From the NCBI RefSeq assembly GCF_001895925.1, contig NZ_MPPI01000046.1, positions 1 through 35,817 of the forward strand: a stretch of DNA of 35,817 nt. The letters run 5' to 3'. Shown here piece after piece: positions 1-35,817 of this stretch; the first letter of the stretch is position 1; every line of letters begins with the position of its first letter. A model generated the notes under the pieces. That model was not told the origin of the DNA, made no database searches, and worked only from the letters and a program-made list of their open reading frames with translations. This DNA is from Phormidesmis priestleyi ULC007 (lineage in GTDB: Bacteria > Cyanobacteriota > Cyanobacteriia > Leptolyngbyales > Leptolyngbyaceae). A program made the position numbers and the translations under genes.

Positions 1-115
1 CCTTGAACCTCCCTGACGAGCCTGAATTCATCTGCACTTTCCCGCATTCCTCACTCCTGTTCATCCCGCCATAGAAGGACTTCGATTTTTCTCCCTCGAC
101 ATCACAACACTCAAG
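1..115. repeat. Left copy of a perfect 115-bp terminal inverted repeat
   Basis: Bases 1-115 are identical to the reverse complement of 35703-35817, and identity stops abruptly at 116/35702. The left copy cuts into dinB, whose native frame is lost at this boundary. One frame through the repeat is open for its whole length, so it may be an internal piece of a larger repeated gene or element rather than an IS tip. It shares a 13-base stretch (ttcatcccgccat, 60-72) with the right end of the IS1-type element at 35461-35487, which may be chance. An assembly overlap at a shared repeat is an equally good explanation. Confidence 0.9.
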
Positions 116-837
116 TTACGAATTCGATTCGCCTCAACCAGCCGATCATCCTGCGCCCTGGCGATCTTGAAATAGTGGTGTCCAACCTTTCCGAAGTGCT
201 GCACCAACTCAAGCTTAGAACGCTGCTTTAAGTCGGCTCCCGTGTGAATATTCAACTCGTGCATCTTGATCGCGCTGACCTTACCGATGCCGTGAAACTT
301 CTCGATCGGTAACGACTCAACAAACCTCTCAGCATCTTCTGGCAAAATCACCATCTGTCCGTTGGGCTTATTCATCCCCGATGCCATCTTTGCCAAGAAC
401 TTATTGAAGGACACGCCCGCCGATGCGGTTAAGCCTGTTTTTGTGAAAATGGAAGCTCTGATTTCTCGTGCGATCGTCGTCGCATAGGGCAACCCCAACT
501 TATTCTCTGTGACATCGAGATACGCCTCATCCAATGCCACAGGCTCGACCAAATCGGTGTACTGCTCAAAAATGGCGCGAATCTGCTGAGAGATGGCTCG
601 ATAGACTTCAAAACGAGGGGGAACAAAGATCAGGTGAGGGCAGCGCTGAATTGCCACCCGTGACGACATTGCAGAGTGGATGCCAAACTTCCTCGCCTCA
701 TAGCTGGCAGCACAGACCACGCCTCGTTGATTCGGAGTTGCACCCACCGCCACAGGTTGACCCCGATAGCGCGGCTGATCTCGCTGCTCCACTGAGGCGT
801 AGAAAGAGTCCATATCGACGTGGATGATTTTTCGCAT
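61..837 (-). pseudogene. dinB: DNA polymerase IV (Y-family), 3' truncated
   Basis: Error-prone translesion DNA polymerase of the DinB family. The N-terminal palm is clear: VDMDSFY near residues 7-13 supplies the first metal-binding Asp, and LDEAYLD near 102-108 supplies the second acidic pair. NKPNGQ follows near 156-161. Native sequence ends near residue 240 (base 116). The last 18 residues are read from the terminal repeat and do not look like DinB, whose family length is about 350 residues. The missing part is the end of the thumb and the little-finger DNA-binding domain, so the product is probably inactive. The ATG at 837 has an AAAGGG-type ribosome site and lies 21 bp after the HU frame, which suggests an operon. 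The family call is firm. Whether truncation is real or the contig edge is open. Confidence 0.85.
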
Positions 838-858
838 CCCTTTGCCTCATCGTTTTAA

Positions 859-1141
859 TTAGTCGCTCGGTGCCACTTTCTCTTTAAAGGCTTTCCCCGC
901 AGAAAAGGCAGGAATCCGAGTCGCCGCGATTGTCATCTTGTCCCCCGTCTTGGGGTTGCGTCCCTCTCTCGCCTGTCTGATCCCGTGGTTCAAACGAGCC
1001 AAACCCAATCAGTGAGACTTTATCGCCAGAGGAAACCGCCTCTACGATCGACTCAATAATTGCCGTCAAAACAGTATCAGCATCTTTCTTACTGACCTCT
1101 GCCTTCTCAGCAATGGCATCCACGAGTTCACCTTTATTCAT
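859..1141 (-). pseudogene. HU-type histone-like DNA-binding protein, frameshifted
   Basis: Nucleoid protein of the HU/IHF family. The start at 1141 (MNKGELVDAIAEKAEVSKKD) gives the usual N-terminus, and IGFGSF of the dimer core is intact. After FEPRD the frame is lost near 977-980. Removing one base there restores the DNA-binding arm (GRNPKTG, then [13 protein letters not shown]) through to the stop at 859-861, a normal length of about 93 residues. As written, the frame runs into a stop at 884 with a nonsense tail. Either this is a decayed plasmid HU copy or there is a one-base sequence error. It lies directly upstream of dinB on the same strand. Confidence 0.85.
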
Positions 1142-1248
1142 CGCCTTTGTCCTCAACACAACGCCGCCATTGTAGAGCAGGAGCGTAAAGGGTGCAAGTG
1201 TACTATGAGGTTCTCTGTTTCCATGAGAATCTCTACCTCAGCCATCTC

Positions 1249-1764
1249 TCATTCATCGTTTGAGGATTCTGTCACCCTCAACTCCTCCCGAATCGCCTCA
1301 TTAATCTGCTGCAATTCCTCACTCGATGTCTTCCTCAACTCAAACCGCTCCTCTAACTCAGCTTGTAGTGTCTCCGGTAAACTCTTCGCCTTCTCATCGT
1401 TGATAATGACCAGCCGCCGACCGGGATAGGGCACAAAATCTTCAAACGGTTGCATCCCCGCTTCAATCAGTTTTTTTGCCAACTGCGTGATGGGCAGAGG
1501 TTGATTGCCATCCTCGCGGGTGTTGATCTCGTCGCACATATATCCACAAAACCAACTCAGTGTATCGAGGTCAGACTGAATCTGATCGAGAGTCCCCTGT
1601 GTCAGGACATAACTGAGTCGCTCACTCTCGCGAGGTGGATGACCGACATGAAGGGAATCTAAGAGACGATCGAGCGCTTTTGGGTTTCGATTCCAGCAGT
1701 GGCGAACCATTCGATCAATGAGCTTCTGATCGTCATCCTGTTTAGGCTTTCCAAATCCAACCAT
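1249..1764 (-). CDS. Hypothetical protein, 171 aa
   Basis: I do not recognise the family. The ATG at 1764 is preferred over the upstream in-frame start at 1806 because a GGAGG ribosome site lies just before it and it overlaps the stop of the upstream gene (TAATG). The product is soluble and charged, with no membrane segment. It has an alpha-helical leucine-rich first half (KALDRLLDSL) and an acidic, Glu-rich C-terminus (residues about 140-171). The coupling indicates it works with the 52-aa product upstream. HU and dinB follow on the same strand. Confidence 0.6.
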   Translation of the reverse strand: MVGFGKPKQDDDQKLIDRMVRHCWNRNPKALDRLLDSLHVGHPPRESERLSYVLTQGTLDQIQSDLDTLSWFCGYMCDEINTREDGNQPLPITQLAKKLIEAGMQPFEDFVPYPGRRLVIINDEKAKSLPETLQAELEERFELRKTSSEELQQINEAIREELRVTESSNDE

Positions 1765-1922
1765 TACGCCTCCTCCATCAGTTTTTGAATCAGTGGCTCG
1801 ATCCACTTCAATCGATTGCGCCGCTCTTTAGCCATAATCGCCGCTTTATAGTCGGCTCCGCCCTCCTCACCGATGTAGCAGGTCTTCACCCACTCACCAG
1901 GGCAGCGCTTCGACGGAAACAT
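1764..1922 (-). CDS. Small hypothetical protein, 52 aa
   Basis: This short frame runs from an ATG at 1922 to a TAA at 1764-1766 that shares its last base with the next gene's ATG (TAATG), a typical coupled arrangement. The product is basic, starts MFPSKRCPGEWVKTC and ends in a Lys/Arg/Glu-rich helix (RRNRLKWIEPLIQKLMEEA). Two cysteines near residues 7 and 15 could bind metal, but this is speculation. The ribosome site is weak. No family is recognised. The coupling and protein-like composition are the reasons for calling it. Confidence 0.5.
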   Translation of the reverse strand: MFPSKRCPGEWVKTCYIGEEGGADYKAAIMAKERRNRLKWIEPLIQKLMEEA

Positions 1923-2059
1923 TGGCTTTTAACTTCGTCACCATGCCTGTCGAAATTGTCGCCCTTTAACGGGTCCGCTTTCAATCCAACAGCCCTGCGG
2001 AGTTACGTCCCCAGCACCTGCTAGATATGACCCAGCACTTAGGAACCTTTAGAGGTTGG

Positions 2060-2872
2060 TCAGTTAAATGCTGAAATGCGCTGATTCTGAGCTTCTCGAT
2101 CGTGCCACTTCTGCACTAACTGTTTCAGAACGTTCACGTCTGCCTCTGTAAGTGCATCGCAGCCACCTTGAAGTAATCGGCACAGTTCATCTGCCCACTC
2201 GCCGTAGCTCGATCGCCCAATCACTCCATCTGAAGACTGAACGTAATCCACCAGCACATCGGAGTGAACTGAGAAGCCATCGCTTCCCCACTGAACGAGG
2301 CATTGAAGGAAGTACTCATAGTCTACGAAGACTCTATATCCAGGATTCCAGTGGGGCGCATTCTCTCGTCTATGCGTAAAGCCATTGCTGTCGAACAGTT
2401 CTCGCTGCTGCACTAAATCCCTTGGCGTACAGCCAGCACTAGGCGAAATGAAAGGCTGCCCCTGCTTGATGATCTCCCCATTCCGAACGATATCTCGTCT
2501 GCGGCTCTGCTGCACCATACTGAACTGCATTTGGGGATACTGCTGAAAGAACGCCGTCGTCTCAGCTACAAATGTCGGTGCAATTGCGTTGTCATCATCA
2601 AGATAAGCGACCCACTCACCCGTTGCCACGGACAGTCCCAAATTTCGAGCGTGACACAATCCAAACCCCGCAGAGGGATGTTCTAGTTCTAAGTAGACCA
2701 GCGAACAATTCAGCTGCAACGATTGAATCAGTTCGCGGGTCTGAGCATCCCTGCCGTCGTTTACCACAATCCACTCGAACTCGCAGTCCGAGTGGTTTAG
2801 AACGCTGGGCAGTGCGCGATCTCGCAGGAGTTCTGAACGAAAGTAGGTGGCAGTGATTAAGCTAAGTTTCAT
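2060..2872 (-). CDS. Glycosyltransferase family 2 (GT-A fold)
   Basis: Transfers a sugar from a nucleotide-sugar donor to an unknown acceptor, probably a surface polysaccharide. From the ATG at 2872 the N-terminus MKLSLITATYFR is the usual first strand of GT2 enzymes. VVNDG near residues 36-40 binds the nucleotide, and YLDDDN near 90-95 is the DXD metal-binding motif. CHARNLGL near 73-80 is also typical. At 270 aa the length is normal for a single-domain cytosolic GT2. A GTG at 2881 is a possible alternative start, but ATG gives the canonical N-terminus. No glycan genes lie around it, so its acceptor cannot be inferred. Confidence 0.85.
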   Translation of the reverse strand: MKLSLITATYFRSELLRDRALPSVLNHSDCEFEWIVVNDGRDAQTRELIQSLQLNCSLVYLELEHPSAGFGLCHARNLGLSVATGEWVAYLDDDNAIAPTFVAETTAFFQQYPQMQFSMVQQSRRRDIVRNGEIIKQGQPFISPSAGCTPRDLVQQRELFDSNGFTHRRENAPHWNPGYRVFVDYEYFLQCLVQWGSDGFSVHSDVLVDYVQSSDGVIGRSSYGEWADELCRLLQGGCDALTEADVNVLKQLVQKWHDREAQNQRISAFN

Positions 2873-3517
2873 GTCGCCCACCGATAGAGCATTGATTTTT
2901 CATCGCTCATTGGTCGAACTCGCATTAGGTGGAATCCTAAATCTACCAGTGTGATCAACGCTTTGTAGCCCGACCTTCCTTGATCCGTCAGGCGATTAGA
3001 CACCCCTATGGAAATCGCTCTCAGTCCATTGCTGCAATCGGATCTGCATCTCCACCTCCAAAAATCGCCCTACACACCGTTCGTCAATAGTCATGGGGAG
3101 AATGCAGAAACGCATAGAGGCTCCAGAATACGCTTGGAACCACCCAAGGCAAACTGCCTTCCCAATCTTTGAGCGATGCGGGTGGATTGCCTATCGACAT
3201 AATTTGTTCTAGCGCGTCTCCGATCAATAAAGGTATCCAATCAGTCTAACCGCAGCAAGTCTGACGAAATCGACGCAGCGATCTGGTCTACGCAAGCCTT
3301 GATCTGATGCAGAAAGGCATCAGGTTCAATCGCATCCACTTGAACTGTGAGCGCGATCGCTGCCGCGATGACTGCGGCTCCTGCCTTAGCAAGCAGAGCA
3401 GTTATCGCTGCTGTAATCGCTGCATTACGGATAACGCGATCGCCTACCACTTCATTGGATATTAGCGCTGCTCATAGCACTCATCAGGATTGCAGTGTTG
3501 CCATAACTTTACATCCC
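2873..3517. other. 645-bp stretch without a convincing gene
   Basis: This lies between the glycosyltransferase and the psbA promoter. It contains two HIP1 octamers (3353-3360, 3436-3443) and a GC-rich alternating patch at 3350-3445. A minus-strand frame at 3241-3450 (GTG start, Ala-rich 69 aa, hydrophobic middle) is open but lacks a ribosome site. I do not call it a gene. Confidence 0.5.
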
Positions 3518-3547
3518 TTAACATTTCCGTTAATCTTAGGTTATACA
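3518..3547 (+). promoter_or_regulatory. Putative psbA promoter
   Basis: TTAACA at 3518-3523 and TATACA at 3542-3547 are separated by 18 bp, fitting a sigma-70-type promoter. The start of transcription would fall near 3555, giving a short leader with a small GTTCC/GGAAC hairpin (3552-3556/3561-3565) before the ATG at 3587. Inferred from pattern only. Confidence 0.5.
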
Positions 3548-3586
3548 TCCCGTTCCGAAGGGAACACAACCTCGCAATTATTCACT

Positions 3587-4669
3587 ATGACCACCACGAT
3601 TCAAAGACGCGAAAGCGCCAACCTCTGGGAGCAGTTTTGCTCCTGGGTCACCAGCACCGACAACCGCCTGTACGTCGGCTGGTTCGGAGTCCTGATGATT
3701 CCCACCCTCCTGTCTGCCACCATCTGCTTCATCACCGCCTTCATCGCCGCCCCTCCTGTAGACATCGACGGCATCCGCGAGCCAGTCGCAGGCTCCTTGA
3801 TGTACGGCAACAACATCATCTCTGGTGCAGTCGTCCCTTCTTCTAACGCTATCGGCTTACACTTCTACCCCATTTGGGAAGCTGCTTCTTTAGACGAGTG
3901 GCTCTACAACGGTGGACCTTACCAACTGGTTGTATTGCACTTCCTGATTGGCATCTTCTGCTACATGGGACGTGAATGGGAACTCTCCTACCGTCTAGGC
4001 ATGCGTCCTTGGATCTGCGTCGCCTACTCCGCACCTGTTGCAGCCGCAACCGCAGTCTTCTTGATCTACCCGATCGGACAAGGTTCCTTCTCTGACGGCA
4101 TGCCTCTTGGCATCTCCGGCACCTTCAACTTCATGTTGGTCTTCCAGGCAGAGCACAACATCTTGATGCACCCCTTCCACATGTTGGGAGTGGCTGGAGT
4201 CTTCGGCGGTAGCTTATTCTCCGCCATGCACGGTTCACTCGTGACCTCCTCGCTGGTGAGAGAGACCACCGAGAACGAATCACAGAACGCAGGCTACAAA
4301 TTTGGACAAGAAGAAGAGACCTACAACATTGTGGCAGCGCACGGCTACTTCGGTCGGTTGATCTTCCAATACGCCTCCTTCAACAACAGCCGCTCCTTGC
4401 ACTTCCTCTTAGGTGCATGGCCCGTGGTCGGCATCTGGTTCACCGCCTTGGGCATCAGCACGATGGCATTCAACCTGAACGGGTTCAACTTCAACCAGTC
4501 CATCATCGACTCCCAGGGTCGAGTGGTGAGCACCTGGGCTGACGTGATCAACCGTGCCAACTTGGGCATGGAAGTGATGCACGAACGGAATGCTCACAAC
4601 TTCCCTCTCGACTTGGCTGCTGGAGATGCTGCCCCTGTCGCACTCTCTGCTCCTGCTATCAACGGTTAA
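3587..4669 (+). CDS. psbA: Photosystem II reaction centre protein D1, Glu130 form
   Basis: D1 core subunit of photosystem II in the thylakoid membrane. It carries the redox tyrosine and most ligands of the Mn4CaO5 cluster. The start at 3587 (MTTTIQRRE) gives the standard 360-aa precursor; the longer frame from 3347 is only an open upstream extension. Tyr161, Asp170, Glu189, His190, His198, His215, Ser264, His272, His332, Glu333, His337, Asp342 and the Ala344 cleavage site are all present, followed by a 16-residue C-terminal tail removed by CtpA. Residue 130 is Glu, the state associated with high-light or stress D1 isoforms, rather than Gln. Its own promoter and terminator make it a single-gene unit. 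A functional psbA next to plasmid replication functions is unusual. Confidence 0.98.
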
Positions 4670-4694
4670 GCTGAACGGTTGAACTTTAATTAAG

Positions 4695-4724
4695 AGGTGT
4701 TTCTCAAATGAGGAACACCTTTTT
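4695..4724 (+). terminator. Rho-independent terminator of psbA
   Basis: AGGTGTT (4695-4701) pairs with AACACCT (4714-4720), the stem continues through CTC/GAG, and a T run starts at 4720. It begins 25 bp after the psbA stop codon. Confidence 0.8.
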
Positions 4725-4735
4725 AATGTAAATCT

Positions 4736-4852
4736 TTAATGAATCACCTCGATCCGTTGCTGTACCTCTATTGATGGCTCCACCGCCACGATTTTCCATT
4801 GCCCCTCGGCTTCTTGCAGCGACAGTGGGGCAATCGGTAACGACAATTGCAC
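4736..4852 (-). pseudogene. Possible C-terminal gene remnant, 38 codons
   Basis: The minus strand reads 38 residues ending QQRIEVIH before a TAA at 4736-4738. The middle (EAEGQWKIVAVEPSIEV) has the composition of a folded protein. The frame extends into the hairpin at 4862-4917 without an ATG; a GTG at 4852 is the only plausible start and has no ribosome site. I read it as the tail of a gene whose front was lost when psbA and the origin region were joined. No family is recognised. Confidence 0.3.
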
Positions 4853-4861
4853 GATTGAATG

Positions 4862-4917
4862 TGGGCAGAATCGATGAGTGATGTTTCCACGCGTAAATCA
4901 CTCATCGATTCTGCCCA
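4862..4917. repeat. Perfect 21-bp inverted repeat (hairpin)
   Basis: The arms 4862-4882 and 4897-4917 are perfectly complementary over 21 bp with a 14-nt spacer (4883-4896). There is no T run on either side, so it is not an ordinary terminator. The outer ends read TGGGCA, a hexamer that recurs in the cluster at 14391-14530. It lies next to the iteron array, which fits a structural element of a replication origin. That role is inference. Confidence 0.85.
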
Positions 4918-4950
4918 AACTTCAGAACACGCCTGATTCTATGCCTCACG

Positions 4951-5152
4951 CGACATAAAGCGCGAAACTCCAGCACGAAAAGTCTGCACGCACGACAAAG
5001 AGCGCGCAACGACGCAGAAAAATCTCGCAACAAAAAGCGCGGGATGCTTAAAAGTTGCCATACTACAACACCCAAGACTATAGCCAGTAGGCGTTTTTGT
5101 CGTTCAAGTCACACGACACCAAGCGCGGGATCGACGACAAAAAGCGTAGGAC
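4951..5152. repeat. Iteron array, putative plasmid replication origin
   Basis: Five direct copies of an 18-bp unit close to CGACAAAAAGCGCGGGAT start at 4951, 4993, 5028, 5114 and 5135. Offsets of 42 and 21 bp imply helical phasing, and degenerate units sit at about 4972 and 5013. One unit occurs inverted at 5089-5102. The array lies about 160 bp downstream of the stop of the truncated CyRepA1 gene. Iterons beside a rep gene normally bind the initiator. Intact iterons next to a broken rep gene suggest the origin is orphaned or served in trans by the second Rep. Confidence 0.75.
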
Positions 5153-5309
5153 GTGACAAATGACCTCCGATGCTTGGTTAACGGACCGTCGCAAAATTTT
5201 TGAAACCACGTCATCGGGGATTGAGAGCACGTAGTTGGTCAGGGCGGCTAACTCTGGTTCAGATTCAGATGCCGCATCCAGATTCTTCCGCCTGTAGGAG
5301 GGAATGAGA

Positions 5310-7416
5310 TTAGGCGATCGCCCTCTCTAAAACCTCGATCGGGATGACCTGTCTCAAGGACTCCTTCGTTTCGGCGCAGTCTGCTAGTTCCCAAAGTTCA
5401 CGAATCTCTTTTAGAGCCTCTGCCGTTAACCATTGAGCCAGTTCTAGAAGCTGATCTCCTGGATCGCCCACTTCTTTACTGCTTTCATAATAAATAGGTG
5501 ATCCAGATTCGGGAACCCGCTGCTGATAGGCTTCGCGCTTGGCTTCGCGGCGGTTCAGGAGATCGATTGTAGCTTGCCAGTGACCAGCATCGAGCCGATG
5601 AACTTTCAGTTTCTCCCCTTCGTGCCCTAGCACTGAGCGTGACCATCGGAACGCAACCTTGACTCCCATCTGAGAGAGCATCTGATGAACGAGTTGGACG
5701 TTGGATGTTTCTGGGTTGACCGTGAAGTTGAGCAGTAGCTTTACCTGCTGGCTGTAAGCACGAATCTGATCAGCGCAGTCCTTCAGGTCATATTTAGTCC
5801 ACTCACGAGTCGGAGTAAGAAACTCTTCTAGCCCTAGCTTTTCGCGCAGAAGCCGTCGCAATTCGACCCCTGAGATATCCCACGGGCAGAGTCCCTGATT
5901 CCAGCCAGCTTGTTTTTCTAAAGCTCTAGCAGTGCGATCAACCGCTAAACCGGGACACATCTGATTTTCTAGGTTCAGCAGCTCCCCGCGCCGCCTGCCG
6001 TCTTTGTCTGCCAATACATCGGAGAGCGTTAGCGACTCTGGATTCAGACAGTAGAACTCGCACAGGTAGTAACGCGCGATCGCCATCCGGTCTTCCGGGT
6101 CGATGCCTTCTTTACTCTCCAGATCTGCCACTTCCAGATAGCTCAAGACTCTGGCAGTTACAAGCGATTCTGCATCCATGTGTTTTAGTTCGTCTCTGGC
6201 TTGCTTAAGTAGAATTCTGGCAGCCGGATCAGCGGTTCGATCTTCTACCATGACCTGATTGCCCTCAAACTTTAGTCTAATCAGTAGGGTGTCTCGCAAG
6301 TGCCACATGGAGCGATTTCGCTCGGCTTCAAGGCGGCAAAACAAGTTAACGTGCGGGTCAGACCGCCAATCGTAACCTTCGATGCTGCCCACAAGATCTT
6401 CTCGTAAGTTGGAGCGAATCAAGCTCACCGTTGCGCTCGTTCTCTGTTGCAGAAGACTCTTCAACTCCAGAGCGTTGGTCGATCGAGCAATCTTGCAAAA
6501 GTTAGACCCTCGCTTTGCACACCACACAATCCGTTCCACGGGTTCTCGCACTCTCCCCAACGCTTGTGCCATGTCTGCGTCGGTCGAGGACGCTCCAGTG
6601 AAAATGCCATAGACTCTGGCAATGATGCCCTGAGCTTCGATGCTGACCCCGGTTGCCATTGAAGGTGTGCAGATCATTACGTCATGTTCATGGCGTTCTA
6701 AAACCGCGTCAGGATTTTGAATACACGAACGTTCAACGTCATCCCCGCTCGTTTCTGAGTTGATACACAGCACTCGTTTCTCTGGGGATTCTTGAGCGAT
6801 TAGGCGCGCGATAGCCTTGGCGGTGCGAAGGCTATCGGTTGCCACCAACAGCACTTTCCCAGAGTCGAGGGCTTTGATCTCGCGAATCAGTTGCCCGACG
6901 ATCGCCGTTCGATCAGGAGATTGAATGAACTGAACCGGGTAGCCTTTGGGTTGGTAGTCATTGCGAAGCAAAAACACAGGCAGATCATCCCCGCGCAGGT
7001 CTGCGAGATACTGCAAGGTTGCATTATCGAGGTCAGCGTCTGCGACCACCACTAGGCGAGCCACAGTCACCAATTCTCTAAGCTTTGCCAATAGTGCGGG
7101 TCGCTTCCCGTCTTTTCCGCACGTTGAAGACGTGAGGAGATGTCGCACTACCTGAACCACTTCGTCTAAAACCAGGACACAGCCTCTAAAAGATTCCGGG
7201 TTGATTGCCAGGAACGAATCGACGCATAGTCCAATTCTCAGCGTGTAGGCACTGCCATTGATAAACTGCCCGTTTACTTTGTCGAGGTCGCCTTTGTAGT
7301 CTAGCCCCAAGCGTTCTGAAAGGTTTCGCATCAGGGCGATGCGGTGTCCTGCGGCTAAGACTTTTTCGGCATTGACCACCAGGGAGGCAGCAAACTTTGT
7401 TTTCCCAGTTCCTTTG
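5310..7416 (-). pseudogene. CyRepA1-type plasmid replication protein, N-terminally truncated by an IS
   Basis: Helicase-like replication initiator of cyanobacterial plasmids, related along its length to the intact copy at 29898-33065. Reading inward from the IS edge at 7416, the frame gives KGTGKTK (Walker A) at once, then RIGLCVDSF, LVLDEVVQVV (Walker B region), VVADADLDNATL and MATGVSI, in the same order as the intact protein. The roughly 395 residues that precede the P-loop there, including the DUF3854/Toprim-like part, are absent. The first in-frame GTG (7379) is downstream of the Walker lysine, so any product would lack ATP binding unless started in the IS. The annotated frame of 689 aa ends at 5310. 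A different frame stays open from about 5316 to 5078 and could be a shifted C-terminal extension. Confidence 0.85.
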
Positions 7417-8279
7417 GGTAATGTCCTAGACGTGTTGTTCGGGTCTAGATGGATAGTCCAAAGGCGATGCGATTGATGAACAGTCCAATGACCGCATCGT
7501 GCATCACAATTGACTTAGAGAAGCAAATCGTTTTTCGCGCTAATCGCTTAATTCGGGTTCGCAAGGTTAAATGCTTCCGCTCGATCTGCTGAGTGTTCCG
7601 CTTTCCAACCGTGTGAAACACAGGAGGGATATGACGTTCATACGCCCCCCAGCCATCGCTATAGAATTGCATGATGCCAAAAGGCTCCAACAGCGCTTTC
7701 AACTCCAGAAAAGCTTTGTCTTTGTGGTCTGCTAACACATATGCCAATACATGACCTGTCGTATGATCAATCGCCCACCACAACCAGCGCTGTTGAGTCT
7801 TGGATTGGACAAAACTCCACATTTCAGCCACTTCGGCTTCCACTTCGCAATCGTCTGCAAGGCAGAGGCGAACCATCGTTTGGGTTGGTTCCAGCGCCGC
7901 TAACACCGCTTCATTCACTGCCCTCAATCGAGGACTTTTTTTAAGCGTTTCCATCACGGTGGTCGTGCTAATGCCGAGTACTCGTGCAGTGTCTCGGATG
8001 CCACTGCCATTGATTGCCATCTCACTAATCTGGTGCTTCACTTGTGAACCGTAAGCTGCATAACTGTACTCTTGAATAAAGGTGCTGCGCTCACAGTCGG
8101 AATTTTGGCAGCGATACCGCTGTTTGCCTGCGGCAGTCGTGCCGTGCTTAATCACCTCGATGCCAGCGCAATCCGGACAATGAATGGGCTCTAAAACCAT
8201 GATGCTGAAGGATTGAATGAGTTCACTTCTCTATTTCAGCAGATTCTCTTAGCCGCAACAACACATTTAGGACATTACC
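7417..8279 (-). mobile_element. IS1-family insertion sequence A (863 bp)
   Basis: The ends carry inverted repeats starting GGTAATGTCCTA at 7417 and, on the other strand, at 8279, with further matches (GTGTTGTT) after three mismatched positions. GGTAATG is close to the classical IS1 tip. Flanks differ (TTCCTTTG left, TTGCCGTT right), so there is no target duplication. The sequences on each side belong to different genes, so this element marks a deletion or recombination joint rather than a simple insertion. Confidence 0.85.
7445..8200 (-). CDS. IS1-family transposase, single-frame type, 251 aa
   Basis: Catalyses transposition of its element. The N-terminus has a zinc-binding CPDC...CQNSDC motif (residues about 8-35) and a helix-turn-helix (SGIRDTARVLGISTTTVMETL, about 67-87). 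The DDE catalytic core follows: VEAEVAEMWSFV, YSDGWGAYERH and QIERKHLTLRTRIKRLARK. Unlike classical IS1 (insA/insB with a frameshift), this version is one continuous frame. It is full length and probably active. The stop at 7445 lies inside the element, 28 bp from its end. Confidence 0.95.
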   Translation of the reverse strand: MVLEPIHCPDCAGIEVIKHGTTAAGKQRYRCQNSDCERSTFIQEYSYAAYGSQVKHQISEMAINGSGIRDTARVLGISTTTVMETLKKSPRLRAVNEAVLAALEPTQTMVRLCLADDCEVEAEVAEMWSFVQSKTQQRWLWWAIDHTTGHVLAYVLADHKDKAFLELKALLEPFGIMQFYSDGWGAYERHIPPVFHTVGKRNTQQIERKHLTLRTRIKRLARKTICFSKSIVMHDAVIGLFINRIAFGLSI

Positions 8280-8636
8280 TTGCCGTTCTGTCTCGCTTTC
8301 CCAAATCTCCGACCAATCGAGTTTCCACTGGCTGAGTAGTCGCTGAAGATTCACTAGTTCAGTCGCGTCAACCTCTAAGTTAATGCTGGGGACGAGCTAC
8401 TCAATGAAGAGCTGACTCTCTCTGACCAGATGTTTTGCGACCTGCTCATCTGTTCCACTCTCAGCCAGGGTTTGAATCCGCGTCAAGTTCAAGGCGAAGC
8501 TCTCCCATTGAGCTGAATGACTCGCTTGTAGATAACGAGATTTCAGAAGGTCAACCTTTACGAGATGGTCTGAATTGAGCCAATCTATCGGTTGCAATTT
8601 TGCCTTCACTCCACACTCGCATGAGCGGCGAGCCAA
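8280..8636 (-). pseudogene. Unknown gene with internal amber stop, 3' end removed by IS1-A
   Basis: A frame from ATG 8636 (MARRSCECGVKAKLQPIDW) runs to a TAG at 8397-8399, 79 aa. The same frame then continues for another 39 codons (LVPSINLEVD... to ETERQ) right up to the IS boundary at 8279/8280. I read this as one gene with a premature amber codon and a 3' end lost at the IS. The 5' end overlaps the DUF4351 gene by 31 bp, which suggests coupling. The product is helical and soluble. No family is recognised. Confidence 0.55.
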
Positions 8637-9487
8637 GCACTTAAGTCCGTCCCACTCGAAAAGTCTAACAATGCCTCGCCCAACTCCTCCAGTTGTGCCA
8701 AAGGCAACTCTGCAATTTGAGATTTCACAGCATCCGAAACGGTTCCCACCCGTTTAGTTAATAGTCGTAAGATCAGCGATCGCTCCGCCTGCTCTCCAGT
8801 CCGTTGTTCCCATTCCAAAAATGCTTCCGATAATGCCATCAGTGCCTCCCGTCCTGTAAAGTCCTCATTACCGCCTACGTCTATCTTAACCTTCCAACTT
8901 GCCAGCAGTCTCAAAATTCCATTCCGACGCGGATGGGTCGGTGGCAACGCCAGCACCTCCCGAATCGCTCGCTCTTGCGTCTCATCTCGACCCAAAATTC
9001 GCACCCACAGAGTCTCTTCCGTCTCTGGAAGTTGGTCGATCGCCACGATCGCCGTCTTAAAGAGGTCTGAAAGAAAGTAGACTCCTGGCAGCCAATCCGA
9101 TTTGACGACTCCACCCACTTCACTGAGCAGTGGCTTAGACGTAGTTGCTGCCAAAACCCACAGCATCGGCAGTGCATCTTCGGGTAGGACATCGAGCTGC
9201 GCCTTGCGCCGTTCGTCTTCCTGTATCCAGACCAGCTTCATCACCGAGACCCGGACATCGGTTCGCGTGGGTGTATTCCGATAGGGTTCAAACAGGCAAG
9301 GTTTCTGCACCATACGTCCTAGAAGTCCCAAATCATCAGTTTGAGCCGCTTCCGAATTAGGCACAAACCACAGGTCAACAAACTTTGCTTCTCCTGGAAT
9401 TTCATACTGACGTTGCACGGTGTCGATCGGGGCGAGAAACTCTTCTAAATATTGCTTGGATAGTTGATCAAACGTATTTTGAGCCAT
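8606..9487 (-). CDS. DUF4351-domain protein, Rpn/PD-(D/E)XK-like
   Basis: The protein is 293 aa and looks like the many cyanobacterial proteins annotated as Rpn-family putative nucleases or transposases with a C-terminal DUF4351. The C-terminal part (residues about 235-293: ERSLILRLLTKRVG, then LEELGEALLDF) is DUF4351. The N-terminal part (FVDLWFVPN about 37-45; KLVWIQEDERRK about 86-97) matches the nuclease-like half of such proteins, although I cannot point to a full D-E-K active site. The start at 9487 has the typical MAQNTFDQL. The family's role is unclear. It probably shared transcription with the decayed gene at 8280-8636. Confidence 0.75.
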   Translation of the reverse strand: MAQNTFDQLSKQYLEEFLAPIDTVQRQYEIPGEAKFVDLWFVPNSEAAQTDDLGLLGRMVQKPCLFEPYRNTPTRTDVRVSVMKLVWIQEDERRKAQLDVLPEDALPMLWVLAATTSKPLLSEVGGVVKSDWLPGVYFLSDLFKTAIVAIDQLPETEETLWVRILGRDETQERAIREVLALPPTHPRRNGILRLLASWKVKIDVGGNEDFTGREALMALSEAFLEWEQRTGEQAERSLILRLLTKRVGTVSDAVKSQIAELPLAQLEELGEALLDFSSGTDLSAWLAAHASVE

Positions 9488-9707
9488 GTCATTGAGGAAA
9501 CAACGGTAGAGGGATCAGGATCAATAACAGCGGTCGATCAACCCGATGTGGCGTAATTTTGCTCAGGTTAGCGATCCCAATCTTACAGATTAGAACGCGT
9601 TCTGGGTGTAGAGAGGACAAATTGCCTGAACAGCCAATGCTTCTGCTGCTGACCAATCAGAAAACGAAGGTTGTTGACCCCATCGAGTCAGCATTCCGCC
9701 TTACTTA

Positions 9708-9754
9708 TTTCTTGTGTAATGAGGGAGCAATATCGCTCTCTTTTACACAAGAAA
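9708..9754. repeat. Long hairpin within the 9488-9975 intergenic stretch
   Basis: TTTCTTGTGTAA (9708-9719) pairs perfectly with 9743-9754. After one bulged T the stem continues with GAGGGAGC (9721-9728) against GCTCTCTT (9735-9742), two of the pairs being G-T, around a 6-nt loop. The total is 20 paired positions. No T run follows on either strand. It could be a folded repeat element or an RNA processing or termination signal. The rest of 9488-9975 shows no convincing gene. Confidence 0.7.
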
Positions 9755-9975
9755 ATCCTGTAGGACTCGCTCTCAATCTTTTGTAAAAGCACGTCCTCGC
9801 CTAAGTTGAAATCTGCGGTGCTGGCAATTCCTACTCTTCAACATCCAAATTTGCTGCCCTGAGCTTTAATCTAAGCATCGCGTTTTCAACGGTGCTTTTC
9901 TTGTGAACGTCACGGCATCCATATCCAGGAAATTGACGATCGCTGACTCCACCACTTGGTTTAGATTGAGTCCGG

Positions 9976-10212
9976 TTAATCAGACTCTTCTACCTCGATC
10001 GAGCCTGAATCTTGCAACGCTCTCTTCTGCTGCACCGCTTGGACGATTGCCGCCCGTATGAAACTTGCCCGCTCCTCAGTCGGCATCAATTCCAACTCGT
10101 CATCGATCGACTGTGGCAGACGCACTCCACGAACTTTCTTGGACAGCGGTTCTGCACCGATTTGGGTGAAAGTGCCACCCTGAGATCGCTGGTGTGGATT
10201 CTTTAACGGCAT
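9976..10212 (-). CDS. Small putative DNA-binding protein (ribbon-helix-helix-like), 78 aa
   Basis: The product has a basic N-terminus (KNPHQRSQGG) and a central VRGVRLPQSIDDEL followed by two helices (EERASFIRAAIVQAVQQK) and an acidic tail. A beta strand followed by two helices of this size fits the ribbon-helix-helix fold used by plasmid copy-control and autoregulatory repressors, but the call is from pattern only. Its promoter overlaps a palindromic site (10238-10249) that recurs at 10312-10325, as expected for an autoregulator that also controls the divergent gene at 10406. Confidence 0.6.
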   Translation of the reverse strand: MPLKNPHQRSQGGTFTQIGAEPLSKKVRGVRLPQSIDDELELMPTEERASFIRAAIVQAVQQKRALQDSGSIEVEESD

Positions 10213-10237
10213 GAGTTGATGGAAACGAGTAGCACCA

Positions 10238-10275
10238 TGTTAACACGCTTATAAAATCGCTCACTGCAATCACAA
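10238..10275 (-). promoter_or_regulatory. Promoter and operator of the small DNA-binding gene
   Basis: On the minus strand TTGTGA (10270-10275) and TATAAG (10248-10253) are 16 bp apart. TGTTAACACGCT (10238-10249) overlaps the -10 box and lies 26 bp before the start codon at 10212. It matches the palindrome at 10312-10325 over 11 bases. Confidence 0.5.
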
Positions 10276-10311
10276 ATACTTATCATTAAAAACCTTAAAC
10301 AGTTGCGGGAT

Positions 10312-10325
10312 GCGTGTTAACACGC
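10312..10325. promoter_or_regulatory. Perfect 14-bp palindrome, putative operator
   Basis: GCGTGTTAACACGC is its own reverse complement. It lies in the divergent intergenic region, 70 bp from the related half-copy at 10238-10249, and is followed by an AT-rich patch that could be the -10 region of the plus-strand gene at 10406. Two related sites flanking divergent starts fit a dimeric repressor. Confidence 0.65.
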
Positions 10326-10345
10326 TAAAATAAAAGCATAAACCA

Positions 10346-10384
10346 AAGGCACCTGCCGAAGTCGCTAAACCCAACAGGTGCCTT
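10346..10384 (+). promoter_or_regulatory. Leader hairpin upstream of the split gene
   Basis: AAGGCACCTG (10346-10355) pairs with CAGGTGCCTT (10375-10384), a perfect 10-bp stem with a 19-nt loop. It sits between the operator and the ribosome site AAGGAG (10393-10398). No T run follows, so it may be a leader structure rather than a terminator. Confidence 0.55.
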
Positions 10385-10471
10385 ACTCCAACAAGGAGCT
10401 TTACCATGATGCCACTTTACATTGACACCGAGAACGTCGAGCAATCGCTCAATACGGCGGCAACGGAATTA

Positions 10472-11865
10472 GTTAGTGTCACGAATTATTCGCGCTGAGG
10501 AGCGAGGGGAGAAAAGGGCTTAGAACGGGGAAGCCCCTCGAAGCAGGAGCCCTTCCATGACGATCGCAGAACGAGAACAACAAATTCTCAGAGTTCGACA
10601 GCAAGGTGTGCATCCGGAACTGGAAGCAGCACTTGCAGAGCAATTACGAAGGGAAGTGGTGAACACGGTCAAACAGGTGTTGGAAGGGGCGTTACGAGAG
10701 GAAGTGACGGAGTTTCTGAAGCACCTGGAGGGCAAGAAACCGTACCGCTCCGGGTACTATGAGCGGCAACTGCATACGCAGTATGGAACCATCGAGAAGT
10801 TACAGGTGCCGAAGTTACGAGAACGGAACCCGGAACGCCACTGGCAGATCTTGGAACGCTATCAGCGGAGTTTGGGGAATCTACTGGATTGGCTGTGTTG
10901 CTTGTATGTCATGGGACTGTCGTTGCGAGATTTGCAAGCAGCCTTGTATTTTGTAGTAGGTCGAGTTCTATCGGTGAATGCCGTGAACCAAATCACGTTA
11001 CAAGTTCAACGACGACTGGACGCGAAACGCCAAGCGCCCTTCGAGCAAACGCCAGCGATTATCTTAGTCGATGGGGTGTGGGTAGACATCCAGTATGTGA
11101 TTGCCGATGAGTACAAGGAAGACTTATCGGGACATCTGCGGCAACGACGGCAAGTGGAAGAACGAGTCGTGCTAGCTGTGATGGCAGTCTGGGCAGATGG
11201 ACGCACAGAAGTAATCCACTACGAGGTTGCCGAAACTGAAAGTGAAGCCGCTTGGCGGGATCTATTTGCCCATCTGATTGAGCGCGGATTTGACCCCAAA
11301 GCACTAGAACTAGTCTGTAGTGATGGCAGTTTAGGACTCCCACCCGCAATTGCGGCTTACTTCCCGAATGCTCAACAACAACGCTGTATCACCCACAAAG
11401 TCAGAGGCATTGAGCGGCATCTGAACTATCAGGAACTGCCCCAAGTAGACGCACAACAACAACAACAACAACAACCGCTCAAACTCACCGATGCCAAGCA
11501 ACAACGGCGCTTTGAAATCACGAGTGATGCTTATGATATTTTCGAGGCAGTGGATGTCAACCAAGCACACGACCGCTTGCAAGACTTTGCTCAAAAGTGG
11601 CAATCACGCGAACCCGATGCAGTGCGTACCTTCCTCAACGATAGTGAACTCACCCTGACCTTCTATCAATTCCCTCACGACCTCCATCGCCATATTCGGA
11701 CTACGAATCACTTGGAGCGCTTGTTCCGTGAGTTTCGTGCCAAGTCAGATGAAATCGGGGCATTCCCGAATGAAATGAGTTGTCTGACCGTTTTGTGTAT
11801 GGTGGTAGAGCGGGATCATGCTAAACATGACCGCAAATCCTCCGCGAATAATTCGTGACACTAAC
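10472..11865 (+). mobile_element. IS256-family insertion sequence (about 1394 bp)
   Basis: A perfect 23-bp inverted repeat bounds the element: 10472-10494 and 11843-11865, starting GTTAGTGTCACGAATT on both ends. The first four bases may be chance. No 8-9 bp target duplication is visible, which is unusual for the family and suggests a deletion next to one end. It encodes one transposase and splits the gene at 10406-12194. Confidence 0.9.
10557..11858 (+). CDS. IS256-family (mutator-type) transposase, 433 aa
   Basis: DDE transposase of the mutator-like group. Motifs in order: N-terminal helical region with EEVTEFLKHLEGKKPYRSGY, first Asp in IILVDGVWVD (residues about 168-177), second Asp in LVCSDGSLGL, and the Glu in TTNHLERLFREFR near residue 387. 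Length is normal. The start at ATG 10557 follows shortly after the left inverted repeat, and the C-terminus overlaps the right one. A run of seven glutamines near residue 302, encoded by a CAA repeat (11455-11475), lies in a loop-like region and may vary in copy number. Confidence 0.95.
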   Translation: MTIAEREQQILRVRQQGVHPELEAALAEQLRREVVNTVKQVLEGALREEVTEFLKHLEGKKPYRSGYYERQLHTQYGTIEKLQVPKLRERNPERHWQILERYQRSLGNLLDWLCCLYVMGLSLRDLQAALYFVVGRVLSVNAVNQITLQVQRRLDAKRQAPFEQTPAIILVDGVWVDIQYVIADEYKEDLSGHLRQRRQVEERVVLAVMAVWADGRTEVIHYEVAETESEAAWRDLFAHLIERGFDPKALELVCSDGSLGLPPAIAAYFPNAQQQRCITHKVRGIERHLNYQELPQVDAQQQQQQQPLKLTDAKQQRRFEITSDAYDIFEAVDVNQAHDRLQDFAQKWQSREPDAVRTFLNDSELTLTFYQFPHDLHRHIRTTNHLERLFREFRAKSDEIGAFPNEMSCLTVLCMVVERDHAKHDRKSSANNS

Positions 11866-12271
11866 AATATGTAGATGCAGGCATCTCCGCCACCAAGCTT
11901 GGAAAATCCCTAATTCAGCACCAGATCGGCTTGCAAGACATCCGATCGGAAAAAGTGAACTTCCAAAAAGCCGTCGTCAAAACGGAGATCGCCCTGACTG
12001 AGCTTTCAGAATTACATCTCAAGCTGGGCTATCAAAATGCGTTTCTCCCAGTTCTAGAGCAGGATTACATCCATCGCCTCGCCGAAGCTCAAAGCAAAGC
12101 CGAACTCTCGCAGCGCAAAGCGATGGCTCACCAGCACGAAGTTGAAATGAAATACCCCACGATCGACGTTCAAACCCAGCAGATTGTCGCCTAAGCCAAA
12201 GTCCCTAGCGACGTTATCAGCCCTGCTAGGGGCATCTTTCCCAACCCCTTGCACAGATAGGAATTGGAGCT

Positions 12272-14392
12272 ATGGTATCACTCACCTCCTTCAGAAACGC
12301 AGGTCAGCACATCAGTCTCGTCGGGTTTCTCGGCAGCGCGATCGCCCTCATCACCTCGACGACGATTTACGACAATTCAAAGATTGCCAGTCTCTCAACG
12401 CTATCCGGTACGCTCTCCCTATTTGCGTGCGTCAGGATTGAGCGGAGCCACGATCACGCACGCCTCAAGCAAGAGCTAGAAGCCAAAACCGACACGCTCC
12501 TCAGGCTGGAACACGAACTCAGAGACGTAGACTATCAGCGCAGCCAGCTTTCCACTCAACTCAAACCCTATCTCACCCATGACGGCATTCCCGTCGATAT
12601 CCACGCCCTCAATTCCAACAACGAGTCTCTCCGGCGCGAGTTGAGCAACGTGGAGCAACGCCTGAGCGATGCCTCTCTCCAGCTAGCTGCCGTGCGAGAC
12701 GAGCGAGAATCCTTGAAGCAGGACTCCGATCTGTTGAGAAAAGAGGTGGCGATTGCTGAAGGAAACAAAGCTTACTGGAAACAGACCTTCGATCGAGTGC
12801 TCACCGACCACGAGACAGAAGTCGAGACGCTCACTGCCAAAGTGAACGAGTTGAATTTAGAGAACATCCACTTCAAAGCCCAGTTTGCAACTGTGGATGA
12901 AGTGGCGAAACTCCGCGCCAACCATGAGCTATACGAGATTCAAAGCAAGCTGAGAGATCTCAACGATCAATACTTTCAAACCGCAACTCTCTACAACTCA
13001 GCGGTCGCCGATCTCAAGAAGCTCAATGCCGATTATGTGGACGAGTTCACCGAGTTAAACGAAGCCGTTTCCAAGGGAATTCCGAATGCGTTCCAGAGCG
13101 TATTAGATGCCCGCGACCAGGAGTTGATGCGGCTCTCAGGGCATCTCAGCGTGCTGTTGCAGCCGCAATACTTTGAAGCCATCGGAGAATACGAGCGAGC
13201 GAATCGGCTGATCAAAACCCTGTGGGAGAGTGAACAGTGCATCTGCTTAGATGCCTCTGAAATCGTGCCGTACAGCGACCAAACTGGGTTTGACGTGTAT
13301 TTCAACCTGCGCGATCGCAAAAGCAGAGGGCAAGCTTTTATTGAGGGACTGAACGATCGCGGGAACGAGTTCTCGATCGTCTGTGGCTGCATCAAAGACC
13401 TAAAGTTTGAATACGACCGCATCAACCCGCACCGGATCAAAACAGCGATGGTATTTCGCAAAGCTCAAAAGGCGGAATCGAAAGCCACGATCGATAAACT
13501 CTGGATTCCGACGGCTCAATTTGAGAAAGTCTACAAGCTACTCAAAAAACCCGTCAGCCGCATTATGGGTTCGACGGGCGAAGGAAAAGGAATTTTTGTC
13601 AACCTGCTGCTGGCGATCGAGGCGAACCAGCTCGCCCCAACCTTCACCCGTCTCCACGACCCGATGGACGGCTCCAGCGAAGACTATTGGCAGATTTCCA
13701 AGGCTTCTAAAGGCACCTCAGCAACGAAGAAAGCCGTCAAAGCCTTTGTCTCAGAATTCAAGCACCGTTTAGAGAATGGCATTTCTGAACCCAACACGCT
13801 AGATGTGTTTGATGAAATTGACATCGTTGCAGACAGCGATTCCTCCATTAACAAAGACTTCCTCTCGTGCTCAAAGGGAATGCGGCACAACGGCATGAGA
13901 GCGTATCTGATTGGTCAGTCTCCGAGTGTGGGCAAAAAGTTTTGGGAATGGGCAGACATGGACAATTTTAACTGTGTCTATTTTGGGACGGCGATCATCA
14001 CGGCGATCGACAAAACACCCGCCCTAAAATCTCAAGCATCTGCGCTGAAGAAGAATTATGACAAGTTGAGAGAATTTTGTGACAAACAAAATGAAGACCT
14101 GGATCTAGAGGGTGGCAATCAGTACCGTTTAGGGCTGCTCGTCACGAGTGGAAAAGCAACGTTTTTTGAACTGCCGAGCGCAGATTCAATTCCTTGCAAC
14201 TGGTCAAAATTGACGGAAGAATCAGCAGCGATCCAATCTCCTTTTGAGGGTCAACGAACATCTGAACCGACTCAGATAGAATGCCCTGAATGCGGGTCAG
14301 TCAACGTAAGAAACAAGGGGAAGACTAAAGACGGCAACAGTAACTACATGAAATGTAAGAACTGTGAGCACAATTTCAAGGTCAGTTTGTAG
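12272..14392 (+). CDS. Membrane-anchored coiled-coil P-loop ATPase with C-terminal zinc ribbon, 706 aa
   Basis: I cannot assign a named family. Visible order: two hydrophobic segments (residues about 13-29 and 39-54), a long coiled coil (about 60-290, many Glu/Lys/Leu), then an ATPase core with Walker A GSTGEGKG near 432-439 and Walker B LDVFDEIDIV near 510-519. YLIGQSPS near 546-553 could be a sensor strand. A zinc ribbon (CPEC at 670, CKNC at 695) ends the protein. Walker A carries Gly where Thr/Ser usually follows the Lys, as in some VirD4/FtsK/Zot-like translocases. A role in DNA or protein transport at the membrane is inference. The ATG at 12272 follows a GGAG site. It probably formed an operon with the split gene just upstream. 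Confidence 0.75.
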   Translation: MVSLTSFRNAGQHISLVGFLGSAIALITSTTIYDNSKIASLSTLSGTLSLFACVRIERSHDHARLKQELEAKTDTLLRLEHELRDVDYQRSQLSTQLKPYLTHDGIPVDIHALNSNNESLRRELSNVEQRLSDASLQLAAVRDERESLKQDSDLLRKEVAIAEGNKAYWKQTFDRVLTDHETEVETLTAKVNELNLENIHFKAQFATVDEVAKLRANHELYEIQSKLRDLNDQYFQTATLYNSAVADLKKLNADYVDEFTELNEAVSKGIPNAFQSVLDARDQELMRLSGHLSVLLQPQYFEAIGEYERANRLIKTLWESEQCICLDASEIVPYSDQTGFDVYFNLRDRKSRGQAFIEGLNDRGNEFSIVCGCIKDLKFEYDRINPHRIKTAMVFRKAQKAESKATIDKLWIPTAQFEKVYKLLKKPVSRIMGSTGEGKGIFVNLLLAIEANQLAPTFTRLHDPMDGSSEDYWQISKASKGTSATKKAVKAFVSEFKHRLENGISEPNTLDVFDEIDIVADSDSSINKDFLSCSKGMRHNGMRAYLIGQSPSVGKKFWEWADMDNFNCVYFGTAIITAIDKTPALKSQASALKKNYDKLREFCDKQNEDLDLEGGNQYRLGLLVTSGKATFFELPSADSIPCNWSKLTEESAAIQSPFEGQRTSEPTQIECPECGSVNVRNKGKTKDGNSNYMKCKNCEHNFKVSL

Positions 14393-14530
14393 CGCCCATA
14401 ATGTTGGGCAAGAGATTAGGCACGGTTAGGCACCTGCCCAACACACCTCCAAAATCCTTGATGCGTATAGCCTCTAGGATTGGGCAAAAAGTGGGCAGCG
14501 CTCCATGTTGGTTAAATGGGCATCGCCCAA
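14391..14530. repeat. Cluster of TTGGGCA-type motifs with a 9-bp inverted pair
   Basis: TTGGGCA or TGGGCA occurs at 14404-14410, 14480-14486, 14492-14497 and 14517-14522, and in reverse at 14435-14441 and 14525-14530. TGTTGGGCA (14402-14410) and its reverse complement (14435-14443) are perfect. Between them GTTAGGCAC is nearly duplicated. Such a mix of direct and inverted short motifs after the ATPase gene fits a protein-binding region: operator, partition site or secondary origin. The hairpin at 4862-4917 carries the same TGGGCA hexamer. Confidence 0.65.
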
Positions 14531-14578
14531 TCACGTTAAGAAATGCCTGTTGATTAGTGTTAGGAGAAATCGATCATC

Positions 14579-14722
14579 ATGTACGGAACTCGAAATTCGT
14601 CAATCAAGGTTATGCTATTAAGCTTTTTGGCAGGCTGGATATTTGGCACGTTCTTTAACGTCATCCCCAAATCCTCATTCCCTTGGCAGCCATCGCAATC
14701 AACTAACTTTAAGAAGGGGTAG
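14579..14722 (+). CDS. Small hydrophobic protein, 47 aa
   Basis: ATG at 14579 with AGGAGA 11 bp upstream. MLLSFLAGWIFGTFFNVIP forms one membrane segment (residues about 12-30), followed by a polar tail. First of three closely spaced small frames. No family recognised. Confidence 0.5.
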   Translation: MYGTRNSSIKVMLLSFLAGWIFGTFFNVIPKSSFPWQPSQSTNFKKG

Positions 14723-14725
14723 ACA

Positions 14726-14845
14726 GTGCGTAACTTTTTGAGAATCCTGCTCACCTATCTAGTTCAGTTTTGTGGTGCCTCAATCGCGGAGTTTGCCATA
14801 CGTTCTAGGGACGCGCGATCGCCCACCTTAATTCCCACCAAGTAG
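14726..14845 (+). CDS. Small hydrophobic protein, 39 aa
   Basis: GTG at 14726, 3 bp after the previous stop, with GAAGGGG about 7 bp upstream. FLRILLTYLVQFCGASIA forms a membrane segment near the N-terminus, followed by an Arg-rich tail. Spacing and ribosome site support translation. Function unknown. Confidence 0.45.
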   Translation: MRNFLRILLTYLVQFCGASIAEFAIRSRDARSPTLIPTK

Positions 14846-14850
14846 CATGA

Positions 14851-15048
14851 ATGGCGAAGTGGATATCAATTCCCAGGCGTGAAGAAATTATTAGACAAGC
14901 CCAATGGGAAGAAATCGAAGCTTTTGTTAAGGGAAATTTTTGGCTCCCTAGACGCTGCTCTTACCCAAATCGTACCTGCACTTTTACAGAAAAGAATGAA
15001 CGTTATTCTTCATTCGTCACGACAAGAACTTCTAGAGCGGCTGGGTAA
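14851..15048 (+). CDS. Small basic hypothetical protein, 65 aa
   Basis: ATG at 14851, 5 bp after the previous stop. Begins MAKWISIPRREEIIRQAQ, contains EEIEAFVKGNFW, and is basic overall with two cysteines. Third of the tightly packed trio. No family recognised, and it could also be a gene remnant. Confidence 0.4.
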   Translation: MAKWISIPRREEIIRQAQWEEIEAFVKGNFWLPRRCSYPNRTCTFTEKNERYSSFVTTRTSRAAG

Positions 15049-15112
15049 TTGAGGATATCAGAGCAACGGTTGAATTTTCAGATGAATTGGGCGGAGCCTG
15101 ATTCATCTTCGT

Positions 15113-15394
15113 CTAACCCACGTTCGGCAGCGCACTGTTTTCCGAATCACCAAGCATTTGAGCTTGAGTGAATGCCTGGGCAATTTCAGATAAGGGACAA
15201 TTCAGCATCTCGCAAAGAACCTGCATCTGCTGAGGAGTAAATCTTGGAACGTTACGTCCTGTCTCCCACGCACTGACAGTTTGAGGACTCACTACCAATG
15301 CCTTCGCCAAGTCTTCTTGACGAATACTTTTTTTACGACGTTGAAAGTGCAGCCAATCGCCAAAAGTCATAGGAGTAGAAATAGACGGATTCAT
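15113..15394 (-). CDS. XRE-family (Cro/CI-like) transcriptional regulator, 93 aa
   Basis: Helix-turn-helix protein. The HTH reads IRQEDLAKALVVSPQTVSAW (residues about 24-43), followed by ETGRNVPRFT and a helix that ends the domain, the usual layout of a single-domain XRE repressor. Start at 15394; an internal ATG at 15370 is possible. It is transcribed away from the 15755-18570 unit and shares a 360-bp divergent region with it that carries inverted repeats, so it is likely to control that unit and itself. Confidence 0.85.
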   Translation of the reverse strand: MNPSISTPMTFGDWLHFQRRKKSIRQEDLAKALVVSPQTVSAWETGRNVPRFTPQQMQVLCEMLNCPLSEIAQAFTQAQMLGDSENSALPNVG

Positions 15395-15477
15395 GCCGGA
15401 ACTAGGAAGCTTAGCTTAAGAATATCCCAACACTCAGCTTACACGGTAAAAATTTCAATTGTCCATATTTTTGCAGC

Positions 15478-15532
15478 TTTGATCCACTAGGAAACTCTAC
15501 ACTTATAGAACTATCTGCTGGAGTGGATCAAA
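15478..15532. promoter_or_regulatory. 10-bp inverted repeat pair in the divergent region, putative operator
   Basis: TTTGATCCAC (15478-15487) and its reverse complement GTGGATCAAA (15523-15532) are 35 bp apart. A second palindrome, TTTGCTA-GA-TAGCAAA, lies at 15580-15595. Both are between the XRE gene and the 15755 unit and are candidate binding sites for the regulator. Confidence 0.5.
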
Positions 15533-15754
15533 ATATTCTTCTAAAAATGAATTCTGCTTGGATGATCTGACTTTTATTTTTTGCTAGATAGCAAACTTAA
15601 CAGATAAGCGATCACACCCATTCTCAGAGCAAGAGAAAATAAACCTCTATTATGTAGCTATGGTGTAGATAGCGATCGATCTAAAGGTGAAGCGACTCAC
15701 TTCTGGGTACGATTGTGGAAATCCTGGTTCAATTCAAAACAGTGCTCCGTTCAT

Positions 15755-16453
15755 ATGGAATCTACCAATGCTTCGCGAGTAACGCTCTTGCAGGCAGTTC
15801 GAGCTATCAAACAGGCTGTTGCGCCTAGACGCACCCGAATCCTAATCGATGAGCTTTTACCACTGCTCAGTGAGCAAGAGTGTGACATGCTAAAAGAGGC
15901 GATCGAGCTTGAACGCTTGGAGCGGACTTACTCTAGTGAGCGGCAAGAGCCTACTGCCTTAAGCGAAGTCAGGATTGAAATCAAAAACGTTCCGTACAAA
16001 TCGGTCAAGAAAGGAACCAAACACAATCCCTATGTCTACGTCCGATGGCGCGATCGCAGCCATGAGGACTTGTATTTGGGAGCCATGCTTGCCCCCACCC
16101 AAGGAATTTCGTACAGCTATACAACTCAAGCTGACGGTAGCATCGAGTTTACAGATAAAAATTTGCTCAAGTTGGTTCACAAAACGAAGCAGACCGTGCG
16201 TTACATCCGGTTAATTTCAATAGAGCCTCAACTATTTGATGACGTGGGCAGCGAGGTCAAGGGACAAGCGTTGCTCAAGGTTGAAGAACTGCACCCGGAA
16301 TTTCTCACCCCGATGGGTGGTCTCCGAACGTACTACTTTCCAGTGTGTATGAAAACTCAGTTTTCTAAGAAAGAGTGGCAAGTTGAAGCAGTTGGGACTC
16401 AAACCGCTCAGCAAGAGGCTGCCCCCCCTCGTCGATTTAATCTGAGCCGTTGA
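15755..16453 (+). CDS. Hypothetical protein, 232 aa, first gene of the polymerase-like unit
   Basis: I do not recognise the family. ATG 15755 (MESTNASRVTLLQAVRAIK) is preferred over the GTG at 15713. The N-terminal 70 residues are helical (TRILIDELLPLLSEQECDML). The rest is beta-rich with YKSVKKGTKHNPYVYVRWRD near residues 82-101 and a dense set of aromatic and basic residues, which would fit nucleic-acid binding; that is inference. A basic PPRRFNLSR tail ends the protein. It is separated by 111 bp from the next gene. Confidence 0.6.
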   Translation: MESTNASRVTLLQAVRAIKQAVAPRRTRILIDELLPLLSEQECDMLKEAIELERLERTYSSERQEPTALSEVRIEIKNVPYKSVKKGTKHNPYVYVRWRDRSHEDLYLGAMLAPTQGISYSYTTQADGSIEFTDKNLLKLVHKTKQTVRYIRLISIEPQLFDDVGSEVKGQALLKVEELHPEFLTPMGGLRTYYFPVCMKTQFSKKEWQVEAVGTQTAQQEAAPPRRFNLSR

Positions 16454-16564
16454 TTGAGCTAATTTCTTCCTAAAATATGGGTTCCCCAAAATTCTATTGA
16501 ATATAATCCTGTAAGTAGCTGTCCGGCTGTCGCTTGGCAGCATGTGCTGATTTGAGGAATGATT

Positions 16565-16825
16565 ATGAATCAATTAATACCTCTCGACATCGATCGAGAG
16601 CTGGCTTTGCATCGGCTGGATAACGTTAGCGAGACTATTGAAGAGCTACTTGCTGGGGGAGTCACTACCGATGACCTTGAGGATTCAGGTGTTCTCGGTG
16701 ACTGGAAATCTAGTGAAGAGAAACTTCAGGAGCAGCGAAACCGAAAAGTGGCAGGAAAGGAACTGCTACAGTCGCTCGCTGAACCCCTTTTTGGCTCTAA
16801 TGAGTCGTGTGCTGAGGAGTTCTGA
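16565..16825 (+). CDS. Small acidic hypothetical protein, 86 aa
   Basis: The ATG at 16565 has GAGGA six bases upstream and is preferred over the ATG at 16559. The protein is helical and acidic (ETIEELLAGGVTTDDLEDSG). Its stop overlaps the next start (TGATG at 16823-16827), so it is translationally coupled to the polymerase-like gene and may be its partner. No family recognised. Confidence 0.6.
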   Translation: MNQLIPLDIDRELALHRLDNVSETIEELLAGGVTTDDLEDSGVLGDWKSSEEKLQEQRNRKVAGKELLQSLAEPLFGSNESCAEEF

Positions 16826-18570
16826 TGCTCAAAATCACAGAATTCGATGTCAAAACTGGAATTACTCTCCGAGAATTTGATCTTGAGACTCAAGAGCTTC
16901 AACCTAAGCAAAAACAGATTGAACACTCTTTCCTTGAACATTGGTTCAAGGCGAACAAGATTGAGAATGCTCAGTTTTTCTTGGGGAAGTTTTACGATCG
17001 CGTCACGGATGCAGACCGCCAACGATTAGAAGCAGACGGCAAAGTCTTAGTGTTCAGCAATGGTCGGACTGGCTATTTCACCGATCCGGAGATAGCACAA
17101 CTGTTGACACAGGGAGATGCAGAACAGGGAATTCAACCCATTTATGCGGCTGACCGCAACACAGCCCATAACGCTGTGGCTTACGGTAGTCTTATCGTCT
17201 CAGATGGGATGAGTTCCACCCTGGTTGATTTCGCCACCACAGGTCACAATGCCCGAATTCTGGTGATTGATGATGAAGCGCGATCGTGTGGACGTGTCGG
17301 TCTACACGATCGGCATAGACGCTCTATTTCCATTGAAGATCTCAATAAGCTGTATGACAAAATGGGCGATGGAACCATGCTGGTTGCAACATCCGTCATG
17401 AAAGCTCTGCTGACTGAAGCAGAAATTGAACAGGCGATCGTGAACGCCTCAGAAAAAGCAGGTGTAGAAGCAGATGTTGGTGAACTCATCAGCACTTATC
17501 AGCGAGAAGGCACACTTAAATCATTCCCGATTCCGGCTGAAGTTAGTGAGGCGATCGACAAGCGCCTGAACTACCTAACTCACACCACGGTGACCCAATT
17601 TCGCGCCGCTACCCCCGATTTACCAGGAATGGTAAAGGGGACGATGGCAACCAGTCGGTGGTGTGAGCGGTTGGGCGTAGATGCCATTCTCTCCAAAAAT
17701 GACATCAAAGGAGATGAAGGCACTCTGTCTGAACCGGGAATCAAGGAAGTTAGCCAGTTTTGGATTAGCCGTAAATCTGATGGCAAATACGGCGACCAGG
17801 TTGTCGGTCCACAGGTCAAAGGCTGTATTCCCGAAGCGACACTCACTGAATTCAATCCGCGTCTACTGGGGCAGAGTGAGGCGCTGGCAGAAGTCGCGGT
17901 TGATCCGAAGCGGTTAGGGCAGTACTACCTCGACCAGAAAGATAAACAGCGTAAGGCTTTGGCAGAAGAAGGTCACGACCAGGACGATCGCTCCGATTGG
18001 CTTTACGACGTTCTAAAAGCCGACTCATTCGGGCAGTTGGATCAATTCAGCAAAGTTAACTATGAACTTGACCGCTATTTGCGCGGTGAACGAGTCGATT
18101 TGGCGGTCGGTGGAATCTACGTCCCATCCGCAATGGCACAGCATCACGAGCAACTGATGCCTTGGGAAGTGTGTAATAAGGATTTGCCACATGGCGCGAT
18201 CGTGGCGTATTACCGCTCTCCATTTCCCAACGTGGGCGCAGCCGCGATCGCGATCGCCATCAACAATACTGAAACTCTTAAACAAAACGACCTTGAAGCG
18301 TTTCGCAAGGAAGGCGTTGCCTATCTCAACCCTTGGACAGCGAAGCACATCGCGATTACCGATTTTGACAAGGATGCCAATGGCTATTTTGTTGGCTATC
18401 TGCCAGCCGTTGAAGATTTACCCGATCGTATTCGAGCAGAATTGGCGACCGTCGGTGAGCAGCCCTTAGCCAAGCAGTACGAGGCAGGACGATCGCTGTT
18501 TGGGCGGTTGATTGCTCAGATGCAGATGGCTGGGCATTTTTATTGCTCTTGTTTGGCTTTAGTTAAATAA
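16825..18570 (+). CDS. Putative two-barrel RNA polymerase-like protein, C-terminally shortened
   Basis: 581 aa. The C-terminal third carries, in order, GERVD (421-425), YRSPFPN (463-469), LNP (501-503) and TDFDKDANG (512-520). In the RNA polymerase beta-prime double-psi barrel the corresponding motifs are GKRVD, NRAPT, a conserved strand ending in HP, and NADFDGD, whose three Asp bind the catalytic Mg; here all three Asp are kept (D513, D515, D517). The same signature defines single-chain relatives such as phage YonO and QDE-1-type RNA-dependent RNA polymerases. VKGTMATSRW and ILSKNDIKGDEG (about 271-305) could belong to the first barrel, but this is weaker. Relatives normally continue well past the Asp triad. 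Here the frame ends 64 residues later with an atypical tail (FYCSCLALVK), so the 3' end is probably lost. Assignment is by motif only. Confidence 0.55.
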   Translation: MLKITEFDVKTGITLREFDLETQELQPKQKQIEHSFLEHWFKANKIENAQFFLGKFYDRVTDADRQRLEADGKVLVFSNGRTGYFTDPEIAQLLTQGDAEQGIQPIYAADRNTAHNAVAYGSLIVSDGMSSTLVDFATTGHNARILVIDDEARSCGRVGLHDRHRRSISIEDLNKLYDKMGDGTMLVATSVMKALLTEAEIEQAIVNASEKAGVEADVGELISTYQREGTLKSFPIPAEVSEAIDKRLNYLTHTTVTQFRAATPDLPGMVKGTMATSRWCERLGVDAILSKNDIKGDEGTLSEPGIKEVSQFWISRKSDGKYGDQVVGPQVKGCIPEATLTEFNPRLLGQSEALAEVAVDPKRLGQYYLDQKDKQRKALAEEGHDQDDRSDWLYDVLKADSFGQLDQFSKVNYELDRYLRGERVDLAVGGIYVPSAMAQHHEQLMPWEVCNKDLPHGAIVAYYRSPFPNVGAAAIAIAINNTETLKQNDLEAFRKEGVAYLNPWTAKHIAITDFDKDANGYFVGYLPAVEDLPDRIRAELATVGEQPLAKQYEAGRSLFGRLIAQMQMAGHFYCSCLALVK

Positions 18571-18670
18571 AGCACATAGCTAAATTTTATTTATTCTTAA
18601 AGTTTTATTAGGGCATTTAGCCTGATCAGGGTTGAAAATTGTAGAGAGTCCTTATCTCCATGTATAAACT

Positions 18671-19141
18671 GTGGAACCTGTAACGATAGCAGCAGCGATC
18701 GCAACTTTGTTTTTCTCTGAGTCACTGAAAGCAGGTGGAAAATCTTTTGGTGAGGGTGCTTCAAAAATTATTGCCCAGATAGTTTCAACTGTTCGCAATA
18801 AATTCAGAGCCTTTGGTACAGAAGGGCTACTCACACGAGCAGAAAAGCAGCCTACAGAAATAAATGTTGATTCTGTCAAAGCTGAACTGGTGACACAGAT
18901 GGCAGAAGATCAAGATTTTGCTGTTGAAATAGCAGATTTACTAGCACGACTAGAATCGACAGGGATGACGATACAACTTATGGGAAGTGAGATCAACATT
19001 ACAGGCGATCTTGAAGTAGATAGAATGACTCAAAAAACAAGCGGAGATAGCTTTGCTGAACAGCGAATGCTAACTAACGTAAAGGCTCAGAATATCAAGC
19101 TAGGTGAGTTAACTCAGGAAAATAAGAGCTATGAGTCCTAA
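18671..19141 (+). CDS. Hypothetical protein of a cyanobacterial family, 156 aa
   Basis: GTG start at 18671 gives MEPVTIAAAIATLFFSE, a hydrophobic helix and the N-terminus expected for this kind of protein. Then follow EGLLTRAEKQPTE and two helical repeats (residues about 60-95), and a beta-like tail ITGDLEVDRMTQK with NVKAQNIKLGELTQEN. The same short pattern (NVEAQNIWVGRIFQ) opens the next protein, so the two may interact through matching segments. It overlaps the TPR gene by 11 bp. I recall similar proteins beside TPR or caspase-like genes in cyanobacteria, but cannot verify that here. Confidence 0.6.
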   Translation: MEPVTIAAAIATLFFSESLKAGGKSFGEGASKIIAQIVSTVRNKFRAFGTEGLLTRAEKQPTEINVDSVKAELVTQMAEDQDFAVEIADLLARLESTGMTIQLMGSEINITGDLEVDRMTQKTSGDSFAEQRMLTNVKAQNIKLGELTQENKSYES

Positions 19142-20702
19142 TAAAAGCCCTTCAGAAGAGGAACGTCCTAACTCCGAGTTTCGACAAACGGCTATTAGCA
19201 ACGTTGAAGCACAAAACATCTGGGTTGGTCGAATATTTCAGACCATAATCTACTTTGGAATTTCTGTAAATAGCAGTCAGCGTCGCTTTGCCCAGTTTCT
19301 TTCAATTCTTGTCTATATAGCTTGTCTAGTGTGGGGGGGTATTAAACTGATTAATGGCGAGCCGGAACTTTCCACCTATGCAATGTTGGTTTTAGGAAGT
19401 GGACTACTATCATTAACTTGCATTTACTATGCTTGGTTTTGGAAACCAGAACTACGAGATCAATCTCCATCTGATCCTAACATTAATTCCTCTAACAAGT
19501 TAGTTAAGCAACAACAAACTAGGGAGCAGCAACGAAAATGGACGCGCCGTTCAACGATGATGGGTGCGATTGCCATTCCCCTTCTAACATATGGTGGGTT
19601 CTTTATCTGGCAGAGCCTTCCTCCCAAACACAGTATTATTCTCCTAGCTGAATTCGAGCCAGACAAGGGAATACCGCCATATCCTCGCGTTACTAACACC
19701 ATCGAAGAGCAATTGGGAGCAGCTATCAGACCTTACTCCGATATTAAGCTCAAAAGATTGTTCCACTCCTTTGCGAACCATGGGGAAGCTCTAGCAGTGG
19801 GTCAGCAGTACAAAGCCTCCATAGTTATTTGGGGAAGGTATGGTGAGCAAGACAAAGGTATACTACCGGTCAGCTTCAACTTTGAAGTATTGAAAGAGCC
19901 AAAATACTTACCTAAATCGGTAAAAGCAGCAGAAAATTCAGGTGCAACTCTACTTCTGGACATTCCTCCTACTAAAAACCTCACTGTATATACAAATCTT
20001 TCTAGCAAGACAAGATATCTGACTTTCCTCACGCTAGGAGTAACGCGTTATTCAGCAGAGGATTGGGATGGGTCAATTAATTTTTCCACTGATGCGTTGA
20101 AGGATCTAGAGAACCCAGAACTGCAACAATCTAAACTTAAAGTAAATGATCTAGATCGAAGTCTTGTTTATGCTTTTCGAGGAAAAGTACATCAATTCAA
20201 GGAAAATGGTGAACAAGCACTTGCAGACTACAATCGAGCAATTGAAATTTCTCCAAATTACTCTATCTTTTACGGTTATCGAGGAAGTGTCTACAATATG
20301 CAAGGGAACCACGACCTTGCGATTTCTAATATGACCAAAGCACTTAACATCGAGCCTAAACTGCGTTTATGGGGCGATGATATTTTGGGAGCAGCTTATG
20401 TCATGCGAGGTAGTAATTATCTTTTCAAAGGTGATTTTACTCGTGCTCTTGGAGATATTAATCAAGCAATTCAACTTAACGCTACTTCTAGTCCAAATGG
20501 CTTAAAGATAATGGTCTTTGCTTATCGCCAAAGAGCGGTAGCATATGAACTTCTGAAAAATTATGCTCATGCAGATGAAGACTACACCAAGTCAATTGAG
20601 ATTGCCCCAAAATATATGGCTTACACTTCTTACGTAGGGCGTGGACGATTTTATAGTACACAGCAGAATTTTACCCGTGCCATCGAAGACTTTAATAAAG
20701 CA

Positions 20703-21837
20703 TAGGACTTACGCATTGACAAAAGTAGCAAGGTCTGAAGTCAAGCCACCGTCGATTGGGAGAGGTTTTCCAAGATGAACTGACGGATCACGGGCACGAA
20801 CAACTGCCTCGATACCTGATACAGGTTATCAATCAAGCCTTCAACGCGCATCGTTTGCAGCTTACAAAAGGCTTGCAACGCACAGAAAAAATGGGTTCTG
20901 ATAGCGGACTCTGTTCGCACGTGGAAGCGTTCAATGTTGCACACTTGCTTGATCACCCGATGAAAGCTCTCAATTTGCCAATGACTATCGTGAATCTGGC
21001 GAAAGTTTTGGCGGTTCAGTTGCGCTAGTTCCAGATCGTTGGGCAGGTGCATGATGTAATACCGATCCTCGTTTTTGAAGCTCTGGCAAAACACTTTCAC
21101 CCACCCAAACTCCTTAAGATAGACCACTAATCCAGATTCAGGAATCGGTAACGTTTTCACCTGTACTTGAATGCCCCGTTCTAGTGAAACCTGGCGATTG
21201 TCAGCAATCCCAAACAGAAAACCCACTTTCTCGTTTCTGAGAAACTTCAGATTTTCAATCCCTGAATCCCAACTATCGCCTGTCACCCAAGCCAGTTTCA
21301 GTCCCCAAGCTTTCACTTCTGCCACCATGTCGCGAAAATACTCGTTCTTGGTTTTGCCCTCCTGTTTGTCGTAAATGCGAAAGTTCACCGGATAGGAAGT
21401 GCCCGTGACAGCGGTATAGTACAAGGTAATCAGATTGATACCCTTCACTGTCCGCTTGTGTTTGCCCGACCAAAAGTAGCCCATCAGGGCAGTGCTTTGG
21501 GGGTCGCGGTAAGGTTTATCCAACACGCTATCGTCTACACTCGCAACCCCACCGTCTAGAATCAGATGGTCTAGGACTTCATTAAACAGATCGCGGGGTT
21601 TGTAGTTCTCCCGTAGCAGAAACCGATTCACACTGTCGTGACTCAACCCCTCCATCACCTCAGATAGACGAACACAACTCACATACTTGGGTTCCGCCAA
21701 CAAAAACAAGATGTAGAGCGAGCAAGTACACTTGGCGGTTGAGGGTTTAGACAGTTCTCTCACGACTCATTTCTGCGGACTACAAAACTATTCTAGATTC
21801 ACCACATTCTTCTTCTCCTGTCAATGCGTAAGTCCTA
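20703..21837 (-). mobile_element. IS701/IS4-like insertion sequence (1135 bp) with 5-bp target duplication
   Basis: Perfect 18-bp inverted repeats starting TAGGACTTACGCATTGAC at 20703 and, on the other strand, at 21837. The flanks are AAGCA at 20698-20702 and AAGCA at 21838-21842. Removing the element restores the TPR frame precisely, so the insertion is recent. One transposase is encoded on the minus strand. Confidence 0.95.
20741..21763 (-). CDS. DDE transposase, IS701/IS4-like, 340 aa
   Basis: Motifs: GLSHDSVNRFLLRENY (residues about 39-54), VASVDDSVLDKPY with the first Asp, WSGKHKRTVKGINLITLYY, WVTGDSWDSGIENL with the second Asp, and HWQIESFHRVIKQ with the catalytic Glu and a Lys seven residues later. 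The motif order and the KGINLI...LYY stretch are typical of the IS701-type group within the IS4 superfamily. Length looks complete and the element has intact ends, so it may be active. Confidence 0.9.
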   Translation of the reverse strand: MRELSKPSTAKCTCSLYILFLLAEPKYVSCVRLSEVMEGLSHDSVNRFLLRENYKPRDLFNEVLDHLILDGGVASVDDSVLDKPYRDPQSTALMGYFWSGKHKRTVKGINLITLYYTAVTGTSYPVNFRIYDKQEGKTKNEYFRDMVAEVKAWGLKLAWVTGDSWDSGIENLKFLRNEKVGFLFGIADNRQVSLERGIQVQVKTLPIPESGLVVYLKEFGWVKVFCQSFKNEDRYYIMHLPNDLELAQLNRQNFRQIHDSHWQIESFHRVIKQVCNIERFHVRTESAIRTHFFCALQAFCKLQTMRVEGLIDNLYQVSRQLFVPVIRQFILENLSQSTVA

Positions 21838-22797
21838 AAGCAATCAAACTAAATCCTGTTGCCACTAAAGCTTATTCTTGGCGTGCAACAGCTTATATAA
21901 TGAGTTTCGGTGCTGGAGGAAGCAAAGATAATCTTAACCTTGCTCTTAATGATTATACTGAAGTCATTCGGCTGGATAAGAACAGTTTCCAAGCTTATGT
22001 GGATCGTTCCATGCTTTATAGTGTTCAAGGCGAGAGCGATCTCGCACTTAATGACCTTAACAAGGTAATCCAAATCTGGGAGGATAATCAGAAATTCTCG
22101 TCGCAATCGACTACGCCCAAAAAAATCACATTTGCCAACATTTTAAACTCTGAAAATAATAAGACAATTATTGATGCTTATCATTTGCGCGGAAGAATCT
22201 ATGCTATACACAACAATTATGATAGTGCCGTTGCAGATCTTACTAAAGCCATTGAACTTTATCAAAACAAAGAACGTGTAGATCTACTATCTCAATTCCC
22301 TCTTGCAAATAATGGAATTGCTCCTTCATTCGCTAGCCCTTATTATACTCGTGGAGTTATTTACAGTGCTCGAAAGGAATTTGATCGAGCAATTTCAGAC
22401 TTTACCGAAGCCCTCAAGCTTCGACAAACTCTCAAACTTCCACCGGACGAAAATATGTATCTCATTTATTTCAGTCGTGGGTCTGCTTATGGCTCCAAAG
22501 GTAGCAATGATCAAGCGATCTCTGATCTCACCCAAGCCATCAACTTAGCCCCAACTATTAACCCAAAGCTGGATTTAACTTCAGCCTACTTTGTGCGAGG
22601 AGCCGCTTACTTCAACAAGGGTGATAGAAGCAATGCGATTACTGACTTGAAGCAAGCCAAATTATCGAATGACCCAGGAATGCGTAAAGGTGCTGAAGAT
22701 CTACTTCAAAAATTGGAAAGGAATTAATCCGTGTACTGATACGAAGATCGATAAATGCAGAGGTACAGCATCGTATTTTGGTGATCTCGGTGAGGTC

Positions 22798-22882
22798 AGC
22801 TAACAACGCAGTGGAGCGGACAGTAGAGAGTCTTCGTGCTTCTCTCTAGTCTTCTCGCCACCGCTCACTTTAGCCGTTAGCT
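22798..22882 (+). other. attC-like recombination site
   Basis: Outer arms AGCTAAC (22798-22804) and GTTAGCT (22876-22882) are complementary. Inner arms GTGGAGCGG (22811-22819) and CCGCTCAC (22861-22868) pair except for one extra G in the left arm. The 6- and 7-base segments between the arms do not pair. A 41-nt terminal part folds partly on itself (AGAGAG/CTCTCT). This is the architecture of integron attC sites: R boxes, unpaired central spacer, L boxes with an extrahelical base, variable tip. The R boxes deviate symmetrically from the RYYYAAC/GTTRRRY consensus at one position each. It lies 70 bp after the TPR stop in the orientation expected for a cassette. No integrase is in the window. Confidence 0.55.
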
Positions 22883-22887
22883 CGACC

Positions 22888-22992
22888 AGCGAGAAGCTAG
22901 GTGTCCGAAAGCTTCGCCTCCTCGCCCGCGATCGAGGTATCACCGGATCTGCCCGAATGAATAAGGCTGAACTATTGACTCTTCTCGTCTAA
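22888..22992 (+). pseudogene. Rho-N/SAP-like domain remnant, 34 codons
   Basis: The frame reads SEKLGVRKLRLLARDRGITG then ARMNKAELLTLLV and a TAA at 22990-22992. The pattern (LR-LAR-GI-G-KAELL) is that of a Rho N-terminal/SAP helix-extended-loop-helix nucleic-acid-binding motif. There is no start codon, and the frame begins just after the attC-like site, so it is probably the tail of a gene cut by recombination. A 9-bp inverted repeat (23006-23014/23037-23045) follows it. Confidence 0.4.
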
Positions 22993-23092
22993 TATCGCTT
23001 CCCATGAGTTCCTGGAGATTCGCTTCATCCAACCTTCAGGAACTCAAAACCTACGTTGTTGCAATCTGGATATCAAAGCATCGAACACGAGT

Positions 23093-23121
23093 TTTACCAA
23101 CCGTCGCCCATTGCCTACAAT
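23093..23121 (+). promoter_or_regulatory. Putative promoter of the toxin-antitoxin pair
   Basis: TTTACC (23093-23098) and TACAAT (23116-23121) are 17 bp apart, with the antitoxin ATG at 23154 about 32 bp downstream. Confidence 0.45.
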
Positions 23122-23153
23122 GAACTAGAACGCCCTCGAATTTTGAAACCTCC

Positions 23154-23384
23154 ATGAATCTACAAGAAATTCGTGAACAAGCTCTACAGCTATCACCCGA
23201 TGAACAGCGATCGCTCATCGACACGCTTACCAAAGCCCTCCAACCTCTGAACTCCCAACCCAAAGAACCTCAGAAAAGAAATCTCTCTCGCCTCAAAGGA
23301 ATTGCCAAACGCGCAGGCTCCACCCTCAGCGACGATGCCATCACGCAAGATTACACCGACTACCTGACGCAAAAATATTCGTAA
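23154..23384 (+). CDS. Antitoxin of a PIN-domain toxin-antitoxin pair, 76 aa
   Basis: MNLQEIREQALQLSPDEQRS is an N-terminal helical pattern common among small cyanobacterial antitoxins. The C-terminal part (ITQDYTDYLTQKYS) probably wraps around the toxin. The stop shares a base with the toxin start (TAATG), so translation is coupled, and the antitoxin comes first as is usual. It would neutralise the toxin and repress the operon. Family not named with certainty. Confidence 0.75.
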   Translation: MNLQEIREQALQLSPDEQRSLIDTLTKALQPLNSQPKEPQKRNLSRLKGIAKRAGSTLSDDAITQDYTDYLTQKYS

Positions 23385-23803
23385 TGCAAATCTTGATTGA
23401 CACAAATGTAGTCCTCGACTTTCTATTAGACCGTGAGCCATTTATCAAAGATGCGGAAATATTATTTCAGAGAATTGATGCAAATCAGATTGATGGATTC
23501 ATTGCAGCAACGACCCTCACAAACGTTTACTACATCGTCAGAAAAGCTGAGGGATTCAAAGTAGCTCAAGAAACAATTGCTCAGATTCTAGCAGACCTTC
23601 AAATTTGCCCCGTTGATCGCCAGATTCTAGAATACTCAGTTGCACTCAATTTCCGAGACTTTGAGGACGCAGTGCAATACGCCTGTGCGATCGCTCAAAA
23701 CGTTGACGCGATCGTCACCCGTGATTCAAAAGATTTTGTTAACTCAACCATCCCAGTTTTGTCTCCCCGCCAGCTACTCGACCAACTTGCCTCAAGCTCA
23801 TAG
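23384..23803 (+). CDS. PIN-domain ribonuclease toxin (VapC-like), 139 aa
   Basis: Mg-dependent RNase of the PIN superfamily. Catalytic acids are visible in ILIDTNVVLDFLLDRE (Asp6 near the N-terminus), RDFEDAVQYACA (near residues 91-102) and IVTRDSKDF (near 110-118). Length is normal and all acidic positions are kept, so the toxin is probably active. Paired with the antitoxin directly upstream, it would stabilise the plasmid by post-segregational killing or growth arrest. Confidence 0.9.
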   Translation: MQILIDTNVVLDFLLDREPFIKDAEILFQRIDANQIDGFIAATTLTNVYYIVRKAEGFKVAQETIAQILADLQICPVDRQILEYSVALNFRDFEDAVQYACAIAQNVDAIVTRDSKDFVNSTIPVLSPRQLLDQLASSS

Positions 23804-23822
23804 CTCTCTATGCAATCTGTTG

Positions 23823-23862
23823 AAATTAGGGTTATAAGAAAAACATAGAACCCTAATTTTTC
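23823..23862. terminator. Bidirectional terminator between toxin and ParA operons
   Basis: AAATTAGGGTT (23823-23833) pairs perfectly with AACCCTAATTT (23849-23859) and runs into Ts on the plus strand. The convergent arrangement and A-rich left side suggest it works for both strands. It overlaps the stop of the minus-strand gene (23853-23855). Confidence 0.8.
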
Positions 23863-24782
23863 TTGAAATCATCGAATTTACGTTCCTCTGGCGGCACTAC
23901 CCAAAGAGTGCAGTACCCAAACGTAGAAGGCTTGCCCTGGACTTTGAGCGTTACGCCTAAGCGATCGACATCTTTGGTGCAATCCAAGCCAGTCAACAGT
24001 CCATCATTCCACTGGATTAAATTCCGAGCTAATCTCCCTTGATCGGTCTTTGACCAGCGCAGCGTTTCAGCTTCTTCCAAGGTCAGTTGTCGCGGTGCGC
24101 CGGGAGCAAGTTCGGGCTGAGTTAGTTGAGTGCTTGCCCAACCGAGTCCTGCACCGATCGTGACCATAGCTATACCAAAAGCAGAGATCGGAAGTGCAGC
24201 CAGACTCAGTAACTCATCTTTCCACGTCGTGAAGTCGATCGTCTTGGAAAGTCGAGCCGTGGTCTTTAAAGACTTCAGTAGACTGGGATTTCCCGTCTCT
24301 TTTAGCAGAGCTTCGACGCTTTGAGTGAGTCTCTGCTGAAGGGATTGGATATTCTGAAGAGTCTGGTTCAAACTCTCCTGAAAGGTCGAAAATTGCTCGA
24401 TCGAGAGACTCTGGTTCTCCGACTCTAGGAGTGTCGGAGTCAGTGAGGGTTCCCAACTCTGTAAGGTATCGTTCAGTTCGGTCGTTACTTGCTCGAAGTT
24501 GATGAGTTGCTGCTGCAACTGACTCAACAACCGACTGCCTTTCTCGTAAGATTGCGCTGATCGCTGCACTTCCTGCGAGTTCAAAACGATCACCTTGAAT
24601 AGCTCCTGAGTTGATTCCAGAAGCACTCGGTTCGTGTTTATCCATGTGTCTAACTTGTCGCTAATCTTGCGCGACTCTTCGACGGTTGAAATCTTTGCTT
24701 CGTCAGCAGTCTGCCACAACTTCCCAACCGCTTTCTGAAGTTCCGCAATTTCTGTCAGGAGCTTGTCATTACTTGCTACCAC
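23853..24782 (-). CDS. Coiled-coil membrane protein of the ParA operon, 309 aa
   Basis: Residues 1 to about 175 are almost entirely coiled coil (Gln/Glu/Leu-rich: LLSQLQQQLINFEQVTTEL). A single membrane segment follows (LPISAFGIAMVTIGAGLGWA, about 194-213), then a soluble C-terminal part of about 90 residues with two cysteines (LDCTKD, YCTLWV). It overlaps the ParA-like gene by 14 bp, so the two are co-translated. The layout recalls mobilization-accessory or partition-anchoring proteins, but I cannot name the family. It may hold the ParA-like ATPase at the membrane. Confidence 0.65.
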   Translation of the reverse strand: MVASNDKLLTEIAELQKAVGKLWQTADEAKISTVEESRKISDKLDTWINTNRVLLESTQELFKVIVLNSQEVQRSAQSYEKGSRLLSQLQQQLINFEQVTTELNDTLQSWEPSLTPTLLESENQSLSIEQFSTFQESLNQTLQNIQSLQQRLTQSVEALLKETGNPSLLKSLKTTARLSKTIDFTTWKDELLSLAALPISAFGIAMVTIGAGLGWASTQLTQPELAPGAPRQLTLEEAETLRWSKTDQGRLARNLIQWNDGLLTGLDCTKDVDRLGVTLKVQGKPSTFGYCTLWVVPPEERKFDDFKKN

Positions 24783-25599
24783 TGGTTACCACCTCTGCCG
24801 ATGGCTCTTCTACTTTCGGGTCTGCTGCTTTCTTCTTGCTGGTTGATTTTATGGTTTTTGGGGGAGTTGATTCAAGTTCAGAGGGAGGTAGCCCTAAGTA
24901 CTGACTCGCTTTCTGCAATTCTGGCAGGCTCAGATTCAGGAAACTGTTCGCTAGAATGCGATCGCCAAAAGGAAGCTGCTCTTTCTCAAAAAAAGACAAC
25001 GCTTCTTCATGCATAACATCAAACGTGCTGAGTTCGAGCAATGGCAAGTCGATCTCAATGCCGCCTAATTCAAGAAATCGCTTGTGTTCTTCAGATTTTT
25101 CCCAACGGCTGAAGTTCAAACCTTCCTGCGCCCACATCAAGCTTCTCACTGCAACGTAATCCGCCTGATCGCCGCAAAACTCCATCATGATGCGGAGGCT
25201 ATTAATCGTGTTGTAACAGTTGTTGAGAACCGTATCGAAGGTGATGCGGTAGCCGAGATCCTTAGCTAGGTCAAACGCGCCAAATTTCTGCAACTGCTCT
25301 CTGGTTGCTTTTCCAGAGGCTCCAGGCATGTCAATCAGCACTACCGTGGGCTTGTGTTGGTCGATGTCGCTAAAGAGTGTTTTCGCCTCAACAGACTTGA
25401 GAAAGTTGAGGCGCTTCACTTTGTGCTGACATTCGGTGTGATAGTCCTCAAACTCCGGGTTCTCAACATCAGCATCGTAGGCAAGACAGTTAATGCCTGC
25501 TTGTATCAGGTAGTAATACAACTGCCGACAGTGCAGCGTTTTCCCAGTTCCGCCCTTGCCTCCCAAAATAAAGATAATGCGATTGAGAGTGGAAGTCAT
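24769..25599 (-). CDS. ParA/MinD-like ATPase
   Basis: Deviant Walker A P-loop ATPase: ILGGKGGTGKT near residues 10-20 has the signature Lys, LAYDADVENPEF near 39-50 follows switch I, and TVVLIDMPGAS near 84-94 is the Walker B/switch II region. The C-terminal 40 residues are Ser/Thr/Lys-rich and disordered. ATG 25599 is chosen over the TTG at 25605. It sits between a putative DNA-binding gene and a coiled-coil membrane protein in one operon, which fits a segregation or conjugation-positioning module. The ATPase family is secure, its exact job is inferred. Confidence 0.85.
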   Translation of the reverse strand: MTSTLNRIIFILGGKGGTGKTLHCRQLYYYLIQAGINCLAYDADVENPEFEDYHTECQHKVKRLNFLKSVEAKTLFSDIDQHKPTVVLIDMPGASGKATREQLQKFGAFDLAKDLGYRITFDTVLNNCYNTINSLRIMMEFCGDQADYVAVRSLMWAQEGLNFSRWEKSEEHKRFLELGGIEIDLPLLELSTFDVMHEEALSFFEKEQLPFGDRILANSFLNLSLPELQKASQYLGLPPSELESTPPKTIKSTSKKKAADPKVEEPSAEVVTSGSK

Positions 25600-25605
25600 A
25601 AACAA

Positions 25606-26247
25606 TTAGCTCCTACGCTTTTTAGGTCTAGTTTGGATAGTGTTGAATTCTGGCTCAACCCACCTTTCATTTGTGAGCGGCTCAGATGAGGCTATGAGGG
25701 CATTAGCAGCAGGTGAAGCAGCTTCTTCGCTGTCATTAGGAATCTCTGCCTGTTGAAGGTCAAACTGAGATGAGTCTGATTCAACGCTTGAATCTAGCTG
25801 GCAATCAGGGGTAATGACCGAGGGGCTTGATGATTCTGGTTCTGACGTTGAGCCGCTATTGTCTAGTGTTGTCTCGATCGAGCGCTGCGCGATCGCAGGT
25901 GAATCTGTGCCTCTAGAGCGCCGATTTTGCTGACGAGCCGATTTTTTGCGAGACTTAGTTTCTTCTGCAAAATAGTTGTGCAGTGTTTTTGGACTCACAT
26001 CGAGTCCAATCATCTCCTTCAAAAAGTCGGCAATTTCATCGAATGAGTAACCCTTCTCAAACCTCAGCTTCGCCAACGTTCCGTACATTGCAGACACAGT
26101 TTCCCGCGTTGTAAGTTCACGTTTTTGTGTCGGAGTTTTCTGAGGAAGGGCTTCCAGTTTTGAAATTGCATCAACAACCAACTCAGCCTGCACTTTGGCA
26201 GCGCTATTGGGTGGTATCAAGTTGCTCATACAGGCAAATCTGCTCAT
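25606..26247 (-). CDS. Putative DNA-binding protein upstream of ParA-like gene, 213 aa
   Basis: The ordered N-terminal half has a likely helix-turn-helix: YSFDEIADFLKEMIGLDVS then KTLHNYFAEE (residues about 67-96), reminiscent of TraK-like plasmid proteins. The rest is long and disordered, Ser/Glu-rich, with basic patches (RKKSARQQNRRSRG near 99-112, RPKKRRS at the end). It begins the three-gene minus-strand operon and could be the centromere- or oriT-binding partner of the ATPase. Start is 26247 or 26229; neither has a strong ribosome site. Confidence 0.55.
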   Translation of the reverse strand: MSRFACMSNLIPPNSAAKVQAELVVDAISKLEALPQKTPTQKRELTTRETVSAMYGTLAKLRFEKGYSFDEIADFLKEMIGLDVSPKTLHNYFAEETKSRKKSARQQNRRSRGTDSPAIAQRSIETTLDNSGSTSEPESSSPSVITPDCQLDSSVESDSSQFDLQQAEIPNDSEEAASPAANALIASSEPLTNERWVEPEFNTIQTRPKKRRS

Positions 26248-26669
26248 GACCCCAAGGAGGTCATTTAGATCAACACGTTAGGAAACTTCTAGAGCTTTCC
26301 TTGACCGCAATTGTACTATCATCTTTCAGGCATTGGGAAGAGCTTTAACTAGCTTTACAAATTTTTTGCGTGGATGGCAGCCGTTCGGAGAGTTTGGAAG
26401 TTGTTCCGAAGGTATTTCCTGGGGGTGCTATAAATGATTCATCCGAGGAATGATGCGATAAGTCCCACCTAACATCTATTTCTGCCCTCCTCTAAGCGCC
26501 TACCGGAGTATTCATTCCTGAAACAGATTTAGCATTCAGCGAGGCATTTCTACAAGAGTTCCTGAAGGCACTCCCACGGGCTGGTTTCCGGGATGTGCCT
26601 TAACGAGAATTCTCTCTTGTGTGCCTGATTTTGCCCTTAGCGAGCCATGCCCTTTGTCCGTACAAAACC
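26248..26669. other. Divergent intergenic region, candidate oriT
   Basis: Lies between the ParA operon and mobC, the usual place for the transfer origin of MOBP plasmids. AAGGCAC (26565-26571) and GTGCCTT (26595-26601) form an inverted repeat extended by CCC/GGG pairs, and GAGAATTCTC lies just beyond (26605-26614). No nick site can be assigned with confidence. The AGGAGG at about 26254 on the plus strand has no start codon in reach. No gene is seen here. Confidence 0.35.
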
Positions 26670-27065
26670 ATGTCTCTAGAAGTCAAAACTGAGCGATTTG
26701 AACTACGCCTCACACCGGAGGAGAAAAAGCGACTGGCAGCTAAAGCAGCCCAGTTTGAGCTTTCGGTGAGTGCATATGTTCGGTGTGTCATTGGGTTTTC
26801 TGAACTGCCTCATGAAATCACTGAGATTGCTGAAGAAACCTACTTCAGGTTGGGTGAGGTGCATAGCAATCTCAATCGTGTTGGCTCTAACCTCAATCAA
26901 ATCGCTGCTGCTATTGGTTCACAGTTGGCCCATCAATCGTCAGATCAACCAATCATTCAGACCCTAAATACGCTCCATCTGGCAGTAGACGAACTGAAGG
27001 AAACGATTAGTCAGTTGCGATCGCAAATCGACGAAACACCTCAACCAAAACAACGTAAGCGATGA
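26670..27065 (+). CDS. mobC: MobC-like relaxosome protein, 131 aa
   Basis: Small DNA-binding accessory factor that helps the relaxase open oriT. The N-terminal RFELRLTPEEKKRLAAKAAQ with VSAYVR is the ribbon-helix-helix-like motif of MobC proteins. The rest is helical (LNRVGSNLNQIAAAIGS near residues 74-90, the usual MobC C-terminal signature). ATG 26670 gives the standard MSLEVKTERF start, and the longer frame from 26619 is ignored. The stop overlaps the relaxase start (ATGA at 27062-27065), so the two are coupled. Confidence 0.85.
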   Translation: MSLEVKTERFELRLTPEEKKRLAAKAAQFELSVSAYVRCVIGFSELPHEITEIAEETYFRLGEVHSNLNRVGSNLNQIAAAIGSQLAHQSSDQPIIQTLNTLHLAVDELKETISQLRSQIDETPQPKQRKR

Positions 27066-28468
27066 TCGGTAAACAGGTTAAAGGAAGAGACTTTTTAGGA
27101 TGTCTTGCCTACGTTTTAGAAAAGCCAGGGGCAAAACTCATCGGCGGCAATATGGAGGGCACAACACCTCAAGCGTTGGCGATCGAGTTTGAACAGGTTC
27201 GCCAACGCAGCTTGCGGGTTCAGCGCCCGGTCTATCACTGCGCTTTGAGCTTAAGTCCGGGTGAACATTTGCCCGATGAAGCTTGGCGAGAGATAGCAGA
27301 TCGATACTTGAAAGCAATGGGCTTTCAGCGAAACCAGTACGTGCTGGCGCGGCACACTGATACAGAGCACCACGAGCATGTTCACATCGTTGCAAACCGG
27401 GTTCAGCGTAGCGGTCAAGTTGTAACAGATTCATGGGATTTCCGGCGCAGTGAAGCTGTTTTGCGTCGGCTAGAAAGCGAGCATGCATTGGTTACAGTAA
27501 CTCCAAGCTGGGAGAGCGATTGTGCCCAACCCACTCGTCGAGAGATTGAAAAAGGTAAAACAACTGGGAAATTTTCTGTTCGGCAACAACTTCAGCATCT
27601 GATTGATCTCACGTTGAGTCAGGATCGCTCGATCGAGACGATTACCGATTTGAGCGATCGGCTGAAGCAGATGGGAGTTTCTACTCGCCTGAACTGCTTG
27701 GTGGACGGTCAACCCAGGGGTATTTCGTTTGAATTTAATGGCATTGCGATCGCGGGTGCAAAACTGGGAAGAGCCTATAGCCTGCCTCGACTCCAGCAGC
27801 GATTAGCCGGAGGCGTGCCATCTGTGATTGAGCAAGCGCCGCCCTCAGCAACGCAGCAGATCCGCCGACTACTCAATCAGACGATTCAGCACGTTTCTTC
27901 TATTCCGCAACTCGTTGAGCACTTGCAGACATCTGGAGTACCTGTGCAGCTTCATCAATCTCATAGAGGGCAACAGTTGTTGATCGAAGTCGAGGGCAAA
28001 ACTATCAATAGTTCAAGGCTGGGCAAGCTCTACTGCCTACAAACTTTAAAGAGTCGATTGGAGCATCAGGCGAGGTCTTTACCTGTTTCGATGCGGCAAA
28101 CGACTGAAACATTATCAACGCCGAAAGCTTTAGCTAAATCTGGGCACTTGAACGCGGCTCGCGAGAAACAGGTTTATCAGCATCTCTATGAAACACTGGC
28201 ACAAAGAGTACGTAAGCGTAGCAAGTACCAGCAATCTACTCGTGAGGTGGATCTAGAAATCGCCCAATTTCTCCTCCATAGCGGCTCTGACACTAATGTA
28301 AAAGCTCTGGTTCACAGTCCTCAAGTTCAGCAGATTAGCCAAAACTCTGGACGTGAGCAGGCAGAAGCCTATGTGCAAGAACTCTTAAAGCTGGCGACTC
28401 AAAACACAAATGGAAGGAATAGTCAGCGTGCGAATCCGCTCAACCATGACCTGGATCGATCGCGATAG
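27062..28468 (+). CDS. MOBP-type relaxase (mobilization protein), 468 aa
   Basis: Nicks oriT and pilots the strand in conjugal mobilization. The N-terminal relaxase domain has the three-His metal site in RHTDTEHHEHVHIVANRV (residues about 97-114) and the family start MIGKQVKGRDFLGCLAYVL, where Tyr17 is the candidate nicking residue. The C-terminal half contains two copies of one module: residues about 170-258 and 264-345 share QIRRLLNQ/VRQQLQHL, a helix with G-V-hydrophobic, and a strand ending in K/RLGRAYSLPRLQQRL or RLGKLYCLQTLKSRL. No primase or helicase domain is present, as in mobilizable plasmids that rely on another system for the mating pore. Confidence 0.9.
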   Translation: MIGKQVKGRDFLGCLAYVLEKPGAKLIGGNMEGTTPQALAIEFEQVRQRSLRVQRPVYHCALSLSPGEHLPDEAWREIADRYLKAMGFQRNQYVLARHTDTEHHEHVHIVANRVQRSGQVVTDSWDFRRSEAVLRRLESEHALVTVTPSWESDCAQPTRREIEKGKTTGKFSVRQQLQHLIDLTLSQDRSIETITDLSDRLKQMGVSTRLNCLVDGQPRGISFEFNGIAIAGAKLGRAYSLPRLQQRLAGGVPSVIEQAPPSATQQIRRLLNQTIQHVSSIPQLVEHLQTSGVPVQLHQSHRGQQLLIEVEGKTINSSRLGKLYCLQTLKSRLEHQARSLPVSMRQTTETLSTPKALAKSGHLNAAREKQVYQHLYETLAQRVRKRSKYQQSTREVDLEIAQFLLHSGSDTNVKALVHSPQVQQISQNSGREQAEAYVQELLKLATQNTNGRNSQRANPLNHDLDRSR

Positions 28469-28483
28469 ATGGCAACGATCAGG

Positions 28484-28518
28484 TTTTCCGTATGGTTTAA
28501 TTTTCAAGCATACGGAAA
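28484..28518. repeat. Inverted pair of the CCATACGGAAAA motif
   Basis: CCATACGGAAAA occurs on the minus strand at 28484-28495 and CATACGGAAA on the plus strand at 28509-28518, facing each other just after the relaxase gene. The same motif occurs three more times at 29736-29783. The remainder of 28469-28697 shows no gene. Confidence 0.7.
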
Positions 28519-28697
28519 TAGTCTCCTCTCATACAGATCGGAAAAGCTAAAATATCTCGGCTAAAGTTATTTCTGCTACAATCGCTCCTGCTCACCCTTG
28601 CGCTTCGCGCCACTTTTATTCTTTAGATTTCACGATTGCACCACTCTCCAAGCTCAATTCAGAAAAACGAGATCGCCTTCTGCTTAAAATTCCCTAA

Positions 28698-29321
28698 TCA
28701 ACGACTCATCTCAAAGATCTGTTCAGCCGTCAAGGAAGTATTCGGAAACAGCCTAGAGTCAATCCGATCCTGTCCGCGAAATACTTTGCCTGGTAAGTAT
28801 TCGCCATCTTCAAGTTGATAGATCATGATCGTCGGCTGTTTCGGAGATCCAATAAACCGAATCCCACCAAACGCCGCATAGTCCACAATGATGTACTCCA
28901 AAACGCCCAACTCTTCATATTCAGCAAGTTTTGTGAGATAGTCATCCTTCCAGTTATTGCTGACCACCTCGATCGCTCCAGGCGGTGGAACGTATGCCGC
29001 CGCAGAGCTAGAGCTACTCTTCATTCGCTGCCACTCGTCTTTGTCAAATATGACGATATCTGCTTTTCGGCTTTTTTCCTTTTCTCCTGGCTCTGTTTTG
29101 AGCCGAATCTGCTTAGACTGACGAGACACGTAAGGCAGGTCATTGTCTTGGCAGTGGCTTTCCAGGTAGGCACACAGCCGCTCAGTCAAGTCCTCATGAT
29201 TCGCATTTGGTTCTGATAATGGCACGGGAACCCCATCAATTAGCTCAAACTCCCTGCCCGACCCATCGTCCCAGGCTAAAAACTCTTCAAACGTCAGAAG
29301 CTTTGTAACGGGTGCGTACAT
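28698..29321 (-). CDS. Uma2-family (DUF820) PD-(D/E)XK-like protein, 207 aa
   Basis: ATG 29321 (MYAPVTKLLTFEEFLAWDD) gives the usual N-terminus of Uma2 proteins. REFELIDGVPVPLSEPN near residues 24-40, KADIVIFD near 90-97 and AIEVVSNNW near 116-124 are the nuclease-fold motifs (E, D, ExV). Members are very numerous in cyanobacteria and often sit in mobile DNA; their activity is mostly unknown. It is preceded by the small gene at 29350 and lies between two sets of the CCATACGGAAAA repeat, which may regulate it. Confidence 0.85.
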   Translation of the reverse strand: MYAPVTKLLTFEEFLAWDDGSGREFELIDGVPVPLSEPNANHEDLTERLCAYLESHCQDNDLPYVSRQSKQIRLKTEPGEKEKSRKADIVIFDKDEWQRMKSSSSSAAAYVPPPGAIEVVSNNWKDDYLTKLAEYEELGVLEYIIVDYAAFGGIRFIGSPKQPTIMIYQLEDGEYLPGKVFRGQDRIDSRLFPNTSLTAEQIFEMSR

Positions 29322-29349
29322 CGCCTTCGCTCCATTGCTGACAGGTACT

Positions 29350-29709
29350 TTACTCCATGCTATCAAGACGCACTGCTTTATCAATGCATTCTTGCCTATT
29401 TTCTTGTCGTTGAATCAATTCCCCAAGCATCGTCGCTTGCTGATTGATCTCGTTGAGCGCTTCTCGCCGAGCGATCGCAGCTTGCCACTCTCGATGACGA
29501 ACATTGCCCGGTCGCCCCAACGACGGACTGCTAATTTTACCGTTCTTTTTCTCCATCACCAACCGAATGTAGGTATAAGTCTTAAAGTTTTTAGTTTCGT
29601 GAGATTCCGCAAGCCAGCACTTTGCTGGAGCAACTCGACCCCTCGATCGAACTGCGTCTTCTAGCTGCTGAAGCCGGAGTCGCTCTGCTTGTAAATGATC
29701 ACTAATCAT
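29350..29709 (-). CDS. Small plasmid protein of unknown function, 119 aa
   Basis: ATG 29709 is chosen because it starts after the palindromic repeat (29736-29759) that would hold its promoter or operator. The protein is helical and basic: MISDHLQAERLRLQQLEDAV, a central KNFKTYTYIRLVMEKK with ISSPSLGRPGNVRHREW, then a coiled C-terminus. The central YTYIRLV strand followed by a Gly-Arg-rich loop could bind nucleic acid. I do not recognise the family. Confidence 0.5.
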   Translation of the reverse strand: MISDHLQAERLRLQQLEDAVRSRGRVAPAKCWLAESHETKNFKTYTYIRLVMEKKNGKISSPSLGRPGNVRHREWQAAIARREALNEINQQATMLGELIQRQENRQECIDKAVRLDSME

Positions 29710-29735
29710 GGTTTTATGTGTGGTCTGTACTTCTA

Positions 29736-29783
29736 CCATACGGAAAATTTTCTGTATGGTCAACTCTCAAACCATACGGAAAA
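29736..29783. promoter_or_regulatory. CCATACGGAAAA palindrome and extra copy, putative operator
   Basis: CCATACGGAAAA (29736-29747) followed by TTTTCTGTATGG (29748-29759) forms a 24-bp near-perfect palindrome with one mismatched pair. A further CCATACGGAAAA lies at 29772-29783. These are directly upstream of the small gene starting at 29709. Confidence 0.7.
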
Positions 29784-29849
29784 CTTTTTTGAGTTCTCTT
29801 TTGAGCAATGGTCTACCCGTCTCTCTTCATATCAAAATTCAAAGAACTC

Positions 29850-29870
29850 CTTACCTCTGTATGAGGTAAG
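29850..29870. terminator. Hairpin downstream of the intact rep gene
   Basis: CTTACCTC (29850-29857) pairs with GAGGTAAG (29863-29870) around a 5-nt loop, 28 bp after the rep stop. The T content downstream on the minus strand is modest, so termination is likely but not certain. Confidence 0.45.
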
Positions 29871-29897
29871 ACAAGGCTATCCTATGAGCAGAGAGGG

Positions 29898-32800
29898 CTA
29901 CGCAGCTTCCGCCACCGTAGCCGAGTTAGATAAGCTTAGATCTATACCGTCAGTGACTACCGATAGTAAATCCCGTTCTAGCCAAGCCTCAAAAACAGCG
30001 CCTCTGCCATCATCTAGTCCAATCACTCGATAAATTCGCTCCTGCTTATTTCGCGGTCCATCCTTGCGAATTAACTCAAGCCGTAGCCCTAACTTGCTCG
30101 TTAAAATTTGCCTCAGCACGGTGATCGGAGAGGATTTGGCGTTGACTGTGATGCCTAAAACCGCTTTAGTTTTCCAGGGGACATCTTTGAGCGCTTGGGC
30201 AAACGCAACAAGCTTAGGGTTAGAATTACGAAGTTCTATCCCAGATAAAAACTCTACTAGCCCTAATTTTTCTAAGACGACAACTTGATGACACAGCAAG
30301 GATGAATTCAAATCTGGTGTCCAAATCGCTCCTTCTCCCGCTTCGAGGGCTTTTTTAACGATCTGAGTATCCCGCTGAATCAGGTGATCCCGCCCGATCG
30401 ACAGGTAATAGTGCAACCGAACTTGCGGATGCCATCCTCGATCGTCTTTCCCGACTAAATCTGGCGTTACGTCAATTCGATATCGTTGCTGAAGCTTGTA
30501 TTTCCGGGCTTTGCGGCGCTCTGAGGGCACCTTTGACCGTTGGGCTTCGAGCTTGCTTGCCTCTAAATCGGTGATTTCTTCCGCTGCTGCGATCGCAGCA
30601 CATTCTGCCTGCTGGTTCGATTCAGAGATGTTAGTGAGTTGGATTTTGAGTTTCTTCCGCGTCTTGGCGCTGATGCACTGAGTGGTGGGAATGATGGTGT
30701 GCCCTTCGGCTTTGAGTCCCGCTAAAACGGTCGTTCGATAGTGCAGCATTCCGGCGTTGATTCGGGCACCCATCTTGGCCCAAGTTCGTTGAGCGATCGG
30801 ATCAACGGTGATGTCAATGTCTTCCTGGTCGAATGCCAGCAACGTTTTCAGCGTTGTCCGAACGACTTTAGTTTGACTTTTCAAAAGCGACTGGTGATGC
30901 GTGGCACCACTCCCAATTTTGCCAATGCCGTAAGAAGCAATCCAGACATACCGATCCACAGGATCACGCAGTCGTGATAAGGATTGCCGCACTGCGTCCG
31001 CCGAGGACACGCCCTGAAAACAGCCCCAGACGCTGGTGAAGTGCCCTTTGATATCTATACTGACCCCCGTTTCGATCGAGGGGGAAGCGATCACCACGTC
31101 ATACTGCGTCAGAATTTCATTGAGCTTAGAAATGCATCCGTACGCCTCATGAGATGGATCGCTGATGGATTCTGAGTCGATCCGCAGGATGCGTTTTTCG
31201 GGGAAACGACAATGGATTTCTTGCTCTAGCCAGGTTTCGAGATTTTGCGTTCCCCACTTAGACGTGCGTTTTTGCCCACTCACTTGAATAAAGGGACGGT
31301 TGCCAAGCGCAATATGTTTTTTCAGTCCCATTAGCCAAGTCGTAGGCTCAGACTGGTTGTAGTGAAAGACATTCCAGCCTTTTTCTGGCATCCAATCGTT
31401 CCGAATAATCCAGGGTTCAAGCTGATCGCTCACTTCGGCTAATCCCAGAATGAAATCGATCGATAAGTCAGATAGGTCTGCGTCTGCCAGCACGATTCGC
31501 CCATGCCCATAGGGTGTCAGTGCATTCTGTATGAGTTGCTTTAACTGCTTAAGGACGACGACTCGATGCTGACGAACCTCGGTGTCCGCCGACAAGGTAT
31601 GCCAAATCACCTGTTCAGCCTCATCCACAATGATCAGCGGATTCTTCCAGTGATTCGCGTTAAATCGCGCACCAGACTTGGGGTGCAGGGAATCAACGCA
31701 CAGTCCGTATCCCAGCAGATGCCCGGTTTCTGAATCTCGTAACTCTGTCATGTAATCTAACCCAAAGCGGGCGCACAGAGCCTGCCCTAGTTGAATTCGG
31801 TGGGTTAAGACTAAAGTGGGTTGCCCCTGCTGAATGGCTTCTGCGACCCACTTTGTAATGATCTTCGTTTTTCCGGTGCCTTTGGGTGCTTTGAGCGCAA
31901 CGACACGAGCTGACTGCGGTGCTTTCAACTCTAGCTCGCCCAAGTCTTGGACGTTGACCACACAAGCCGATTTATAGGTCAGTTGGCTGTAATTCAGGAT
32001 TTCCCACTCTTCCAAAATGGGAGCCGCTGTGTAGATTTCGTCAAAGGCTTGCCGCCCAAGCTCTGTGACGGGAAGAAAACTTGTCCAGAATGCGATCGTG
32101 GTGGCTAGTAAGCTCCAAACCGCTTGAAATTGTTGAATGAGAAGCGGAAAATTGAAAGAATTGCGCGACGCTGACGTGACTAGTGACGCTTCTGAAGGCA
32201 TCTGGATCAGGGCTGTAGCTGTTTTGTGGAGAGCCTCAAGCGTTTGTCGCCCACGCGCGACGACGAAATCATCGACCCCTTTCTCTGGTTCTGGTAAAGC
32301 GATGACCCGCACGGTGCAGCCAGCTTGCTCTAGCATTCTACCGAGTCGAGTTGTGGCAAGCTGGACGTGACGACGGGTTTTGATTTTTTGGTCGTAGTCA
32401 AAGCAGATATAGACGGGGCGACCAGGAGCACAAAGAACCTGAAGATCCTTAATGAGTCTACGATCGAAGGTTTCTAGCTCCTGCTTATTTTTTCGATATC
32501 CGTTGAAAACTCCAGGTAGTGCCACAACTAGGTATCCCAGCGTCATGAGACAGCCAGCTTTTTTAGCGCCCTCCACGATGATGATAAATACAGAGGAGTC
32601 GAGCAGCGCGTCGAGCCACTGCCGGGGTCGGCGAGGATCATGCAGCGCGATCACCCGCGTATCGGTCTTGGGAGGAGCTTCGTACTTGATGGGCTTCCCA
32701 TCTTCGTCAAGGTAGGGGGTATCTGGCTTGAACTGTCCCCATAGCGATCGATTGGCATCCGCGTCATGTGCTTGAAACTGGCTGCGTCGAACCAGATCGT

Positions 32801-33065
32801 TCAGCCCAATCAAATCTTCGCCAGCACACCACCAACCGCCCATTTCAACATGACGGTAGCGGCGCAGCACCCAATCCACCACGCGACCGTCGTTGCGTCG
32901 CGCCAGTTGATCTGAATAAAGCAAATAGCTGTAAGGGGAATCATCCTCCAACGACACAACGTTTGCTTCGATAATTTCTCGGCAAACACCACTCTCCATC
33001 CACTCCTGGTAATGCTTTGGAGCGACTGGAGACAAAACTTTTAACTCTTCAAGAAACTGCGACAT
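29898..33065 (-). CDS. Plasmid replication protein, CyRepA1 type, 1055 aa
   Basis: Replication initiator with a Toprim-like DUF3854 region and a helicase-like ATPase. ATG 33065 (MSQFLEELKVLSPVAP) is the family-like start. Residues 160-230 hold FIIIVEGAKKAG and YICFDYDQKIK, the acidic motifs of the DUF3854/Toprim part. Walker A KAPKGTGKTK is at about 392-401, LVLTHRIQLGQAL at 418-430, Walker B IIVDEAEQV at 478-486, IVLADADLSDLS further on, then IASPSIETGVSID and SRLRDPVDRYVW of a superfamily-2-like motor. It is the only intact rep gene in the window and is probably the active initiator. Repeats at 33197-33256 lie upstream. The truncated paralogue is at 5310-7416. Confidence 0.9.
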   Translation of the reverse strand: MSQFLEELKVLSPVAPKHYQEWMESGVCREIIEANVVSLEDDSPYSYLLYSDQLARRNDGRVVDWVLRRYRHVEMGGWWCAGEDLIGLNDLVRRSQFQAHDADANRSLWGQFKPDTPYLDEDGKPIKYEAPPKTDTRVIALHDPRRPRQWLDALLDSSVFIIIVEGAKKAGCLMTLGYLVVALPGVFNGYRKNKQELETFDRRLIKDLQVLCAPGRPVYICFDYDQKIKTRRHVQLATTRLGRMLEQAGCTVRVIALPEPEKGVDDFVVARGRQTLEALHKTATALIQMPSEASLVTSASRNSFNFPLLIQQFQAVWSLLATTIAFWTSFLPVTELGRQAFDEIYTAAPILEEWEILNYSQLTYKSACVVNVQDLGELELKAPQSARVVALKAPKGTGKTKIITKWVAEAIQQGQPTLVLTHRIQLGQALCARFGLDYMTELRDSETGHLLGYGLCVDSLHPKSGARFNANHWKNPLIIVDEAEQVIWHTLSADTEVRQHRVVVLKQLKQLIQNALTPYGHGRIVLADADLSDLSIDFILGLAEVSDQLEPWIIRNDWMPEKGWNVFHYNQSEPTTWLMGLKKHIALGNRPFIQVSGQKRTSKWGTQNLETWLEQEIHCRFPEKRILRIDSESISDPSHEAYGCISKLNEILTQYDVVIASPSIETGVSIDIKGHFTSVWGCFQGVSSADAVRQSLSRLRDPVDRYVWIASYGIGKIGSGATHHQSLLKSQTKVVRTTLKTLLAFDQEDIDITVDPIAQRTWAKMGARINAGMLHYRTTVLAGLKAEGHTIIPTTQCISAKTRKKLKIQLTNISESNQQAECAAIAAAEEITDLEASKLEAQRSKVPSERRKARKYKLQQRYRIDVTPDLVGKDDRGWHPQVRLHYYLSIGRDHLIQRDTQIVKKALEAGEGAIWTPDLNSSLLCHQVVVLEKLGLVEFLSGIELRNSNPKLVAFAQALKDVPWKTKAVLGITVNAKSSPITVLRQILTSKLGLRLELIRKDGPRNKQERIYRVIGLDDGRGAVFEAWLERDLLSVVTDGIDLSLSNSATVAEAA

Positions 33066-33196
33066 CGGGATCTCACGTATAAACGTGCAACCGGAATGCA
33101 GCGCAGGACGGCTACCATGCCACAAAGTTACCAATACGATTGGTTAGGGATTGAATTTTGACTCAATCCCGCTTAGAATGTGCATAGAAAAGCGCA

Positions 33197-33256
33197 TCCT
33201 CGCAACATCTGTTGCTGGGTTTTCGGGGAGCGTGTCCTCGCAACATCTGTTGCTGG
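33197..33256. repeat. Two 22-bp direct repeats with dyad core upstream of rep
   Basis: TCCTCGCAACATCTGTTGCTGG occurs at 33197-33218 and 33235-33256 (38-bp spacing). The core CAACA-TC-TGTTG is itself palindromic. Looser CAAC/GTTG pairs follow (for example CAACTTGGTTG near 33298-33308). The position 130-190 bp before the rep start fits autoregulatory operators or Rep-binding iterons. Confidence 0.75.
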
Positions 33257-33345
33257 ACTGTTGAGGGAGGCAATCAACAACTCAGTCGTCGCCAAACAAC
33301 TTGGTTGATTGTTCTCCGCACTATTTCGACAGGTTAATACAGGGT

Positions 33346-33380
33346 AAAAGCTCCTCAACGGTGAGGGGCTTTTCAGTTTT
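33346..33380. terminator. Terminator-like hairpin upstream of rep
   Basis: AAAAGCTCCTCA (33346-33357) pairs with TGAGGGGCTTTT (33362-33373) around ACGG with one T-G pair; Ts follow at 33377-33381. It resembles the end of a transcription unit and would insulate rep from the region now occupied by the IS4-type element. The rest of 33257-33488 shows no gene. Confidence 0.65.
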
Positions 33381-33488
33381 TACAAATCTTTACCTCCTAA
33401 TTTATCCCCAAGACTCGCTGCGAAGGGGAAGTACCTTTATATCTTTCGCGATCCTACCACTAGTGGTGAAAAATCGGTACTGCTAATC

Positions 33489-34629
33489 CTAAGTACAGGA
33501 CAAAAAGTTGCCAAAGGAGAGGAGGAAAGGGTTTCATGCAAATAGTGAGTTCACAATATGAAACCCTATGCATCAGATTACTCAATTGCGACAAACATTG
33601 CAGCCTCTACTTGGCTGGCATGGAGCACGAGTCGCCTTTCTGTCCTTATTTCTAGTTGCCCTGTTCCAGGTCAAGACGGTGAACCTGGCAGAGGTGGCAA
33701 CCGGGTTTGCGGGACGAGCGAAAGCCGCCTCGAATTACAAGCGCATCCAACGATTTCTGCGGTCGTTTGAGGTTGACTATGACCAGATTGCCCAACTGGT
33801 GGTGAGACTGGTCGGGATTCCGAAGCCGTGGGTGTTGAGTGTAGACCGAACCACGTGGGAGTTTGGGTCAGTGACGATCAATATTCTGATGTTAGGCGTG
33901 GGACATCAAGGGGTCGCGTTTCCCTTGTTTTGGCATCTCTTAGATAAGCGAGGCAACTCCAACACGCAAGAGCGCTTCGACCAGTTGGTCGAGTTTCTGT
34001 GCGTCTTTGCGCCTGAAGACATTGCCTATCTCACGGCAGACCGGGAGTTTGTCGGTGCCCAGTGGTTTGCCTTGCTGATGGCAGAGCCTGTGACTCGATT
34101 TCGCATCCGCATTCGGGAGTCGGAGTTACTGTTTGATGGGCAGAAATTCCTCAAAACCGCGATTGTCTTTCAAGACTTGCAGCCTCAGCAGTCCAAGGTG
34201 CTGACACGGAAACGACGGCTTTGGGGACACTGGCTTTACTTGGCAGGATTGCGACTCGATGACGGTTCGTTGCTGGTGGTTGCTACGAATCATGCCCCCT
34301 CTACTGCAATCGCCGACTATGCCCATCGCTGGGGCATTGAAACCTGGTTTGGCTGCTTGAAAACTCGTGGCTTTTGCCTCGAAGCCACCCACCTCAAAGA
34401 CCCAGACCGACTCAAGAAGCTCATCGCCCTGTTAACCTTGGCATTCTGCTGGGCACATCAAGTCGGAGAGTGGATGGTTGAGCAGCGTCCCATCAAAATC
34501 AAAAAGCATGGACGCAAAGCTAGGAGCATTTTCCGCATGGGGCTAGATCATCTCCGCCAGATTTTACTCAACCTCGAGACTCGTCAAGCGCAGTTTGTCC
34601 AAGTTCTAAAACTTTTGTCCTGTACTTAG
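33489..34629 (+). mobile_element. IS4-family insertion sequence (1141 bp) with 9-bp target duplication
   Basis: Perfect 17-bp inverted repeats beginning CTAAGTACAGGACAAAA at 33489 and, reversed, at 34629. The flanks are CTGCTAATC at 33480-33488 and CTGCTAATC at 34630-34638. The transposase stop codon is formed by the last bases of the element. Intact ends, duplication and frame indicate a recent insertion. Confidence 0.95.
33568..34629 (+). CDS. IS4-family transposase, 353 aa
   Basis: DDE transposase. The family-defining Y-(2)-R-(3)-E-(6)-K signature is exact in YAHRWGIETWFGCLK (residues about 250-264). The first Asp is in VLSVDRTTWEFG and the second in YLTADREFVGAQWF. The C-terminal part is basic (KKHGRKARSIFRMGLDHL). 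Full length, inside an element with perfect ends, so probably active. Confidence 0.95.
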   Translation: MHQITQLRQTLQPLLGWHGARVAFLSLFLVALFQVKTVNLAEVATGFAGRAKAASNYKRIQRFLRSFEVDYDQIAQLVVRLVGIPKPWVLSVDRTTWEFGSVTINILMLGVGHQGVAFPLFWHLLDKRGNSNTQERFDQLVEFLCVFAPEDIAYLTADREFVGAQWFALLMAEPVTRFRIRIRESELLFDGQKFLKTAIVFQDLQPQQSKVLTRKRRLWGHWLYLAGLRLDDGSLLVVATNHAPSTAIADYAHRWGIETWFGCLKTRGFCLEATHLKDPDRLKKLIALLTLAFCWAHQVGEWMVEQRPIKIKKHGRKARSIFRMGLDHLRQILLNLETRQAQFVQVLKLLSCT

Positions 34630-34732
34630 CTGCTAATCACATCTATCACCCGATCGCAAACGAGTAGAGGAAAATGATCAGCAAATGCAGGTGGCGACAA
34701 ACCGCGTGAGAAACTGGATTGCTAATGAAATG

Positions 34733-35487
34733 GGCGTTGCATAATGGAGGGATGAATTAAGGTCAAGCATCATGCAATGTCCTGAGGGTCACTCGACTCA
34801 CATCCGTAAGAATGGCAAGCGTAGAGGCAAACAAAATCACATTTGCGTCGATTGCTGTCGTCAATTCCTAGATCGCTACGACCCTTCTCCAGGTTACTCG
34901 GATGAGGTCAAGCGAGAGTGTTTGAAAATGTCGGTCAACGGCATGGGATTTCGAGCAATTGAACGGGTCAAGGGCGTGCACCACACCACTATACTCTCCT
35001 GGCTGAAGCAAGTTGGAGAACGCCTACCCGATGCTTATGCACCCGATACCGTTCCCGAAGTTGGGGAACTGGATGAACTGGAAACCTTTGTCGGCTCGAA
35101 AAAAACAAAATCTGGATTTGGACAGCGGTTGACCACTTCCAGCAAGGGATTTTAGGATGGGTTGTGGGAGACCACAGCAGTAAAACCTTTGAACCCTTGT
35201 GGGCAGTGGTGGCGACTTGGCAGTGCTACTTCTACGTCACGGATGGTTGGTCGGTGTATCCCGGTTTTATCCCAGACGGAGACCAGATTATTAGCAAGAC
35301 CTATATGACACGGGTTGAAGGGGAAAATACACGATTGCGACATTATCTGGCAAGATTGCATCGCAAGACGTTGTGCTACTCCAAGTCAGAAGAAATGCTG
35401 AAACACGCGATTCGATTGCTACTACACTATCTCAAATTCTGGGATGTGCCTGTTCCTACCTAATTCATCCCGCCATTCAGCAACGCC
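34733..35487 (+). mobile_element. IS1-family insertion sequence B (755 bp) with 8-bp target duplication
   Basis: Inverted repeats 34733-34759 and 35461-35487 (both start GGCGTTGC and end GGGATGAATTA; 24 of 27 match). Flanks are ATGAAATG at 34725-34732 and ATGAAATG at 35488-35495. Size and duplication length fit the IS1 family. It differs in sequence from IS1-A at 7417-8279. Confidence 0.95.
34772..35463 (+). CDS. IS1-family transposase, probably made by -1 frameshifting
   Basis: The first frame (34772-35155, 127 aa, InsA-like) has the zinc motif CPEGH...CVDCC and an HTH (MGFRAIERVKGVHHTTILSW). The second frame (open after 35107 to 35463) has VDHFQQGILGW, VTDGWSVYPGF, and ENTRLRHYLARLHRKTLCYS with the catalytic Glu. 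They overlap at a run of seven A followed by C (35099-35106), the kind of site where classical IS1 shifts -1. After the shift the joined protein reads ELDELETFVGSKKNKIWIWT, about 230 aa with a complete DDE set. The unshifted product would be an InsA-type repressor. Confidence 0.9.
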
Positions 35488-35702
35488 ATGAAATGATAGT
35501 CCCCTGGCTGTAGTGTAAAGGCTGATTTCACCATGTGATCCTGACACTTGTTCTAGATGAGTGACTGCTGAGTTTGAAGCAGCAAGGGCAAAGTATTCAT
35601 CAATAGTGGCTCTATTCACTATTTGCGTCATTCAACCTGTAACTATTTCTTTCCAAGACGTGTTTGACATGCGTGCTAGGGACTGGCTGTTCCTATTACA
35701 AT
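35488..35702 (-). other. Flank of IS1-B with a possible small interrupted ORF
   Basis: With the IS removed, a minus-strand frame from ATG 35631 (MTQIVNRATIDEYFALAASN) would end 48 codons later at a TAG just past the target site. Ribosome site and promoter are weak. On the plus strand, 34630-34732 joined to 35488-35520 also forms a short open frame (VATNRVRNWIANEM). Either could be a gene remnant; neither is firm. Nothing else is recognised before the terminal repeat. Confidence 0.25.
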
Positions 35703-35817
35703 CTTGAGTGTTGTGATGTCGAGGGAGAAAAATCGAAGTCCTTCTATGGCGGGATGAACAGGAGTGAGGAATGCGGGAAAGTGCAGATGAATTCAGGCTC
35801 GTCAGGGAGGTTCAAGG
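35703..35817. repeat. Right copy of the 115-bp terminal inverted repeat
   Basis: Exact reverse complement of 1-115. No dinB sequence precedes it on this side, so the two copies border different neighbours. Confidence 0.9.

Follow-up and report, generated by a model that had tools for sequence, protein, structure and literature searches.

A probable single-chain two-barrel RNA polymerase gene, truncated in Phormidesmis priestleyi, and its full-length relatives on cyanobacterial plasmids

In the two-barrel superfamily of RNA polymerases, as it is described in PMC7824862, one barrel contributes a DxDxD triad and the other a pair of basic residues. YonO of the Bacillus phage SPbeta is presented as a member that transcribes, a single-chain DNA-dependent RNA polymerase (PMC5467207), and according to the same paper the main genomes of cyanobacteria encode YonO-like proteins too; a further paper puts YonO-like proteins of cyanobacteria in likely mobile elements (PMC7598289), and single-subunit RNA polymerases of plasmids appear in the dendrogram of a third (PMC10770324). 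For QDE-1, the residues Q736, K743 and K767 are named, the two lysines lying 24 positions apart (PMC1750930). The open reading frame that we describe here lies in a stretch of 35,817 nucleotides of Phormidesmis priestleyi ULC007 (contig NZ_MPPI01000046.1), which we call the window. It very probably encodes the first ~566 residues of a two-barrel single-chain RNA polymerase that would make RNA for a plasmid, and the copy in the window is probably inactive (Table 1). A sequence-only reading of this DNA had pointed to GERVD (residues 421-425), YRSPFPN (463-469), LNP (501-503) and TDFDKDANG (512-520) as marks of a divergent two-barrel polymerase used by a mobile element. The reading frame and its coordinates proved real, and the four stretches lie where they had been placed.

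Table 1. Positions of the polymerase gene, its motifs and neighbouring genes in the window, and of polymerase genes in loci of relatives
Feature	Position	Strand	Remark
Truncated gene, single-chain two-barrel RNA polymerase-like protein, 581 aa	16825..18570	+	homologous part ~residues 1-566
First (beta-like) barrel motif Q258, R260, K271-G-T, K295	17596..17721	+	23/23 relatives
R464-S-P466-x-x-N469, equivalent of R-x-P near catalytic loop	18214..18231	+	23/23 relatives
DxDxD loop D513-F-D515-K-D517	18361..18375	+	three Asp in 23/23 relatives
Non-homologous tail past break point	18525..18570	+	DNA comparison with relatives
Small acidic partner gene, 88 aa	16559..16825	+	TGA overlaps polymerase ATG by one base
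Upstream gene common to window and two nearest relatives	15713..16453	+	3/25 loci; no Pfam match at E 0.01
ParA/CobQ-like NTPase, partition type	24769..25605	-	PF01656, E 2.5e-6; homologs in 8/24 other loci
NikA-like mobilization protein	26619..27065	+	PF21983, E 3.7e-13
MobA/VirD2-type relaxase	27062..28468	+	PF03432, E 5.1e-35
DUF3854 protein with ATPase region	29898..33134	-	PF12965, E 1.3e-40
Long and compact polymerase genes, L035	1251-6140 and 7858-10224		
Long and compact polymerase genes, L068	9941-14416 and 16142-18505		
Long and compact polymerase genes, L074	9941-14395 and 20961-23324		
Giant Gloeothece proteins, 2,448 and 2,805 aa, annotated 'ribonuclease H'	L086:7995-15341; L087:7995-16412		polymerase motifs, DFDGD, RNase HI

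Relatives of the protein are encoded in 13 loci of named cyanobacterial genomes (12 proteins of 1,227-1,568 aa and one, L028, of ~911 aa), and longer relatives are also found on plasmids, as had been expected of a family with full-length members elsewhere. For the main alignment, we combined the window protein with 23 chosen full-length relatives in four subgroups: W (n=12), the close subgroup of the window; P (n=4), from Pseudanabaena and Leptolyngbya boryana plasmids; N (n=4), from Nostoc, Trichormus and Chroococcidiopsis plasmids; and T (n=3), from Tolypothrix, Fischerella and Gloeothece plasmids. The 23 relatives are not independent witnesses, since some rows are close to one another (79-91% within subgroup P, for example). 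A close alignment joins the window to 13 close relatives in 14 rows. PLSDB has 27 records that match the window protein, 64 that match the protein of L027 (26 non-mobilizable, 25 conjugative and 13 mobilizable) and 80 that match a shorter, compact paralog, the last set overlapping that of L027. Every genus among the matches listed (the best 60 of 64 for L027 and 40 of 80 for the compact paralog) is cyanobacterial, and most features among the matches listed are annotated 'hypothetical protein'. A class-wide search of the Cyanobacteriia gave matches at E 1e-5 in 69 of 388 genomes; when the window's own genome was searched for a compact paralog, the window gene was the sole match.

Phage records were also searched, by tblastn with the window protein, one T member and one compact member, without a match, and five pattern-based scans of viral contigs found no relatives. 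PHROG 34895, a phage family of unknown function with 1,093 positions, matches two members of subgroup T at 1e-17 and 1.5e-18, the loci concerned being L072 and L037. This match to subgroup T at ~1e-17 makes it probable that some phages or prophages, missed by tblastn, encode related polymerases.

An R-x-P element ahead of the catalytic loop is a feature of the two-barrel RNA polymerase superfamily. Its counterpart here, R464-S465-P466, is invariant in the 23 full-length relatives together with N469, D513, D515 and D517, and is missing from two compact relatives. Equally invariant in the 23 are Q258, R260, K271, G272, T273 and K295, which belong to the other barrel and had been missed by the sequence-only reading. 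The two basic residues expected of this barrel, which is assigned by motif and not by structure, are thus present as K271 and K295 in all 23 relatives, and their spacing of 24 in the window is the same as that of K743 and K767 in QDE-1. Judged by sequence, K271, K295, R464-S-P466 and D513/D515/D517 are the catalytic set of two-barrel RNA polymerases. The motifs are taken as meaningful because they are conserved across diverged relatives.

Among the 14 close rows, YRSPFPN is identical throughout, and D-x-D-x-D is kept in all of them as it is in the 23 full-length relatives, so that no row lacks one of the three aspartates, a lack that had been named as counting against a polymerase. By pattern, DxDxD was found in 39 of 44 distinct ORFs, the remaining five being fragments. 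The loop itself varies, reading DFDKD in three close rows, DFDRD in five and DFDGD in six, with the G of the motif replaced by K or R in eight of the 14; the polymerases of phi14:2 (DFDID) and BUCT082 (DFDYD) depart at the same G position. In the window, a doubled GCGATC at ~18235-18261 adds two residues beside R-S-P that are absent from the 13 other aligned rows. The claims made for the remaining two stretches fared less well. GERVD is present in just three of the 14 close rows (the window, L021 and L027) and hence is no family feature, which rules it out as the equivalent of the beta-prime motif GKRVD. The full LNP motif occurs in seven of the 14 rows, while its proline is kept in all. The proposal that a mobile element uses a divergent two-barrel polymerase is thus largely supported, by the invariant catalytic set and by the alignments of the first barrel, with GERVD struck from its evidence.

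Structure models of the window protein and of the core were weak (mean pLDDT 61.7 and 55.2, from alignments of 13 and 14 rows). With VIA-align, where by the tool's own note a Z below 8 may mean only a common arrangement, 49 of the 50 listed rows for the window model (of 507 with Z of at least 2) are RNA polymerase chains, aligned over residues 125-324, the best being the phage gp64 RNA polymerase 8f72 (Z 7.7, rmsd 4.3, 162 aligned). One row alone is no RNA polymerase; it is that of p97, a protein with a double-psi barrel as its N domain. For the core model, the first 16 rows are RNA polymerases at Z 6.4-7.3. Foldseek with the window model placed QDE-1 at ranks 1, 2 and 7 of 153 matches, with E values that are not significant (0.046, 0.33 and 0.93); no Foldseek match reached E 0.001, either here or when PDB was searched with the core model and BFVD with the window model. 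Of the two barrels expected in the fold, the first has a model that aligns best with RNA polymerases, and the region of the second, around DxDxD, is modelled at pLDDT below 50.

Profile comparisons by hhalign interlink the subgroups and two compact types at E values from 8e-16 to 6e-145, with W joining T at E 2.7e-68. For the comparison with YonO, we used a YonO-type profile built from proteins of five phages, and the Prob and E values are those of single comparisons. This profile matches subgroup T alone at Prob 84.7-84.8 and the compact types together with T at Prob 92.8 (E 4e-7), over the R-x-P/DxDxD stretch and the following segment, while four column-reversed YonO controls gave Prob 0.0-0.2. 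The compact types alone gave weak values (11.7 to 45.6), all groups pooled gave 11.8 and the RNase H group 5.4. A direct link of W, P or N to YonO was rejected, as each of them alone gave no signal by hhalign (Prob 0.2-0.4). Hence, by these profiles, the window is joined to YonO only by a chain, which runs through the shorter plasmid subgroup T. No group matched the crAss-like or the P23-45 polymerase (best Prob 11.2), and profiles A5 and A3, like the window protein itself, gave no relevant match in sequence searches of PDB.

The window carries a relaxase gene, a NikA-like gene, a ParA-like NTPase gene and a DUF3854 gene, and because of these we regard the polymerase gene as lying on plasmid-like DNA. 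This agrees with the earlier suggestion of a mobile element, and the relatives sit on plasmids wherever they could be placed. The DUF3854 protein presumably belongs to a type that serves cyanobacterial plasmids in replication. A 689-aa protein encoded at 5310-7379 resembles, by eye, the helicase part of this DUF3854 protein, as though the replication protein were present once more in a shorter form; Pfam finds no DUF3854 there. The first 4.7 kb of the window look chromosomal by eye, with dinB- and HU-like genes and psbA (D1) at 3347-4669. Further along, a TPR-repeat gene is apparently split by a transposase gene (19131-20705, 20741-21763 and 21732-22727; by eye), and a relative of that transposase in L037 is annotated as IS701 family.

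Directly upstream of the polymerase gene lies the small acidic partner gene, which BLAST clusters in nine of 25 loci, the window included, and a text pattern finds in eight of the 25. A profile from six relatives recovers the window copy at 6.8e-17, whereas the 11 loci that belong to P, N and T give it no match. Resembling ORFs are visible by eye in 14 loci, those outside W not being recovered by the profile. As a candidate identity, YonP was discarded, there being no likeness by eye.

The loss of the C-terminal end that the sequence-only reading had suspected is borne out by DNA comparison. Identity to the nearest relatives, L027 and L021, is 74-75% from 16482 or 16470 up to 18524, where the match ends. 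What is retained, ~566 residues, amounts to ~37% of the 1,519-residue relative L027. An NPTGxVAN-like stretch and AVDxxK, each found by pattern beyond the Asp loop in 21 of 23 full-length members, are both absent from the window, and a search of this assembly, without a positive control, did not turn up the lost C-terminal part. Over the retained part, dN/dS between window and L027 is 0.079, at a dS of 1.5 that is near saturation, which at the sequence level shows that this part was shaped by purifying selection over its history. Furthermore, of 172 columns that are otherwise invariant, the window deviates at four and each of the 13 other rows at 0-7. With purifying selection in its past and no surplus of unusual residues, the gene was probably truncated recently and probably gives an inactive product. 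The window copy, which keeps the catalytic residues and has lost everything beyond the region of the Asp loop, thus probably is a recent, inactive remnant. It is very improbable that the 581-aa protein has a function of its own, such as that of an inhibitor or of a half that another chain completes. The open reading frame, the low dN/dS, the small number of deviations and the intact partner gene would all fit such a protein, but a recent truncation accounts for the same signals, and a C-terminal part was not detected in the assembly by that uncontrolled search.

What the intact relatives do must be judged from the nature of their residues and from their surroundings. We infer that one barrel supplies the two lysines and the next one the R-x-P and the DxDxD loop, and that both sets together would bind metal ions and NTP in a metal-dependent catalysis that extends RNA along a template of nucleic acid, in all likelihood the DNA of the plasmid. 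The plasmid would use the enzyme for its own RNA, either transcripts or replication primers, two roles that we regard as about equal in likelihood. In the first of the two, an element-specific DNA-dependent RNA polymerase would express the plasmid's genes, a reading that may well be correct even if its chances stay somewhat below even. It would parallel the situation of SPbeta, where YonO is described as a DNA-dependent RNA polymerase (PMC5467207). On three plasmids of Pseudanabaena (L035, L068 and L074), a long polymerase gene and a compact one lie within 9-14 kb, measured end to end, with a gene for a Rho-N-domain protein between them, and the P23-45 phage likewise carries two different two-barrel polymerases (PMC10770324). 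In two of six compact loci (L088 and L089; not L035, L068, L074 and L090), an HU gene follows directly 3' of the compact polymerase gene, and an HU-like or DNA-binding gene adjoins that of YonO or lies within three genes of it in all five phages viewed. However, no promoter-like word was enriched upstream of the genes of two such plasmids, where the best counts in a search of low power (42 and 19 regions) were within those of 15 shuffles.

Priming is a comparably serious, still tentative candidate. Here, the intact enzyme would make an RNA primer for plasmid replication in a manner resembling ColE1, some of the enzymes being fused to RNase H. In the ColE1 scheme, an RNA polymerase and then RNase H act in turn. 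An RNase HI domain is present in the long relative L026 (PF00075, 9e-27) and in the two giant proteins of Gloeothece plasmids (2e-29 and 2.5e-37). By eye, the acidic residues D, E, D and D, which are catalytic in RNase HI, can be recognized in them. An ssb gene lies upstream of both Gloeothece genes, at 2.1 kb with four genes between and at 1.1 kb with two between, and a RepB_primase_C helical domain appears in two of the 13 rows of alignment A1, the one scored reaching 23.1 bits, below the cut-off of 26.1. Yet RNase H was found in just one of the 13 rows of A1, in none of the four of A4 and in none of L069, L070 and L072; the DUF3854 protein of the window means that the plasmid may own a replication protein already; and transcription is the activity described for YonO, the closest of the relatives that have been studied. 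Because L026 belongs to W and the Gloeothece proteins are distant from it, the fusion may have arisen more than once, a suggestion that comes from their placement and not from a tree of the RNase H parts. It is conceivable, if rather doubtful, that large cyanobacterial plasmids encode a priming machine of their own, in which the polymerase, fused to RNase HI in several lines, makes and trims the RNA of the origin primer; such making and trimming in one polypeptide would, with the same reserve, be a compact counterpart of the ColE1 scheme. RNA-templated copying, as by QDE-1 and the eukaryotic RdRPs, is very improbable. It is suggested by QDE-1 heading the Foldseek list and by a compact Pseudanabaena plasmid paralog that matches the Pfam RdRP family PF05183 near threshold (7.3e-5). 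This match, however, stays below the cut-off (22.1 bits against 23.8) and extends over 108 residues on either side of the catalytic loop, DFDGD included, the Foldseek E values are not significant, and YonO, in the same branch, is described as using DNA. Two other compact proteins did not match PF05183, and the long members scanned against Pfam gave no RNAP match, PF05183 included.

Cyanobacterial plasmids commonly carry such genes. If their products do make RNA, as in the reading that we prefer, many natural plasmids would own an RNA polymerase beside that of the host, which bears on their replication, their expression and their use as vectors. If this is true, the branch to which the eukaryotic RNA-silencing polymerase belongs would also gain plasmid members. 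The RNase H fusions, in turn, make the role of such orphan polymerases directly testable.

In the literature that we searched, no paper dealt with the long family of plasmid proteins, with the partner gene or with the fusions to RNase H. The long family, for which there is no Pfam model, looks new, though the published YonO-like proteins of cyanobacteria are known to us by description and may be the same sequences. Within the same literature, the small acidic gene coupled to the polymerase in subgroup W, the occurrence of two polymerases on single plasmids and the polymerase-RNase H fusions in two distant groups look new as well.

With YonO, the family shares a DxDxD with an R-x-P some 43-50 residues ahead of it and carriage by mobile elements, and a profile match is obtained through subgroup T and through the compact types with T. 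It differs in the length of its members (1,227-1,568 aa in subgroup W versus 831-924 aa for four YonO-type phage proteins), in extra C-terminal parts, with RNase H in one, in the plasmid location of those cyanobacterial relatives that could be placed, and in giving no direct profile signal from W. QDE-1 and the eukaryotic RdRPs of PF05183 resemble it in the lysine spacing of 24, in the first two (not significant) Foldseek ranks and in the near-threshold Pfam match of the compact paralog, whereas that match lies below the curated cut-off and around the catalytic loop only, the long members have none, and the setting of the cyanobacterial family is that of bacterial plasmids. In VIA-align, a phage gp64 RNA polymerase (8f72) heads the rows of the window model with Z 7.7, but P23-45 gp64 has 616 aa and gives no profile match (best Prob 11.2). 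The multisubunit enzymes have DxDxD, R-x-P and the two lysines in common with the family, as members of the superfamily, and beta-prime chains align with the model of the first barrel; in contrast, both barrels lie in one chain here, and there is no Pfam RNAP match. In that both of its barrels share one chain, the family would be nearer to YonO and QDE-1 than to the multisubunit enzymes.
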